NCBI RefSeq assembly: GCF_002941025.1
Contig: NZ_PTJS01000001.1
Location: 6,551,766 to 6,615,765 of the forward strand
From: Streptomyces sp. QL37
GTDB lineage: Bacteria > Actinomycetota > Actinomycetes > Streptomycetales > Streptomycetaceae
DNA length: 64,000 nt
Reading direction: 5' to 3'
The first letter of the stretch is position 1, and every line of letters starts with the position of its first letter. The translations under genes and the position numbers were made by a program. Positions 1 to 64,000 of this stretch are shown in pieces. The notes below the pieces were generated by a model. It did not search any database, was not told the DNA's origin, and saw only the letters and a program-made list of their open reading frames with translations.

Positions 1-1
1 G

Positions 2-1030
2 CTTGCCTCGATCCTGGAGGCCGCCGGCCTTCGCACGGCCGCGGTCGGCAACATCGGGGTCTCCCTGCTGGACGCCGTGCTCGGCGACGAGACGTACGAC
101 GTACTCGCCGTCGAGCTCTCCAGCTACCAGCTCCACTGGGCGCCCTCGCTGCGCGCCCACTCCGGGGCCGTGCTCAACCTTGCCCCGGACCACCTCGACT
201 GGCACGGCTCCATGGCCGGTTACGCAGCCGACAAGGGCCGGATCTACGAGGGCAACAGCGTCGCCTGCGTCTACAACGCGCAGGACGGGGCGACGGAGGA
301 CCTCGTGCGCGAGGCCGACGTCGAGGAGGGCTGCCGCGCGATCGGCTTCACCCTCGGTACGCCGGGCCCCTCCCAGCTCGGGGTGGTCGACGGCATCCTC
401 GTCGACCGGGCCTTCGTCGCCAACCGCCAGAAACAGGCGCAGGAGCTCGCCGAGGTCGGCGACGTCAACCCGCCGGCCCCGCACAACATCGCCAACGCCC
501 TCGCGGCGGCGGCGCTGGCCCGGGCCTTCGGCGTGGAGCCCGCCGCCGTGCGTGACGGGCTGAGGGCCTTCCGCCCCGACGCCCACCGCATCGAACACGT
601 CGCCGATGTCTCCGGGGTCTCGTACGTCGACGACTCCAAGGCCACCAACACCCACGCCGCCGAGGCCTCCCTCGCGGCCTACGAGCCGATCGTCTGGATC
701 GCCGGCGGCCTCGCCAAGGGCGCCACCTTCGACGAGCTGGTCAGCGGGGCCGCGAAGCGGCTGAGGGGTGTCGTGCTGATGGGCGCCGACCGGGCGCTGA
801 TCCGCGAAGCCCTGGCGCGACACGCCCCCGAGGTACCCGTGGTCGACCTCGACCGGACCGACACTGGGGCGATGTCCGCAGCGGTCCGCGAAGCGGCACG
901 GCTGGCCCGGCACGGTGACACCGTCCTGCTGGCCCCGGCCTGTGCCTCGATGGACATGTTCGTCAACTACAACAAGCGGGGCGAGGCGTTCGCGGACGCG
1001 GTCCGCCAACTCGCCGACGAGAGCGCCTGA
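2..1030 (+). CDS. murD: UDP-N-acetylmuramoylalanine--D-glutamate ligase MurD (5' end missing)
   Basis: MurD adds D-glutamate to UDP-MurNAc-L-Ala in the cytoplasmic phase of peptidoglycan synthesis. The reading frame is open from the first bases of the window, so the start and the ATP P-loop lie outside it. About 342 residues are visible, against roughly 450-470 for the family. Family signatures are present: AAGLRTAAVGNIG at the left edge, VELSSYQL, the HNIANALAAA segment of the Mur-ligase central domain, DDSKATNTHAA, and LLAPACASMDMF near the C-terminus. ftsW follows 130 bases downstream on the same strand, the usual dcw order. Confidence 0.95.
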   Translation, partial: LASILEAAGLRTAAVGNIGVSLLDAVLGDETYDVLAVELSSYQLHWAPSLRAHSGAVLNLAPDHLDWHGSMAGYAADKGRIYEGNSVACVYNAQDGATEDLVREADVEEGCRAIGFTLGTPGPSQLGVVDGILVDRAFVANRQKQAQELAEVGDVNPPAPHNIANALAAAALARAFGVEPAAVRDGLRAFRPDAHRIEHVADVSGVSYVDDSKATNTHAAEASLAAYEPIVWIAGGLAKGATFDELVSGAAKRLRGVVLMGADRALIREALARHAPEVPVVDLDRTDTGAMSAAVREAARLARHGDTVLLAPACASMDMFVNYNKRGEAFADAVRQLADESA

Positions 1031-1160
1031 CGGGCCCGGTCTCCGCGTCGTACTGTCCCAGAGGACCGGGAGGGTCCCGGGACCCGGCACGAGCAGCACC
1101 GCCGGGGGCCGGGGCCCCGGGCGACAGCCCCGGGCACGAGCAGTGGAGGGGACAGCGACA

Positions 1161-2627
1161 ATGCCGGCCGACGAGAGCCCAGCCGCGCGCGGAGCCGGCC
1201 GTTCACGGGCCACCGCCGCGATCAGCCGGGTGCTCACCCAACCCCTGCTCGCCGGACCACTGCCCGGGGGCCCCGGCCTGCCGGCCGGGCTCGCCCTGAG
1301 GAGCCGGCCCGCCACCGGCCCCCGACGGCCCCCCTCGCCGCGTGGCGGGGGACCGTCGAGGTCCGGAGGCGGGCAGCCCCGGCCGAGCCGGGGGGCCGGG
1401 GTGCGGCGGACGTACGAGCGGGCACGACGGGCCTGGGACCGGCCTCTGACCGCGTACTACCTGATCCTCGGTGCCGGCATGCTCATCACCGTGCTCGGCC
1501 TCGTCATGGTCTACTCCGCCTCGATGATCAAGGCGCTGGAGCTGGCACGGCCCAGCACCTACTTCTTCCGCAAGCAGTTCCTCGCCGCCGTGATCGGGGC
1601 CGGACTGATGCTGCTGGCCTCCAGGATGCCCGTCAAACTCCACCGGGCGCTGGCCTATCCGCTGCTCATGGGCACCGTCTTCCTGATGGTCCTGGTCCAG
1701 GTGCCGGGGATAGGGATGTCGGTCAACGGCAACCAGAACTGGATCTATGTCGGCGGCCCCTTCCAGCTCCAGCCGAGCGAGTTCGGCAAGCTCGCCCTCA
1801 TCCTCTGGGGGGCGGACCTGCTCGCGCGCAAACAGGACAGGCGGCTGCTGGCCCAGTGGAAGCACATGCTCGTGCCGCTCGTGCCGGTCGCCTTCATGCT
1901 GCTCGGGCTGATCATGCTCGGCGGCGACATGGGCACCGCGATCATCCTCACGGCGATCCTCTTCGGCCTGCTCTGGCTGGCAGGCGCACCCACCAGGCTC
2001 TTCGCCGGTGTGCTCGCCTTCGCGTGTCTCATCGGCTTCCTGCTCATCAAGACCAGCCCCAACCGGATGTCCCGGCTCGGCTGCATCGGGGCGTCCGAGC
2101 CCGGCCCCGGCGACTCGTGCTGGCAGGCGGTGCACGGAATCTATGCTCTCGCCTCAGGCGGATGGTTCGGTTCCGGGCTCGGCGCGAGTGTGGAAAAATG
2201 GGGTCAACTTCCGGAACCGCACACCGACTTCATCTTCGCCATCACCGGGGAGGAACTGGGCCTGGCGGGGACGCTGTCGGTGCTGGCCCTCTTCGCGGCT
2301 CTAGGCTATGCGGGTATCCGCGTGGCCGGACGCACGGAGGACCCCTTCGTGAGGTACGCAGCGGGAGGCGTGACCACCTGGATCACGGCGCAGGCCGTGA
2401 TCAACATCGGTGCGGTGCTCGGCCTGTTGCCGATCGCCGGTGTCCCGTTGCCGCTGTTCTCCTACGGGGGTTCCGCCCTGCTGCCGACCATGTTCGCTGT
2501 CGGGCTCCTGATCGCCTTCGCGCGGGAGGACCCGGCGGCGAGAGCTGCCCTGGCCATGCGGAGGCCCGGGGTCAGATGGAAGACGATGAGACGGCGCGTC
2601 ATGAAGCGTCCGTCCGGAGAGCGGTGA
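1161..2627 (+). CDS. ftsW: Cell-division peptidoglycan polymerase FtsW (SEDS family)
   Basis: FtsW is the lipid-II-using SEDS glycosyltransferase of the divisome and acts in the cytoplasmic membrane with its cognate class B PBP. The 488-residue protein has an unusual Arg/Pro/Gly-rich cytoplasmic tail of about 90 residues before the first membrane helix (TAYYLILGAGMLITVLGL). SEDS marks follow: QPSEFGKLALIL, TDFIFAITGEELGLAGT and the terminal GVPLPLFSYGGSALL. The ATG is chosen because GGAGGGG lies 8 bases upstream. The frame stays open further upstream into murD, but that part looks non-coding. murG starts 6 bases after the stop. Confidence 0.95.
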   Translation: MPADESPAARGAGRSRATAAISRVLTQPLLAGPLPGGPGLPAGLALRSRPATGPRRPPSPRGGGPSRSGGGQPRPSRGAGVRRTYERARRAWDRPLTAYYLILGAGMLITVLGLVMVYSASMIKALELARPSTYFFRKQFLAAVIGAGLMLLASRMPVKLHRALAYPLLMGTVFLMVLVQVPGIGMSVNGNQNWIYVGGPFQLQPSEFGKLALILWGADLLARKQDRRLLAQWKHMLVPLVPVAFMLLGLIMLGGDMGTAIILTAILFGLLWLAGAPTRLFAGVLAFACLIGFLLIKTSPNRMSRLGCIGASEPGPGDSCWQAVHGIYALASGGWFGSGLGASVEKWGQLPEPHTDFIFAITGEELGLAGTLSVLALFAALGYAGIRVAGRTEDPFVRYAAGGVTTWITAQAVINIGAVLGLLPIAGVPLPLFSYGGSALLPTMFAVGLLIAFAREDPAARAALAMRRPGVRWKTMRRRVMKRPSGER

Positions 2628-2633
2628 ATTTCG

Positions 2634-3728
2634 GTGCATGTCGTACTCGCCGGCGGGGGGACCGCCGGGCACATCGAGCCCGCGCTTGCCCTCGCAGACG
2701 CCCTGCGGAGGCAGGACCCGACCGTGGGAATCACTGCCCTCGGCACGGAGCGCGGACTCGAGACCAGGCTCGTACCCGAGCGGGGGTACGAACTGGCACT
2801 GATCCCTGCCGTACCGCTGCCGCGTAAGCCCACACCCGAGCTGATCACCGTCCCGGGGCGGCTGCGCGGCACCATCAAGGCCGCCGAGCAGATCCTGGAG
2901 CGCACCAAGGCGGACTGCGTGGTCGGCTTCGGCGGCTACGTCGCCCTGCCCGGCTATCTCGCGGCCAAGCGCGCCGGGGTCCCGATCGTCGTCCACGAGG
3001 CCAACGCCCGGCCGGGCCTGGCCAACAAGATCGGTTCGCGCTACGCCCACGGCGTCGCCGTCTCCACCCCGGACAGCAAGCTGCGCGGGGCCCGCTACAT
3101 CGGCATCCCGCTGCGCCGGACCATCGCCACCCTCGACCGGGCCCGGGTCCGCCCGGAGGCGCGTGCCGCCTTCGGCCTCGACCCCAACCTGCCGACGCTG
3201 CTCGTCTCCGGCGGCTCGCAGGGCGCCCGCCACCTCAACGAGGTGGTCACGCGGATCGCACCCCTGCTCCAGCGGTCCGGGATCCAGATCCTGCACGTGG
3301 TCGGTCCGAAGAACGAATTGCCGCGCATCGACAACATGCCCGGGATGCCGCCCTACATCCCGGTACCGTACGTGGACCGGATGGATCTCGCGTACGCCGC
3401 GGCCGACATGATGCTCTGCCGCGCGGGCGCGATGACCGTCGCCGAACTCTCCGCCGTCGGGCTCCCCGCCGCCTACGTCCCGCTGCCCATCGGCAACGGC
3501 GAACAGCGGCTCAACGCCCAGCCGGTGGTCAACGCCGGCGGCGGCCTGCTGGTGGACGACGCGGCGCTCACCCCGGAATGGGTGCAGGGCAACGTCCTTC
3601 CGGTGCTCTCGGACCCGCACCGGCTGTACGAGATGTCCCGTGCCGCCGCGGAGTTCGGACGACGGGACGCCGACGACCTGCTCGTCGGCATGGTGTACGA
3701 AGCGATTGCCGCACGCCGCCAGGCGTGA
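2634..3728 (+). CDS. murG: Lipid II synthase MurG (GlcNAc transferase)
   Basis: MurG transfers GlcNAc from UDP-GlcNAc to lipid I at the inner face of the membrane, making lipid II. At 364 residues it has normal length. Visible signatures are the N-terminal [15 protein letters not shown] loop, [26 protein letters not shown] at the start of the C-terminal Rossmann domain, and [21 protein letters not shown] with downstream [12 protein letters not shown] for UDP-GlcNAc binding. The start is GTG with a GGAGAG element upstream, 6 bases after ftsW, so the two are probably translated from one message. Confidence 0.96.
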
Positions 3729-3736
3729 GGCGGTGC

Positions 3737-3762
3737 GGACCCGGGGCACGCGCCCCGGGTCC
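3737..3762. other. Strong hairpin between murG and ftsQ
   Basis: An 11-bp perfect inverted repeat (GGACCCGGGGC / GCCCCGGGTCC) encloses a 4-base loop. It begins 8 bases after the murG stop and ends 15 bases before the ftsQ start. No T-run follows, so it may be an mRNA-processing or attenuation element rather than a full terminator. Confidence 0.5.
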
Positions 3763-3777
3763 GGCGAAGGAGCGAGC

Positions 3778-4572
3778 GTGGCCGGACCGACGACCGCCCA
3801 GCGCGGTGAGGCCGAGCGGGCCGACACCCCGGCCCGCCCGCCGCACATCGGCCCCCAGGGGCGGAGACTGACGGGCCGTACGCGGCTCGTCCTGGCCGCT
3901 GTCGGCCTCGTGCTGACCGCCGCCGCCACGGTCTGGGTGCTGTACGGCTCGTCCTGGCTGAGGCTGGAGCGGGTCACGACGACCGGCACCGACGTACTCA
4001 CCCGGAGCGAGGTGGAGGCCGCCGCGGCGGCTCCGGTCGGATCCCCGCTCATTTCCGTGGACACCGGGGAGATCGCGGACCGGTTGCGCCAGAAGTTGCC
4101 TCGTATCGACTCCGTGGATGTCGTACGGTCATGGCCACACGGTGTGAGCCTTAAGGTGACCGAACGGAAACCGGTCCTGTTGGTCGAAAAGGGCGCAAAG
4201 TTCATCGAAGTGGACGCGAAGGGCGTGCGCTTCGCAACCGTGGACGAAGCGCCGCCGCATGTACCGTTGCTCGAATTGACGCCTGATCAGTCGGCGAGCC
4301 TGCGTCGCTTCGGCAGTGACCGGCTGCTGCGCGAAGCGGTCCGTGTCGCGGGGGACCTTCCGGGGCAGGTGGCGGGGGAGACCAAAACCGTGCGGGTCAC
4401 CTCGTACGACTCCACCGTCCTCGAACTGACCCGGGGGCGGACCGTGATGTGGGGCAGCAGTGAGGAGGGGCCCGTGAAGGCGCGGGTGCTCATCGCTCTC
4501 ATGAAAGCGTCTCCCAAAGCGGGACACTTCGACGTGAGTGCTCCCACCGCCCCTGCGGTGTCGAAGAGTTGA
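3778..4572 (+). CDS. ftsQ: Cell-division protein FtsQ/DivIB
   Basis: FtsQ is the bitopic divisome scaffold. The 264-residue product has a short cytoplasmic tail, one membrane helix at about residues 35-55 (RLVLAAVGLVLTAAATVWVL) and an extracytoplasmic POTRA domain beginning LRLERVTTTGTDVLTRSEVE, followed by the FtsQ beta domain. The GTG start sits behind GAAGGAGCGAGC, which fits better than upstream in-frame codons inside murG. It lies between murG and ftsZ, as in other Streptomyces. Confidence 0.9.
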   Translation: MAGPTTAQRGEAERADTPARPPHIGPQGRRLTGRTRLVLAAVGLVLTAAATVWVLYGSSWLRLERVTTTGTDVLTRSEVEAAAAAPVGSPLISVDTGEIADRLRQKLPRIDSVDVVRSWPHGVSLKVTERKPVLLVEKGAKFIEVDAKGVRFATVDEAPPHVPLLELTPDQSASLRRFGSDRLLREAVRVAGDLPGQVAGETKTVRVTSYDSTVLELTRGRTVMWGSSEEGPVKARVLIALMKASPKAGHFDVSAPTAPAVSKS

Positions 4573-4848
4573 CGCACGTTTGGCCTGGCCAGCCCCCTGG
4601 TTGGTCAGCGCTACGGGTGATCACATAGGGTGAAAAGAAAAACGGGAGGTTCGGCGTGTTCGTTGAACGTGCGCCACTTGTCGACTTAGTGTCCTGTTCG
4701 GAAGAGTCCAAGAAGCAGACACACTGGTAACCCTAAACTTCAAGGTTAGGGTTTGGGTCGGCGTCCGGACCGACCCAATCGGCATCCGTCGTCGCGGCGG
4801 GACTACCGCGAAGCGACGACACGTAACTCGAGGCGAGAGGCCTTCGAC
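4573..4848 (+). promoter_or_regulatory. ftsQ-ftsZ intergenic region, probable ftsZ promoter and operator region
   Basis: No gene fits in these 276 bases. The region is less G+C-rich than its surroundings. An 8-bp inverted repeat AACCCTAA (4729-4736) / TTAGGGTT (4746-4753) is followed at once by a second one, GGGTCGG (4755-4761) / CCGACCC (4770-4776). A GACAC pentamer, the core known for WhiA/WhiB sites, occurs at 4718-4722. In S. coelicolor ftsZ is known to have several promoters here, one of them sporulation-specific. Which bases are promoters in this strain cannot be read with certainty. Confidence 0.6.
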
Positions 4849-6063
4849 GTGGCAGCACCGCAGAACTACCTCGCAGTCATCAAGGTCATCGGTGTCGGCG
4901 GCGGTGGTGTCAATGCCATCAACCGAATGATCGAGGTCGGTCTCAAGGGCGTCGAGTTCATCGCGATCAACACCGATGCGCAAGCACTGTTGATGAGCGA
5001 CGCCGACGTCAAGCTCGACGTCGGCCGTGAACTCACCCGTGGCCTCGGCGCCGGGGCGAACCCGGCCGTCGGTCGTAAGGCGGCAGAGGACCACCGTGAG
5101 GAGATCGAGGAGGTCCTCAAGGGGGCCGACATGGTCTTCGTCACCGCCGGAGAAGGCGGCGGCACCGGCACCGGCGGCGCACCCGTCGTCGCCAACATCG
5201 CGCGCTCGCTGGGCGCCCTGACGATCGGCGTGGTCACCCGCCCGTTCACATTCGAGGGCCGGCGGCGCGCGAACCAGGCGGAGGACGGCATCGCCGAGCT
5301 CCGCGAAGAGGTCGACACCCTCATCGTCATCCCCAACGACCGGCTGCTGTCCATCTCGGACCGCCAGGTCAGCGTGCTCGACGCGTTCAAGTCGGCCGAC
5401 CAGGTGCTGCTCTCGGGTGTCCAGGGCATCACCGACCTCATCACCACCCCGGGCCTGATCAACCTCGACTTCGCCGACGTCAAGTCGGTCATGTCCGAGG
5501 CCGGATCGGCGCTCATGGGCATCGGCTCCGCCCGCGGCGACGACCGCGCGGTGGCCGCCGCGGAGATGGCGATCTCCTCGCCGCTCCTGGAGGCGTCCAT
5601 CGACGGCGCCCGCGGTGTCCTGCTCTCGATCTCCGGCGGCAGCGACCTCGGTCTCTTCGAGATCAACGAGGCCGCCCAGCTGGTGAGCGAGGCGGCCCAC
5701 CCCGAGGCGAACATCATCTTCGGCGCGGTCATCGACGACGCGCTGGGCGACGAGGTGCGGGTCACCGTCATCGCCGCGGGCTTCGACGGCGGACAGCCGC
5801 CGGCCCGCCGGGAGAACGTCCTCGGGTCCAGCGCCGGCAAGCGCGAGGAGTCGGCCCCGCCGGTCCGAGCGGCCGAGCCGGCACGCCAGACCGGCGGACT
5901 GGGCTCCGTGCCCCCGCGCGAGGAGCCCCAGACGCCGGCCGAGCCGACGCCCGTGGCGAACGAGACCTCGCTGCCGCCGGTCACCCCGCCGCACGTCCCG
6001 ACGGCCCGTCCCTACCAGGACAACCAGGCCGAAGAGCTGGACGTACCGGACTTCTTGAAGTGA
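4849..6063 (+). CDS. ftsZ: Cell-division GTPase FtsZ
   Basis: FtsZ is the tubulin-like GTPase that assembles the Z ring and, in streptomycetes, the sporulation ladders. The 404-residue product shows the nucleotide-binding [15 protein letters not shown], the tubulin signature [10 protein letters not shown] and the catalytic T7 loop [12 protein letters not shown] proline-rich linker of about 85 residues leads to the conserved C-terminal peptide ELDVPDFLK, which docks SepF and other partners. The GTG start follows GAGAGG at suitable spacing and gives the usual [14 protein letters not shown]-terminus. The stop overlaps the next start. Confidence 0.98.
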
Positions 6064-6812
6064 TAGATCCGCAGCACGCGGTGAAAGCCGCGGAGTCTCC
6101 GGCGGGCGGCGCCCATTTCGCCTTCACCGACAGGTGGGGCGGAGTGAGCGCCGTTCCGTACGAGGAGCTCAACCTCGGCGGTGCGGTCGGCGACGATCCC
6201 GCCGCCGTCGGCGCGAACCGTGCGCGCGCCGCCCGCTCCCTCGGTCTCGACCCGGGCCGGGTGGTCTGGATGAACCAGGTGCACGGCCGTGACGTGGCCG
6301 TGGTCGACGGCCCCTGGGGCGACACCGCGGACATCCCCGCGGTGGACGCGGTGGTGACGGCGCGGCGCGGACTCCCGCTCGCGGTGCTCACCGCCGACTG
6401 CACACCCGTGCTGCTCGCCGATCCGGCGGCCGGCGTCGTCGCCGCCGCCCACGCGGGAAGGCCCGGTCTGGTCGCGGGCGTCGTACCGGCCGCGGTCGAG
6501 GCCATGATCGCACTCGGGGCGGAGCCGTCCCGGATCACCGCGCACACCGGACCGGCCGTCTGCGGACGGTGTTACGAGGTTCCGGAGCAGATGCGCGCGG
6601 AGGTCGCCGCGGCCGTCCCGGCATCGTGGTCGGAGACCGCCTGGGGGACACCCGCGGTGGACGTCACGGCCGGGGTCCACGCCCAGCTCGCGCAGCTCGG
6701 TGTCGGGGACCTGCACAGCTCGCCGTTCTGCACCCTGGAATCCGGCGACCACTTCTCGTACCGCCGCGACCGCACCACAGGACGGCTCGCCGGATATGTC
6801 TGGTTGGACTGA
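6060..6812 (+). CDS. pgeF: YlmD/PgeF-type protein (purine nucleosidase / multicopper polyphenol oxidase fold)
   Basis: This 250-residue protein belongs to the DUF152/YfiH family, called laccase-like in older annotations and linked to purine nucleoside phosphorylase/deaminase activity and peptidoglycan editing. The zinc-site residues appear in [19 protein letters not shown] and [13 protein letters not shown], followed by [11 protein letters not shown]. The GTG start overlaps the ftsZ stop (GTGA), implying translational coupling. In Streptomyces this gene always sits between ftsZ and ylmE. Its physiological substrate here is not known. Confidence 0.88.
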
Positions 6813-6818
6813 TAGGAC

Positions 6819-7538
6819 ATGACGGATCGCAGGGCTCAACTCGCGGCGAACCTGGCACAGGTGGAGGAACGCATTGCTTCCGCCTGCGTCTCGGCCGGCC
6901 GCAAGCGGGAAGAAGTGACCCTCATCGTGGTCACCAAGACCTACCCGGCGAGCGATGTGCGCATTCTGCACGAACTCGGTGTGCGGCAGGTCGCGGAGAA
7001 TCGTGATCAGGACGCGGCGCCAAAAGCCGGGGCTTGTGCGGATCTGTCGCTCACATGGCACTTCGTCGGGCAGTTGCAGACCAACAAGGTCCGGTCCGTG
7101 GCCGGTTATGCCGATGTGGTGCAGTCCGTGGACCGCGTGAAGCTGGTCACCGCACTCTCGGCGGCGGCGGTCCGGGGTGAGCGTGAGCTCGGCTGCCTCA
7201 TCCAGGTCGCCCTCGACGCCGAGAGCGGTGAGCGAGGTGACCGGGGCGGGGTCGCGCCGGACGCGATCGAGGAGTTGGCGGCCGCGGTGCAGGCGGCGGA
7301 AGGGCTCAGGCTCGACGGCCTGATGACCGTCGCCCCGCTCGCCGGTCCCTACGCCGGCCGGCAACGGGCCGCGTTCGACCGCCTGATGGAATTGTCATCC
7401 CGCCTGCGCGGGAACCATCCGGCTGCGAACATGGTCTCTGCTGGGATGAGCGCGGATCTCGAGGACGCGGTCGCGGCCGGGGCGACACATGTACGCGTCG
7501 GTACGGCGGTACTCGGAGTCCGACCCCGGCTCGGGTAA
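6819..7538 (+). CDS. ylmE: YggS/YlmE family PLP-homeostasis protein
   Basis: This 239-residue alanine-racemase-fold barrel binds pyridoxal phosphate and is involved in PLP homeostasis rather than a known reaction. The PLP lysine lies in LIVVTKTYPAS (about residue 39). HFVGQLQTNKV and MSAGMSADLEDAVAAGATHVRVGTAVLG are typical of the C-terminal half. The family GEN(R/Y)VQE motif is altered to AENRDQDAAPKA. It begins 6 bases after ylmD and is likely in the same operon. A role in division is suspected only from the neighbourhood. Confidence 0.9.
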   Translation: MTDRRAQLAANLAQVEERIASACVSAGRKREEVTLIVVTKTYPASDVRILHELGVRQVAENRDQDAAPKAGACADLSLTWHFVGQLQTNKVRSVAGYADVVQSVDRVKLVTALSAAAVRGERELGCLIQVALDAESGERGDRGGVAPDAIEELAAAVQAAEGLRLDGLMTVAPLAGPYAGRQRAAFDRLMELSSRLRGNHPAANMVSAGMSADLEDAVAAGATHVRVGTAVLGVRPRLG

Positions 7539-7665
7539 CGTCGCGAAGCAAGTCGGACCACAGCAGAAAATATGGTCATTCCCGCTTCAAGCGGGCAGGC
7601 CGGAGTGGATCTCGGGCACTTGGTGACACGAATGCCGATCCACCACAGAGCGGAGGACTCGGAGC

Positions 7666-8277
7666 ATGGCCGGCGCGATGCGCAAGATGGCGGTCTACCT
7701 CGGCCTCGTGGAGGACGATGGGTACGACGGTCCGGGGTTCGACCCCGACGACGAATTCGAACCCGAGCCGGAGCCCGAGCGGGACAGGCGGCGGCATCAG
7801 CCCGCGCATCCTGTGGAGCGGGAACGGGACGAACCGGTGCGATCGGTACAGCCGCCCGCGCCGCGGGAACCGGTTCAGCTCCCGGCGGAAAGCGGACGAC
7901 CCGCCCGAATCGCCCCCGTGGCATCCATCACACCTGACCGCCCGAACATGGAGAAGAACGCACCGGTGATCATGCCCAAGGTCGTGTCCGAGCGGGAGCC
8001 CTACAGGATCACCACGCTGCACCCCAGGACCTACAACGAGGCCCGTACCATCGGGGAGCACTTCCGCGAGGGCACTCCGGTGATCATGAATCTCACGGAG
8101 ATGGACGACACGGATGCGAAGCGACTTGTCGACTTTGCCGCGGGACTTGTCTTCGGTCTCCATGGCAGCATTGAGCGTGTGACGCAGAAGGTGTTCCTGT
8201 TGTCGCCTGCTAACGTCGATGTCACGGCGGAGGACAAGGCCCGCATCGCAGAGGGCGGGTTCTTCAACCAGAGCTGA
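7666..8277 (+). CDS. sepF: Cell-division protein SepF
   Basis: SepF anchors FtsZ to the membrane, which matters because actinobacteria lack FtsA. The 203-residue protein starts with a short amphipathic stretch ([14 protein letters not shown]), the membrane-binding helix of the family. An acidic and proline-rich linker follows. The SepF domain runs from about residue 105 ([19 protein letters not shown]) through [23 protein letters not shown] to the end. The ATG is preceded by GGAG elements. It sits between ylmE and yggT as in other Streptomyces. Confidence 0.94.
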
Positions 8278-8345
8278 GAACACCGGGAACAAACCCGGCC
8301 GGGTGGCCGGGGCTACGAGAGCCAGGGGAGAGGGAAGCGCGGGAC

Positions 8346-8642
8346 ATGGGCATCGCACTGGATGTGGTCTATATCGCGCTGATGTGTTTCCTCATCGTGC
8401 TGATCTTCCGGCTGGTCATGGACTATGTCTTCCAGTTCGCACGTTCATGGCAGCCAGGCAAGGCGATGGTGGTCGTTCTCGAGGGCACTTACACTGTCAC
8501 GGATCCACCGCTGAAGCTTCTGCGGCGGTTCATACCGCCGTTGCGTCTCGGGGGCGTGGCACTTGACCTGTCCTTCTTCGTTCTGATGATCATCGTCTAC
8601 ATTCTGCTCAATCTCGTGGGCAAGCTTGCGAGCAGCGTGTGA
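8346..8642 (+). CDS. YggT/YlmG family small membrane protein
   Basis: A 98-residue integral membrane protein with two YggT-type hydrophobic segments ([20 protein letters not shown] and [20 protein letters not shown]) flanking a cytoplasmic loop. Family members sit beside sepF and divIVA in Gram-positive genomes and are tied to division or membrane organisation, but no molecular activity is established. GGGAGAGGGAAGC provides the ribosome-binding site. The divIVA start lies 50 bases after the stop. Confidence 0.88.
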
Positions 8643-8691
8643 ACGATACGGTCTTGCCGACTGCCGACGACTACGTAGAGGTGAAGAAGAG

Positions 8692-9849
8692 ATGCCGCTG
8701 ACCCCCGAGGACGTGCGGAACAAGCAGTTCACGACCGTCCGCCTCCGAGAAGGCTATGACGAGGACGAGGTCGATGCCTTCCTCGACGAGGTCGAATCGG
8801 AACTGACCCGACTGCTCCGTGAGAACGAGGACCTGCGCGCCAAGCTGGCCGCGGCCACGCGTGCCGCCGCGCAGAACCAGCAGCAGCAGGGAATGCGTAA
8901 ACCGCCGGAGCAGCAGGACCGGCCAGGGGCCCCGGTGCCCGCCGCCATATCGGGTCCGCCGGTACAGCAGCAGCAGCCCCCGCAGATGGGTCCCCCCCAG
9001 CTGCCCGGTGGAGCTCCGCAGCTGCCTGCCGGTCCCAGCGGCCATGGCCCCCAGGGTGGCCACGGCCCCGGTCCGCAGGGCCCGCACGGCCCCGGCCCGA
9101 TGCAGGGCGGTCCCATGGGTGGCCCGATGGGCGGCCCCATGGGCGGTCACGCACCGCAGCAGCAGATGCAGCAGATGCAGCAGCAGCAGCAGCAGATGCA
9201 GCAGCCCGGTCAGGGTGGTCCCGGTGGCGACAGCGCCGCCCGTGTCCTCTCCCTTGCTCAGCAGACCGCCGACCAGGCGATCGCGGAGGCCCGTTCCGAG
9301 GCCAACAAGATCGTCGGCGAGGCGCGCAGCCGTGCCGAGGGCCTCGAGCGTGACGCCCGTGCCAAGGCGGACGCCCTGGAGCGGGACGCGCAGGAGAAGC
9401 ACCGCGTGGCGATGGGCTCGCTGGAGTCGGCCCGCGCGACGCTGGAGCGCAAGGTCGAGGACCTGCGTGGCTTCGAGCGCGAGTACCGGACCCGTCTGAA
9501 GTCCTACCTGGAGAGCCAGCTGCGTCAGCTGGAGACCCAGGCCGACGACTCGCTGGCTCCGCCGCGGACGCCCGCCGCCGCCTCGCTGCCGCCGTCGCCT
9601 TCGCTGGCTCCGGCCGGTGCGGGTGCGATGGGGCACACCATGGGTGGCAACCACGGTGGTCACGGCAACCAGCAGATGGGCGCCGGCAACCAGTCGATGG
9701 GTGGTGGCCCGTCGTACGGTGGCGGCCAGCAGCAGATGTCGCCCGCGATGACGCAGCCGATGGCACCGGTGCGGCCGCAGGCGCCGCAGCCGATGCAGCA
9801 GGCCCCGTCGCCGATGCGTGGGTTCCTGATCGACGAGGACGACAACTGA
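8692..9849 (+). CDS. divIVA: Polar-growth scaffold DivIVA (Wag31-like)
   Basis: DivIVA marks hyphal tips and branch sites and organises apical wall growth; it is essential in Streptomyces. The 385-residue product begins with the lipid-binding domain ([20 protein letters not shown] and [13 protein letters not shown]), followed by a coiled coil. A long Gln/Met/Gly/Pro-rich insert follows at about residues 65-180, with runs such as [15 protein letters not shown]. The second coiled coil covers about residues 185-285 and a Gly/Gln-rich tail ends GFLIDEDDN. The start follows GAGGTGAAGAAGAG. The last 43 codons are duplicated downstream. Confidence 0.96.
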
Positions 9850-9924
9850 GCGGTTCGCGCTCGCTGAGCGCGTAGCCGTCGGCAGGCTGAGGGCCGGGCC
9901 CCGGGTTTTCCCGGGGCCCGGCCC
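9716..9924 (+). repeat. Direct repeat A, copy 1 (divIVA 3' end plus terminator)
   Basis: These 209 bases are identical, base for base, to 10340-10548. They cover the last codons of divIVA, its stop and the terminator hairpin. Together with repeat B this shows a tandem duplication of the divIVA-ileS convergent junction. Confidence 0.97.
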
Positions 9925-9928
9925 TTTT
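9891..9928 (+). terminator. divIVA intrinsic terminator (first copy)
   Basis: A 15-bp perfect stem (9891-9905 with 9910-9924) with a TTTT loop is followed by TTTT. It lies 42 bases after the divIVA stop and fits a Rho-independent terminator. An identical stem recurs at 10515-10548 without the trailing T-run. Confidence 0.85.
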
Positions 9929-9998
9929 GCGTGCCTTGTCCGTGGCGGGAGGGGGGCGGGGCGGCCGGCGGGCGGGGGGACGCGGGCGGAGAAAGCCG

Positions 9999-10034
9999 AG
10001 CGGCCCGTCCATCCGACCGGATGGACGGGCCGCT
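9999..10034 (-). terminator. ileS terminator, duplicated copy
   Basis: A 16-bp stem (9999-10014 with 10019-10034) with loop GACC is the duplicated version of the ileS terminator at 10721-10756. It lies beside the truncated ileS fragment. Confidence 0.7.
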
Positions 10035-10047
10035 CAGGTCGTACGGT

Positions 10048-10337
10048 TCAGTGCTTGCGCAGGCGGAACGTGAGGGACAGGCCCTCGTCCTCGAACGGCG
10101 TGCCGTACGTGTCGTCCGCCTCACCCTGCGCGTAGTCCAGGGCCAGGACCTCGTCCGCGATCAGCGTCGCGTGGGCGGTCAGGGCCTCGGCCGTCGCGGG
10201 GGACGTGGACGTCCAGCGGACCGCGATCCGGTCCGCCACGTCCAGGCCGCTGTTCTTGCGTGCCTCCTGGATCAGCCGGATCGCGTCACGGGCGAGTCCG
10301 GCGGCCCGCAGCTCCGGGGTGATCTCCAGGTCCAGCG
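10048..10337 (-). pseudogene. Truncated 3' fragment of ileS
   Basis: The bases duplicate the last 96-97 codons of the intact ileS (10770-11059) including the stop. The fragment ends DTYGTPFEDEGLSLTFRLRKH in the same way. It has no start, anticodon-binding core or catalytic part, and joins divIVA-derived sequence at about 10338. It is a by-product of the tandem duplication and is not expected to make a functional protein. Confidence 0.9.
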
Positions 10338-10339
10338 GG

Positions 10340-10548
10340 ACGGTGGCGGCCAGCAGCAGATGTCGCCCGCGATGACGCAGCCGATGGCACCGGTGCGGCC
10401 GCAGGCGCCGCAGCCGATGCAGCAGGCCCCGTCGCCGATGCGTGGGTTCCTGATCGACGAGGACGACAACTGAGCGGTTCGCGCTCGCTGAGCGCGTAGC
10501 CGTCGGCAGGCTGAGGGCCGGGCCCCGGGTTTTCCCGGGGCCCGGCCC
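10340..10548 (+). repeat. Direct repeat A, copy 2
   Basis: Identical to 9716-9924, offset 624 bases. It includes the second copy of the divIVA terminator stem (10515-10529 with 10534-10548), here running straight into the long palindrome instead of a T-run. Confidence 0.97.
10345..10473 (+). pseudogene. Truncated 3' fragment of divIVA
   Basis: The last 42 codons and stop of divIVA are repeated exactly, ending [11 protein letters not shown]. No start or lipid-binding domain accompanies them. Upstream the sequence is antisense ileS, so any frame running into it encodes a meaningless fusion. Confidence 0.9.
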
Positions 10549-10549
10549 C

Positions 10550-10697
10550 CCGCCCGCGAAGGCCTGGGCGCACACCCCTGGCCCGTGGGATCCCGCCCTC
10601 CCCTCCTTGGCAAGCCGGCTCCGGGGAGCCGGCTTGCCAAGGAGGGGAGGGCGGGATCCCACGGGCCAGGGGTGTGCGCCCAGGCCTTCGCGGGCGG
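10550..10697. repeat. Perfect 73-bp inverted repeat with 2-base spacer
   Basis: Bases 10550-10622 are the exact reverse complement of 10625-10697, separated only by GG. The whole 148-bp palindrome lies between the duplicated divIVA terminator and the ileS terminator. The first copy of the junction has 43 unrelated bases in the same place (9925-9967). Palindromes this long and perfect are usually unstable in bacteria, so a recent origin or an assembly artefact should be considered. Confidence 0.97.
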
Positions 10698-11059
10698 AGG
10701 GACGCGGGCGGAGAAAGCCGAGCGGCCCGTCCATCCGGTCGGATGGACGGGCCGCTCAGGTCGTACGGTTCAGTGCTTGCGCAGGCGGAACGTGAGGGAC
10801 AGGCCCTCGTCCTCGAACGGCGTGCCGTACGTGTCGTCCGCCTCACCCTGCGCGTAGTCCAGGGCCAGGACCTCGTCCGCGATCAGCGTCGCGTGGGCGG
10901 TCAGGGCCTCGGCCGTCGCGGGGGACGTGGACGTCCAGCGGACCGCGATCCGGTCCGCCACGTCCAGGCCGCTGTTCTTGCGTGCCTCCTGGATCAGCCG
11001 GATCGCGTCACGGGCGAGTCCGGCGGCCCGCAGCTCCGGGGTGATCTCCAGGTCCAGCG
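10690..11059. repeat. Direct repeat B, copy 2 (within intact ileS and its terminator)
   Basis: The partner of 9968-10337, offset 722 bases. It contains the functional ileS terminator and the 3' end of the intact ileS. Its first bases overlap the right arm of the long palindrome. Confidence 0.95.
10721..10756 (-). terminator. ileS terminator
   Basis: A 16-bp perfect stem (10721-10736 with 10741-10756) with loop GGTC lies 13 bases after the ileS stop on the minus strand. Confidence 0.8.
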
Positions 11060-13913
11060 CGACCGTCGCGCCCGAGTCGGACGCCACCGACCAGCCCTCG
11101 CGGGGGGTCTCCGTGATGATGACCTCGTCGGGGGCGAGGGTGATCTGCTCGCCGTCGACCTCCACCGAGGCCGTGCCCTCGCGCAGCGCCAGGCTCAGCG
11201 CGGCGGCGTCGGCGTTCGCGACGGCCTTGGCCACCGCCTGGACGCCCTTGCCGAACCGCTTGCCCAGTGCGCGGAAGTTCGCCTTCGCCGTGGTGTCGAC
11301 CAGCGAGCCGCCGACCTCCGAGAGCGAGGCCAGGGAGGAGACGTTGAGCTCCTCCGTGATCTGGGCGCGCAGTTCCGGGGTGAGCGACTCGAAGCCCGAG
11401 GCCGCGACCAGGGCCCGCGACAGCGGCTGCCGGGTCTTGACCCCCGACTCGGCGCGCGTGGCACGGCCGAGCTCCACCAGGCGGCGCACCAGCGCCATCT
11501 GCGAGGAGAGCGCCGGGTCGATCGACGCCGGGTCCGCCTTCGGCCAGTCGGAGAGGTGCACCGACTCCGGGGCGTCCGGGGTGACGGGGACGATCAGGTC
11601 CTGCCAGACCCGCTCCGTGATGAACGGCGTCAGCGGGGCCAGCAGCCGGGTGATCGTCTCCACGACCTCGTGCAGCGTGCGCAGCGCCGCCTTGTCGCCC
11701 TGCCAGAAACGGCGGCGCGAGCGGCGGACGTACCAGTTGGACAGGTCGTCGACGAACGCCGAGAGCAGCTTGCCGGCGCGCTGGGTGTCGTATCCCTCCA
11801 GCGCCTTGGTGACCCCGTCCACCAGGGCGCCGAGCTCGCTCAGCAGCCAGCGGTCCAGGACCGTGCGGTCGGCGGGGGCCGGGTCGGCCGCCGACGGCGC
11901 CCAGTTCGACGTACGGGCGTACAGGGCCTGGAAGGCCACCGTGTTCCAGTACGTGAGGAGCGTCTTGCGGACGACCTCCTGGATCGTGCCGTGGCCCACC
12001 CGGCGCGCTGCCCAGGGGGAGCCGCCCGCCGCCATGAACCAGCGGACCGCGTCGGCGCCGTGCTGGTCCATCAGCGGGATGGGGTCCAGGGTGTTGCCCA
12101 GGTGCTTGGACATCTTCCGGCCGTCCTCGGCGAGGATGTGGCCCAGGCAGACCACGTTCTCGTAACTGGACTTGTCGAAGACGAGCGTCCCGACCGCCAT
12201 CAGCGTGTAGAACCAGCCGCGGGTCTGGTCGATGGCCTCCGAGATGAACTGCGCCGGATAGCGGGACTCGAAGACCTCCTTGTTCTTGTACGGGTAGCCC
12301 CACTGCGCGAACGGCATCGAACCCGAGTCGTACCAGGCGTCGATGACCTCCGGGACGCGGTACGCCTCCAGCTGGCAGTTCTCGTGCGAGCAGGTGAACG
12401 TGATCTCGTCGACGAACGGCCGGTGCGGGTCCAGCCCCGACTGGTCGGCGCCGGTGAGCTCGGACAGCTCGGCGCGGGAGCCCACGCAGGTGAGGTGGTC
12501 GTCCTCGCAGCGCCAGATCGGCAGCGGGGTGCCCCAGTAGCGGTTACGCGACAGCGCCCAGTCGACGTTGTTGGTCAGCCAGTCGCCGAAGCGGCCGTTC
12601 TTGACCGAGTCCGGGAACCAGTTGGTCTTCTCGTTCTCCTGGAGCAGCCGGTCCTTGACCGCCGTCGTGCGGATGTACCAGGACGGCTGCGCGTAGTACA
12701 GCAGGGCCGTGTGGCAGCGCCAGCAGTGCGGGTAGCTGTGCTCGTACGGGACGTGGCGGAAGAGCTTGCCGCGCGCGGCCAGGTCCTCGGTGAGGGCCTC
12801 GTCGGCCTTCTTGAAGAAGACGCCGCCGACCAGCGGGAGGTCCTCCTCGAAGGTGCCGTCGGGACGGACCGGGTTGACGACCGGCAGGCCGTACGAGCGG
12901 CAGACGAGGAGGTCGTCGGCGCCGAAGGCGGGGGACTGGTGGACCAGACCCGTGCCGTCCTCGGTCGTGACGTACTCGGCGTTGACGACGTAGTGCGCCT
13001 CGCTCGGGAACTCGACGAGCTGGAACGGGCGTTCGTACGTCCAGCGCTCCATCTCGCGGCCGGTGAAGGTCTCCCCGGTGAGCTCCCAGCCCTCGCCGAG
13101 CGCCTTCTCGACCAGCGGCCGGGCCACGACGAGCTTCTCCTCGCCGTCCGTCGCGACCACGTAGTCGACGTCGGGGTGCGCGGCGACGGCGGTGTTGGAG
13201 ACCAGGGTCCACGGCGTGGTCGTCCAGACCAGCAGCGCGGCCTCGCCGGCCAGCGGGCCGGAGGTGAGCGGGAAGCGTACGAAGACCGAGGGGTCCACGA
13301 CCGTCTCGTAGCCCTGGGCCAGCTCGTGGTCGGAGAGACCGGTGCCGCAGCGGGGGCACCAGGGGGCGACGCGGTGGTCCTGGACCAGCAGGTCCTTGTT
13401 GAAGATCTCCTTCAGCGACCACCACACGGAGTCGACGTACTCGGGGTCCATCGTGCGGTAGGCGTCGTCCAGGTCGACCCAGTAACCCATGCGGGTCGTG
13501 AGCTCGCTGAACGCGTCGGTGTGGCGGGTCACGGACTCACGGCACTTCGCGTTGAACTCGGCGATGCCGTAGGCCTCGATGTCCTTCTTGCCGTTGAAGC
13601 CCAGCTCCTTCTCCACCGCGAGCTCGACCGGCAGGCCGTGGCAGTCCCAGCCCGCCTTGCGGCCGACGTGGTAGCCCTGCATGGTGCGGAAGCGCGGGAA
13701 GACGTCCTTGAAGACGCGGGCCTCGATGTGGTGGGCCCCGGGCATGCCGTTGGCCGTCGGGGGGCCCTCGTAGAAGACCCACTCGGGGCGGCCCTCGGAC
13801 TGTTCGAGGCTCTTGTCGAAGACCTTGCTGTCGCGCCAGAAGTCGAGCACGGCGTGCTCGAGGGCGGGCAGGTCGACCTGGGCGGGTACCTGGCGGTACT
13901 GCGGCGATGTCAT
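10770..13913 (-). CDS. ileS: Isoleucyl-tRNA synthetase, eukaryote-like type 2
   Basis: This enzyme charges tRNA-Ile. The 1047-residue protein has the class I signature in the form GPPTANGMPGAHH, so HIGH reads GAHH, and KMSKS reads KMSKH (GRKMSKHLGN). The editing domain lies between, with metal-binding pairs CPRCGTG and CWRCHTA, and a long C-terminal domain follows. Length and motifs fit the IleRS2 type, which is often mupirocin-insensitive. The ATG follows GGAGGAAG and gives MTSPQYRQVPAQVDLP; an upstream in-frame GTG lies in the leader. Expression is probably controlled by the T-box leader at 13914-14165. Confidence 0.97.
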   Translation of the reverse strand: MTSPQYRQVPAQVDLPALEHAVLDFWRDSKVFDKSLEQSEGRPEWVFYEGPPTANGMPGAHHIEARVFKDVFPRFRTMQGYHVGRKAGWDCHGLPVELAVEKELGFNGKKDIEAYGIAEFNAKCRESVTRHTDAFSELTTRMGYWVDLDDAYRTMDPEYVDSVWWSLKEIFNKDLLVQDHRVAPWCPRCGTGLSDHELAQGYETVVDPSVFVRFPLTSGPLAGEAALLVWTTTPWTLVSNTAVAAHPDVDYVVATDGEEKLVVARPLVEKALGEGWELTGETFTGREMERWTYERPFQLVEFPSEAHYVVNAEYVTTEDGTGLVHQSPAFGADDLLVCRSYGLPVVNPVRPDGTFEEDLPLVGGVFFKKADEALTEDLAARGKLFRHVPYEHSYPHCWRCHTALLYYAQPSWYIRTTAVKDRLLQENEKTNWFPDSVKNGRFGDWLTNNVDWALSRNRYWGTPLPIWRCEDDHLTCVGSRAELSELTGADQSGLDPHRPFVDEITFTCSHENCQLEAYRVPEVIDAWYDSGSMPFAQWGYPYKNKEVFESRYPAQFISEAIDQTRGWFYTLMAVGTLVFDKSSYENVVCLGHILAEDGRKMSKHLGNTLDPIPLMDQHGADAVRWFMAAGGSPWAARRVGHGTIQEVVRKTLLTYWNTVAFQALYARTSNWAPSAADPAPADRTVLDRWLLSELGALVDGVTKALEGYDTQRAGKLLSAFVDDLSNWYVRRSRRRFWQGDKAALRTLHEVVETITRLLAPLTPFITERVWQDLIVPVTPDAPESVHLSDWPKADPASIDPALSSQMALVRRLVELGRATRAESGVKTRQPLSRALVAASGFESLTPELRAQITEELNVSSLASLSEVGGSLVDTTAKANFRALGKRFGKGVQAVAKAVANADAAALSLALREGTASVEVDGEQITLAPDEVIITETPREGWSVASDSGATVALDLEITPELRAAGLARDAIRLIQEARKNSGLDVADRIAVRWTSTSPATAEALTAHATLIADEVLALDYAQGEADDTYGTPFEDEGLSLTFRLRKH

Positions 13914-14165
13914 GTGCGGGCTTCCTCCGGCGGACGTCTTCCACTTCCGTCGGAGGGACGAGAGCCTGGTCAGCTCCCGCGGTACCACCCTCCTTGGCCC
14001 CGGGCACGCACCCGTGGCCCCCTCATTGGGGTCGCGATGCCGGGTCTAGTCGCCTCGTGTCAGCGGGGCGAGCCCACTGTCCAAAGCTTTCTTCCGGCGG
14101 CTCCGGGCTGATCTTCACGACGCGCTCGCCCCCGGGCTCCCACCGTCCCCGGGTCGCTCCTGGCT
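13914..14165 (-). promoter_or_regulatory. T-box riboswitch leader of ileS
   Basis: On the minus strand the exact T-box core AGGGTGGTACCGCG is found at 13991-13978. Downstream, CCTCCG (13956-13951) can pair with CGGAGG (13929-13924), which contains the ileS Shine-Dalgarno sequence, so control would be at translation initiation, as known for actinobacterial ileS T-boxes with a short stem I. A candidate isoleucine specifier AUC lies at 14112-14110 inside GAAGATCAG. The 5' boundary is approximate. Confidence 0.9.
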
Positions 14166-14490
14166 GCGTACGACGCTACTCGTCCCATCCATGCCTCTCG
14201 CTGCGGCCAGTGTACGGGCCCCTGCGGGCGACGGCCGACCGGTTTTCGACCGACGGGCACATGGAAGGGGCTTGCACCCGAATGGCCAGTCGGGGCGGAC
14301 GGAGTCTCCGGAGTGCGCGCGGGGGCGGATTACCGGCCGGGGAGCTGGGCACAACGGTTGCAGGCGCGCCACCGACCGGCGGCGGGAGGGGGCGAACCGG
14401 CGGCGTGCCCCGTTGCCGCGGAGCTGGGGTCGATTTATCGTCCCAGCACGATTCGCGTGCAAGATCACAATATGTGAAGGGGCCGCGGCC
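14166..14490. other. Divergent ileS / dksA-like intergenic region
   Basis: The promoter for the ileS leader should lie here on the minus strand, and that of the DksA-like gene on the plus strand. A less G+C-rich patch (14458-14476, AAGATCACAATATG) lies just upstream of the DksA-like start. I see no convincing gene; the open frames crossing it have no plausible start or product. Confidence 0.4.
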
Positions 14491-15300
14491 ATGGTGGCGA
14501 AGAAGACCGCCGCATCGAGATCGGCGTCCGAGAGATCCACGGCTGCGGCTGCCGAGGAGAAGACCGGGAGCGCGGACCAGGAGCCGGCCAGGAAGACGGC
14601 CGGGAGAGCGGCGGGGAAGAGGACCGCCGGGAAGAGGACGGCGGCGCACCCGCCGGAACCGGAACAGGCCGGTCAGGACCCGGCGCGCCACGAGCCGGCG
14701 AAGAAGAGCACGGCGAAGAAGAGCACGACGAAGAAGAGCGCAGCCAAGAAGGCGTCGAAGAAGGCCACGGGGGCGGCCCAGGCCGCCGAGCAGACAGGAG
14801 CCCACACGGTGGTAGCCAAGAAGAGCGCGGCCCGGACCACGGCTGTAGGAGAGGGCACCGCCACCGCGGTCCCCCCGGCCAGGGCCGGCGCCGCGACGGC
14901 GCCCGGAGACCTGGCGGTCAGGCCGGGGGAGGACCCCTGGACCCCGGAGGAGGTCGACGCGGCGCGGACCGAGCTGGCCGGCGAGGTCCTGCGGCTGCGC
15001 ACCGAGCTGGAGGCGTCGGGCGCGGCGCTCGCAGGTCTCATGCGCGACTCGGGCGACGGGGCGGGGGACGACGACGCGGACACCGGCACGAAGAACATCA
15101 CCAGGGAGCACGAGCTCTCCCTGGCGGCCCACGCCCAGGAGACCCTGGACCAGACCGAGCGGGCGCTCGCCAGGCTCGACGCGGGCACCTACGGGCTCTG
15201 CGAGGTCTGCGGCAAGCCGATCGGCAAGGCGCGGATGCAGGCCTTCCCCCGGGCCACGCTCTGCGTCGAGGACAAGCAGAAGCAGGAGCGGCGCGGCTAG
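14491..15300 (+). CDS. DksA/TraR-type zinc-finger protein with long Lys/Ala-rich N-terminal tail
   Basis: The 269-residue product has two parts. Residues 1 to about 145 are a low-complexity basic tail with repeated KK(S/T)(T/A)(A/K)KK units (AKKSTAKKSTTKKSAAKK), resembling the C-terminal tail of histone H1 or actinobacterial HupS. Residues from about 150 form a DksA/TraR domain: coiled coil then the finger CEVCGKPIGKARMQAFPRAT with cysteines at CxxC and one further Cys (TLC). The last finger position is not a clear Cys (VEDK). The start has GAAGGGG upstream. RNA polymerase or nucleoid binding is inferred. Confidence 0.8.
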   Translation: MVAKKTAASRSASERSTAAAAEEKTGSADQEPARKTAGRAAGKRTAGKRTAAHPPEPEQAGQDPARHEPAKKSTAKKSTTKKSAAKKASKKATGAAQAAEQTGAHTVVAKKSAARTTAVGEGTATAVPPARAGAATAPGDLAVRPGEDPWTPEEVDAARTELAGEVLRLRTELEASGAALAGLMRDSGDGAGDDDADTGTKNITREHELSLAAHAQETLDQTERALARLDAGTYGLCEVCGKPIGKARMQAFPRATLCVEDKQKQERRG

Positions 15301-15671
15301 GCCTTCCGTCCGGACCAGGCCGGATGAGGGAGCGGGGTCCGGTGCCGTGATCGCAGGGCGGAGGACCGCGGCGACGCGGAGCGATCGGGGCCTCCCCTGC
15401 TCGGGCGGAGCCGAGAGCCTGGGGAGGATCGACGACAACGCCGTGCGGTGCCGGACCCCGCGAACCCGGCATGATCCAAAGGAGACCCCAGGGTCCGTCT
15501 TCCGTCCGGGTGGCCTCCGGGATCCGGACGGAAGCGCTCCGGCGGCACCCGGAGCCGGACGGAAGACCCCAAGGGCCGTGGAAGCCGGGGAGGTCCGGGT
15601 CCTGGCGCCCCTGATCCCCCGGGTGTGTCGTACCCTCGTCCTCAGTCAGGCACCTAGGTTGAGGGACTCAC
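15301..15671. other. 371-base region with a family of matching inverted repeats
   Basis: No gene is apparent. The arm CTTCCGTCCGG occurs at about 15303-15313 and within 15497-15509. The complementary arm CCGGACGGAAG occurs at 15524-15534 and 15555-15565. The middle arm can therefore pair with either downstream arm, forming alternative hairpins with 14- and 45-base loops. The lspA promoter is expected in the last 60 bases, where the sequence becomes less G+C-rich (GTGTGTCGTACCCTCGTC). Confidence 0.5.
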
Positions 15672-16286
15672 GTGGCAGAGGCGGAGCGCATCATCGGTAC
15701 GCCGGATATCCCTGAAGCCGAGGGGGCCGACGGGGCTGAGCCCCAGCAGCCCGTAGAGGGCTCGACCCCGACGGGGAGCGACGAGCCCGGCAGCGACCGG
15801 GGCAGGAAGAAGATCCTGGTACTCCTCGGTGTGGCGGTCCTGGCCTATCTGCTGGACCTGATCAGCAAGATGATCGTGGTCGCGAAGCTGGAGCACGAGG
15901 AGCCGGTCGAGATCTTCGGCGACTGGCTGAAGCTCGACGCGATCCGCAACGCGGGCGCCGCCTTCGGGATCGGTGAGGCGTTCACCGTGATCTTCACCGC
16001 CATCGCGGCCGTCGTGATCATCGTGATCGTCCGGCTCGCCCGCAAGCTGTACAGCCTGCCCTGGGCCATCGCCCTCGGCCTGCTGCTCGGCGGAGCGCTC
16101 GGCAACCTCACCGACCGCATCTTCCGGGCGCCCGGCGTCTTCGAGGGCGCGGTGGTCGACTTCATCGCCCCCGCGCACTTCGCCGTCTTCAACCTCGCCG
16201 ACTCGGCGATCGTCTGCGGCGGAATCCTCATCGTGATCCTTTCCTTCAAGGGCCTGGACCCCGACGGCACCGTGCACAAGGACTAG
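15672..16286 (+). CDS. lspA: Lipoprotein signal peptidase LspA
   Basis: LspA is the membrane aspartic protease that removes signal peptides from diacylated prolipoproteins. The 204-residue product has a charged cytoplasmic extension of about 50 residues and then four membrane helices. NAGAAFGIG, the catalytic Asp in [22 protein letters not shown] and the second catalytic Asp in FNLADSAIV are all present. The GTG start follows TTGAGGGACTCAC. The RluD-type gene begins 23 bases downstream. Confidence 0.96.
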
Positions 16287-16309
16287 CGGGCGCAAGGCAT
16301 ACTCGACTG

Positions 16310-17251
16310 GTGAGTACGTATCCCGAGGTCCGCACCCTGCCCGTACCCGACGGCCTGGAGGGTGAGCGTGTCGACGCCGCCATCTCCCGGATGTTCGGTT
16401 TCTCCCGCACCAAGGCCGCCGAGCTGGCCGCCGCCGGGAAGGTCCAGGTGGACGGCGCGGTGGCCGGGAAGTCCGAGCGGGTGCACGGCGGTGCCTGGCT
16501 GGAAGTGGAGATGCCCCAGGCGCCCGCTCCGGTCCAGGTCGTCGCCGAGCCCGTCGAGGGCATGGAGATCGTCCATGACGACGACGACATAGTCGTCATC
16601 ATGAAGCCGGTCGGCGTCGCCGCCCACCCCAGCCCCGGCTGGACGGGTACCACCGTCATCGGTGGCCTCGCCGCGGCCGGCTACCGCATCTCGACATCGG
16701 GCGCCGCGGAGCGCCAGGGCATCGTGCACCGGCTGGACGTCGGCACCTCCGGCCTGATGGTCGTGGCCAAGTCGGAGCGGGCGTACACGCTGCTCAAGGC
16801 GCAGTTCCGCGACCGGGTCGTCGAGAAGAAGTACCACGCGCTCGTGCAGGGCCACCCCGACCCGATGAGCGGCACCATCGACGCCCCCATCGGCCGCCAC
16901 CCGCAGCACGACTACAAGTGGGCCGTCACCGCCGAGGGCAAGCCCTCCGTGACGCACTACGACCTCATCGAGGCCTACCGCGCGGCCAGCCTGCTCGACA
17001 TCAAGCTGGAGACCGGACGCACGCACCAGATCCGCGTGCACATGTCCGCGCACCGCCACCCCTGCGTCGGCGACCTGACCTACGGCGCCGACCCCACGCT
17101 GGCCAAGCGCCTCGGCCTGACCCGGCAGTGGCTTCACGCGGTCCGGCTCGGCTTCGAGCACCCGGCCGACGGCGGCTGGGTCGAATTCGAGAGCGGCTAC
17201 CCGGACGACCTGCGCCACGCCCTCGACACGATCGCCGCGGAGAGCGAATGA
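16310..17251 (+). CDS. RluD-family 23S rRNA pseudouridine synthase
   Basis: This 313-residue RluA/RluD-type enzyme isomerises uridine in large-subunit rRNA. It has an N-terminal S4 RNA-binding domain ([20 protein letters not shown]) and the catalytic motif [16 protein letters not shown] with its Asp, followed by [12 protein letters not shown]. The GTG start gives [14 protein letters not shown]. The stop overlaps the start of the GNAT gene by ATGA, indicating coupling. RluD is the closest recognisable subtype, but the exact target uridines cannot be read. Confidence 0.92.
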
Positions 17252-17724
17252 ACCCCGGGCACGACCCGTACAGCACCCGCAGGGCCCTCGGCGAGAGCGA
17301 CCTCGCGGCCTGCTTCCAGGTCCGCAAAGAGGTCTTCGTCGGCGAGCAGCAGGTCCCCGAGGAGATCGAGTACGACGCCCATGACGCCACCGCGGTGCAC
17401 GTCATCGCCGTGGCCGCGGACGGCTCCGCGCTCGGCACGGGACGGCTGCTGCACGGCGAGGACGCGGCGGACAGGACCGGCGGCGACCCGGCCGTGGGTT
17501 CGCTCGGCCGGCTCGCCGTGACCCGCGAGGCCCGTGGGTCGGGCGTCGGGGCCGCACTGGTCCGTGCCATAGAGGAGCAGGCCCGCACACTCGGCCTGAC
17601 CGCCGTGGACCTGCACGCCCAGACGCACGCGCTCGGCTTCTACGAGCGGCTCGGCTACACGGCGTACGGTCCCGAGTTCCCGGACGCCGGGATTCCGCAC
17701 CGGGCCATGCGCCGCGCGCTCTGA
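17248..17724 (+). CDS. GNAT-family N-acetyltransferase
   Basis: A 158-residue single-domain GNAT protein of the ElaA/YitI-like type. [21 protein letters not shown] at the N-terminus is typical of that subgroup. The acetyl-CoA loop appears as [22 protein letters not shown], followed by [17 protein letters not shown]. The ATG overlaps the stop of the upstream gene. The acceptor substrate is unknown. Confidence 0.88.
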
Positions 17725-17839
17725 CCGCGCGGCCTGCGGGGGCTGCCGCCGGTCCACAGGGTGCGCGTGACAGGCTGGGAGCTCTGACCGGCTGATCAAC
17801 ACGGGCCCGGAGGCCCGCGCGCGCTGCGGAAGGCACAAC

Positions 17840-19426
17840 GTGGACCAGATGGCGCTCCTGCTCCTGCTCCTGCTCGGAGCGGTGGTCACGGTGCCGCTCG
17901 GGGAGCGCCTGCGTCTCCCGGCACCGATCCTGATGACCCTCGCCGGGATCGTCATGGCCTTCGCCAGCTTCGTTCCCGACGTGGACATCCCACCGGAGAT
18001 CATCCTCCCGGCCCTCCTGCCGCCGCTGCTCTACGCCTCCGTGCAGCGCACCTCCTGGCGGCAGTTCGCGGCCAACCGACGGCCGATCTTCCTGCTGGCC
18101 GTCGCTCTCGTCTTCGTCACCACGGCGGCCGTCGCGGCCGTCGCGAACGCGCTGGTACCCGGGCTGCCGATCGCCGCCGCCGTGGCCCTGGGCGCGCTCG
18201 TCGCCCCGCCCGATCCGGTCGCGGCGACGGCCGTGGCCGGATCGGTGGGGCTGCCGCGCCGGCTCGTGTCGATCCTGGAGGGCGAGGGACTGTTCAACGA
18301 CGTCACGGCCATCGTCCTCTACCACGTGGCGATCGCCGCCGCCGTCAGCGGAACCTTCTCGCTGCCGGCCGCGTTCGGACTGCTCGTCCTCTCCGCCGTC
18401 GTCGCCGTGGTGGTCGGCCTGGTGCTCGGCTGGCTCACCATCAAACTCATGGGGTACCTGGGAGACACCACCCTCCAGGTCGGCCTGACCCTCCTCGTGC
18501 CGTTCGTCAGCTACGTACTCGCCGAGGAGCTGATGGGCTCGGGCGTGCTCGCCGTCCTCACCACCGCGCTCTTCCTCGCCGAGCACACCGCGGACGCCGA
18601 CGACGTCCTCGGGCGGCTCACCGGCCGGTCCTTCTGGGAGATCGTCGACACCCTCATCACCGGCGTCGCCTTCGGCCTGATCGGCCTCGAACTCCACAAC
18701 GTCTTCGGCACCGCCGACGGACACGAACTGCGCCTGCTGGGCTGGGGCCTCGCCGTCGCCGCGGTCGTCATCGGCGTCCGGCTCCTGTGGCTGCTGCCCG
18801 CCGCCTGGCTCGCCAAGCGGCTGCACACCCGGCGTGACGTCAGCGAGGAGATCCCCACCGGCGTGCGCGAGACCGTCATCATGTGGTGGGCGGGGATGCG
18901 CGGAGTGGCCTCCGTCGCGCTGGCGCTGGCGATCCCGCTGGAGACGGACGACGGCAAGCCGTTCCCCGGCCGGGACGAGATCGTCTTCATCGCCTTCGTC
19001 GTCATCATGGTGACCCTCGTCCTCCAGGGCCTGACCCTGCCGTGGCTCGTACGCAAGCTCGGCGTCCGGGCGGACACCGAGGCCGAGCAGGCACTGGAGC
19101 GCGACCTCGCGATCCGGGCGGCCAAGGCGGCCAAGACCCGCCTCAAGGAGGTCCAGGACACCGAGGGACTCCCCGAGGAGGTCCTGGAGCGGCTGCAGCG
19201 CGCCGCCTACGACATCGGGGCGCGGATCAGTCCCGACATGGTCGACGAGGACCGGCGGGAGGCGTACGCGCAGCGCGCCGAGCGCTTCAGGGAGGTCGCC
19301 CGGATCCAGCGCGAGATGATGTCGGCCGCCCGGCACGCGGTGCTCGCCGCGCGCAGCGAGCCCGGGTCGGACCCCGAGGTGGTGGACCGGGTGCTGCGCT
19401 ACCTGGACGTACGCAGCCTGCGCTGA
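17840..19426 (+). CDS. CPA1-family Na+/H+ antiporter
   Basis: This 528-residue membrane protein exchanges Na+ (or K+) for protons. About twelve hydrophobic helices are visible. The ion-site motifs PPDPVAATAVAG and GEGLFNDVTAIVLY carry the paired acidic residues of NhaP/NHE-type antiporters, and the helix WWAGMRGVASVALALAIPL is a further family mark. A soluble C-terminal tail of about 110 residues is rich in charged coiled-coil sequence. GGAAGG lies before the GTG start. It is convergent with the MscS gene. Confidence 0.93.
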   Translation: MDQMALLLLLLLGAVVTVPLGERLRLPAPILMTLAGIVMAFASFVPDVDIPPEIILPALLPPLLYASVQRTSWRQFAANRRPIFLLAVALVFVTTAAVAAVANALVPGLPIAAAVALGALVAPPDPVAATAVAGSVGLPRRLVSILEGEGLFNDVTAIVLYHVAIAAAVSGTFSLPAAFGLLVLSAVVAVVVGLVLGWLTIKLMGYLGDTTLQVGLTLLVPFVSYVLAEELMGSGVLAVLTTALFLAEHTADADDVLGRLTGRSFWEIVDTLITGVAFGLIGLELHNVFGTADGHELRLLGWGLAVAAVVIGVRLLWLLPAAWLAKRLHTRRDVSEEIPTGVRETVIMWWAGMRGVASVALALAIPLETDDGKPFPGRDEIVFIAFVVIMVTLVLQGLTLPWLVRKLGVRADTEAEQALERDLAIRAAKAAKTRLKEVQDTEGLPEEVLERLQRAAYDIGARISPDMVDEDRREAYAQRAERFREVARIQREMMSAARHAVLAARSEPGSDPEVVDRVLRYLDVRSLR

Positions 19427-19452
19427 CCGGCCCACCCGCCCGCGGGACCCGC

Positions 19453-20595
19453 TCAGCCACGTCCTGTGCGGGGCGCCTTGTCCGGGGTCGGTACACGGCC
19501 GTTGGACGACGTCAGGCCGGTGTCCGCACCCGTCAGCTCCCGCCAGTGGTCGCCCGGCGGCAGCGCCGCGGGCGACGTCACGACCCGGGGCAGCGCGTAC
19601 GGGTGGTTGTCCCGGAGCCAGCCGATCATCTGCTCCCGCACCGCGCAGCGCACCGTCCAGATGTCGTCCGCGTCCTTCGCGGTGACCACCGCCCGCACCT
19701 CGATCGTGGTCGGGGTGGTGTCCGTGACCGCCAGGGACCAGTCGCGGCCGTCCCAGGCGGCGCACTCGCCGAGGATGTCGCGCAGCCGGTCACGCATCGC
19801 GGCGACCGGGGCCGAGTGGTCGAGCTGGAAGAAGACGGTGCCGGTCATCTGCACGCCGCCGCGCGACCAGTTCTCGAACGGGTTGCTCGTGAAGTAGGAC
19901 ACGGGCATGGTGAACCGCCGTTCGTCCCAGGTCCGCACGGTGAGGAAGGTCAGGGTGATCTCCTCGACCGTCCCCCATTCCCCGTCCACGACCACGGTGT
20001 CACCGAGCCGCACCATGTCGCCGAAGGCGATCTGGAACCCGGCGAAGAGGTTGCCGAGCGTGGACTGGGCGGCGACACCGGCGACGATGCCGAGCACACC
20101 GGCCGAGGCCAGCATCGAGGTGCCGACGGTCTGCATCGCGGGGAAGGTGAGCAGCATCGCGGCGACCGCGACCGTCGCCACCACCGCGGTGACCACACGC
20201 TGGATCAGCGTGACCTGGGTCCGGACCCGGCGGACACGGGCGGGATCGCGGGTGGAGGTCGCGTAACGGGCGTACGAGGACTGGACGATCGTGGCGGCGA
20301 CCCGGATCACCAGCCAGGCCGACGCCGCGATCAGGACCAGGGTCAGGACCTGCCCGATCGCGTCCCGGTTGTCCCGCACCACGTCGAGCCGGAGCTGGTC
20401 GAAGCTGGCCCTCAGCAGCGCCGTGCAGAGCACCACCTGCATGGGCGGACGGCAGAGCCGCAGCAGACCCCAGAGCGGGGTCTCGTGATGGCGGCCGTCG
20501 GCGCGGCGCAGCAGCAGATCGACCAGCCACCCCACCAGCAGGGTGATCAGCAGCGACCCGCCCAGCACGAGCACCGGCCGCAGTACGTTCTCCAT
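19453..20595 (-). CDS. MscS-family mechanosensitive channel
   Basis: The 380-residue product has four N-terminal hydrophobic helices and the MscS core. The pore-lining helix is ASAGVLGIVAGVAAQSTLGN, followed by the beta domain start DMVRLGDTVVVDGEWGTVEEI and a C-terminal alpha/beta domain. The start at MENVLRPVLV was chosen because GGAGG lies just upstream; an open frame extends another 76 codons without membrane character. The gene is divergent from the small hydrolase gene, 46 bases away. Confidence 0.9.
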   Translation of the reverse strand: MENVLRPVLVLGGSLLITLLVGWLVDLLLRRADGRHHETPLWGLLRLCRPPMQVVLCTALLRASFDQLRLDVVRDNRDAIGQVLTLVLIAASAWLVIRVAATIVQSSYARYATSTRDPARVRRVRTQVTLIQRVVTAVVATVAVAAMLLTFPAMQTVGTSMLASAGVLGIVAGVAAQSTLGNLFAGFQIAFGDMVRLGDTVVVDGEWGTVEEITLTFLTVRTWDERRFTMPVSYFTSNPFENWSRGGVQMTGTVFFQLDHSAPVAAMRDRLRDILGECAAWDGRDWSLAVTDTTPTTIEVRAVVTAKDADDIWTVRCAVREQMIGWLRDNHPYALPRVVTSPAALPPGDHWRELTGADTGLTSSNGRVPTPDKAPRTGRG

Positions 20596-20641
20596 TCCGT
20601 CGTCCTCCAAGAGTCGGGGCGGGCCTGGCACCATGGACCGC

Positions 20642-21211
20642 ATGAACATCATGCTTTTCCACTCGATCCACGGTCTGAGGCCGGCCGTGCACGCTTCCGC
20701 CGAGCGGCTGCGCGCGGCAGGGCACGAGGTGCGCGTGCCCGATCTCTTCGAGGGGCACACCTTCGAAACGGTCGAGGACGGAACGGCCTTCAAGGAACAG
20801 GTGGGCAAGGAGGAGCTGCTCAAGCGCGCCGTCCTGGCCGCGGCGCCCTACTCCGACCAGGGCCTCGTGTACGCGGGATTCTCGTTCGGCGCGTCCGTGG
20901 CGCAGACCCTCGCGCTCGGTGACGCCAAGGCCCGCGGCCTGCTCCTGCTCCACGGCACGTCGGACATCGCCGAGAACGCTTCGGTGGACGAGCTGCCCGT
21001 ACAGCTGCACGTCGCCGACCCCGACGTGTTCGAGTCGCCGGACTGGCTGAACAGCTGGTACCTCCAGATGCAGCGGACCGGGGCCGACGTCGAGATCTAC
21101 CGCTATCCCGGGGCCGGACACCTCTACACCGACCCCGATCTGCCCGACTTCGACCAGGACGCGGCCGACCTGACCTGGAAGGTGGCGCTCGGCTTCCTCG
21201 CCACGCTGTAG
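20642..21211 (+). CDS. Dienelactone hydrolase-like small alpha/beta hydrolase
   Basis: This 189-residue protein has the compact dienelactone hydrolase fold. The nucleophile elbow reads GFSFGAS, with Ser where true dienelactone hydrolases have Cys. The acid is probably in VADPDVFES and the His in GAGHLYTD, close to the C-terminus. The start is either this ATG or one three codons upstream; neither has a strong ribosome-binding site. The substrate is not known. Confidence 0.8.
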   Translation: MNIMLFHSIHGLRPAVHASAERLRAAGHEVRVPDLFEGHTFETVEDGTAFKEQVGKEELLKRAVLAAAPYSDQGLVYAGFSFGASVAQTLALGDAKARGLLLLHGTSDIAENASVDELPVQLHVADPDVFESPDWLNSWYLQMQRTGADVEIYRYPGAGHLYTDPDLPDFDQDAADLTWKVALGFLATL

Positions 21212-21265
21212 TCACGCGGCAGGGCGGCGCACCCCGGTGCGCGGCCCTGCCCGGGCCTCCGCCGG

Positions 21266-22930
21266 TCAGCGCACCGGCGCGCTCACCCGCTCGATCCGCT
21301 GGGTGCCGCTGAGCGTGCGGTAGGAGCGGACCCAGGACGACGTCGCGTCCTTCGCGGTCTTGTCGGAGACCGCGTAGTAGTCCATCTGCGAGCGCTCTGC
21401 CGTCACGTCGAGGACGCCGTAGCCGTGCGAGTCCAGATCGACCCACTTCACATGGCGGTTCGCGGTCCTCACCGCCGCCGCGGCTACCAGCGACACCGTC
21501 TGCGGAGCGACCCTCAGGATGTCGTCCAGGTTGTCCGAGGTCACCGACGTCACCACGAACTCGGTGGCCGCGGATGCGGAGAGCGGATACGTCGCAGCCT
21601 TCACGGGTACGTCGTTGGCCCACGCCATGTGGATGTCACCGGTCAGGAAGACCGTGTCGCTCACGCCATGGTCCCGCAGGTGGGAGATCAGCTCCTTGCG
21701 GTCGTCCGTGTAGCCGTCCCACTGGTCGACGTTGACCGCCAGCCCCTCCGCGGGCAGTCCCAGCAGCTCCGCGAGCGGCGCGAGCAGATGGGCCGGCAAC
21801 GCCCCGAAGGCGACCGGCGAGATCATCACCGAGGTGCCGACGAGCTTCCAGCGGGCGTCCGACGCGGTCAGCCCGGCCTTCAGCCAGTCCAGCTGCGCCC
21901 GCCCCGTGATCGAGCGCCCGGGGTCGTCGACCGCGCCGTCACCGATCGACGCCTGCTCGGAACGGAAGCTGCGCAGGTCGAGCAGGTGCAGCTCCGCCAG
22001 ACCGCCGAAGCTCAGCCGCCGGTGGACGGTGCCCTCGGTGGAGGCGCGGACGGGCATCCACTCGAAGTACGCCTGCTTCGCGGCGGCCACCCGGGCGGCC
22101 CAGGAGCCCTCCGTGCCGGGGGTGTGGTTCTCGGCTCCCCCCGACCACGCGTCGTTGGCGAACTCGTGGTCGTCCCAGATGGCGATCACGGGATGGGCGG
22201 CGTGCAGTGCCTGGAGGTCGGTGTCCGTCTTGTACGTGGCGTGCCGGAGGCGGTAGTCGGCGAGGGTGAGGATCTCGTGCAGCGGGGCGTGGGGGCGTAC
22301 GACGGTGTCCTGGGTCGGGTAACTGCCCGACGCGTACTCGTAGATGTAGTCGCCCAGGTGCAGCACGGCGTCGAGGTCGGCGCGGTCCGCGAGGTGGCGG
22401 TACGGGGAGAACCAGCCGGCCTCCCAGTTGGCGCAGGAGACCACCCCGAACCGGATCCCGGCGACGGAGGCCCCGGCGGCCGGCGCGGTGCGGGTGCGGC
22501 CGACGGGGGAGAGGACGCCCTGCCCGCCCTCGGTCCCGCCGGGGGGAGCCGAGAAGCGGAACCAGTAGTCCGTGGCCGGGCGCAGCCCCCGGACATCGGC
22601 CTTGACGGTGTGGTCGGCTTCGGCCCGCGCGACGGCCGTGCCCCGGGCGGCCACCCGCGAGAAGGCCTTGTCCTCGGCGATCTCCCAGACCACCGGCGTA
22701 TCGGCGCCGACGCCCGAGCCGGGCACGGCAGCCGGGGAGGGGGTGACGCGGGTCCACAGAAGTATGCCGTCGGGCAGGGGGTCGCCGGAGGCGACGCCGT
22801 GCAGGAAGGCGGGGCCGTCGGCGGCCCGGGCGCCGGTGGCGGTGAGCACGGTGCCCGCGACCGCGGTGGCGGCGGCGGCCTTCACGACCGTGCGGCGGCT
22901 GGGTGCGGCGGAGAGGAGTCGTCTGGTCAC
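21266..22930 (-). CDS. phoD: Secreted PhoD-type alkaline phosphatase / phosphodiesterase
   Basis: PhoD enzymes are Tat-exported Ca/Fe-dependent phosphodiesterases that scavenge phosphate. The 554-residue product begins with a Tat signal ([19 protein letters not shown]) cleaved near GARA-ADG. The Fn3-like N-domain ([21 protein letters not shown]) is followed by metal-ligand motifs [38 protein letters not shown] and [10 protein letters not shown]. Start is GTG. No PHO box was located with confidence in the short upstream gap. Confidence 0.93.
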
Positions 22931-22959
22931 GGACGATCACCCTACTGGCGGGTAGAGCG

Positions 22960-22996
22960 AACAGGCGGGCGAACAGAGGAAGTTCGCCCGCCTGTT
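22960..22996 (-). terminator. Hairpin terminator behind the DsbA-like gene
   Basis: A 15-bp perfect stem (AACAGGCGGGCGAAC, 22960-22974, with 22982-22996) and 7-base loop lie 57 bases after the stop of the DsbA-like gene and upstream of phoD. No T-run follows, as is common in Streptomyces. Confidence 0.65.
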
Positions 22997-23053
22997 GGCC
23001 GGATGACGCCCGGAGTTGTGCCCGCGGTCCCCGTCGGGCCGCGGGTCTTCCTG

Positions 23054-23869
23054 TCAGCCCTTGAGCGCCTTGGTGACGGCAGCGTTGAAGTCGGCCACCG
23101 TCATGGGCGCGTTCTCGCTGCCCTCGGCGGTGAGCGTCTTGCCGTCCATCTTGAGGGTCGGCGTGCCCTGGACACCGCTCTTGTCGAACGCCTTGGACAT
23201 CTTGATCGCCCAGGCGTCGTAGGTGCCGTCCTCGACGTCCTTCTGGAACGCCTTGTTGCCCTTCAGCGCGTCCACCGACTCCGCCACGTCGATCAGGTAG
23301 CTGTCCTTGGCGAACTTGTCGTCCGTCTCCTCGGGGTGGTACTTCGCGGAGTACAGGGCGGTCTTGTACTCCAGGAAGGCGTCCGGGCTCACGTTCAGCG
23401 CCGCACCCAGCGCGCTCAGGGCGTTCTTCGAGCCCTCGCCGCTGTCCGAGTTGTCGATGAAGGTCGCGCCGACGTACTTGATCTTGTACTTGCCGGCGTC
23501 GACGTCCTTGGCCACGGTCTCGCCGACCGTCTGCTCGAACGTGGCGCAGATCGGGCAGCGCGAGTCCTCGTACAGCTCCAGGGTCTTCTTGGCGCTCGAC
23601 TCGCCGATCACGACGGTCGTGCCGTCGTCACCCGAGGTGTTCCTGGGGGCGGTGACGTTCTTCGCGTCCGCGGCGGCCTCCCAGGCGGAGGGCTTGTTCA
23701 GCTGCATCACGCCGTAGCTGACACCGCCGGCGATCGCGAGCACGGCGACGACCGAGACGCCGACGACGATCTGCTTGCGGGTCTTGTCCTTCTTGGCCTG
23801 GCGCTCGCGCTCCGCGCGCAGCCGCTCGCGGGCGGCGGACTTGTTGGCCTGGCTGTTGCGCTTGCTCAT
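23054..23869 (-). CDS. Membrane-anchored DsbA-like thioredoxin-fold protein
   Basis: The 271-residue protein has a very basic cytoplasmic N-terminus, one membrane anchor at about residues 33-53 (QIVVGVSVVAVLAIAGGVSYG) and an extracytoplasmic thioredoxin-like DsbA domain. The active site is SRCPICATFE (CPIC) and the cis-Pro loop is GVQGTPTLKMDG. It probably oxidises or isomerises disulfides in secreted proteins. The downstream-encoded membrane protein (upstream on this strand) may belong to the same unit, 47 bases away. Confidence 0.88.
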   Translation of the reverse strand: MSKRNSQANKSAARERLRAERERQAKKDKTRKQIVVGVSVVAVLAIAGGVSYGVMQLNKPSAWEAAADAKNVTAPRNTSGDDGTTVVIGESSAKKTLELYEDSRCPICATFEQTVGETVAKDVDAGKYKIKYVGATFIDNSDSGEGSKNALSALGAALNVSPDAFLEYKTALYSAKYHPEETDDKFAKDSYLIDVAESVDALKGNKAFQKDVEDGTYDAWAIKMSKAFDKSGVQGTPTLKMDGKTLTAEGSENAPMTVADFNAAVTKALKG

Positions 23870-23916
23870 GGGGGTGCTCCGTGGAGGTGGGGTGGCTCGG
23901 GGGACTTACCGCGTAC

Positions 23917-24660
23917 TCAGGCAGGGGCGGGAGCCGGACGCGGTGGGCCCCTCCGTCCCACGGAGTGCACCAGGAAGCGGGCCGGGGCGAGCGGGTGCGG
24001 GCGTCCGGCGCGCCGGGCGCCGGACCGCACGCGGCGCCGGGCGGTCCCCACCACGGCGACCGCGGTGAACAGCGGCCGGAAGGCGAAGGCGGCGGCCGCG
24101 CGCAGCATCCCCGCGAGGGCGGACTCGCCGCGCCGCAGCCAGGCGGCGGCCAGCAGGCCGACCGCCACGTGCGCGGCCAGCAGCAGCCAGGGGACAGCGG
24201 GTCCGGGCGAGGCCAGCAGGGCGGCGGCGTGGCCGCCCTCGCCCGTCACCCCGGCCAGCGGCGTGCCGACCGAGGCCACACCGGAGATTCCGTCGGCGCC
24301 GAGCCCCGGCTCGCCGCCGCAGAGCACGTCGACGCCCACGGAGCGCAGCGGGCCCGCGATCGGGCCGCCCGCCGCCCCGTAGCAGAGGTGCTGGCCGGTG
24401 GTGAACACCGTGTCGGCGGCCAGCTCCAGCGGGACCAGCAGCCCGGCGATCGCGCCGAAACCGCGTTCCCGGCCCGCCAGCGCGAACGCCACGGCGAAGA
24501 CGGCCCCGGCCAGCAGCGCCACGGCGGCCATCGGCAGCGGGACACGGGAGAGCAGCACATGGGACGCGGAGGAGAGCGTGACGACGAGCGCGGTGAACAG
24601 CGCCGCGCGTACCGCTCTGATCTGTGTCCCTGATACGTCCATCGCCGGAGAGTTTGCCAT
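23917..24660 (-). CDS. Hypothetical integral membrane protein beside the DsbA-like gene
   Basis: I do not recognise a named family. The 247-residue product has about five hydrophobic stretches (for example LFTALVVTLSSASHVLLSRV, VPWLLLAAHVAVGLLAAAWL) and a basic, proline-rich C-terminus. Two cysteines occur in extracytoplasmic-looking loops (GQHLCYGAAGG and VDVLCGGEPG). The start has AGGAACGC upstream. Its position just ahead of a DsbA-like gene suggests a link with envelope redox, but this is only contextual. Confidence 0.6.
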   Translation of the reverse strand: MANSPAMDVSGTQIRAVRAALFTALVVTLSSASHVLLSRVPLPMAAVALLAGAVFAVAFALAGRERGFGAIAGLLVPLELAADTVFTTGQHLCYGAAGGPIAGPLRSVGVDVLCGGEPGLGADGISGVASVGTPLAGVTGEGGHAAALLASPGPAVPWLLLAAHVAVGLLAAAWLRRGESALAGMLRAAAAFAFRPLFTAVAVVGTARRRVRSGARRAGRPHPLAPARFLVHSVGRRGPPRPAPAPA

Positions 24661-24699
24661 GCGTTCCTGTATGAGAGCCCTAAGGATCCGCGAGGAGCC

Positions 24700-26025
24700 C
24701 TACAGGCCCGGGATACGGCCGTTGCGGAAGAGGTCGACGAAGATCTGGTGGTCGGCGCGGGCACGCGCGCCGTAGCTGTGCGCGAAGTCCACCAGCAGCT
24801 CGGCGAAGCCCTCCTCGTCGGCCGCGATGGCCGCGTCGATCGCGCGCTCGGTGGAGAACGGCACCAGCGAGTGCCCGCTCTCGTCGTCCGCCGCCGAGTG
24901 CATCGTCGCCGTGGCCCGGCCGAGGTCGGCGACCACCGCCGCGATCTCCTCCGGCTCGTCGATGTCGGACCAGTCCAGATCGACCGCGTACGGGGAGACC
25001 TCGGCGACCAGCTGCCCGGACCCGTCCAGCTCGGTCCAGCCCAGCCACGGGTCGGCGTGCGCCTGGAGGGCGCGCTGCGAGATCACCGTGCGGTGCCCCT
25101 CGTGCTGGAAGTAGTCCCGCACCGCCGCGTCGGTGATGTGCCGGGACACGGCCGGGGTCTGCGCCTGCTTGAGGTAGATCACCACATCGTTCTCCAGGGC
25201 GTCGCTGTTGCCCTCCAGAAGGATGTTGTACGAGGGCAGGCCGGCCGACCCGATGCCGATGCCCCGGCGGCCGACGACGTCCTTCACCCGGTACGAGTCG
25301 GGGCGCGAGAGGCTCGACTCCGGCAGCGTCTCCAGATAGCCGTCGAACGCCGCGAGCACCTTGTACCGCGTCGCCGCGTCCAGGTCGATCGCGCCGCCGT
25401 CGGCGGTGAACCGGCGCTCGAAGTCCCGGATCTCCGTCATCGAGTCCAGCAGACCGAACCGGGTCAGGGCCCGGGCGTCGCGCAGCGCGCCGAGCAGCGG
25501 GCCGTCGGCGGTGTCCAGGGTGAAGGGCGGCACCTCGTCGTTCTTGGCGCCCGTCGCCAGGGCGTGGATCCGCTCGCGGTAGGCGTCGGCGTAGACCCGG
25601 ACCAGCTCACCGATCTGGTCGTCGCCCAGCGCCTTGGCGTAGCCGATCAGGGCGACGGAGGCGGCGAAGCGCTTGAGGTCCCAGGTGAAGGGGCCGACGT
25701 ACGCCTCGTCGAAGTCGTTGACGTTGAACACGAGCCGGCCGTTGGCGTCCATGTACGTGCCGAAATTCTCGGCGTGCAGGTCGCCGTGGATCCACACCCG
25801 GCTCGTGCGTTCGTCCAGATAGGCACCGGTGTGCTGCTCGCGGTCCAGATCGGCGTAGAAGAGCCCGGCCGAGCCCCGGTAGAACGCGAAGGCCGAACCC
25901 GCCATCTTGCGGAACTTGACCCGGAAGGCTGCGGGGTCGGCGGCCAGGAGCTGCCCGAAAGCGGTGTCGAAAACTGCGAGAATCTGCTCCCCGCGCTGCT
26001 CTGCGCCGGTCTGCGTGTCCGACAT
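24700..26025 (-). CDS. DUF2252 family protein
   Basis: The 441-residue protein fits DUF2252, which has a kinase/phosphotransferase-like core. VWIHGDLHAENFGTY resembles the HGDLHxxN catalytic loop and NVNDFDEAYVGP the DFD metal-binding motif of aminoglycoside-phosphotransferase folds. KFRKMAGSAFAFYRGS at the N-terminus is the family hallmark. No substrate is established. The gene is divergent from dnaE, with 169 bases between starts. Confidence 0.85.
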   Translation of the reverse strand: MSDTQTGAEQRGEQILAVFDTAFGQLLAADPAAFRVKFRKMAGSAFAFYRGSAGLFYADLDREQHTGAYLDERTSRVWIHGDLHAENFGTYMDANGRLVFNVNDFDEAYVGPFTWDLKRFAASVALIGYAKALGDDQIGELVRVYADAYRERIHALATGAKNDEVPPFTLDTADGPLLGALRDARALTRFGLLDSMTEIRDFERRFTADGGAIDLDAATRYKVLAAFDGYLETLPESSLSRPDSYRVKDVVGRRGIGIGSAGLPSYNILLEGNSDALENDVVIYLKQAQTPAVSRHITDAAVRDYFQHEGHRTVISQRALQAHADPWLGWTELDGSGQLVAEVSPYAVDLDWSDIDEPEEIAAVVADLGRATATMHSAADDESGHSLVPFSTERAIDAAIAADEEGFAELLVDFAHSYGARARADHQIFVDLFRNGRIPGL

Positions 26026-26194
26026 CGCTGGGTGCCTCCTGGTACATGGCGTTCATGACAAAAGGGACGGGCGTCCCCGGTCTTCCAACGCGCGACCGTA
26101 CCCCGGAGTGCCCGCCGCTTGTCACCTCGGAGACGTAGACTTCCACGCTGTCCCCCTCAGCCGTCATCCCGAGTTCCTCCGGAGGCACAGCGCC

Positions 26195-29100
26195 GTGACC
26201 AAGCCGCCCTTCACGCACCTGCACGTCCACACCCAGTACTCGCTGCTGGACGGTGCCGCGCGGCTCAAGGACATGTTCGAGGCGGCGAACACGATGGGCA
26301 TGTCGCACATCGCGATGACCGACCACGGCAACCTCCACGGCGCCTACGACTTCTTCCACTCGGCCAAGAAGGCCGACGTGACGCCGATCATCGGGATCGA
26401 GGCGTACGTCGCCCCCGCGTCCCGCAAGCACAAGCGCAAGATCCAGTGGGGCCAGCCGCACCAGAAGCGGGACGACGTCTCGGGTTCCGGTGGTTACACC
26501 CACAAGACGATCTGGGCGGCCAACAGCACGGGACTGCACAACCTCTTCAAGCTCTCCTCGGACGCGTACGCCGAGGGCTGGCTGCAGAAGTGGCCGCGCA
26601 TGGACAAGGAGACCATCTCCCAGTGGTCCGAGGGCCTGATCGCCTCCACCGGGTGCCCCTCGGGCGAGCTGCAGACCCGCCTGCGCCTCGGCCAGTTCGA
26701 CGAGGCGGTCAAGGCGGCCTCCGAATACCAGGACATCTTCGGCAAGGACCGGTACTTCCTGGAGCTGATGGACCACGGCATCGACATCGAGCGCCGCGTC
26801 CGCGACGACCTGCTGCGGGTCGGCAAGAAGCTCGGCATCCCGCCGCTCGTGACCAACGACTCGCACTACACCTACGCCCACGAGGCGACCGCGCACGACG
26901 CGCTGCTCTGCATCCAGACCGGCAAGAACCTCTCCGACCCGGACCGCTTCCGCTTCGACGGCACGGGCTACTACCTGAAGACGACGGACGAGATGTACGC
27001 CGTCGACTCCTCGGACGCCTGGCAGGAGGGTTGCGCCAACACCCTCCTCGTCGCGCAGCAGATCGACACCACCGGGATGTTCGAGAAGCGCGACCTGATG
27101 CCGAAGTTCGACATCCCGGAGGGCTTCACCGAGGTCACCTGGTTCCAGGAGGAGGTCCGGGTCGGCATGGCCCGCCGCTACCCCGGAGGCGTCCCCGAGG
27201 ACCGGCAGAAGCAGGCCGAGTACGAGATGGACATCATCATCCAGATGGGGTTCCCGGGGTACTTCCTGGTCGTCGCCGACTTCATCATGTGGGCCAAGAA
27301 CAACGGCATCGCGGTCGGCCCCGGCCGTGGTTCCGCCGCCGGTTCGATCGTCGCGTACGCCATGGGCATCACCGACCTCGACCCGATCACCCACGGGCTG
27401 ATCTTCGAGCGCTTCCTCAACCCCGAGCGCGTCTCCATGCCCGACGTCGACATCGACTTCGACGAGCGCAGGCGCGTCGAGGTGATCCGGTACGTCACGG
27501 AGAAGTACGGCGCCGACAAGGTCGCCATGATCGGCACCTACGGCAAGATCAAGGCCAAGAACGCGATCAAGGACTCCGCCCGCGTCCTCGGCTACCCCTA
27601 CGCGATGGGCGACCGACTCACCAAGGCCATGCCCGCCGACGTCCTCGGCAAGGGCATCGACCTCAGCGGCATCACCGACCCCAAGCACCCGCGCTACAGC
27701 GAGGCGGGCGAGATCCGGGGGATGTACGAGAACGAGCCGGACGTCCAGAAGGTCATCGACACCGCCAAGGGCGTCGAGGGCCTCGTCCGGCAGATGGGTG
27801 TCCACGCCGCCGGCGTGATCATGTCCAGCGAGCCCATCGTCGACCACGCCCCGGTCTGGGTGCGGCACACCGACGGCGTCACCATCACGCAGTGGGACTA
27901 CCCGCAGTGCGAGTCGCTCGGCCTGCTGAAGATGGACTTCCTCGGCCTGCGCAACCTGACGATCATGGACGACGCCATCAAGATGGTGAAGGCCAACAAG
28001 GGCATCGACCTGGAGATGCTCTCCCTGCCCCTGGACGACCCCAAGACGTACGAGCTGCTCTGCCGCGGCGACACGCTCGGGGTCTTCCAGTTCGACGGCG
28101 GCCCCATGCGTTCGCTGCTGCGCCAGATGCAGCCCGACAACTTCGAGGACATCTCCGCCGTCTCGGCCCTCTACCGGCCGGGCCCGATGGGAATGAACTC
28201 GCACACGAACTACGCCGAGCGCAAGAACGCCCGGCAGGAGATCACCCCGATCCACCCGGAGCTGGAGGAGCCCCTCAAGGAGGTCCTCGGGCTCACCTAT
28301 GGCCTGATCGTCTACCAGGAGCAGGTGCAGAAGGCCGCCCAGATCGTCGCCGGGTACTCGCTCGGCGAGGCCGACATCCTGCGCCGCGTGATGGGTAAGA
28401 AGAAGGCCGACGAGCTGGCGAAGAACTTCGTCCTCTTCGAGGCGGGCGCCAAGAAGAACGGCTTCTCCGACGCGGCGATCAAGGCCCTGTGGGACGTGCT
28501 GGTGCCCTTCGCCGGGTACGCGTTCAACAAGGCGCACTCCTCCGCGTACGGCCTGGTCACCTACTGGACCGCCTACCTCAAGGCGAACTACCCCGCCGAG
28601 TACATGGCGGCCCTGCTGACCTCCGTCAAGGACGACAAGGACAAGTCCGCGGTCTACCTCAACGAGTGCCGGCGCATGGGCATCAAGGTGCTCCCGCCGA
28701 ACGTCAACGAGTCCGAGTCGAACTTCGCCGCCCAGGGTGACGACGTGATCCTCTTCGGGCTGACCGCCGTCCGCAACGTCGGGCAGAACGTGGTCGACTC
28801 GATCATCAGGTGCCGCAAGGCGAAGGGGAAGTACTCCACGTTCCCCGACTTCCTCGACAAGGTCGAAGCGGTCGTCTGCAACAAGCGCACCGTCGAGTCG
28901 CTGATCAAGGCCGGCGCCTTCGACGAGATGGGGCACACCCGCAAGGGGCTCGTCGCCCATCACGAGCCGATGATCGACAACGTGGTGCAGGTCAAGCGCA
29001 AGGAGGCCGAGGGGCAGTTCGACCTCTTCGGCGGCGGCGAGACGGACAGCGACGAACCCGGCTTCGGCCTCGACGTGGAGTTCTCCGACATCGAGTGGGA

Positions 29101-29731
29101 GAAGTCCTACCTGCTCGCGCAGGAGCGCGAGATGCTCGGGCTGTACGTCTCCGACCACCCGCTCTTCGGCCTGGAGCACGTCCTGTCCGACAAGTCGGAC
29201 GCGGCGATCTCGCAGCTCACCGGCGGTGAGCACTCCGACGGCGCGATCGTCACCGTGGGGGGCATCATCTCCGGCCTCCAGCGCAAGATGACCAAGCAGG
29301 GCAACGCGTGGGCCATCGCGACCGTGGAGGACCTCGCGGGCTCCATCGAGTGCATGTTCTTCCCCGCGACCTACCAGCTGGTCTCCACCCAGCTCGTCGA
29401 GGACACCGTCGTCTTCGTCAAGGGACGCCTCGACAAGCGCGAGGACGTGCCGCGCCTCGTCGCCATGGAGATGCAGGTCCCCGACATCTCCAACGCCGGG
29501 TCCAACGCACCCGTCATCCTGACGATCCCGACAGTCAGGGTCACCCCGCCCATGGTCAGCCGGCTCGGCGAGGTCCTCAGCAACCACCGCGGCGACACCG
29601 AGGTGCGCATCAGGCTCCAGGGCCCCCGCAAGACCACCGTGCTCCGGCTCGACCGGCACCGGGTCAAGCCGGATCCCGCCCTCTTCGGCGACCTGAAGGT
29701 GCTGCTCGGCCCGTCCTGCCTGGCCGGCTGA
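26195..29731 (+). CDS. dnaE: DNA polymerase III alpha subunit DnaE
   Basis: This is the replicative polymerase subunit, 1178 residues long. The PHP domain opens with FTHLHVHTQYSLLDGAARL. The palm contains GPGRGSAAGSIVAYAMGITD and the catalytic aspartates in PDVDIDFDERRR, and RPGPMG follows. A helix-hairpin-helix region precedes the OB fold (VTVGGIISGLQRKMTKQGNAWA). The GTG start sits 9 bases after GGAGG and gives MTKPPFTHLH; the frame is open further upstream without coding character. Confidence 0.97.
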   Translation: MTKPPFTHLHVHTQYSLLDGAARLKDMFEAANTMGMSHIAMTDHGNLHGAYDFFHSAKKADVTPIIGIEAYVAPASRKHKRKIQWGQPHQKRDDVSGSGGYTHKTIWAANSTGLHNLFKLSSDAYAEGWLQKWPRMDKETISQWSEGLIASTGCPSGELQTRLRLGQFDEAVKAASEYQDIFGKDRYFLELMDHGIDIERRVRDDLLRVGKKLGIPPLVTNDSHYTYAHEATAHDALLCIQTGKNLSDPDRFRFDGTGYYLKTTDEMYAVDSSDAWQEGCANTLLVAQQIDTTGMFEKRDLMPKFDIPEGFTEVTWFQEEVRVGMARRYPGGVPEDRQKQAEYEMDIIIQMGFPGYFLVVADFIMWAKNNGIAVGPGRGSAAGSIVAYAMGITDLDPITHGLIFERFLNPERVSMPDVDIDFDERRRVEVIRYVTEKYGADKVAMIGTYGKIKAKNAIKDSARVLGYPYAMGDRLTKAMPADVLGKGIDLSGITDPKHPRYSEAGEIRGMYENEPDVQKVIDTAKGVEGLVRQMGVHAAGVIMSSEPIVDHAPVWVRHTDGVTITQWDYPQCESLGLLKMDFLGLRNLTIMDDAIKMVKANKGIDLEMLSLPLDDPKTYELLCRGDTLGVFQFDGGPMRSLLRQMQPDNFEDISAVSALYRPGPMGMNSHTNYAERKNARQEITPIHPELEEPLKEVLGLTYGLIVYQEQVQKAAQIVAGYSLGEADILRRVMGKKKADELAKNFVLFEAGAKKNGFSDAAIKALWDVLVPFAGYAFNKAHSSAYGLVTYWTAYLKANYPAEYMAALLTSVKDDKDKSAVYLNECRRMGIKVLPPNVNESESNFAAQGDDVILFGLTAVRNVGQNVVDSIIRCRKAKGKYSTFPDFLDKVEAVVCNKRTVESLIKAGAFDEMGHTRKGLVAHHEPMIDNVVQVKRKEAEGQFDLFGGGETDSDEPGFGLDVEFSDIEWEKSYLLAQEREMLGLYVSDHPLFGLEHVLSDKSDAAISQLTGGEHSDGAIVTVGGIISGLQRKMTKQGNAWAIATVEDLAGSIECMFFPATYQLVSTQLVEDTVVFVKGRLDKREDVPRLVAMEMQVPDISNAGSNAPVILTIPTVRVTPPMVSRLGEVLSNHRGDTEVRIRLQGPRKTTVLRLDRHRVKPDPALFGDLKVLLGPSCLAG

Positions 29732-29750
29732 CGGCCCTCCCCGCACCCAC

Positions 29751-29787
29751 GAGAGGGGCGCCCCGCCACTGGCGGGGCGCCCCTCTC
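29751..29787. terminator. Bidirectional terminator between dnaE and the small hydrophilic gene
   Basis: A 17-bp perfect stem (29751-29767 with 29771-29787) with an ACT loop lies 19 bases after the dnaE stop and 22 bases beyond the stop of the convergent 59-codon gene, so it can serve both. Confidence 0.85.
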
Positions 29788-29809
29788 GGCCTGCCGGCCC
29801 GTGAACCGG

Positions 29810-29989
29810 TCAGTTGTGGCCGAAGCGCTTCTGGTGCTTGCGCGCCACATCGGCCGGGCTGCCCTGCGCCTGCGACTGGGGCTGGGTCTGCGACTCGTAC
29901 GCCGTCGACTTGGCCTCCTCGGCGCCGCGCTCCGCGGCCGAAGCGCGGTCGTGCTGGCTGCCCTGCTTGCGGTTCTTGTTCTTCGCCAT
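29810..29989 (-). CDS. Small hydrophilic protein (59 aa), unknown function
   Basis: The product is highly charged and Gln-rich, starting MAKNKNRKQGSQHDRAS and ending RKHQKRFGHN, with no hydrophobic segment. The start is clear: AGGAGGCATCACG precedes the ATG. Similar small proteins are common in Streptomyces but I know no function for them. It is convergent with dnaE. Confidence 0.75.
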   Translation of the reverse strand: MAKNKNRKQGSQHDRASAAERGAEEAKSTAYESQTQPQSQAQGSPADVARKHQKRFGHN

Positions 29990-30266
29990 CGTGATGCCTC
30001 CTGTGGAAGCCCTGGGGGGTCCAGAACCGCTGTCAGACTCACATATCACCACAAAGGACGCATGTTGGATCATTACCGAGCGTAGTAGGCGAGGTATCAT
30101 CCGCCGTTCCCCGATCCGCCACGCCGATGATCGAGTTCCGGACCTTAACCCCCGTGCCGTCGGGCAGACTCGAAGGAAACCCTGAGTAAGCGAACCCCGG
30201 GCCGTCGGACGCACCCCCATGTCAGGGGCCGCTGATCCGCTCCCGAATTGGAAGAGGGTGGAACGC

Positions 30267-31517
30267 GTGGACCGTTGCGTCGTCCTGGTGGACGCCGGCT
30301 ACTTGCTGGGCGCAGCCGCGAGTCTGCTGGCCGGAGAGCCCGCCCGTTCCCGCATCACCGTCGACCACGCGGCCCTGATCCAGGGCCTGCGCGAGCGCGC
30401 GGAGGCCGACACGGAACAGCCCCTGCTGCGCATCTACTGGTTCGACGGCGCCCCCGACCGCGTCCCGCAGCCCGAGCACCGCAGGCTGCGCGTCATGCCG
30501 CGGGTGACCGTTCGGCTGGGCGCCCTCACCCGCAGTGACGGACGGTGGGCGCAGAAGGGCGTGGACGCGGCCATGCACGCCGAACTGACCGAGCTGGCAA
30601 GGAACCGCGCCTGCTCCGACGTGGTGCTCGTGACCGGTGACGGAGATCTGCTGCCCGGCCTCATGTCCGCCAAGGAGCACGGCGTCGCCGTCCACCTCTG
30701 GGCCGTCCAGGCCGCCGACGGCGACTACAACCAGTCCGAGGACCTCGTCGCCGAGGCCGACGAGCGGCGGGTGCTCGACCGGGCCTGGATCACCAAGGCC
30801 GTACGGGCCAAGGAGACCGGCGGCGTCTGCGCGCCCCCACCCGTCCCGCGCCCCGAGATCGCCGCGATCCTGTCCGCGCCGCTGCCCGAGGCCGCTCTCG
30901 CCGCCTCCGCCGAGCGGGCGTCCGAGGCCCAGGCCGCCGCGGCCCGTAACGGCACCGGCACGGCCGCCACGGAGGCCGCCCCGCACCCCCAGCCGGCGCC
31001 CGGGCACAAGGGCGTCCCCACCCCCAAGGACCTGGCGAGCCTGCGGGCGCCCGCGGCGGTGACCGTGCAGCAGACCGCGCAGCCACCGGCCGCCAACGCG
31101 ACACTGCGCTGGTCGTCGGACAAGGGCTGGGTCGAGCGCGGCGGACCGCTCGGCGAACCGGCCGAGACCGCGTCCCTGCCGACCCTGGCCCAGCTCACCA
31201 GCGCGGAGCAGCGCTGGGCGGACCGGGAGGAGGACATCACCACCGTCGGCGGTGACCCCTTCGAGGTCGGCCAGGTCTTCGCACGGCGCTGGATGGAACG
31301 GCTGCCGGAGACCGTCCACCTCCAGAAGCTGTCCACCATGTACCCCCGCATCCCGCACCGCATCGACGGGGAACTCCTCAGGTACGCGGCCCGCTTCGGG
31401 CTGCTCGCGCACAAGGACGACCAGATCGACGAGCACGACCGCTATGCCATCCGGGCGGGGTTCTGGCGAGAGATCGACGTACGGGCCGCCGCCGAGCACG
31501 CTCCCGCGGGGGAGTGA
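30267..31517 (+). CDS. NYN (PIN-like) domain protein
   Basis: The 416-residue product has an N-terminal NYN nuclease-type domain: CVVLVDAGYLLGAAASLL with the first Asp, KGVDAAMHAELTELARN, and DVVLVTGDGDLLPGLMSAKEHG with the later acidic residues. A Pro/Ala-rich linker of about 100 residues leads to a conserved C-terminal domain (DPFEVGQVFARRWMERLPE). RNA cleavage is the expected activity from the family. The GTG with AGAGGGTGGAACGC upstream was chosen; GTG 30258 and ATG 30219 are alternatives. Confidence 0.8.
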   Translation: MDRCVVLVDAGYLLGAAASLLAGEPARSRITVDHAALIQGLRERAEADTEQPLLRIYWFDGAPDRVPQPEHRRLRVMPRVTVRLGALTRSDGRWAQKGVDAAMHAELTELARNRACSDVVLVTGDGDLLPGLMSAKEHGVAVHLWAVQAADGDYNQSEDLVAEADERRVLDRAWITKAVRAKETGGVCAPPPVPRPEIAAILSAPLPEAALAASAERASEAQAAAARNGTGTAATEAAPHPQPAPGHKGVPTPKDLASLRAPAAVTVQQTAQPPAANATLRWSSDKGWVERGGPLGEPAETASLPTLAQLTSAEQRWADREEDITTVGGDPFEVGQVFARRWMERLPETVHLQKLSTMYPRIPHRIDGELLRYAARFGLLAHKDDQIDEHDRYAIRAGFWREIDVRAAAEHAPAGE

Positions 31518-31581
31518 GCGGGGCGGCGCTGCCCGGCCCCGGGCGCAATACGGGGCATCCGACCCCGTAGGCTCATACCTC

Positions 31582-32616
31582 GTGAGTACGGGCACAGCAC
31601 AGGCTACGGGCGCAGCGCAGGCACAGACCGGCACCGTGTGCGCGGTGCGTGACCTGGTCAAGACCTACCCCGCCGTCCGCGGGCGACGAGGCCGCGCCGC
31701 CACCCCCGAGGTGCGCGCCACCGACGGGGTCCGCCTCGATGTCCGGCGCGGCGAGATCTTCGGGCTCCTCGGACCCAACGGCGCGGGGAAGTCCACGCTC
31801 GTCCGCCAGCTCACCGGGCTGATGCGCCCCGACTCCGGGAGTGTCGAGGTGCTGGGACACGACCTGGTGCGCCACCCCGAGCGGGCCTCGCGGCTCATCG
31901 GCTACCTGGGCCAGGAGTCCACCGCCCTCGACGAACTGACCGTGTCGCTCGCCGCGGAGACCACCGGGCGGCTCAGGGGCCTGCCGGTACGGCAGGCGCG
32001 CGCCGCCCGCGACGACGTACTCGAGGAGCTCGGGATCACCGACCTCGCCGGACGCCCGCTGAAGAAGCTGTCCGGCGGGCAGCGGCGGCTCGCCTGCTTC
32101 GCCGCGGCACTGGTCGGCGAGCGCCCCGTCCTGGTCCTGGACGAGCCGACGACCGGCATGGACCCCGTCGCCCGGCGCTCCGTCTGGTCCGCCGTCGACC
32201 GGAGGCGGGCCGAGCACGGCGCTACGGTGCTGCTCGTGACCCACAACGTCATCGAGGCCGAGACGGTCCTGGACCGGGTGGCCGTCATGGAGCGTGGCAA
32301 GGTCATCGCCTGCGACACCCCGTCCGGGCTCAAGGAACGTGTGGCCGGCGAGGTGCGGGTCGAGCTGGTGTGGCGCGAGCGCGCGCCGCTGGACGTCCCG
32401 GAGGTGGCCGCGCTCCGCGAATCCGCGCAGGAGTCGGGGCGCAAGTGGGTGCTGCGGCTCGGACCCGACGAGGCGCGGGCCGCGGTCGCCGCGGTGACCG
32501 GCGGGGCGGCGTTCTCCTCGCTCGACGACTTCACGCTGGCCACGCCCAGCCTGGAGGACGTCTATCTGGCGCTCGGCGGGGACGCCGCCAGGGCCGAGGG
32601 ACTGGTGAAGGCGTGA
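31582..32616 (+). CDS. ABC transporter ATP-binding protein
   Basis: A 344-residue ATPase of the DrrA/CcmA-like exporter group. Walker A is GLLGPNGAGKSTLV, Q-loop region GYLGQESTALDELTV, signature LSGGQRRLACFAAAL and Walker B VLVLDEPTTGMDP. A C-terminal extension of about 90 residues is typical of DrrA-type proteins. The permease gene follows 55 bases later. The exported substrate is unknown; both genes look like backbone rather than part of the RiPP cluster. Confidence 0.9.
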   Translation: MSTGTAQATGAAQAQTGTVCAVRDLVKTYPAVRGRRGRAATPEVRATDGVRLDVRRGEIFGLLGPNGAGKSTLVRQLTGLMRPDSGSVEVLGHDLVRHPERASRLIGYLGQESTALDELTVSLAAETTGRLRGLPVRQARAARDDVLEELGITDLAGRPLKKLSGGQRRLACFAAALVGERPVLVLDEPTTGMDPVARRSVWSAVDRRRAEHGATVLLVTHNVIEAETVLDRVAVMERGKVIACDTPSGLKERVAGEVRVELVWRERAPLDVPEVAALRESAQESGRKWVLRLGPDEARAAVAAVTGGAAFSSLDDFTLATPSLEDVYLALGGDAARAEGLVKA

Positions 32617-32671
32617 GCAGGACGGTGAACGTGTCGCGAGACGTGTCGGAGTCGGACGGGAGCACTGCCAG

Positions 32672-33520
32672 GTGACGAGCATCGTTCCCACGGAGTCAGC
32701 GAAGGTGACCGGGCCGAAGATGCGGACCTCCGCCGTACGGAACGGACCGCCCGCACGCACGGCCCCCGCGGCCCTCGCGCCGCGGGCCAGGCTGCTCCCG
32801 TCGCTGGCCGCCGTCTACCGGGCGCAGCTGTCGCGGGCGAGGGTCGCGCGCATCCCGCTGCTCTTCGTCGCGACCTTCCAGTCCGTCGGGATCATGGTGC
32901 TGATGCGCGGGGTCGTCGACGGCGGTGCGGAGGCACGGGCCGTCGTCGCCGGTTCCAGCGTGCTGGTCGTGGCCTTCGTCGCGCTCAATCTGCTCGCCCA
33001 GTACTTCGGCCAGCTCCGGGCCGGCGGCGGGCTCGACCACTACGCGACGCTGCCGGTTCCGCCGGCCGCGGTGGTGCTGGGGGCGGCGGGCGCGTACGCC
33101 TCGTTCACCGTGCCCGGCACGATCGTCACGGCGGTGGCGGGCAGCGCCCTGTTCGGACTCCCGATGACGCACCTGTGGGTGCTCGTCGCCGTCATCCCGC
33201 TCTCCGGGGCCGCGCTCTCCGGCCTCGGCGCCGCGCTCGGACTGCTGGCGCCGCGCCAGGAGGTGGCCACGCTGCTCGGACAGCTGGGGATGTCGGCGGC
33301 ACTGCTGCTGGGCGTGCTGCCGGCCGAGCGGCTGCCCGGCCCCATCGGGTGGGCTCGCGATCTGCTCCCCTCGACGTACGGCGTCGAGGCGCTGTCCCGG
33401 TCCTTCGACGCCCACCCCGACTGGGCGGTCGTCGCCCTCGACCTCGCGGTGTGCGCGGCGGTCGGTGTGCTCTCGCTGGCCGTGGCCACCTGGGCGTACC
33501 GGCGTGCGGCGGTCCGGTGA
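32672..33520 (+). CDS. ABC transporter permease (ABC-2 type)
   Basis: A 282-residue membrane protein with six hydrophobic helices of the ABC-2 type, for example IPLLFVATFQSVGIMVLM and GSSVLVVAFVALNLLAQYFG. A basic N-terminal tail of about 45 residues precedes the first helix. It should form the membrane half of the exporter with the preceding ATPase. The start is GTG, with an AGG-containing but weak ribosome-binding site. Confidence 0.85.
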   Translation: MTSIVPTESAKVTGPKMRTSAVRNGPPARTAPAALAPRARLLPSLAAVYRAQLSRARVARIPLLFVATFQSVGIMVLMRGVVDGGAEARAVVAGSSVLVVAFVALNLLAQYFGQLRAGGGLDHYATLPVPPAAVVLGAAGAYASFTVPGTIVTAVAGSALFGLPMTHLWVLVAVIPLSGAALSGLGAALGLLAPRQEVATLLGQLGMSAALLLGVLPAERLPGPIGWARDLLPSTYGVEALSRSFDAHPDWAVVALDLAVCAAVGVLSLAVATWAYRRAAVR

Positions 33521-33554
33521 GGCGGCGCACACGTCCGCCTGGCACGATGGCACC

Positions 33555-34301
33555 GTGACCGCACCGTTGACGCCGCCGCACCAGCCCCAGCCGAACGACC
33601 CGTGGCAGAACCCGCCCGCCGGGTCGCACGTCCTGCCCGGCGAGCAGCCGGGCCCGGACGAGCGGCGTGCGGAGCTACGGCAGGCCGCGGTGATCGCGGT
33701 GGTGCTGACGGTGGCCGGTGTCGGTCTCGGGCTGCTCTGGCTGTGGCTGGCGCCCCGGGTGCCGCTCGTCTCCGACGACACCGCCGTGTTCCTCAAGAAC
33801 AGCGAGGGCGAGGAGGCCATCGGCGCCGACGGCACGTTCGTGCTGCTGGCACTCGCCTTCGGCCTGGTCTCCGCGGCCGTCGTGTTCCTCCTCCGCCGCC
33901 GCGGGGGCATCCCGCTGGTGGTGGGGCTCGCCCTGGGCGGGCTGCTCGGCTCCCTGCTGGCGTGGGGGGTCGGTACCTGGTTCGGGCCGACGTCCGATGT
34001 GGTGGCCCATGCCAAGGAGGTCGGCAAGGGCGTCACCTTCGACGCGCCGCTGGAGCTGCACGCGGTGGGGGCGGCGATGCTCGCCTGGCCCATCGCCGCG
34101 ATGATCGTCCACCTGGGACTGACGGCGCTGTTCGGGCCGCGGGATCCCGAGCCGGAGTGGGAGAGCCCGTACGGGGCGCCCCGGTCCGAGCCGGGGGACG
34201 GGGGCGCCTCCGGTGCCCCCGAGTGGCCGGCGGTGGACGCCGGCCGGCCGGCGGCGGACGCCGAGTGGCCGGCGGACAAGCCGGACCCCGGGCGGCCGTA
34301 G
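33555..34301 (+). CDS. DUF2567-like membrane protein
   Basis: The 248-residue product has a Pro/Gln-rich N-terminus, four membrane helices (AAVIAVVLTVAGVGLGLLWL, TFVLLALAFGLVSAAVVFLL, IPLVVGLALGGLLGSLLAWG and a last one ending IVHLGLTALFG), and a disordered Pro/Asp/Glu-rich tail. The pattern fits DUF2567 from memory. No function is known. It is the last backbone gene before the RiPP cluster. Confidence 0.6.
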   Translation: MTAPLTPPHQPQPNDPWQNPPAGSHVLPGEQPGPDERRAELRQAAVIAVVLTVAGVGLGLLWLWLAPRVPLVSDDTAVFLKNSEGEEAIGADGTFVLLALAFGLVSAAVVFLLRRRGGIPLVVGLALGGLLGSLLAWGVGTWFGPTSDVVAHAKEVGKGVTFDAPLELHAVGAAMLAWPIAAMIVHLGLTALFGPRDPEPEWESPYGAPRSEPGDGGASGAPEWPAVDAGRPAADAEWPADKPDPGRP

Positions 34302-34370
34302 CGGGGCTCCGGACGCCGGGCGGCGAAGCGGGCTCCGCACACAGGGCGGCCGTAGCGGGCTTCGGACACG
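34290..34370. repeat. Three degenerate ~27-base direct repeats across the DUF2567-like stop
   Basis: Units related to GGCGGCCGTAGCGGGCT begin at 34290, 34319 and 34345. They lie at the end of the gene and just after it. No function is evident; they may reflect slippage in a low-complexity tail. Confidence 0.4.
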
Positions 34371-34778
34371 GCCGTCCGCCGGCGTCGGCGGCCGGACCCC
34401 CGTGCTCTGCGGCCGGTGAGTATCCCGTACGGCGGTGCGTGTCCTGTCGAGGAAGTGGACCCGGGTGGTGTTTCCCGGGGCTCCGGGGCACCGCATGACC
34501 GCTGAGCCGGACGACACCCTTTCGAAGGATGGGGAACCGGCCATCGCACGTCCTTGCGAATTCTGAATTCCGCATTCCGCTCACGCATTACGCCCTGCTC
34601 GGCGCCGGTATTCGTGGGCTCGGGGGTGATCTGTTCGGCACGCCCTTCGAGCTGTTCGGAGCGCCCTTTCAGCCAGAAAGGGTGAGCGGGATTCTCAAAT
34701 CGGGAAGTCCCTCGATAGCCTTTTTCTCGGCGCTGTGGGAATCAGCCTGCCGCGCTCCTTCCTATTTCAGGAGGAATT
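34302..34778 (+). promoter_or_regulatory. Region upstream of the RiPP precursor gene; probable promoter/operator
   Basis: No gene is supported in these 477 bases. The part from about 34550 is distinctly less G+C-rich. It holds GAATTCTGAATTC (34558-34570) and a pair of near-identical 17-mers starting CTGTTCGG and ending CGCCCTT at 34631-34647 and 34652-34668. Their spacing of 21 bases is two helical turns, so a dimeric activator could bind one face. The precursor ribosome-binding site AGGAGGAATT ends directly before its ATG. Confidence 0.5.
34631..34668 (+). repeat. Direct repeat pair, 21-base period, upstream of the precursor gene
   Basis: The 17-mers CTGTTCGGCACGCCCTT and CTGTTCGGAGCGCCCTT differ at two positions. 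They lie 111 bases or more upstream of the precursor start. The helical-turn spacing suggests a regulator site, but no regulator gene is in the cluster. Confidence 0.5.
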
Positions 34779-34904
34779 ATGGGCGAGTCACGCAACGAGC
34801 AGACCATCCTCGACGACATCGAAGACCTCGACAGCCTGGAAGTCCTGGAGGCCGAGGACCTGGACGAGAGCGTCGCCTTCCACGCGTTCCGCTTCAAGAA
34901 CTGA
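34779..34904 (+). CDS. RiPP precursor peptide, biphenomycin-type (41 aa, core FRF)
   Basis: This small gene has a perfect ribosome-binding site (AGGAGGAATT). Residues 1-31 form an acidic leader with at least 14 Asp/Glu and regularly spaced Leu/Ile/Val (ILDDIEDLDSLEVLEAEDL), typical of leader peptides recognised by partner or RRE domains. The C-terminus is VAFHAFRFKN. Phe37-Arg38-Phe39 would become ortho-Tyr, Orn and ortho-Tyr if the MNIO, arginase and B12 radical SAM genes downstream act on it; Lys40-Asn41 would be a follower. Seven maturation and export genes follow on the same strand. The chemistry is inferred. Confidence 0.85.
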   Translation: MGESRNEQTILDDIEDLDSLEVLEAEDLDESVAFHAFRFKN

Positions 34905-34921
34905 CCGAAGGACCGACGCAG

Positions 34922-34957
34922 GCCTGCCGTCGGCCGGGAAACCGCCCGGTGGCAGGC
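34922..34957 (+). terminator. Hairpin between precursor and exporter genes (possible attenuator)
   Basis: GCCTGCC (34922-34928) pairs with GGCAGGC (34951-34957), enclosing an inner stem CCGGG (34934-34938) / CCCGG (34945-34949). It starts 17 bases after the precursor stop. In RiPP operons such partial terminators let the precursor be made in excess over the enzymes; that role is inferred here. Confidence 0.5.
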
Positions 34958-34983
34958 TCCTCGAGAAAGGTCTCGCGTTCCCG

Positions 34984-36414
34984 GTGAGAACGTATCTTCA
35001 GCTGCTCGGAAATCGGCGTTTCGCCGGGCTATGCCTTGCGCAGGCTGTTTCTCTGCTCGGTGACGCATTCTTTCCGATCATCGTCGTCGTGGCGGCGGCG
35101 CAGTCGGGAACGACAGCGGAGACCATCGGAGCGGTATTCGCCGCCCGCTTCATCGCACTCGGCGGTGTCGTCCTCTTCAGCGGCGCGGTTCTCGACCGGG
35201 TCAACCCCGTCGCCGCGGCGGTCACCGCGGATGCCACCCGCTTCCTCGCGCTCATCGCGCTGGCCCTCCTCTGGGACGGCCGGCTGGACGCCGTCATCCT
35301 CGGCGTCGCCGTCCTCATCGGCCTGTGCGAAGCGGTGAGTGAACCGGCCCTGCTGCTGATCACCCCCCAGGTGCTGCGCAAGGACGCGCGCGCGGCCAGG
35401 AAGCCTGACGGTGAAACCGACGCGGCCGACGGCTCAGGCGGTTCCGACCCGGAGGAAGCCGCGGTCACCGCCGCGTACGGCCTCCTCGAAGGCATGCGCA
35501 ACACCTCCGGCATCGTCGGCCCCACCCTTGCCGCCACGCTCGTCGCCGTTCTCAGCTCGTCGGCGGGAGCCGTCGCCGCCGCCGTGGCATTCGGCCTGTC
35601 CGCGGTCGTGACCCGCTGGGCAGGTGCCCGGTACGCGGCACGCCCCGTGCCGGACAGCCCCGTGCCGGAGGGGCTCGCGAAGGCCGGACCGGCCGACGGG
35701 ACCTCCGACGAGGCGGAGCAGCCCGATGAGTCACTGCTGCGCTCCGCCCTCGGCGGACTCGCCGTGCTGTGGCGGGTCCGGTGGCTGCGGCACGTGCAGA
35801 TTCTCGCCGTCGTCCACGTCCTGCTCGCCGTCGGACCGTGGATGGTCGCCCTGCCGGTGTTCCTGCTGGAAACCGGACACAGCGCCACCGTCTACGGCTT
35901 CGTGCTCGGCTCCTTCGCGGTGGGCACCGTCGTGGGCGCACTGGTCGGAGGGCGCGTCACCGGCCGGAGCAGGGGCCTGTACTCGCTGGCGCTGCTCGGT
36001 CTCTTCGGCGTGACCGTGCTTGCTCCCGTGGCGACCGGATCGGTGCTGCTGCTCACCGCCGCGTTCGTCGCGGGCGGCATCGGCCAGCAGGCGTTCGACG
36101 TCGTCAAGATGGCCGGGCTGCGCCGGGAGGTGCCGGAGAGGCTGCACGGCCGGGCGTTCTCCGCCGACTTCTTCTTCTCCTTCGCCTCGCTCCCCCTCGG
36201 TCAGCTCTTCGGCGCGGTGCTGCTCCGCTTCGCCGACGCCCGCACGATCATGCTGTGGGCAGGCGTCCTCGTCCTGGTGACCACCGCCGCCGCGATGCTC
36301 AGCCCGGACGCGCGCCGCTTCTCCTCGGCACCCCTGCCCGCCCCCAGGACGCCCCCCGCGCCGGCGCCGGCCGCGCCGCTTCCGGAAAGGGTGCGGGATG
36401 CAGGGACGAGTTGA
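34984..36414 (+). CDS. MFS transporter, probable peptide exporter
   Basis: The 476-residue product starts VRTYLQLLGNRRFAGLCLAQ and has about twelve hydrophobic helices, fitting the enterobactin-exporter/MefE-like DHA3 group of the major facilitator superfamily. An Asp/Glu-rich cytoplasmic loop of about 60 residues separates the halves near the middle and the C-terminus is Pro/Ala-rich. The GTG start, with GAAAGG upstream, fits best. The stop overlaps the arginase-like gene by 17 bases. Export and self-resistance for the RiPP product are inferred from context. Confidence 0.8.
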   Translation: MRTYLQLLGNRRFAGLCLAQAVSLLGDAFFPIIVVVAAAQSGTTAETIGAVFAARFIALGGVVLFSGAVLDRVNPVAAAVTADATRFLALIALALLWDGRLDAVILGVAVLIGLCEAVSEPALLLITPQVLRKDARAARKPDGETDAADGSGGSDPEEAAVTAAYGLLEGMRNTSGIVGPTLAATLVAVLSSSAGAVAAAVAFGLSAVVTRWAGARYAARPVPDSPVPEGLAKAGPADGTSDEAEQPDESLLRSALGGLAVLWRVRWLRHVQILAVVHVLLAVGPWMVALPVFLLETGHSATVYGFVLGSFAVGTVVGALVGGRVTGRSRGLYSLALLGLFGVTVLAPVATGSVLLLTAAFVAGGIGQQAFDVVKMAGLRREVPERLHGRAFSADFFFSFASLPLGQLFGAVLLRFADARTIMLWAGVLVLVTTAAAMLSPDARRFSSAPLPAPRTPPAPAPAAPLPERVRDAGTS

Positions 36415-37660
36415 CCTGTTCGAGGAGCACGGCGAGGTCGCGGCGCTGTGGCCGCAGAGCCCCTACCGCGACCGCACCGTCGTCTGCTTCGATCGCCACC
36501 TGGACCTCAAGCCCCTCGCCCCCGGCGGGGAGGAGGCACTGCACGCTGCGGCAGGTGCCGGGACGTCCCCTGCGGAGCTGCTGCGCCGGTTGCCCGTGCG
36601 CGGGGTGCCCGGCGCCTTCGGGCTCGACGACTTCTGGTCCGCCGCCGCCCTCGCCGCCGCCCTCACCGACCTGGTGTGGGTGCCGAGCTGGACCTCGTAC
36701 GCGGGCTGGGAGAGCAGGGCGGTGGACTGCGTGTCCCTCATCGCCACCGGCGGTGTCCCGGTCGACGCGCGGACCGGCGACTGCTGCCTGGCGGTGACGC
36801 TCTGCGGCGTACGGCTCTCGGTCGTACCGCCCGACCTCCTCGCCCGCCACCTGGACCGGCACGTGACCGGAGACGTCGTCACCGACATCGACCTGGACTG
36901 GCTGGTGGACGAGCATGGCAGGGCCGACCACTCCGTCGACGACCTGGCCGAACTGGTCGCTGCGTGCGGGGGCGAACTGTCCGCGATGACGTGGTCCACC
37001 CGCTCCGGGTTCCTGCCCGGCGAGTTCCGGGGGGTCGGCCCGGACGTCGCGGGACGGCTGGGGCTGAGGGCCCGGGAGTCCTCCTTCCTGCCCTCCACCC
37101 CGTGGCCGGAGGACCTGATGCTGCGTGTCCACCAGGGCGCCGGGCTCCCGGCTCACGACGAACCCGCGGCGGAGGGCGGGGAGTCCGGTGCGGGGGATCC
37201 CTCGCCAGGAGTGGCGGTGGCCCTGCGCGGCCTGGCGAACGCCTCCGCGAGTCCCGAACGGGCCCAGGAGTGCTACGAGCGGGCGACCGCCCAGGGGTAC
37301 CGGTCGAGCTGGCTGGCGTACAAGATCGGCGCCGCGTACTACGCGCGGGGCGATCACAGCGCCGCGAGGGACCGACTGCGCGAGGCCGTCGCGCTCGACC
37401 CGCGCGACACCCTCGCGATGCACGCGCGGGTCCTGGCGGCCCGCGCCACCCTGCGCCTGGACGGCCCCGGCGCCGCGCTGGCGGAGTTCCGCGCCGTGGC
37501 CGAGGAGCTGCCGCTGCGCGCCGGGGTCTGGCGCACCGTCCGGGTGCTCGCCGAGGCGCGGGGCGACCCGGAAGGCGCAGAAGCGGCACGGGACCGTCTG
37601 GACCTCATCGAACGGCTGACGCGGGCAGGGACCGCCGAGCGGAGCACGGGAGGGGGATGA
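36398..37660 (+). CDS. UPF0489-like peptide arginase fused to TPR repeats
   Basis: Residues 1 to about 250 look like the UPF0489 branch of the arginase fold. VVCFDRHLDLKPL supplies a DxHxD metal motif (Asp32, His34, Asp36) and TDIDLDWLV a second DxDxD cluster (Asp163, Asp165, Asp167). Members such as OspR are known to convert Arg to Orn in RiPP precursors. From about residue 265 the protein has tetratricopeptide-like helices (ANASASPERAQECYERATAQGY, IGAAYYARGDHSAARDRLREAVALDP), perhaps for binding the precursor or another enzyme. The core has exactly one Arg, Arg38. The start overlaps the exporter gene. Confidence 0.75.
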   Translation: MQGRVDLFEEHGEVAALWPQSPYRDRTVVCFDRHLDLKPLAPGGEEALHAAAGAGTSPAELLRRLPVRGVPGAFGLDDFWSAAALAAALTDLVWVPSWTSYAGWESRAVDCVSLIATGGVPVDARTGDCCLAVTLCGVRLSVVPPDLLARHLDRHVTGDVVTDIDLDWLVDEHGRADHSVDDLAELVAACGGELSAMTWSTRSGFLPGEFRGVGPDVAGRLGLRARESSFLPSTPWPEDLMLRVHQGAGLPAHDEPAAEGGESGAGDPSPGVAVALRGLANASASPERAQECYERATAQGYRSSWLAYKIGAAYYARGDHSAARDRLREAVALDPRDTLAMHARVLAARATLRLDGPGAALAEFRAVAEELPLRAGVWRTVRVLAEARGDPEGAEAARDRLDLIERLTRAGTAERSTGGG

Positions 37661-37663
37661 GCG

Positions 37664-39580
37664 ATGAGCGACGTACTGCTGGTGATGCCGCCCGTGAGCG
37701 AGGCCGTCCAGTTCCCGTACCTGGCGCTGCCGCAGCTCGCCGCCGCCTGGACGGCTCAGGACTACCGGGTCCGCACACTCGATCTGAACCTGGAGTACCG
37801 CGCCCGCGTCCTGCTCCGCAGTCAGGAACCGTCCGCCGCGGACGCCCCGGATCCCGGCGCGTCTCCGACGAGCGCGGGCGAGATCTACCGGACCGTCAGT
37901 GAGCGGTACCGGGCCCGGCACGGCGCCCGGCTGCTGGAGACCGCCCGCGACCGCTCCACCGGTTTCGCCCAGGAGACGGCCATCCAGGCGTCGGTCCGCT
38001 ACGTCACCCAGCAGGCCTCCCAGGACGGCTGGATCGTCGACGGCCCGCTGCTGCTGTCCGAACTGGACAGGTACGTCGACGCCGGCCGCGAGGGCTGGTC
38101 GGCGCGCTGGTGCGCCGACCGCCTCCAGGAGGTGCTGTCCGACGACCCGCCACGGATGCTGGCCTTCTCCGTGCCCTTCTTCAGCCAGCTCGTGCCCGTC
38201 CTCACCCTGTGCGCGCTGCTCAAGGAACGGCGTCCCGCGCTGCGGATCGCGCTCGGCGGACCCACCGTGCAGATGTGGGCGGCACCGCTGCGCCGGCACG
38301 TCACCGCCTCCCGCGCCGTCGACCACTGGTGCCTCGGCCACGGCGAGGACTTCCTCACCCGCGTCCTGGGCGCGGGCGACCGCGATCCGGGGACGAGGGG
38401 CGGAACGGGCACCCGAGAGGAGACCACCGGCGCGGGCGGCGCCGTGCGGGAGCGGACGGGGCTCGCGGACGGCTTCGTGCTGAGCGAGCAGCCGATGCCG
38501 GACTTCGCGCCGTTCGACTTCTCCGTCTACACCAACATGGCCCACCAGTTCCCCTACCGGCTCACGGTCGGCTGCTACTGGGGGAAGTGCACCTTCTGCT
38601 CGTACGGCAACCGCTACCGGGACGCCCGTGCCTTCCAGCAGATCGACCCGGAGGTGGCCGCCGGACACCTGGTGGCGCTGTCCCGCCGGCTGGGGATGAC
38701 CGATGTGGCGGTCACCGACGAGAACACCGGCCTGCGCCATCTGCTGCGCGTGACGGAGGCGGTCCGCCGGCGCGGTGTGTCGCTCACCTTCCGGGTCCGG
38801 GCGCGTCTGGAACGCGAACTGGCCGACCCCGCCTTCTGCGAACGGCTGCGCGCGGCGGGCTGTGTCCAGCTGTCGACCGGTTTCGAGACCGCGAACCAAG
38901 GCATTCTCGACTCCCTGCACAAGGGCCAGGACGCGGCGCACGCGGAACGCGCCGTACTCAACCTCACCCGGGCCGGGATCGTCACCAACCTGTCGTTCAT
39001 GGACGGCTTCGATCACGACGACGCCGTCCAGGGGTCTCGTGAGACGGTCGAGGTGGTGCAGCGACACCCGGCGGACATGGGCCTGGACACCATGCAGCTG
39101 GTCGTCGCCGAGCCGGGCAGCTACCTGTGGGCCGGCCGGCGGCGCCAGGACGACGACGCCTACCTGATCACCAACGAGGGCCTCGCCTTCGCCGGAGGCC
39201 GGGTCGGCGGCGCGCTCCTCGAGGACACCGCGACGGAGGAGGCCAGGCAGCGGCTGCTGCGGATGACCGTCGAGGCGGTGCCGGACGCCGAACGGGCCGT
39301 CCGGCCCGACCTCTCCTCGCGCGCGCGGGACCGGCCCGCGGCGGTCACCGGGCCGGCGCTGCTGGCCCGGCCGCGCTTCGGAGTGGCGCTCGACTCCGTC
39401 CGTACGCGCTGGTTCCTGGCCGACGTCGCCTGGCCACGGATGGCGGCCGTACCCGCGGGCGTGGAGCGCACCCCCGGCGGCGGCCTCACCTCCGAGGAGC
39501 CGGGGGCGCGCCGCTGGCTGGCGCAGATGATCGACAAGAGGCTGCTCGTGCTCGACCCACCGGAAGCGGAGAGTGCCTGA
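37664..39580 (+). CDS. B12-binding radical SAM enzyme, predicted biaryl cross-linking maturase
   Basis: This 638-residue protein begins with a cobalamin-binding Rossmann domain split by an insert: VLLVMPPVSEAVQFPYLALP at the start and MLAFSVPFFSQLVPVLTLCA ... IALGGPTVQMW at about residues 165-210. No DxHxxG motif is seen. The radical SAM cluster site is GCYWGKCTFCSY, with Cys304, Cys309 and Cys312, a CX4CX2C spacing. There is no SPASM domain. Next to a MNIO and a Phe-Arg-Phe precursor, C-C coupling of two phenolic rings is the most likely job. It starts 3 bases after the arginase-like gene. Confidence 0.8.
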   Translation: MSDVLLVMPPVSEAVQFPYLALPQLAAAWTAQDYRVRTLDLNLEYRARVLLRSQEPSAADAPDPGASPTSAGEIYRTVSERYRARHGARLLETARDRSTGFAQETAIQASVRYVTQQASQDGWIVDGPLLLSELDRYVDAGREGWSARWCADRLQEVLSDDPPRMLAFSVPFFSQLVPVLTLCALLKERRPALRIALGGPTVQMWAAPLRRHVTASRAVDHWCLGHGEDFLTRVLGAGDRDPGTRGGTGTREETTGAGGAVRERTGLADGFVLSEQPMPDFAPFDFSVYTNMAHQFPYRLTVGCYWGKCTFCSYGNRYRDARAFQQIDPEVAAGHLVALSRRLGMTDVAVTDENTGLRHLLRVTEAVRRRGVSLTFRVRARLERELADPAFCERLRAAGCVQLSTGFETANQGILDSLHKGQDAAHAERAVLNLTRAGIVTNLSFMDGFDHDDAVQGSRETVEVVQRHPADMGLDTMQLVVAEPGSYLWAGRRRQDDDAYLITNEGLAFAGGRVGGALLEDTATEEARQRLLRMTVEAVPDAERAVRPDLSSRARDRPAAVTGPALLARPRFGVALDSVRTRWFLADVAWPRMAAVPAGVERTPGGGLTSEEPGARRWLAQMIDKRLLVLDPPEAESA

Positions 39581-40515
39581 TGGACAAACTTGGGCTCGGC
39601 CTGGGCATGGACCTCGTCTGGGGCGAACGCATCGGATTCGAGAAGACGGGGGAGGGCCGCCCGACCGACCAGGTCGAGGCGTTCCTGCGGCGCAACGCGC
39701 AGACGTACGACTACATGTTCGTCGCCTTCCAGCCCATCGACTACGGCCCGCTCACACCCGAGCGCTACTTCCCCGCGTACGACAGCCTCTTCGCACTGTT
39801 CGGAGACGGCCGCCCGCGCGCCTTCCACCACACCCTGCTCAACACCGGTTCTCCGGAGCGGTACGAGCGGTCCGCCGTCGCGGACTTCACCAACGCGCTG
39901 GTCGAACGCTACGGATTCCGCTGGATCATCGAGGATCTGGGGATCTGGTCGCTGGGGGGCCGCAGCCTGCCGTACCCGATGCCGCCCGTACTGACGGCGG
40001 AGGGGCTGCGGCGCTGCGTCGCGGGGGTCGCGGAGTGGCGCGAGCGGCTGCGGGCGCCGCTGTCCGTGGAGTTCCCCGGCTTCACCGAGGGCGGCAGCTT
40101 CCTGGTCGGCACGCTGGACGCCTTCGCGTTCTTCGACACCGTCGTCCGGGAGACGGGCGTGCACGCGACGATCGACATCGGTCACATCCTCGCCTACCAG
40201 TGGCTGATGGGGCGCACCGGAGCGCGCATGTTCGACGGTCTCGAGGCGCTGCCGCTCGACCGCTGCCACGAGGTGCACCTCTCCGGCTGCCAGATCGTCG
40301 ACGGCCGCTTCCGGGACCTGCACCACGGCGTGCTCCTCGACGAGCAGCTCACCCTGCTGGAACACCTGCTGCCGATGATGCCGCGGCTGACCGGAATCAC
40401 CTACGAGGACCCCAAGTTCACCGCCGACGGGGTGCTGGTGCCCAAGTCGCGGCCGAACGCGGAGCGCCTCTTCTCCCTCGTACGCGACTGGAAGGAGACC
40501 GCCCATGCCGCATGA
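39580..40515 (+). CDS. DUF692-family multinuclear non-heme iron oxygenase (MNIO)
   Basis: The 311-residue TIM-barrel protein has the metal-ligand signature of the DUF692/MbnB-TglH group: RAFHHTLLNTG, IIEDLGIWS, VEFPGFTEGG, TIDIGHILAYQ, HEVHLSGCQ, DLHHGVLL and ITYEDPKF. MNIOs act on RiPP side chains using two or three iron ions. Given two Phe residues flanking Arg in the core, ortho-hydroxylation of Phe37 and Phe39 is the predicted reaction. The ATG overlaps the previous stop by one base (TGATG). The partner protein gene overlaps its end by 11 bases. Confidence 0.82.
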   Translation: MDKLGLGLGMDLVWGERIGFEKTGEGRPTDQVEAFLRRNAQTYDYMFVAFQPIDYGPLTPERYFPAYDSLFALFGDGRPRAFHHTLLNTGSPERYERSAVADFTNALVERYGFRWIIEDLGIWSLGGRSLPYPMPPVLTAEGLRRCVAGVAEWRERLRAPLSVEFPGFTEGGSFLVGTLDAFAFFDTVVRETGVHATIDIGHILAYQWLMGRTGARMFDGLEALPLDRCHEVHLSGCQIVDGRFRDLHHGVLLDEQLTLLEHLLPMMPRLTGITYEDPKFTADGVLVPKSRPNAERLFSLVRDWKETAHAA

Positions 40516-41338
40516 GGCCACAGCGGTGGACCGCGCGGACGGGTACGACGTCGACGGCGGGCCCGGTCCGGGCGACGCGGCCGAGGCCGGGCGGCACGGA
40601 CGCATCCTGGGGGTCCTCGACCGGCTGCTGTACGACCAGCGGTTCCGCTCCGCGTTCGCCGAGGGGGGCCCGGCCGGCATGCGGCCGCCGCTCGACGCGG
40701 ACCTGATCGAGGTCTTCGACCGGGTGGACATGACGGAACTGCGGTTGGTCGGGCGTAACATCCGCTCCGCGGTGGTCAGCGGCGGCACGGGCACGGGGCA
40801 GGGGCTCAGGGGGGCCTTCGCGCGCACCCTGGAGACGATCCGGGAGCGGCACGGCCACGGGACCAACGAGGTGGCCGAACTCTTCGTCGCCTCACCGCAG
40901 TTCCAGCACTTCCGCGACGTGCCCTACTCCCCCCGGGGGCGTGGTCTCTCGCTGCCCGAGTGCTTCCACCGGTTCATGGCTGCCGGACCGTCCTTCGACC
41001 CCGGGTGCGCTCTTGAGCCGCTCGCACACCACGAGGCCGCCTCCGCCGTCGCCCGCGCGATCGCCACGGGCGCGGAGGCCACCTTCGACGTCACGCTGCG
41101 CGACTCGGCCTTTCACGGGGGGACCTTCTGCGCCTTCCGCGACTACTCCGAGGCGCCCGCCGACTGGGACCTGCGCCCCACGATGTTCCTCGCGGGCGCG
41201 GAGCGCTGCGTCATCGGCCCGGCCGGACGCCCCCTCTTCGACGCGCTGACCGCCGTCCTGGCCGGTCACGACGTGAGTACACCACCCGACGTACGGGCGA
41301 AACTGCTACAGCGACTGCGGGCATGGGGGCTGCGATGA
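40505..41338 (+). CDS. Predicted MNIO partner protein (precursor recognition)
   Basis: Most DUF692 RiPP oxygenases require a small partner that binds the leader peptide, and this 277-residue protein is encoded directly behind the MNIO with an 11-base overlap. I do not recognise a firm family. It is mostly alpha-helical, with an acidic N-terminus, a helical block VLDRLLYDQRFRSAFAEGG and a C-terminal part containing SLPECFHRFMAAGPSF and DVTLRDSAFHGGTFCAFRDY. No catalytic motif is evident. The partner role is inferred from position. Confidence 0.55.
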   Translation: MPHEATAVDRADGYDVDGGPGPGDAAEAGRHGRILGVLDRLLYDQRFRSAFAEGGPAGMRPPLDADLIEVFDRVDMTELRLVGRNIRSAVVSGGTGTGQGLRGAFARTLETIRERHGHGTNEVAELFVASPQFQHFRDVPYSPRGRGLSLPECFHRFMAAGPSFDPGCALEPLAHHEAASAVARAIATGAEATFDVTLRDSAFHGGTFCAFRDYSEAPADWDLRPTMFLAGAERCVIGPAGRPLFDALTAVLAGHDVSTPPDVRAKLLQRLRAWGLR

Positions 41339-42120
41339 CCACACGCATTCTGCCGGAGGCGGACGCGTTCGACCTGGACCTCTTCTACCGCGAGCACTGG
41401 CGCCGCCGCCCGGCCCTCTGGCGCGGCGTGGGCCCGCGCTTCCTGGCACCCTCCCTGGACTGGCCCGACATCGAGGCCCTGGAGCGCCGCCTCGAAGCGG
41501 CACAGCGGGAGCCAGGGTCCGGAGCACAGGTGCGGCGGCGGTCCGACGGCACGGTGCTCTTCGTCAACCAGGCGCAGCACACCCTGCCGGAACTGGCCGA
41601 CGCCTGCGCGAAGCTGACCGACCTGTTCGGCTGGGACGAGTGCACGGCGGACCTGTCGGTGACCCGGGGCCGCGGCGCTGGAATCGGCTGCCACTTCGAC
41701 CACAGTGACAACTTCGTCGTGCAGCAGCGGGGTTCGAAGACCTGGTTGGTGGGTCTGCCCGAGGACACCGCGCCGGAGCGGCAGCGCAGCCGCATGCTGG
41801 AGACCAAGGGCTTCGTCCCCTCCGGCCACCTGCCCGAGGAACCGCTGCGCGCGGAGCTGCACCCCGGCGACGTGCTCTATCTGCCGCTGTTCGCACCGCA
41901 CGAGGGCGTGGAGGGGGACGACGGTGAGGGCTCCGTCAGTGTCTCCTTCTCCTACAACGCCCGGAGCGCACTCTCCCAGCACCTCAAGCCCCTGCTGAGC
42001 GCGCTGTCGAGGGAACCGGACTGGTGGCGGCCGCTGCCGCTCGGCGCCCCCGACACCGAACGCCTCGAGGACGCGTTGCGCCGGGCCCTGCGGGCGGTGA
42101 CGGGCGTGCCCTCGCCGTGA
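41335..42120 (+). CDS. JmjC/cupin-type Fe(II) 2-oxoglutarate oxygenase
   Basis: The 261-residue protein resembles the JmjC/YcfD (RoxA) ribosomal-oxygenase group. LFYREHWRRRPALWRG at the N-terminus is typical. The iron ligands are visible as GCHFDHSDNFVVQQRGSKTW (His120, Asp122) and PGDVLYLPLFAPHEGVEG (His189); the Lys in GSKTW would bind 2-oxoglutarate. Here it may hydroxylate C4 of ornithine or a benzylic position, both found in biphenomycins. ATG 41335 overlaps the previous stop (ATGA); an in-frame ATG lies four codons upstream. Confidence 0.78.
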   Translation: MTTRILPEADAFDLDLFYREHWRRRPALWRGVGPRFLAPSLDWPDIEALERRLEAAQREPGSGAQVRRRSDGTVLFVNQAQHTLPELADACAKLTDLFGWDECTADLSVTRGRGAGIGCHFDHSDNFVVQQRGSKTWLVGLPEDTAPERQRSRMLETKGFVPSGHLPEEPLRAELHPGDVLYLPLFAPHEGVEGDDGEGSVSVSFSYNARSALSQHLKPLLSALSREPDWWRPLPLGAPDTERLEDALRRALRAVTGVPSP

Positions 42121-43166
42121 CCGACGTCCTGGCCGCGGCGTTGGCGGCGGCGCGCCTGGAACTGGGGCCGCGGGCGCGGATCGTCCCGGACGAGCGGGGC
42201 GGGCTGTGGCGGGTCCGCATCAGCCTCGGCCCTCCGGACCACGGCACGACGCCCCAGTGGGGCGCCGCCGCCTACGACCCGCTCTTCGTGGCCGGACAGT
42301 TGCGGCAGGGCGTACGGCAGCTCCTCGACGACCAGGCGCTGCTGCGGCTGCGCTCGCCGCTGGCGGAGCCGGTGGCGGGACCGGCGCTGCTGTCACCCAC
42401 GGCAGCCGGGGTACTGGCGCACGAATGCTTCGGGCACACGAGCGAGGCCGACAACTACCTCTCCGACGGCGGCGCCCTCGGCCGCGTCCTCGGCGACCGC
42501 TGGACGCCGGTCCCGCTGACCGTACGGGACCGGCCCGGGGCCCGTCCGTACGCGGGCAGTTACGCGCGCGACGACGAGGGCACCGCCGCGCGGACCGTCA
42601 CGCTGCTGCGCGAGGGCTACTGGACGGGGCTGCTCACCGACCGGAGCACCCGCGCGCTCAGCGGCGGCCGCAGCACGGGGCACGGACGGGGCCGCAGGGG
42701 CGCGGTCGTCCCGCGCTGCAGCGTGCTGGAGGTCGCGGCCGGCCGGGACACGGCGCAGGTGCTGCGCGGCCGGATGGGCGACGGCTGGCTGCTCGGCACG
42801 GCGATCGGCGGCTTCTCCGTGCGCGGGCACCTGATCCTGGAACTGCTGTGGGCGCGCCGGGTACGGGCGGGCCGCGTGACCCGGGAGGTCGTCGGACCGG
42901 TGGCGATCTGCGCACGCAAGGCGGCGCTGGCCGGCCGGATCACGGCTGTCGGCGACGACGTGACGGTGCACAGTTCGCCCTACACCTGCGTCAAGGCCGG
43001 GCACGAGGTCGGCTCGACCCTCATCAGCCCGTCCCTGCTGCTCGACCGCTGCGTCCTGCGCCCGCTCGCGGACGTCGAACGGCTGCTGACCCGCTCGGGA
43101 GCTCCGCGCGTACCCATGGCGCGCGGGGCCGGTGACGAATCCGGGGGCGCGGCGGAACCCGCGTAG
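42117..43166 (+). CDS. TldD/PmbA-like metalloprotease, predicted leader peptidase
   Basis: The 349-residue protein has the TldD zinc motif HECFGHTSEAD (HExxxH; His102, Glu103, His107) and later TldD-like segments GGFSVRGHLILELLWARRV and VHSSPYTCVKAGHEVGST. TldD normally pairs with TldE to digest unstructured peptides, for example processing microcin B17. No TldE gene is next to it. It is shorter than canonical TldD (about 480 residues), lacking much of the N-terminal part. The GTG start overlaps the JmjC stop (GTGA). Leader removal is inferred. Confidence 0.78.
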   Translation: MTDVLAAALAAARLELGPRARIVPDERGGLWRVRISLGPPDHGTTPQWGAAAYDPLFVAGQLRQGVRQLLDDQALLRLRSPLAEPVAGPALLSPTAAGVLAHECFGHTSEADNYLSDGGALGRVLGDRWTPVPLTVRDRPGARPYAGSYARDDEGTAARTVTLLREGYWTGLLTDRSTRALSGGRSTGHGRGRRGAVVPRCSVLEVAAGRDTAQVLRGRMGDGWLLGTAIGGFSVRGHLILELLWARRVRAGRVTREVVGPVAICARKAALAGRITAVGDDVTVHSSPYTCVKAGHEVGSTLISPSLLLDRCVLRPLADVERLLTRSGAPRVPMARGAGDESGGAAEPA

Positions 43167-43279
43167 CACGGCGTCGAGGGCGCGCCCGGTGCCTCCCTCC
43201 CGGCGTGTTTCCGCTTCGGGCCGTTTCCGTGCCGGAGACAGGGGCAGGCGACTGGATGAGCACCTACGAAAGGACCGAC

Positions 43280-43453
43280 ATGAGCGCCGGAGAGAAGAGC
43301 AAGGCCAAGACCGAGCAGATCGTCGGCAAGGCCGTACGCAAGGTGGCCCACGCGGTCGGCGACGACACCACCGCGGCCAAGGGAGCGGCCCTGGAGGCCC
43401 GCGGCAAGGGCCGTGACACCAAGGAGAAGTCGAAGGGCGCCTTCAAGCGCTGA
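43280..43453 (+). CDS. CsbD-like stress protein
   Basis: The 57-residue product (MSAGEKSKAKTEQIVGKAVR, then AKGAALEARGKGRDTKEKSK) fits the CsbD family of small hydrophilic stress-induced proteins of unknown biochemical function. The start at 43280 is chosen because GAAAGGA lies 6 bases upstream; an earlier ATG at 43256 has no good site. It is 113 bases after the RiPP operon and probably a backbone gene. Confidence 0.8.
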   Translation: MSAGEKSKAKTEQIVGKAVRKVAHAVGDDTTAAKGAALEARGKGRDTKEKSKGAFKR

Positions 43454-43504
43454 CCGTGTGCCGGCGGAAGCGGCTCACGCTTCCCCGGCCCGTCGCGAAC
43501 GGCG

Positions 43505-43927
43505 TCAGCGGGATGCGCCGGCAGCGCACCGCACACAGGTCGTCGCTGCCGGACGCACCTCCAGACGGCCCGGTGGGATCGGCTCACCGCACGCCTCGCA
43601 GCGCCCGTAGCCGCCTCGCTCCAGCCGTTCCAGGGCGCGGTCCACCTCCTCCAGGTGGTCCCGCGCCCGGTCCAGCAGAGAGGCGACATGGGCCCGCTCG
43701 AAGGCGGTGCTGGATCCCTCCGGGTCGTGTTCGTCGTCGACCGCCACCAGGGCGTTCGCCTCGACGATCCCGTCGAAATCACTTTGCAGAGCGGTGAGCC
43801 GGGACTCCGTGGAGCGGCGTTCCGTGAAAAGCCGTTCCCGGGTGGCCGCGAGGCCGCCCGGTCCAGCACGTTCGGAAGCAGAAGTTTCGTTCACCTGTGC
43901 GGAAACGGTTGTACCCGGGGTCCGCAT
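43505..43927 (-). CDS. DksA/TraR-type C4 zinc-finger protein
   Basis: The 140-residue protein has an N-terminal coiled coil (RERLFTERRSTESRLTALQSDF) and the finger GYGRCEACGEPIPPGRLEVR ... TTCVRCAAG, with all four cysteines. Acidic residues lie near the coiled-coil tip (AVDDEHDPEGS). It should bind the RNA polymerase secondary channel. The start is uncertain; internal GTG codons are possible. It is the second DksA-like protein in the window, and unlike the first it has a full C4 finger and no basic tail. Confidence 0.82.
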   Translation of the reverse strand: MRTPGTTVSAQVNETSASERAGPGGLAATRERLFTERRSTESRLTALQSDFDGIVEANALVAVDDEHDPEGSSTAFERAHVASLLDRARDHLEEVDRALERLERGGYGRCEACGEPIPPGRLEVRPAATTCVRCAAGASR

Positions 43928-43956
43928 TCCGCGAACCCCGCACTCCGGGCGTCCCG

Positions 43957-44457
43957 CTACGTCCGGCCGACCGGGGCCAGGGTGGCATCCGTCAGAGCGG
44001 CCAGGTCGGAGGGGGAGAGCTCGACCTCCAGGCCCCGGCGCCCCGCCGAGACGCAGATCGTGGCGTACGACCCGGCCGACGCGTCCAGCACCGTACGCAG
44101 GCGCTTGCGCTGGCCCAGCGGAGAGATGCCTCCCCTCACGTAGCCCGTGGTGCGTTCGGCCGCCGAGGGGTCGGCCATGGCGGCGCGCTTGCCGCCCACC
44201 GCCGACGCCAGGGCCTTCAGGTCCAGGGACCCCGCCACGGGGACGACCGCGACGACCAGTTCGCCGTCGACGTCGGCGACCAGGGTCTTGAACACCCGGT
44301 CGGCGGAGACACCGAGAGCTTCGGCCGCCTCCTCGCCGTACGACGGCGACGCGGGGTCGTGTTCGTACGCGTGGACCGTGAAGGCGGTGCCGGCCGCGGT
44401 CAGGGCGACCGTGGCCGGCGTGGAGCCGGACTGCTGTTTCCTGGACTTCTTCGCCAC
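43957..44457 (-). CDS. ybaK: YbaK/EbsC family aminoacyl-tRNA deacylase
   Basis: This 166-residue protein hydrolyses mischarged Cys-tRNA(Pro), editing in trans. Family segments are FTVHAYEHDP, DRVFKTLVADVDGELVVAVVPV with the conserved Lys, ERTTGYVRGGISPLGQRKRL and the C-terminal ICVSAGRRGLEVELSPSDLA. A basic tail (VAKKSRKQQSG) starts the protein. The GTG follows GAGGA. It lies 17 bases after the LON-domain gene and is likely cotranscribed. Confidence 0.9.
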   Translation of the reverse strand: MAKKSRKQQSGSTPATVALTAAGTAFTVHAYEHDPASPSYGEEAAEALGVSADRVFKTLVADVDGELVVAVVPVAGSLDLKALASAVGGKRAAMADPSAAERTTGYVRGGISPLGQRKRLRTVLDASAGSYATICVSAGRRGLEVELSPSDLAALTDATLAPVGRT

Positions 44458-44474
44458 CTGGGCCGGTCCTCGGG

Positions 44475-45251
44475 TCAGTTGGGGTACGTGGGGTCGCGGG
44501 TCAGCTCGGACGCCGGCAGGGAGGGCAGGTGCCGGATGACGGCCGTCTCCCTGCGCAGGAGCGCCAGCTCCTCGCGCAGCCGGGTCGCGGTGTCCGGTGC
44601 CTGGAGCAGCCGCTGCTTCGTCGGGACGTCGAGCACTGCGGCGGCGGCCACGAGATACGAGACGACGGACGGGTCGTCGGGCAGGTCCGCACCGGTCGTC
44701 AGGGAGCGCTCGCTCGCTCCGGCCAGCCGCTTCTGATAGCTGCGGAAGGCTCGCAGGACGCCCTCCGAGAGGGCACCCGCCTCGTCCGTGGGCGAGTCCT
44801 CACCCTCGGCGGCCCCCGGATCCTCGGGCAGCTCCTCGACCTCGGCCGTCAGGAACGGTCCGCTCGCGTCGACGGAGAGCAGCCGGACCCGTGTGGTGCC
44901 GGTGGCCAGGACCTCGTAGCTGCCGTCGGCGCGCTCACGGATCTTCGCCGCGTCGGCGACGCAGCCGACCCGGTGGAAGGTCTGGACGGGATCGGGCCCG
45001 AAGCCGTCGCCCGGGGCCCGCTCGGCGGGAGGCGCGGCGGCGACCGTGTCCGGCATGCCGGTGGCCGTCGGGGCGGTCTCGCGGCCGTCGCGGATCGCGA
45101 CCACCACGAAGCGGCGCGGTTCGTCCTCGTCGATCTCGAGCAGGTCGCGCATCATGGCGCGATAACGCTCCTCGAAGACGTTGAGCGGCAGCACGAGGCC
45201 GGGGAACAGCACCGCGTTCAGCGGGAAGAGAGGCAGGCGAGCGGTGGTCAC
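44475..45251 (-). CDS. LON substrate-binding domain protein
   Basis: The 258-residue protein contains only the N-terminal substrate-recognition domain of Lon proteases: RLPLFPLNAVLFPGLVLPLNVF with FEERYRAMMRDL, and later RVGCVADAAKI and GTTRVRLLSVD. There is no AAA+ or serine-lysine protease domain. The GTG start gives VTTARLPLFPLN; an upstream extension overlaps the preceding gene and is not needed. Function unknown; such proteins resemble cereblon-type domains. Confidence 0.85.
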   Translation of the reverse strand: MTTARLPLFPLNAVLFPGLVLPLNVFEERYRAMMRDLLEIDEDEPRRFVVVAIRDGRETAPTATGMPDTVAAAPPAERAPGDGFGPDPVQTFHRVGCVADAAKIRERADGSYEVLATGTTRVRLLSVDASGPFLTAEVEELPEDPGAAEGEDSPTDEAGALSEGVLRAFRSYQKRLAGASERSLTTGADLPDDPSVVSYLVAAAAVLDVPTKQRLLQAPDTATRLREELALLRRETAVIRHLPSLPASELTRDPTYPN

Positions 45252-45262
45252 AACCGCCAAGC

Positions 45263-46285
45263 CTAATGGCCGCGGCGCCCGCCGTGTTCCGGCCGCCCGC
45301 ACAGAGGTGTGGAAGAGGCCACCTCGAGCCGTACACCGGTCCGCGCGTCGAGGAATCCGCCGAGCGCCTCCCCGGTCACCGAGGCCCACGGGAACGAGGT
45401 CGCGTACGGCCCGATCAGCCGGAACTGCTCCAGCGCCTCGGCCGCGCGTCCCCGTGCGACCAGGACGTAGGCCAGCAGGTTGCGGACCTCGGCCGGCCAG
45501 GGATCACCGGCGGGGAAACCGGCCGAGAGCCGGACGGCGAGGTCGGCGGCGGCGTCGATCCGGTCCGTCTGCACGGAGGTCGCCCGCGCGGACGCCTTCT
45601 CGTCCCGCAGCAGGGCGAAGGCCGCCCGTACGGGGAGAGCCTGCACCAGGGAGTCCCCGGCGGCGTCCTCGGCGGCCCGCTCGGCGAAGTCGAAGCACTC
45701 GCGGTGGGAGCCGTACCACTCGGCCGAGAGATACCGGAGAGCGGAGACATGGCTGCCGTAGTGGTGCGGGGAGCGGCGGACGGCCTGCTCCCACAGCGAC
45801 TCGAAGACCGTGTGCGGGGCGTGCGTGCCCCGGGCGTGGTCGAGCGCCAGCCGCCACGGCACCGGGTCATGGGCGTCGGCCTCGGCCGCCGCCGTGATCA
45901 GCGGGCCCACCTCGCGCAGCAGCTCGGCGTGGGCGGGGGACTCCCAGGCGCGGCGCACCGCCAGCGCGGCCTTGACGAGCAGGGCGTCCGGGTCGCGCGG
46001 GGCGGCGGCCAGCCAGCAGGTGAGCCAGTCGTCGCGACCGCGCGCGAAGGCGACCAGCCGGGCCAGGGTGCGGTCCCGGGTCTCCCAGTCGGCGGCGTCC
46101 CTCGTGGTGGCGAGGAGCTTGGCCGCGGGCTCGAAGTCGCCGAGGGCCGCCGCCACCAGCGCGGGGGAGAGCCGCTCGTCGGGGGCGTCGAGCATCACCG
46201 CGTCGTCCGCCGGCATCCCGGCAGCCAGCCCGGGGCCGTACCGGAGGGTGCGCGCGGAGCTCAGCAGTGCGCGGAGGAAGGCCAT
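45263..46285 (-). CDS. Hypothetical protein with TPR-like helical repeats
   Basis: I do not recognise a named family. The 340-residue product (MAFLRALLSSARTLRYGPG) is Ala/Leu/Arg-rich and all-helical, with patterns such as AAALGDFEPAAKLLATTRDAADWE and LAYVLVARGRAAEALEQFRLIG resembling TPR helices. A conserved-looking HHYGSHVSALRYLSAEWYGSHR lies in the middle. The start is uncertain (46297 or 46390 also possible). It is 11 bases before the LON-domain gene and probably in its operon. Confidence 0.6.
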   Translation of the reverse strand: MAFLRALLSSARTLRYGPGLAAGMPADDAVMLDAPDERLSPALVAAALGDFEPAAKLLATTRDAADWETRDRTLARLVAFARGRDDWLTCWLAAAPRDPDALLVKAALAVRRAWESPAHAELLREVGPLITAAAEADAHDPVPWRLALDHARGTHAPHTVFESLWEQAVRRSPHHYGSHVSALRYLSAEWYGSHRECFDFAERAAEDAAGDSLVQALPVRAAFALLRDEKASARATSVQTDRIDAAADLAVRLSAGFPAGDPWPAEVRNLLAYVLVARGRAAEALEQFRLIGPYATSFPWASVTGEALGGFLDARTGVRLEVASSTPLCGRPEHGGRRGH

Positions 46286-46519
46286 GGTGCAGACCATTGA
46301 AAAGCCCTGGTGAGGGCAGCGCCAGAGGGCCTCTGTGAAGCTTCTGTAGCGAGTGGAAGGGTTGCCCTCGACGGGGTCAAGAAAGGGCAAAGGAAGCGCG
46401 CGTGCATGGCGTGATTCCGACCGTACGGTTGCCGATAACCGCCTGCCCTGCCGAGCCTCGGCCTGCCTTTCGACCGCTGCGCCGCCTGGGATCAGGCCGG
46501 ACGGGGCGCCGTTCTCCGG

Positions 46520-48121
46520 TCAGCCGCGCCGCAGGAGCCGGGACGCGCCCGCCGCCACCGTCGTGGCCAGTATCCATCCCACCAGCACGAGGGCCGCCGC
46601 CGTCCACTGCCAGCCGCCCTCCAGCAGCCAGTAGCCGTCCTGTCCGAGATTGATCACCGGCACCAGCAGATCCAGCGCGTACAGCGCGGGATTCCACTGC
46701 GGATGCTCGCTCCCCTTGATCGACTCCGGGGTGTACTGCGAGAAGGCCACCGCCCCCGCCGCCCACAGCACCGCCATCCAGACCAGGGCCCGCCCAGGCC
46801 GGTAGCCGTACGCCACCGTCCAGTCCTGCAGATACCCCCAGATCCTCCCCGCGGGCGGCAGCGTCTCGCGCCGTCGCCGCTGCTTGGCCAGCAGCACCTC
46901 GCGGGCGTCGGCGTCCTCCCCGCAGCTGCGGAGCACCGTCGCCAGACGCTCGTACGGCTCCGGGACGTACTCCGGGGTCGCCGCCAGCACCCACTCCAGG
47001 CGCCGGGAGAGCGGGAAATGGCCGTACGGGACGAGGTTCTCGTACACGAAGCCGCCCATCGCCAGGCCGCCCGGGCCCGGCCAGCTGGTCGACACGTCGA
47101 TCAGGGTGACCACCTTCGCGCCGTTCAGCACGACCCGGCCCTCCCTCGGGCGCTCCGCGTTGAAGCGCAGCTCGGGCGTGACGATCCGGCGGAGCGACAG
47201 CTCCTCGCGGTCGGCGAGCACGAACCTGGCCTTGTGCAGGTCCACCGCGTCCCCGAACCGCCCGTCGTCGAGCCGCACCGCGCCCCGGCACTCGAAGACC
47301 TGCGCACGCGTCCCGCGCGCCGGACCGCCGCCGCGCGCGACACCGAACGGGGGAGTGGTGCCCTGGTTCCCCGTGTCGATGCTCACCCAGGCCTCCGTCA
47401 TGTACAGCGTGCGCTCCACGCTCAGCTGCGGGGCGTTCAGCGCCCGCCGCCCGTCCGTGGCGCGCAGCCGGCTGCCGCGCAGGCTCAGCGAACCGCCCAC
47501 CTTCGCCCCGCGCAGGCTCAGCTCGCCGCGCGTCTCGATCATCTCGGCCTGGAGGTCCTGCGCCACCGACATCCCGTCGCCCACGAAGGAGCGGCCGCGC
47601 CGGTCGGGCCCGATGCGGATCTGGTTGATCAGGAGGTCCGTCCCGATCTGCGCGTCGGTCAGCCGGACGCCGCGCTCGATCCGGCAGCGCGGCAGATGCA
47701 GATCGCCCTCCGTGCGGAGCCGGGCCGCGTCCAGCCTGGGCAACGCGCAGCCCACCATCCGCAGCGTGGTGAAGTGGCACTCGGGCAGCACGACCTCCTG
47801 CTCGAAGCGGCAGCCCGTCAGCTCGACGTACGGGGACACCCGCCCGCCCGCCAGGTCCAGCTTCCCGGTGATACGCAAGCCCCGGAGCTTCAGGGCGGCC
47901 ACCCGCCCCGGCCGCGCGGGCGGGCCGTCGAGGAGCAGCCGCGCCACCGTGCGCGCGCCGACACTGCGCTCGGGGCCCCAGATGTGCGGGGCGAACGGGT
48001 CGTCGCGCACCGGATCATGGACACGAAGATCGTAGGTGGTGCCGTTCCGGAAGGACTGCCACATACCCAGCTCCGCGGCGCTGAGCCCGTCGGGGATCTC
48101 GCCGTCGTGCGGTTCGGTCAC
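46520..48121 (-). CDS. Membrane-anchored protein with pentapeptide/beta-helix-like repeats
   Basis: The 533-residue product has a central region (about residues 75-330) of short repeated beta units such as LKLRGLRITGKLDLAGGRV, LSLRGAKVGGSLSLRGSRL and DLHKARFVLADREELSLRRI, suggesting a right-handed beta helix. Two or three membrane helices lie near the C-terminus (PGRALVWMAVLWAAGAVAF, ALVLVGWILATTVAAGASRL). Homologues are often labelled oxidoreductase, but no cofactor motif is visible. The GTG follows GGAGG. It is divergent from hisD. Confidence 0.6.
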   Translation of the reverse strand: MTEPHDGEIPDGLSAAELGMWQSFRNGTTYDLRVHDPVRDDPFAPHIWGPERSVGARTVARLLLDGPPARPGRVAALKLRGLRITGKLDLAGGRVSPYVELTGCRFEQEVVLPECHFTTLRMVGCALPRLDAARLRTEGDLHLPRCRIERGVRLTDAQIGTDLLINQIRIGPDRRGRSFVGDGMSVAQDLQAEMIETRGELSLRGAKVGGSLSLRGSRLRATDGRRALNAPQLSVERTLYMTEAWVSIDTGNQGTTPPFGVARGGGPARGTRAQVFECRGAVRLDDGRFGDAVDLHKARFVLADREELSLRRIVTPELRFNAERPREGRVVLNGAKVVTLIDVSTSWPGPGGLAMGGFVYENLVPYGHFPLSRRLEWVLAATPEYVPEPYERLATVLRSCGEDADAREVLLAKQRRRRETLPPAGRIWGYLQDWTVAYGYRPGRALVWMAVLWAAGAVAFSQYTPESIKGSEHPQWNPALYALDLLVPVINLGQDGYWLLEGGWQWTAAALVLVGWILATTVAAGASRLLRRG

Positions 48122-48281
48122 TGCCTCACCTCCGCCTGCGCGGTCCGACCCGCGCTTCGTACGGTCGTTCTTCCCTCTGTGTGACCATGTGAACGCTAAT
48201 GGTCAGCAGTGACAGCCGGGACATGTATCAGCCAGTGATACGGGCGACCGGACGGCTGAACCGGTCTGAGAGAATTGCGGT
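48122..48281. promoter_or_regulatory. Divergent region upstream of hisD
   Basis: This is the promoter region for both the his operon and the opposite gene. It holds an inverted repeat GTATCA (48225-48230) / TGATAC (48236-48241) with a 5-base spacer, 41 bases before the hisD start, in a locally A+T-richer patch. It could be an operator; no regulator can be named from sequence. Confidence 0.4.
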
Positions 48282-49604
48282 GTGATCTCTCGAATCGATC
48301 TGCGCGGTACCGCCCTCCCCGAGGGCGGCGCCCTGCGCGACCTGCTGCCCCGTGCCGAGTTCGACGTGGAAGCCGCCCTGGAGACGGTGCGGCCCATCTG
48401 CGAGGACGTACGCCATCGTGGCTCGGCCGCAGTGATCGAGTGGGGAGAGAAATTCGACGGCGTGCGCCTGGACTCGATCCGCGTCCCCGTCGGCGCGATC
48501 ACCGAGGCGCTGGAACAGCTCGACCCCGCCGTGCGCGCCGCCCTGGAGGAGTCGATCCGCCGCGCCCGCCTCGTCCACCGCGAGCAGCGCCGCACCACGC
48601 ACACCACCCAGGTCGTCCCCGGCGGCACGGTCACCGAGAAGTGGGTGCCCGTCGAGCGCGTCGGCCTCTACGTGCCGGGCGGGCGCTCGGTCTACCCCTC
48701 GTCCGTCGTCATGAACGTCGTCCCGGCCCAGGAGGCCGGTGTCGAGGGCATCGCCGTCGCCTCCCCGCCGCAGGCGGAGTTCGGCGGACTGCCGCACCCC
48801 ACGATCCTGGCCGCCTGTGCCCTGCTCGGGGTGGACGAGGTCTACGCCGCCGGCGGAGCCCAGGCCGTCGCGATGTTCGCGTACGGCACCGAGGACTGCC
48901 TGCCCGTGAACCTCGTCACGGGCCCCGGCAACATCTACGTCGCCGCCGCCAAGCGCCTCCTCAAGGGCCGCATCGGCATCGACGCCGAGGCCGGTCCCAC
49001 CGAGATCGCGATCCTCGCCGACGCGAGCGCCGACCCGGTGCACGTCGCCGCCGACCTGATCAGCCAGGCGGAGCACGACCCGATGGCCGCCGCGGTCCTC
49101 GTCACCGACTCCGAGGAGCTGGCCGCCGCCACCGAGGCCGAGCTGACGCCGCAGGTCGCCGCGACCAAGCACGTCACGGACCGGATCGAGCCCGCCCTGG
49201 CCGGCCGCCAGTCCGCGATCGTCCTGGTCAACGACCTGGAGGACGGCCTCAAGGTCGTCGACGCGTACGCCGCCGAGCACCTGGAGATCCAGACGGAGAA
49301 CGCCGCAGCCGTCGCCGACCGGGTCCGCAACGCCGGAGCGGTCTTCGTCGGCCCCTGGTCGCCCGTCTCCCTCGGCGACTACTGCGCCGGCTCCAACCAC
49401 GTCCTGCCCACCGGCGGCTGCGCCTGCCACTCCTCGGGTCTGTCCGTGCAGTCCTTCCTGCGCGGCATCCACATCGTCGACTACACCCGCGACGCGCTCG
49501 CCGAGGTCACCCACCACGTGGTGACCCTCGCCGAGGCGGAGGACCTCCCCGCACACGGCGCCGCGCTCAAGGCCAGGTTCGGCTGGAAGGTTCCGCAAGC
49601 GTGA
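48282..49604 (+). CDS. hisD: Histidinol dehydrogenase HisD
   Basis: HisD oxidises L-histidinol to L-histidine in two NAD-dependent steps. The 440-residue product shows [47 protein letters not shown] and the catalytic Glu-His region [11 protein letters not shown]. The GTG start gives VISRIDLRG. Its stop overlaps hisC (GTGA). It heads an eight-gene operon. Confidence 0.97.
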
Positions 49605-50719
49605 CGAACCGCACCAACGCCTGGGACGCGCTCCCGATCCGCGACGAACTGCGCGGCCAGTCCCCGTACGGGGCGCCCCAGCTCGACGTACCGGTCCGGC
49701 TGAACACCAACGAGAATCCGTACTCCCTGCCCGACGCGCTCGTCGACCGCATCGCCGAGCGGGTCCGTGAGGCCGCCCGCGACCTCAACCGCTACCCCGA
49801 CCGCGACGCCGTGGAGCTCCGCACCGAGCTCGCCCGCTACCTCACCCGCACCGCGGGCCACGAGGTCGCGGCCGCCAACGTATGGGCGGCCAACGGATCC
49901 AACGAGGTCCTCCAGCAGCTGCTTCAGACCTTCGGCGGCCCGGGGCGCACCGCGATCGGCTTCGAGCCCTCGTACTCCATGCACGCCCTGATCTCCCGCG
50001 GCACCGGCACCGGCTGGATCTCCGGCCCGCGCAACGAGGACTTCACCATCGACGTGGAGGCCGCGAAGAAGGCCATCGCCGAGCACCGCCCCGAGGTCGT
50101 CTTCATCACCTCGCCCAACAACCCGACCGGTACCGCCGTGGACGCGGAGACCGTCGTGGAGCTCTACGACGCCGCCCAGGCCGCCCGGCCCTCGATGGTC
50201 GTCGTCGACGAGGCGTACGGCGAGTTCAGCCACAGCCCCTCGCTGCTGCCGCTGATCGAGGGCCGTCGCCACCTGGTGCTCTCGCGCACCATGTCCAAGG
50301 CGTTCGGCGCCGCCGGCCTGCGCCTGGGCTATCTCGCCGCCGACCCCGCCGTCGTCGACGCGGTCCAGCTGGTGCGCCTGCCGTACCACCTGTCCTCGAT
50401 CACCCAGGCCACCGCGCTCGCCGCCCTGGAGCACACCGATACGCTGCTCGGGTACGTCGCGCAGCTCAAGAGCGAGCGCGACCGGCTGGTCGACGGACTG
50501 CGGGAGCTCGGCTTCGCCGTCACCGACTCGGACGCCAACTTCGTCCAGTTCGGCCGCTTCGCCGACAGCCACACCGCCTGGCAGCAGATCCTCGACCGGG
50601 GCGTCCTGGTCCGGGACAACGGCGTACCGGGGTGGCTGCGGGTCTCCGCGGGAACCCCGGCAGAGAACGACGCGTTCCTCGATGCGGTGCGCGAACTGAA
50701 GAAGGAGCACGACGCATGA
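49601..50719 (+). CDS. hisC: Histidinol-phosphate aminotransferase HisC
   Basis: HisC is the PLP-dependent aminotransferase of the pathway, 372 residues. [36 protein letters not shown] and the PLP-lysine motif [18 protein letters not shown] are all present. The GTG start overlaps the hisD stop and its own stop overlaps the hisB start by ATGA. Confidence 0.97.
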
Positions 50720-51309
50720 GCCGCGTAGGCAGGGTGGAACGGACCACCAAGGAGACCTCCGTGCTCGTCGAGATCAACCTCGACGGCACCGGCAAGGTCG
50801 ATGTCGCGACCGGGGTCGGCTTCTACGACCACATGCTCGACCAGCTCGGCCGGCACGGGCTCTTCGACCTCACGGTCAAGACCGAGGGCGACCTGCACAT
50901 CGACTCGCACCACACCATCGAGGACACCGCCCTCGCGCTCGGCGCCGCCTTCAAGCAGGCGCTCGGCGACAAGGTCGGCATCTACCGCTTCGGCAACTGC
51001 ACCGTCCCGCTGGACGAGTCGCTCGCCCAGGTCACCGTCGACCTCTCCGGCCGCCCCTACCTGGTGCACACCGAGCCGGAGAAGATGGCGCCGATGATCG
51101 GCGAGTACGACACGACGATGACCCGGCACATCCTGGAGTCCTTCGTCGCCCAGGCGCAGATCGCCCTGCACGTGCACGTCCCGTACGGCCGCAACGCCCA
51201 CCACATCGTGGAGTGCCAGTTCAAGGCGCTGGCCCGCGCCCTGCGTTACGCCAGCGAGCACGACCCGCGCGCGGCCGGCATCCTTCCGTCCACGAAGGGC
51301 GCCCTGTGA
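50716..51309 (+). CDS. hisB: Imidazoleglycerol-phosphate dehydratase HisB
   Basis: A 197-residue monofunctional HisB. Mn ligands lie in [36 protein letters not shown] and the C-terminal [20 protein letters not shown]. There is no fused phosphatase domain, as usual in actinobacteria. It is coupled to hisC, and the small membrane protein gene overlaps its end. Confidence 0.97.
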
Positions 51310-51473
51310 CCGGCCTCAACACCGTTCTGATCATCGTCGGCCTCTTCCTGGCCGGCGGCGTCTACTCCTTCTGGAAGCAGGGCATGCCCAAGGGCGTCGT
51401 CGTGCTCCTCGGGATCGGCTCCGTGATGTGCCTGGTGGCGGGCATCATGCGGATCCAGGGACTCTGGGACTGA
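51306..51473 (+). CDS. Small two-helix membrane protein inside the his operon
   Basis: A 55-residue protein with two hydrophobic segments ([18 protein letters not shown] and [18 protein letters not shown]) joined by a short KQGMPKG loop. The GTG overlaps the hisB stop, so translation is coupled. Its function is unknown. Confidence 0.75.
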
Positions 51474-51484
51474 GGTAGAGGACT

Positions 51485-52126
51485 GTGAGCGACAAGAAGA
51501 AGATCGTCGTCTTCGACTACGGCTTCGGCAACGTCCGTTCCGCCGAGCGGGCCCTCGCCCACGTCGGCGGGGACGTGGAGATCACCCGCGACTTCGACAC
51601 CGCGATGAACGCCGACGGGCTGCTCGTCCCCGGCGTCGGCGCGTTCTCCGCCTGCATGGCGGGTCTGAAGCAGGCGCGCGGCGAATGGATCATCGGCCGC
51701 AGGCTGTCCGGCGGCCGTCCCGTCATGGGCATCTGCGTAGGCATGCAGATCCTGTTCGAGCGCGGCATCGAGCACGGCGTCGAGACGGAGGGCCTCGACG
51801 AGTGGCCCGGCACCGTCGGACCGCTGAAGGCCGACGTCGTCCCGCACATGGGCTGGAACACCGTCGAAGCCCCGGAGGGCTCCCAGCTCTTCGCCGGTCT
51901 GGACCCCGAGTCCCGGTACTACTTCGTGCACTCCTACGCGGCGCACGACTGGTCCCTCGAAGTGACCAACGCCAAGATCCGTGCCCCCAAGGTCACCTGG
52001 GCGACGCACGGAGAGCGGTTCGTGGCCGCCGTGGAGAACGGCGCGCTGTGGGCCACCCAGTTCCACCCCGAGAAGTCCGGCGATGCCGGCGCCCAGCTGC
52101 TGACCAACTGGATCGAGACGCTGTAA
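51485..52126 (+). CDS. hisH: Imidazole glycerol phosphate synthase glutaminase HisH
   Basis: HisH supplies ammonia to HisF. The 213-residue class I glutaminase has the nucleophile in [13 protein letters not shown], the oxyanion region [11 protein letters not shown] and the catalytic His-Glu in [11 protein letters not shown]. The GTG start gives [19 protein letters not shown]. The priA start overlaps its TAA stop. Confidence 0.97.
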
Positions 52127-52851
52127 TGCCGAAGCTTGAACTGCTCCCCGCCGTAGACGTCCGCGACGGACAGGCCGTCCGCCTCGTGCACGGCGAATCC
52201 GGCTCCGAGACCTCCTACGGCTCCCCGCTCGAGGCGGCCCTCGCCTGGCAGAGCTCCGGCGCCGAGTGGCTGCACCTCGTCGACCTGGACGCCGCCTTCG
52301 GCACCGGCGACAACCGCGCGCTGATCGCCGAGGTGGCCGGCGCCATGGACATCAAGGTCGAGCTCTCCGGAGGCATCCGCGACGACGCCTCGCTGGAGGC
52401 CGCCCTCGCCACCGGCTGCCGCCGGGTCAACCTCGGCACCGCCGCCCTGGAGACCCCCGAGTGGGTCGCCAAGGTCATCGCCGAGCACGGCGACAAGATC
52501 GCCGTCGGCCTCGACGTCCGGGGCACCACGCTGCGCGGCCGCGGCTGGACCCGCGACGGCGGCGACCTCTACGAGACGCTCGCCCGCCTCGACTCCGAGG
52601 GCTGCGCCCGCTACGTGGTGACCGACATCGCCAAGGACGGCACCCTCCAGGGCCCCAACCTGGCCCTCCTGCGCGACGTCTGCGCCGCCACCGACAAGCC
52701 GGTCGTCGCCTCCGGCGGCGTCTCCTCGCTCGCCGACCTCCGCGCGATCTCCCTGCTCGTCCCGGAAGGCGTCGAGGGGGCCATCGTCGGCAAGGCGCTG
52801 TACGCCAAGGCGTTCACCCTCGAAGAGGCCCTCAAGGCGGTCGCCGGATGA
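52126..52851 (+). CDS. priA: Bifunctional HisA/TrpF isomerase PriA
   Basis: PriA is the actinobacterial barrel that isomerises both ProFAR (histidine) and PRA (tryptophan). The 241-residue protein begins [20 protein letters not shown], with [27 protein letters not shown] and the catalytic Asp in [15 protein letters not shown]. Assignment as PriA rather than HisA alone rests on the Streptomyces context and not on a motif I can prove. It is coupled to hisH and ridA. Confidence 0.9.
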
Positions 52852-53246
52852 CGGACTCCGTACGCCGCGTCTCCTCGGGCGGACCCTGGGAGGAGAAGTT
52901 CGGCTACTCCCGCGCCGTACAGCTGCCGAACGGGCTCGTCCTCGTCGCGGGCTGCACGTCCGTGGTCAACGGCGAGATCTCCGCCGGCGGCCCGTACGAG
53001 CAGGCCGTCGCCTCCTTCCAGCTCGCCTTCGACGCCCTGAAGCAGGCCGGGCTCGGCCGCGAGGACGTCGTGCGCACCCGGATGTACATCACGCACGCCC
53101 GTGACGTCGACGAGGTGGGCCGGGCCCACAAGGAGCTGTTCGACGACGTCCGCCCCGCGGCCTCCATGATCATCGTGTCCGGCTTCGTCGACCCCTCCCT
53201 CGTCGTCGAGGTCGAGGTCGAGGCCTACCGGGCAGGTGAGCGATGA
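52848..53246 (+). CDS. RidA-family enamine/imine deaminase
   Basis: A 132-residue YjgF/YER057c/UK114 protein: [60 protein letters not shown] and [14 protein letters not shown]. Canonical RidA has a conserved Arg in the active site, here probably the Arg of VRTRMY. It overlaps both priA and hisF, so it is cotranslated with histidine genes. Confidence 0.88.
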
Positions 53247-53998
53247 CTCTCGCCGTACGGGTCATCCCGTGCCTGGACGTCGACAAGGGCCGCGTCGTCA
53301 AGGGCGTCAACTTCCAGAACCTGCGCGACGCGGGCGACCCCGTCGAGATGGCCAAGCTGTACGACGCCGAGGGCGCCGACGAGCTGACCTTCCTCGACAT
53401 CACCGCCTCCAGCGGTGACCGTGAGACGACGTACGACGTGGTGCGCCGCACCGCCGAGCAGGTCTTCATCCCGCTCACCGTCGGCGGCGGGGTACGCACC
53501 CCCGACGACGTCGACAAGCTGCTGCGCGCCGGGGCCGACAAGGTCGGGGTCAACACCGCGGCCATCGCCCGCCCCGACCTCATCCGCGAGATCGCCGAAC
53601 GCTTCGGGCGCCAGGTCCTCGTACTCTCCGTCGACGCCCGGCGCACCCCCGAGGGCACCTTCGAGGTGACGACGCACGGCGGCCGCAGGGGCACCGGCAT
53701 CGACGCCGTCGAGTGGGCGCACCGGGCGGCCGAGCTCGGGGCGGGCGAGATCCTGCTCAACTCGATGGACGCCGACGGCACGAAGGACGGCTACGACACC
53801 GAGATGATCAAGGCGGTACGGGCCCACGTCACCGTCCCCGTCATCGCCTCGGGCGGCGCCGGCCGGCTCGAGGACTTCCCTCCGGCCGTCGGTGCCGGAG
53901 CCGACGCGGTGCTCGCCGCGTCCGTCTTCCACTTCGGTGACCTGCGGATCTCCGAGGTCAAGGACGCCCTGCGCGGGGCCGGACACCCCGTTCGCTGA
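53243..53998 (+). CDS. hisF: Imidazole glycerol phosphate synthase cyclase HisF
   Basis: HisF condenses PRFAR with ammonia to give IGP and AICAR. The 251-residue barrel has [45 protein letters not shown] and [13 protein letters not shown], with the catalytic aspartates in the first and third. It is the last gene of the operon. Confidence 0.97.
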
Positions 53999-54187
53999 CC
54001 CGGGGCGGGGAGACCGCCGGTCGCGAAGACCGGCGATCTCACCGATGTCCGCCCGGAGGGCGCGCCGCCAGAGTGGCGCCGTCAACAGATGACGGCGCCA
54101 CCACGCGGTGCTCCCCAGAAGGCCCCCGGACGACGGGGCCGCCGGCTGCCGCGGTGTGGTTCGCCACAACCGAGAGGATCCCCCCTC

Positions 54188-55120
54188 GTGCAGCAGCACC
54201 TCCCCTCCGGCGACATCTCCCCGCGCCGCCACCGGATGTCGAAGAGCCGCTCCCGCACCGTCCGGTTCGCCGTCGCGGCGGCTGCCGCCACGGCCGGTCT
54301 GGTCACGGCGCTGATGCCGGGCGCGCAGGCCGCCGACAATCCGTACGAGCGTGGCCCTGCGCCGAGCAACGCGAGCATCGAGGCGAGCCGCGGCTCGTAC
54401 GCCACCTCCCAGACGACCGTCTCCTCACTGAGCGTCAGGGGCTTCGGCGGCGGCACGATCTACTACCCGACGTCCACGTCCGACGGCACCTTCGGAGCGG
54501 TCGTCATCTCACCCGGCTTCACCGCCTACCAGTCGAGCATCGCGTGGCTCGGTCCGCGTCTGGCCTCGCAGGGCTTCGTGGTGTTCACCATCGACACCAA
54601 CACCACGGCGGACCAGCCGGCCAGCCGCGGTGACCAGCTGCTCGCCGCGCTGGACTACCTCACCGAGGACAGCTCGGTCCGCACCAGGATCGACTCCTCC
54701 CGGCTCGGCGTGATGGGTCACTCCATGGGGGGCGGCGGCACGCTCGAAGCCGCGAAGGACCGGCCCGCCCTCCAGGCGGCGATCCCGCTGACGGGCTGGA
54801 ACACGGACAAGTCCTGGCCGGAGGTGCAGACCCCGACCCTGGTCATCGGGGCGGACGGCGACACCATCGCCCCCGTCGCCTCGCACTCGGAGCCGTTCTA
54901 CAACTCGCTGCCGAGCTCGCTGGACAAGGCGTACCTGGAGCTCCGGGGTGCCACCCACTTCACCCCGAACACGTCCAACACGACGATCGCGAAGTACAGC
55001 ATCTCGTGGCTGAAGCGCTTCATCGACAACGACACCCGCTACGAGCAGTTCCTCTGCCCGCTGCCGTCGACGAGCCTGACGATCGCCGAGTACAAGGGCA
55101 ACTGCCCGCACACCTCCTGA
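54188..55120 (+). CDS. Secreted polyester hydrolase, PETase-like cutinase (first tandem copy)
   Basis: The 310-residue product has a basic N-terminus and hydrophobic signal ([20 protein letters not shown]) probably cleaved near [12 protein letters not shown]. The alpha/beta-hydrolase matches actinobacterial cutinase/PET-hydrolase enzymes (TfCut2, LCC): [20 protein letters not shown], nucleophile GHSMGGGG (Ser179), [10 protein letters not shown] (Asp225) and GATHFTPN (His257). The residue before Ser is His, as in LCC, where IsPETase has Trp. A C-terminal Cys pair (FLCP, GNCPH) can form the family disulfide. The start is GTG after GAGAGGA; MSK 16 codons later is an alternative. Confidence 0.9.
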
Positions 55121-55133
55121 CCGACAGGACCGG

Positions 55134-55163
55134 GGGCCGGACCGCGTGCACGCGGTCCGGCCC
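55134..55163 (+). terminator. Terminator behind the first polyester hydrolase
   Basis: A 13-bp perfect stem (55134-55146 with 55151-55163) with loop TGCA lies 13 bases after the stop; a weak TTCG follows. Confidence 0.75.
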
Positions 55164-55372
55164 TTCGTGCGTGCTGCTGCCCGGCAGCCCCGGCCGTGTG
55201 ATCCGGAGCGAAGACCGGCGATCTCGCCGATGTCCGCCCGGGGGAGCCACCGCGAAAGTGGCGGCAGGCCAATGAAGGACGGCGCTACCGACGCGGTGCA
55301 CACCCGAAGCCCCCGGACGACGGGGCGACCGGCGGCCCCGGTGCGGTTCCGCCACAACCGAGAGGAATCCCC

Positions 55373-56302
55373 GTGCAGCAGCACCTCCCCTCCGGCGACA
55401 TCTCCCCGCGCCGCCACCGGATGTCGAAGAGCCGCTCCCGCACCGTCAAGGGCGCCCTGGCGGCAGCGGCGGCGACCGCCGGTCTGCTCACCGCGCTCGT
55501 CCCCGGCGGAGCCCAGGCCGCCGACAATCCGTACGAGCGCGGTCCGGCGCCGAGCAACTCGAGCATCGAGGCGATCCGCGGTTCCTACTCCACGTCCCAG
55601 ACGTCCGTGTCGTCGCTCAGCGTCAGAGGCTTCGGCGGCGGGACGATCTACTACCCGACGTCCACCTCGGACGGGACGTTCGGGGCGGTCGTCATCTCGC
55701 CCGGTTTCACCGCCTACGAGTCGAGCATCGCGTGGCTCGGTCCGCGTCTGGCCTCGCAGGGCTTCGTGGTGTTCACCATCGACACCAACACCACGCTGGA
55801 CCAGCCGGCCAGCCGCGGTGACCAACTGCTCGCCGCTCTCGACTACTTGACCGAGGACAGCTCGGTGCGCAGCCGGGTCGACTCCTCCCGGCTGGGTGTG
55901 ATGGGCCACTCCATGGGTGGCGGTGGCACGCTGGAGGCCGCCAAGGACCGTCCCTCGCTGAAGGCGGCGATCCCGCTGACCGGCTGGAACACGGACAAGA
56001 CGTGGCCGGAGGTGCAGACCCCGACCCTGGTCGTCGGAGCCGACGGTGACACGGTCGCTTCTGTCACCACGCATTCGAAGCCGTTCTACAACTCGCTGCC
56101 GAGCTCGCTGGACAAGGCGTACCTGGAGCTCCGGGGTGCCACCCACTTCACCCCGAACACGTCCAACACGACGATCGCGAAGTACAGCATCTCGTGGCTG
56201 AAGCGCTTCATCGACAACGACACCCGCTACGAGCAGTTCCTCTGCCCGATCCCGTCGGCCAGCCTGACGATCGCGGAGTACCGGGGCAACTGCCCGCACT
56301 GA
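55373..56302 (+). CDS. Secreted polyester hydrolase, PETase-like cutinase (second tandem copy)
   Basis: A 309-residue paralogue of the preceding gene, with the same start context and signal peptide ([20 protein letters not shown]). The triad is in GHSMGGGG (Ser180), [10 protein letters not shown] (Asp) and GATHFTPN (His258). The loop after the catalytic Asp differs: [11 protein letters not shown] instead of [11 protein letters not shown], which may affect substrate binding. Over 170 bases near the 3' end it is identical to the first copy (56079-56248 and 54891-55060). Confidence 0.9.
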
Positions 56303-56316
56303 TCCGGGGGGAGACC

Positions 56317-56349
56317 GGGGCCGGACCGCGCGTACCGCGGTCCGGCCCC
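56317..56349 (+). terminator. Terminator behind the second polyester hydrolase
   Basis: A 14-bp stem (56317-56330 with 56336-56349) with a 5-base loop lies 14 bases after the stop. It also stands 17 bases past the stop of the convergent alpha/beta hydrolase gene and may serve both. Confidence 0.75.
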
Positions 56350-56366
56350 TTCTCGTCGCCCGGGTC

Positions 56367-57140
56367 TCAGCCGCGCGCGAGGAAGGCCGCGACGGTCCCG
56401 GCGAATCCGGGATCGCGCACCACCGTCAGGTGGTCGCCCGGCAGCACGGTCAGCTCCGCCCCGGGGATCGCCGAGGCCAGCACCTCGGGCCGGGTCGCGA
56501 GGGGATCGCTCGCACCGGCCAGGACCAGCGTGGGGACCGCGATGCGGTCGAGCGGGAGCGCGTCCCGGTGCACCGCCCGTATCTGCGCGGCCAGCGCCAG
56601 CCGGTCGCCGCCCGCCGTGTCGGCCAGCACCCGGAACGCCCGGGTCCGTTCGGGCGCGTCCGCCGCGTCGTCGGCCGTCAGCGCCGCCGACACCAGCTCG
56701 GGCGGCATCACCCGGGTGTCCAGACCGCCCACCTCCACCGCGCCGGCGCCGATCCCCCCGGCCACCAGGCGGCTGACACGGGTGTCCTCCGCAGCGGCCA
56801 GGACCGCCACCACCGCGCCCATGGAATACCCCACGAGATGCACGTGGTCGGCGCCGATGCGGTCGATGAGCAGACGTACGTCACGGGCCATCAGCGACTC
56901 GCCGTAGTGGGCGTCGTCGTGCGGCCGGTCCGACTCGCCGTGGCCCCGCGCGTCCAGGGCGTACACCCGCCGGCCCCGCGCCACGAGCGCCTCGACGACG
57001 CCGGGTCCCTCCCAGTTCAGCCGGGCGTGCGCGGCGAAGCCGTGCAGCAGGACCACCGGGGGCAGGGCGGTGTCCGGGTTGCGCGACCAGGACCAGTAAC
57101 GCAGGGTCAAACCATCGTGTGTACGCAATTCATCAGTCAT
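56367..57140 (-). CDS. Alpha/beta-fold hydrolase
   Basis: The 257-residue protein has VVLLHGFAAHARLNWEGPG, the nucleophile elbow VGYSMGAVVAVL (Ser), an acid in LVLAGASDPLATRPE and the His in LPGDHLTVVRDPGF. It has no signal peptide. Substrate unknown; fold and triad are clear. The start is ATG, 160 bases from the divergent LuxR gene. Confidence 0.85.
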   Translation of the reverse strand: MTDELRTHDGLTLRYWSWSRNPDTALPPVVLLHGFAAHARLNWEGPGVVEALVARGRRVYALDARGHGESDRPHDDAHYGESLMARDVRLLIDRIGADHVHLVGYSMGAVVAVLAAAEDTRVSRLVAGGIGAGAVEVGGLDTRVMPPELVSAALTADDAADAPERTRAFRVLADTAGGDRLALAAQIRAVHRDALPLDRIAVPTLVLAGASDPLATRPEVLASAIPGAELTVLPGDHLTVVRDPGFAGTVAAFLARG

Positions 57141-57300
57141 GCACCGACGTTACGGGCGGCCGCGGCGGAACGGGCCGGGACTGTGCCCCGGCACAGCGAG
57201 GCCGCCGTTCCGTTGGGAGCCCGCACCGCTCCGGGCCGGCCGGGAACAGGGAGCGGACGCGAGCCTTCCGACGCTGTTTACGCGGAAGTAACGTGAGAGC

Positions 57301-60051
57301 GTGACCCCATCGACGACCGTGCACAGTCCGCTCCGGCTGTACGGCCGCAGCGGTGAACTGGCCATCCTGGAAACCCTGTTGGGACGGCTGCGGGCAGGGG
57401 ACGGCGGAGCGCTCGTGCTGACCTCGCCGCCCGGCCTCGGCCGTACCGCCCTGCTGCGGCAGGCCGCCGCCCACTACCTCGGAAGGCACGGCGGCCCCGT
57501 CCTGTACGCCGCCGCGGCCCCCACCGAACAGCGACTGCCCTACAGCGGGCTGCACGCCCTCCTCTGCTCCGCCCCCGGCCCGCTGCCCGTCACGCCCGAC
57601 ACCATCCTGGGCTCCGGGATCACCCCGGGCGGGCTGCTCGGCCTGCTGCGGGGCCTGGGCGCCGAACAGCCCCTGCTGGTCTGCGTGGACGACGCGCACG
57701 CCTGGGACCCCGACTCCCGCGCCGCACTCGGCTTCGCCGCCCGCAGACTCGGCGCGGGCAGCCGGGTCGCGGTGGTGATCGGCGCGGCCGACGAGACCGC
57801 CTTCGCCGGACTGCCCGCGCTGCGCCTCGGCCCGCTCGACGACGACGCGGCGACCGCGCTCCTGGACCGGCTCACCGACGGCACGGCCGATGTCGACCCC
57901 GTCGTACGCAGCGAACTCCTGCGCGAGGCGGCGGGCAACCCACGGCTGCTGGCCGGACTGGTCGGCCGTCTCACCCCGGGGCAGCTGGCGGGGCGCACCG
58001 CGCTGCCGTACCCGCTCCCCGGCGCCGAGGGGGTCCTCGACGCCCACGCCGAGCACCTGGACGGCCTCCCCTCCGACAGCCGCACACTGCTCCTGCTGGC
58101 GGCAGCCGCGGAGGAACACGAGCCGGACGGGGCCGGAGCCGACGCGGCCCTGCTGCTGCGGGCAGGCGCCCGGGCGGGGCTGGCGACGGCGCACCTCGAC
58201 CGGGTGCTCTTCGCGCCCGCAGGGACCGCCGGGGCACTCCAACGCGCCGGCAGCCGCGTGCACTTCAGCCACCCGCTGCTGCGCCGCGCGGTCCTGCACC
58301 GGGCGCCGCCGGGCCGCCGCCGGGCCGTGCACGAACTGCTCGCCGGGCTGCTCACCGGGCCCGGCTCCGCCCCGCTGCCCGCGCTCGTGCAGCTGGCCTG
58401 CGCCGCGCCCGGGCCGGACGCCGCGCTCGCCGGGCGGCTGGAGGCCGCGGCCACCGCCCCGCGCCCGCACGGCGAACGGTCGGCGGCGCTGGCCCGCGCC
58501 GCCGCGCTCTCCACCGACGAGGCCCTGCGCGCCGCCCGGTTCACCGCCGCCGCCGAGCAGGCGCGGCTGGCCGGCGACACCGGCCGGGCCCGCGCCATGC
58601 TGGCCCGCGTCGGCCCCCACCTCGCCGGAGGCGCCGCACCGTACGTACGCGGCATGCTCGCCCTGCGCGACGGGCCGGCGGCCGACGCCCGCGAGGCGCT
58701 CCTGACCGCGGCGGAGCTGCTCGCCCCGCACGATCCCCGCCGCACCCTGGACGCCCTGTTCGGCGCGGCGGAGGCGGCGTGGGACATGGGGGACGCCATC
58801 GCGTACCTGGACGCCATGAACCGCATCCCCGTCGCCGCCGCCGACCGGTCCATGGCGCAGTACCGCGCCGGGATGTGCGCCGTGCTCGCCGGGCACCCCG
58901 ACCGGGGCCACGCCCTCCTGCGGTGCTGCCTCGACTCCGCCGACCGGGCCGAGGACGCCGGGGAGCTCCTGCGGGCGGGCGCCTCGGCCCTGGTGCTCGG
59001 CGAGGTCGACGCGGCCTGCCGGGCCGGGGCCCGCGCCCTCGCCGTCGTACGCCTCCGGGGGCCCGAAGCCCTGCTGCCGCACGCCCTGGAGCAGCTCGCC
59101 TACGCCGAACTGCGCTCCGGACAGCACGCCAGGGCCCGGGCCCACGCGCTGGAAGGGCTGCACGCCGCACGCCGCACCGGGCAGCAGAACTCCGCCACCC
59201 ATCTGCACTCCGTGCTCGCGCTCGCCGCCTCGGTGGAGGGGCCCGCCGAGGCGTGCGCCGCCCACGCCGACGCGGCGCTGGCCGGGGCGGGGCCGCACGG
59301 TCTGGCCCAGGCCGCCATGCTCGCCACCTGGGCGGTCGCCCGCGCGGACCTGGCGGCCGGGCGGCCCGGCGAGGCGGCGGCCCGGCTCGGCCCGCTGGTC
59401 AGGCCGGGGCCGGGGACGGGGCACTTCGCCACCCGGATGCTCGCCGTGCCGTGCTACGTCGAGGCGATGGTGCTCTCCGGCCGCGCGGACGAAGGGGCCG
59501 GTGAACTCGCCGTGGCGGTCCAGGAGTTCGCGTTGTGGACCGCCCGGACGACCGACCCCCAGGTCCCCGCCCAGCTGGCCCGCTGCCGCGCCCTGCTGGC
59601 ACCGCCCGAGGAGGCCGCCGCACGGTACGAGGAGGCGCTGGCGCACCACGACCGCGCGGGCGGAGACTTCGAACGCGCCCGCACCCGGCTGCTCCACGGC
59701 CAGTTGCTGCGCCGACTGCGCCGCACCCGCGAGGCGCGCGGCCCGCTGCGCGACGCGCTGGTCGCCTTCGAGCGCTGTTCGGCCCGTGTCTGGGCCGAAC
59801 GGGCGGGCGGGGAACTGCGGGCCGCCGGGGAGGCGGTGGACGTGCCGGACCAGAGCGGCCCCGGGCCGCTGGCGGGGCTGACCCCCCAGCAGCAGCGGAT
59901 CGCCCGCTGTGTCGCGGAGGGCGCCACCAACCGTGAGGTGGCGGTGCGGCTCTCGGTGAGCCCGCGGACCGTCGACCACCATCTCCGCAACGTCTTCGCG
60001 GCGCTCGGGGTACGGTCACGGACCGAGCTCGCGAGGCTGCTGGACCGCTAG
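57301..60051 (+). CDS. Large ATP-binding LuxR-family regulator (LAL type)
   Basis: A 916-residue transcription factor. The N-terminal AAA/STAND-like ATPase shows LYGRSGELAILETLLGRL, Walker A TSPPGLGRTALLRQ and Walker B LLVCVDDAHAWDPDS. A long Ala-rich helical region with TPR-like repeats follows, then a C-terminal LuxR helix-turn-helix: LTPQQQRIARCVAEGATNRE and SPRTVDHHLRNVFAALGVRS. The GTG start is preceded by a modest ribosome site. LAL regulators often activate specialised metabolism or sugar use; its targets are unknown and it is 14 kb from the RiPP cluster. Confidence 0.9.
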   Translation: MTPSTTVHSPLRLYGRSGELAILETLLGRLRAGDGGALVLTSPPGLGRTALLRQAAAHYLGRHGGPVLYAAAAPTEQRLPYSGLHALLCSAPGPLPVTPDTILGSGITPGGLLGLLRGLGAEQPLLVCVDDAHAWDPDSRAALGFAARRLGAGSRVAVVIGAADETAFAGLPALRLGPLDDDAATALLDRLTDGTADVDPVVRSELLREAAGNPRLLAGLVGRLTPGQLAGRTALPYPLPGAEGVLDAHAEHLDGLPSDSRTLLLLAAAAEEHEPDGAGADAALLLRAGARAGLATAHLDRVLFAPAGTAGALQRAGSRVHFSHPLLRRAVLHRAPPGRRRAVHELLAGLLTGPGSAPLPALVQLACAAPGPDAALAGRLEAAATAPRPHGERSAALARAAALSTDEALRAARFTAAAEQARLAGDTGRARAMLARVGPHLAGGAAPYVRGMLALRDGPAADAREALLTAAELLAPHDPRRTLDALFGAAEAAWDMGDAIAYLDAMNRIPVAAADRSMAQYRAGMCAVLAGHPDRGHALLRCCLDSADRAEDAGELLRAGASALVLGEVDAACRAGARALAVVRLRGPEALLPHALEQLAYAELRSGQHARARAHALEGLHAARRTGQQNSATHLHSVLALAASVEGPAEACAAHADAALAGAGPHGLAQAAMLATWAVARADLAAGRPGEAAARLGPLVRPGPGTGHFATRMLAVPCYVEAMVLSGRADEGAGELAVAVQEFALWTARTTDPQVPAQLARCRALLAPPEEAAARYEEALAHHDRAGGDFERARTRLLHGQLLRRLRRTREARGPLRDALVAFERCSARVWAERAGGELRAAGEAVDVPDQSGPGPLAGLTPQQQRIARCVAEGATNREVAVRLSVSPRTVDHHLRNVFAALGVRSRTELARLLDR

Positions 60052-60261
60052 GGCCTCCCGTCCGGAACAGGCCCGACTCCCGGGGGCGGAGCGAGGTTGC
60101 AGGACCGTGATGAGAAGAACCGCGCACACCTCTAGGTACCGACCGGGCGGTATGCCATTCTGCGGTCGTCAGGATCGATCGGTGTGCGCCCGCCCAATGC
60201 GGGCGGGGCGCACACCGGGGCCGGCCCAACCTCGGCCGGCCGATTCCCGGTGGAGGCCGCC

Positions 60262-61608
60262 ATGCCACAGGTCGTACGTTCACGGATCAGGGCGCTGCAC
60301 GGACCGCCCCCCGTAGCGCCGTTGCCGCACCGCTTCCGGTCCCTGGCCGACCGTGAGGCCGTAGCAGTGCTCCACCGGGCGGCCCGTGGGCTGCTGGAGG
60401 CGCTGCCGGAGCTCACGGACCGGCTGGTCGAGGCGTTGCGGGAGCAGGAGCCCGCCTACCGCGCCGCGATGGAGACCGAGCCCGCCGAGATCTGGCAGGA
60501 GGTCCACCACTCGCTGCGGCACAACGTCGCCTCGCTCATCCAGCCCCGCGAGTTCCGGGACGCCGCCCACCGCACCTCCCGGTGGATCGGCGAGAGCAGG
60601 GCCGAGCAGGGCGTACCGCTCGACGCGGTCATGCACGCCTTCCGGATGGGCGGCGCGATGGTCTGGCAGGACCTGGTCGACGACACGGCCCGGCGCCACC
60701 CCGAGGACACCCGGCTGCTGGTCCATGTCGCCGCGGACGTCTGGAACTTCGTCGACGAGCACTGCGGCGTGGTGGCCGAGGCCTACCGGCAGGCCGAGCG
60801 GCGGCTCTCCTGGCGCCGCGAGAACCAGCAGCGCCTGATGACCGCGGCCCTGCTGGACGGCACCGCCCGGATCGCGGACCTGCCGGACGCCGCGGCGATG
60901 CTGGGCCTCCCGGTGCAGGGGCGTTACGCCGTACTCGCGGTCGCCGGGGCCCGCCGCGCCCCGCACGGCGCCGGGCGTCCGCCGGTCGCCCTGGCCGAGG
61001 GGACGCCCGCCCTCTGGCACTCGGCGGGGGAGGTGGAGCTGGCGGTCCTGCCGCTGGGGACGGTCCCGGTGGCGGCGGAGCCCGAGCCACCGGGCGACGG
61101 CGACACCGAGGCCGCACCCGCCTCCGTCCCGCCCGCCGACGGTGAACTCGCCGCGCTGGCCGACGGCCTGACGGTGCCTCCGGGAACCCGCGTCGGCATC
61201 AGCTCGGTGGTCGACGGACTCGCCTCCGTCGGTGACGCGCGGCGCCTCGCGGAGACGGCGCTGCGCACCTGCCCGGCTTCCGGCGGCACCGTCCTGCTCG
61301 ACGAGCACCTGCCCGCCGCGCTCGTCGTCTCCTCGCCCGGCCTCGGGACGGCGCTCGCCGACCGGGTACTCGGACCGCTGGACCGGCTCGACCCGGCGGA
61401 CCGGGACGTGCTCATCGAGACGCTGACCGCGTGGCTCGACTCGGACGGCTCGGCCCAGCGGGCCGGAGCGAAGCTGTACTGCCACCGCAACACGGTCCTG
61501 AACCGGCTGCGGCGGTTCGAGCAGCTGACGGGCCGCTGTCTGACACGGCCGTCCGACGCCGTCGAGGTGTCCCTGGCGCTGGCGGCACGGCGGCTGCTGG
61601 CGGGCTGA
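60262..61608 (+). CDS. PucR/CdaR-type transcriptional regulator
   Basis: The 448-residue protein has an N-terminal helical domain ([20 protein letters not shown] ... [20 protein letters not shown]) of the RsbRD-like type, a GGDEF-like middle and the C-terminal PucR helix-turn-helix ([20 protein letters not shown]). The ATG follows GGAGGCCGCC. It is encoded just before a solute symporter, which may be its target. Confidence 0.87.
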
Positions 61609-61868
61609 GCGCGGCTGCCCGCGGCGGCGGGGGAGCCTCGAGGGGTGCCGGGCCACGGGGGAGCCGGGCCCCGGGAAGCCGGGTCGCGGGGGCGGCCTCC
61701 CCCGGACCCGGGGCCCGCCGACTGTGCGGCGGCACAGTCCTGTGCCGGGTGGGCTGTACCCGCGCCGCGCCCCGTCCCGGCCCCCTGTGCCGCACCCGCC
61801 CCGCCTGGTGCCATGGCGCGCATGTCTTCAGCTGCCCCTTGCACAGCCGTACCGGCGGAGCGGATCCG

Positions 61869-63464
61869 GTGAGCGGCGCGATCGACGCCCGGTCCCTCGC
61901 CGTGGTGATCTTCCTCGCCTTCGTCGCCGTGTCCCTGCTGCTGTGCGGACTCGCCGCCGCCGACCAGGACGATCCGGAACACTTCTACGCGGGCGGCGCC
62001 ACCCTCGGCCCCGTCGGCGCCGGACTGGCCATCGCCGGCGACTACGTCTCCGCCGCCACCCTGCTCTCCACCACCGGATCCGTGGCACTCGCCGGATTCG
62101 ACGGCCTGCTGTTCGCCCTGGCGACGGTCGCCTCACTGGCCCTCGTCATGCGCCTCTTCGCCGAACGGCTGCGCCGAAAAGGCGTGTTCACCATGGGGGA
62201 CTTCCTCGCCGACCGGCTCGGCGACGGGTCCGTACGCCGTGCGCTCGGCGTGGCCACCCTTGTCGTACTGGCCCCTCTGCTGCTCGTACAGCTCACCACC
62301 GCCGGCCGCGTCATGACCTCCATGTTCGGGCTGCCCGACGGAGCTCTCACCGGCTGCACCGTCGCCAGTGGCGCACTGATGGTCTGCTACTCGGCGTTCG
62401 GCGGGATGCGGGGCACCGGCTACATCCAGATCCTCAAGGTGGCCGTCGTCCTCGGAGCGGTCACCCTGCTCGCGGGACTCGTCCTCGCCCGCTTCGACTG
62501 GTCCCCGTTCGCCCTCTTCGACGCCGCCCGGGCGGGCAGCGGGGCGGGCGGCGCCTACGCGCGCCCCGGCCTTCAGTTCGGCCACGGACTCGCCGGCGGG
62601 CTCGACCTGATCGGCTTCCAGGCCACCCTCCTGCTCGGCGCCGCCTGCATGCCGCACATCATGATGCGGCTCCACCCGGTCCGCGACGCCTGGACCGCCC
62701 GCCGGGCCGGCATCTGGGCCGTCGGCCCCGTCGCCCTGCTCTGCGTCGGCATCGTCATCGTCGGACTCGGAGCCTCCGCCCTGGTGGGCCGGGAGCTGCT
62801 GCACGCCGCCGACCCGGCCGGCGGCACCTCCCTGCTGATGGTGACCAGCGCCCTGGACCCGGGTGCGGCCGGTCCCCGCGACAGCCCTCTGTTCGCACTC
62901 GTGGCCTGCGCCGCGTTCGCCACCACGCTCGCCGCCGTCGCCGGGATCACCCTGGCCGCCGCCTCTTCCCTGGCCCGCGACTTCACGGTGAAGTCGGGCG
63001 CCCAGGGCGAGGGCAAGGCCTCCAGCAGGGAGATCCGGCGCGCCCGCTGGGCCGTCGTCGGCATCGGGGCACTCGCCGTCCTCCTCTCGGCGTACACCCA
63101 CGACCGCAACCCCCAGGTGCTGCTCTCCCTGTCCTTCGCGGCGGCGGCCTCGGTCCTGCCGCCCGTCCTGCTGTACGCCCTGTTCCGGCCGCGCTTCAAC
63201 GCCCGCGGGGTGCGATGGACCGTGTACGGGACGCTTCCGCTGATCGGGATCCTGATGGTCCTGTCCCCGGCGTTCTCCGGCACACCGATCGCGCTCTTCC
63301 CGGAGTGGGACTTCGACGTCTTCCCGCTCCAGACCCCGGGCCTGGTCACGATCCCCGCGGGATTCCTGCTCGGGCTGCTGGGATCGGGGAAGGACCCCGA
63401 CGCGGCGCCCGACGACCGGCACCGCCACCGGATCCGCCGGGCACCCGTACGCGACGGCGCCTGA
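61869..63464 (+). CDS. Sodium:solute symporter (SSS family, acetate-permease-like)
   Basis: The 531-residue protein has about thirteen helices. FYAGGATLGPVGAGLAIAGD with DYVSAATLLSTTGSVALAGF is close to the ActP group of cation/acetate symporters. GGMRGTGYIQILKVAVVLGA and AAFATTLAAVAGITLAAASS are further family stretches. The GTG start follows GGAG and is more plausible than long upstream extensions. A short-chain carboxylate substrate is likely. Confidence 0.87.
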   Translation: MSGAIDARSLAVVIFLAFVAVSLLLCGLAAADQDDPEHFYAGGATLGPVGAGLAIAGDYVSAATLLSTTGSVALAGFDGLLFALATVASLALVMRLFAERLRRKGVFTMGDFLADRLGDGSVRRALGVATLVVLAPLLLVQLTTAGRVMTSMFGLPDGALTGCTVASGALMVCYSAFGGMRGTGYIQILKVAVVLGAVTLLAGLVLARFDWSPFALFDAARAGSGAGGAYARPGLQFGHGLAGGLDLIGFQATLLLGAACMPHIMMRLHPVRDAWTARRAGIWAVGPVALLCVGIVIVGLGASALVGRELLHAADPAGGTSLLMVTSALDPGAAGPRDSPLFALVACAAFATTLAAVAGITLAAASSLARDFTVKSGAQGEGKASSREIRRARWAVVGIGALAVLLSAYTHDRNPQVLLSLSFAAAASVLPPVLLYALFRPRFNARGVRWTVYGTLPLIGILMVLSPAFSGTPIALFPEWDFDVFPLQTPGLVTIPAGFLLGLLGSGKDPDAAPDDRHRHRIRRAPVRDGA

Positions 63465-63482
63465 GCGCGATCCCGGAAGGCG

Positions 63483-64000
63483 CTACAGGCCGAGCTCGGC
63501 CGTGTGCAGCCGGGCCAGCGCGTCCTTGTCGCCCTCCAGCTCCACCCGGGCCGCGTCCTGCCGCCCGGCGGCGAACAGCAGCAGCTCACCCGGCTCCCCG
63601 GTGACCGTCACCACCGGGGTGCCCTTGTGGGCCACCGCCGTCTGACCGTCCGGGCGGCGCAGCACCAGCCCCACCGGGGCCCGGCGGCCCAGCATCCGTG
63701 CCGTCTTCTCCGTACGCGACCACAACACGTCGGCGAAGACCGGATCGAGGTCCCGCTGCGACCAGTCGGGCTGGGCCCGGCGCACGTCCTCCGCGTGGAT
63801 GTAGAACTCGACGGTGTTGGCCGCCTCGTCCAGCTGCTTCAGACCGAAGGGCGAGAAACGCGGGGGACCCGTTCGGATGAGCTGGATCAGCTCCTCGTAC
63901 GGCTTGGCGGCGAATTCGGCCTGGACCCGCTCCAGCCGGTTCTTCAGAGCACCCAGCATGATCCCGCCCGCCGCGTCGGCGCGGCGTTCACGAACCACGA
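63483..64000 (-). CDS. TIGR03085-like protein, N-terminal part outside the window
   Basis: About 172 C-terminal residues are visible; the frame runs off the right edge. AAKPYEELIQLIRTGPPRFS and ANTVEFYIHAEDVRRAQPDW match the TIGR03085 / maleylpyruvate-isomerase-like DinB-fold family, whose His residues bind metal. VVRERRADAAGG at the edge lies in the middle of the domain, so a GTG there is not the true start. Function unknown; some relatives use mycothiol. Confidence 0.75.
   Translation of the reverse strand, partial: VVRERRADAAGGIMLGALKNRLERVQAEFAAKPYEELIQLIRTGPPRFSPFGLKQLDEAANTVEFYIHAEDVRRAQPDWSQRDLDPVFADVLWSRTEKTARMLGRRAPVGLVLRRPDGQTAVAHKGTPVVTVTGEPGELLLFAAGRQDAARVELEGDKDALARLHTAELGL

What the first reader, a model, noticed from the sequence alone, without database searches (positions are those of the whole stretch)
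34779..43166. Compact RiPP cluster predicted to make a biphenomycin-type antibiotic
A 41-residue precursor with core Phe-Arg-Phe is followed by seven coupled genes: exporter, arginase-fold protein, B12 radical SAM, MNIO, partner, JmjC oxygenase and TldD protease. Biphenomycin B is ortho-Tyr-(4-hydroxy-Orn)-ortho-Tyr with a biaryl bond between the rings; biphenomycin A carries one more benzylic hydroxyl. Each change from FRF has a matching enzyme here: MNIO for ortho-hydroxylation, B12 radical SAM for biaryl coupling, arginase for Arg to Orn, JmjC for a hydroxylation, TldD for leader removal. I recall, without being able to check, recent reports of MNIO/B12-rSAM/arginase pathways for biphenomycin-like peptides in other bacteria; the gene set here, with JmjC and TldD, looks like the full Streptomyces version.
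Basis: partly seen in the sequence, partly recalled or inferred. Interest (0 to 1): 0.95.

Follow-up and report, generated by a model that had tools for sequence, protein, structure and literature searches.

The report
Streptomyces biphenomycin B gene cluster
This bacterial DNA carries an eight-gene cluster that matches the recently published biphenomycin antibiotic pathway but lacks the gene thought to add the extra hydroxyl of biphenomycin A, so it is predicted to make biphenomycin B or a slightly longer form; the pathway itself is already known.

Summary
A 41-residue precursor (34779-34904, ending AFHAFRFKN) is followed by seven tightly coupled genes: MFS exporter, arginase/TPR protein, radical SAM, MNIO, MNIO partner, JmjC oxygenase and short TldD protease. 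The nine iron ligands predicted for PbsC and six Mn ligands predicted for PbsE have counterparts here. One claim fails: this is not 'the full Streptomyces version'. bipH, the HExxH hydroxylase assigned to biphenomycin A, is absent from the cluster, and one search of the own genome found only a 27% partial match. It is present in 4 of 7 related Streptomyces loci, including S. griseorubiginosus DSM 40469. Predicted product: biphenomycin B ([M+H]+ 473.203), or the same ring keeping a Lys-Asn tail (715.341); the two papers differ on who removes the tail. No chemistry was tested here. Verdict: a correct reading of an already solved pathway, and a bipH-less Streptomyces member of a known kind. It offers a natural test of BipH, whose assignment in the paper's main text rests on presence/absence. 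Side result: S. inusitatus has bipH but no bipG, predicting another congener.

The parts
34769..34774 (+). ribosome-binding site (AGGAGG) of bipA
   Evidence: sequence
34779..34904 (+). bipA, 41-aa precursor ending AFHAFRFKN
   Evidence: the AFHAFRF end is found in 8 of 8 loci (window included); in 6 of 6 database homologs
34887..34895 (+). codons of the predicted core Phe37-Arg38-Phe39; the tail Lys40-Asn41 follows
34984..36414 (+). bipB, MFS exporter (start codon uncertain)
   Evidence: PF07690
36398..37660 (+). bipC, peptide arginase with TPR repeats: EEHGE, DRHLD, DIDLD
37664..39580 (+). bipD, radical SAM with B12-binding-like domain; cluster motif CX4CX2C at 38573-38599
39580..40515 (+). 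bipE, MNIO; all nine predicted metal ligands present
40505..41338 (+). bipF, MNIO partner by position and orthology
   Evidence: no family match; fold model too poor to use
41335..42120 (+). bipG, JmjC oxygenase (an upstream ATG at 41323 is also possible)
   Evidence: PF08007; HxD...H conserved
42117..43166 (+). bipI, short TldD-type protease with HECFGH (start codon uncertain)
   Evidence: PF19289
42117..42120 (+). 4-base overlap of G and I, where bipH lies in S. griseorubiginosus

Best explanation
This is an eight-gene ribosomal-peptide cluster, with homologs of bipA to bipG and bipI but none of bipH, that is predicted to make the antibiotic biphenomycin B or the same ring with a Lys-Asn tail. 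Inferred by orthology to published enzymes: BipE with BipF would ortho-hydroxylate Phe37 and Phe39; BipC would turn Arg38 into ornithine; BipD would join the two rings by a carbon-carbon bond; BipG would hydroxylate ornithine at the gamma carbon; BipI would cut off the leader and possibly the tail; BipB would export the product. Without BipH the benzylic hydroxyl of biphenomycin A should not form. Shown here: the genes, their order, the active-site residues, the orthology, and no bipH ortholog in the searches made. No chemistry was tested here.
For: Gene order and core match the published clusters. Identities to S. griseorubiginosus DSM 40469 (L011), a stand-in for the published strain, are A 78, B 69, C 70, D 69, E 87, F 68, G 71 and I 69% over the aligned parts; its precursor is 41 aa ending FRFRS, as the paper describes. 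Nine PbsC metal ligands map with a constant offset of 14, and PbsE's six by motif position. bipH is absent between F and I, and the own genome has only a 27% partial match, while the same search finds L011's BipH at 4e-154. Peribacillus simplex_D, without bipH, makes only B.
Against: The published Streptomyces clusters carry bipH, so a bipH-less Streptomyces producer is an extrapolation. No BipH assay was seen in the main text of PMC12707348 (all four mentions read), so the link from 'no bipH' to 'no A' rests on presence/absence and annotation. The tail KN differs from RS. PbsP did no C-terminal cleavage. BipF's fold could not be checked. The B12-binding match is below Pfam's cut-off. L011 is not the published strain.
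Confidence: 0.85

Rival explanations
1. The product is biphenomycin A after all: an enzyme encoded elsewhere in the genome adds the benzylic hydroxyl.
For: The genome has two other genes of the HExxH family TIGR04267, and BipH itself was not seen assayed in the main text.
Against: One of them is only 27% identical to BipH over 120 residues; the other did not appear in the search with BipH of L014 at E <= 0.001. Both lie far from the cluster (C1 1.06 Mb and 7.0 Mb against 6.59 Mb).
Confidence: 0.05
2. The released product keeps the Lys-Asn tail: a biphenomycin C-like peptide without the benzylic hydroxyl, [M+H]+ 715.341.
For: PbsP removed only the leader in vitro; biphenomycin C keeps its Arg-Ser tail.
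Against: Sg_BipI and Ps_BipI cut on both sides of the core, also on each other's precursors with very different tails.
Confidence: 0.3
3. The cluster is intact in sequence but silent or non-producing.
For: Published titres are very low, and B. clarus ATCC 21929 with an orthologous cluster gave no linked product.
Against: All eight frames are open, third-position G+C is 0.87-0.93 and the catalytic residues are kept. None of this shows expression.
Confidence: 0.15

Closest known systems
bip of Streptomyces griseorubiginosus No. 43708 and bpm of S. filipinensis NRRL 3217 (PMC12707348, PMC12257519)
   Same: Same order A-B-C-D-E-F-G-I; 41-aa precursor with FRF core (S. griseorubiginosus); same enzyme families.
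   Different: No bipH here; tail Lys-Asn in place of Arg-Ser. Sequences of those two strains were not available; S. griseorubiginosus DSM 40469 (L011) stood in.
bip of Peribacillus simplex_D and pbs of strain BE23 (same papers)
   Same: No bipH; FHAFRF precursors; arginase, B12-rSAM, MNIO and partner, Orn hydroxylase, protease, MFS. P. simplex_D makes only biphenomycin B.
   Different: Three or four precursor copies there, one here; a different phylum (Bacillota). In pbs, the text lists B12-rSAM, MNIO, partner, arginase in that order.
Cluster in Streptomyces spinoverrucosus NBRC 14228 (L010)
   Same: Closest of the 7 loci (C 87%, E 92%) and also without bipH.
   Different: Tail Lys-Ala-Val-Ser. 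No product known to me.
Clusters with FHTFMF or YHxYxY precursors (PMC12257519)
   Same: Related MNIOs and B12-rSAMs.
   Different: They lack the arginase, which is present here.

Membership tests
biphenomycin-type RiPP cluster | precursor ending in an FHAFRF motif, leader first | tested here: met
   AFHAFRF at residues 33-39
biphenomycin-type RiPP cluster | MNIO of the PbsC/BipE kind with its metal ligands | tested here: met
   nine of nine ligands by constant offset; invariant in 8 rows
biphenomycin-type RiPP cluster | RRE-containing MNIO partner encoded next to it | tested here: inconclusive
   ortholog in place; the RRE could not be shown: no family match, model pLDDT 50
biphenomycin-type RiPP cluster | peptide arginase with EEHxE, DxHxD, DIDLD | tested here: met
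   (8 of 8 loci)
biphenomycin-type RiPP cluster | B12-dependent radical SAM enzyme | tested here: met
   Radical_SAM over cut-off; B12-binding only below cut-off; best NCBIfam match is a RiPP radical SAM family, also below cut-off
biphenomycin-type RiPP cluster | JmjC/cupin Orn hydroxylase | tested here: met
   JmjC_2 and conserved HxD...H; activity not tested
biphenomycin-type RiPP cluster | TldD-type protease without a TldE partner in the cluster | tested here: met
   a separate pair of TldD/PmbA-family genes lies at C1 6.905-6.908 Mb
biphenomycin A cluster | bipH (HExxH hydroxylase) | tested here: not met
   absent between F and I; only a 27% partial match in the genome
biphenomycin-type RiPP cluster | product with biaryl-linked ortho-Tyr pair around hydroxy-Orn | not testable with these tools
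   needs LC-MS and NMR

The most novel reading that the evidence does not exclude
A Streptomyces lineage (this strain and S. spinoverrucosus) has cleanly lost bipH and makes biphenomycin B with no A, possibly released with a new Lys-Asn tail ([M+H]+ 715.341); gain and loss of bipH and bipG across Streptomyces would then set which biphenomycin each strain makes.
Probability: 0.35. Interest if true: 0.42.

Novelty: new member of a known kind. Interest (0 to 1): 0.3.

Why it matters
Biphenomycins act strongly on Gram-positive bacteria but are made in tiny amounts, and B is the minor product of the known Streptomyces producer (about 0.01 against 0.1 mg/L). A Streptomyces cluster without bipH is a natural candidate source of B without A, and it makes BipH's role testable by comparison: in the paper's main text that role rests on presence/absence. 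The pathway logic was published in 2025, so this adds a member and a comparison, not a new principle.

Tried and rejected
Rejected: 'full Streptomyces version' (bipH absent). Rejected as BipH: the two TIGR04267 matches elsewhere in the genome. Known RNA elements: Rfam gave 0 gathering-level matches in the window. Promoter scan 0 found (0.0 expected); terminators 2 found (1.7 expected): uninformative. Plasmid collection: no match by DNA or by BipE protein. Phages and viral contigs were not searched.

BipF: one AlphaFold2 job, mean pLDDT 50, so no fold search was run. PDB by sequence: BipC matched TPR proteins and a few others through its C-terminal half; the listed best stretches all start at residue 258 or later, so the arginase part found nothing. 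BipE profile: one DUF692 protein, E 0.002.

Gain or loss of bipH: in a BipC tree read as rooted on the distant homologs, three bipH-bearing lineages lie between the two bipH-less ones, which suggests loss in the window's lineage (support on the path 0.79-0.97). The unrooted C+D+E tree has a node of 0.478 and equally allows two gains. Not settled. bipH was looked for only in the 8 loci, not in the other tree members.

Full report
What is there. The window lies in an 8.78-Mb genome in 5 contigs. The operon runs from 34779 to 43166 on the + strand: 41-aa precursor, MFS exporter, arginase/TPR protein, radical SAM protein, MNIO, a protein of no family, JmjC oxygenase, TldD-type protease. All eight frames are open, and from the exporter on each gene overlaps the next or is 3 bases away.

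Relatives. BipC was sought in 392 genomes of the genus: 3 have it at E <= 1e-20, own genome included. A phylum draw of 396 gave only the own genome. A scan of genome contigs with three aligned BipC proteins gave 7 loci, all Streptomyces; it used two peptide patterns and reaches close relatives only, so the Bacillota clusters of the papers were not expected and not found. In the 7 loci, A, B, C, D, E, F and I are present in 7 and G in 6. In L013, B, F and I each match in two pieces and bipH seems frame-broken, perhaps from sequencing errors. Window frames outside the operon gave one weak match to one locus, so the conserved unit has the edges named in the finding.

What is published. Of PMC12707348 I read the outline, parts 1-4 of 6, the Conclusion, and passages. 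Of PMC12257519 I read the abstract, sections 8, 9, 19, 20 and 21, part 1 of 2 of section 22, and passages. Supplements were not available. PMC12707348 describes in S. griseorubiginosus a 41-aa BipA ending FRFRS followed by bipB to bipI. It assigns BipEF to ortho-hydroxylation of both Phe, BipC to the middle Arg, BipG to Orn gamma-hydroxylation, BipD to the biaryl bond and BipI to cleavage on both sides of the core. BipH is given the hydroxyl that separates A from B; all four main-text mentions were read and none describes an assay. Peribacillus simplex_D lacks bipH and makes only B. More than 1,000 similar pathways are reported. PMC12257519 shows the same chemistry for pbs, except that its protease removed only the leader. 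Of PMC12452194 and PMC12703449 I saw passages only; other papers only as listings.

Tests of the match. L011 is S. griseorubiginosus DSM 40469, not the published strain, but its precursor is 41 aa and ends FRFRS and it has bipH between G and I. The window's proteins are 68-87% identical to its own over the aligned parts. PbsC's predicted iron ligands His97, Asp133, Glu178, Asp213, His216, His247, Asp260, His262 and Glu290 correspond, at a constant offset of 14, to H83, D119, E164, D199, H202, H233, D246, H248 and E276 here, all invariant in 8 rows. PbsE's His10, Asp31, His33, Asp35, Asp165 and Asp167 correspond by motif position to H11, D32, H34, D36, D165 and D167. PbsC and PbsE themselves could not be aligned. 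BipG keeps HxD...H in 6 of 6 rows (L013 was not included, L014 has no G). BipI keeps HECFGH in 7 of 7 loci examined (L013 left out).

The missing gene. bipH lies between G and I in L011, L012 and L013, and between F and I in L014. In L010, L015, L016 and the window no HExxH occurs in any forward frame from F to I. With BipH of L014 as query, the own genome gives only a 27% match over 120 residues, L010's genome a similar one, L015's and L016's none; L011, the positive control, gives 4e-154. So B is expected rather than A. Computed [M+H]+: 473.203 for B, 489.198 for A, 715.341 for B with Lys-Asn.

Tails. After FRF come KN (window, P0003, P0004), KAVS (L010), KSVS (P0002), KNIV (L015, L016), RS (L011, L013, P0005), AA (L014, P0006, P0007) and ATA (L012). 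P0002-P0007 are the six proteins returned; some come from the same genomes as the loci. Published BipI tolerates different tails, so the tail may matter little for the final product.

Verdict. The finding is real and its interpretation holds, apart from the bipH point. The system has been known since 2025. I did not see this locus named in the text that I read, but the supplements, which may list clusters, were not available, so I make no claim that it is unlisted. Interest is modest.

Noticed in passing
L014 (Streptomyces inusitatus JCM 4988), 14197-17106: bipH is present but bipG is absent: no G in the locus and no match in its genome at E <= 0.001, while two control genomes match. This predicts a biphenomycin with the benzylic but without the Orn hydroxyl.
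   Followed up: partly
38573-38599, and the same place in L010-L016: The radical SAM cluster motif is CX4CX2C, not CX3CX2C (the canonical form is recalled), in 8 of 8 BipD proteins. A term search of both papers found no mention; one paper search for the motif with cobalamin gave two papers, seen as listings.
   Followed up: partly
41335-42120: BipG's nearest solved relatives by profile are ribosomal protein L16 arginine hydroxylases (4nub, 1.7e-9), which fits an enzyme that hydroxylates an Arg-derived residue.
   Followed up: no
42420-42437 (HECFGH in bipI): The protease motif here is HExxxH, whereas PMC12707348 writes HExxH for BipI.
   Followed up: no
own genome C1:2044661-2045458: A second MNIO-family gene, a strong match (258 bits), not examined.
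   Followed up: no
own genome, L001 and L002: Two other HExxH-family (TIGR04267) genes, in frames of 611 and 761 aa; from the sequence the second looks like a radical SAM protein with a HExxH tail (my reading, not tested).
   Followed up: partly
L013 (Streptomyces sp. DHE7-1), 8628-17883: B, F and I match in two pieces each and bipH seems frame-broken; sequencing errors or decay.
   Followed up: no
25907-29731 and 48282-53998: The operon sits between a DNA polymerase III alpha gene and histidine biosynthesis genes, a housekeeping setting that the related loci do not share nearby.
   Followed up: no
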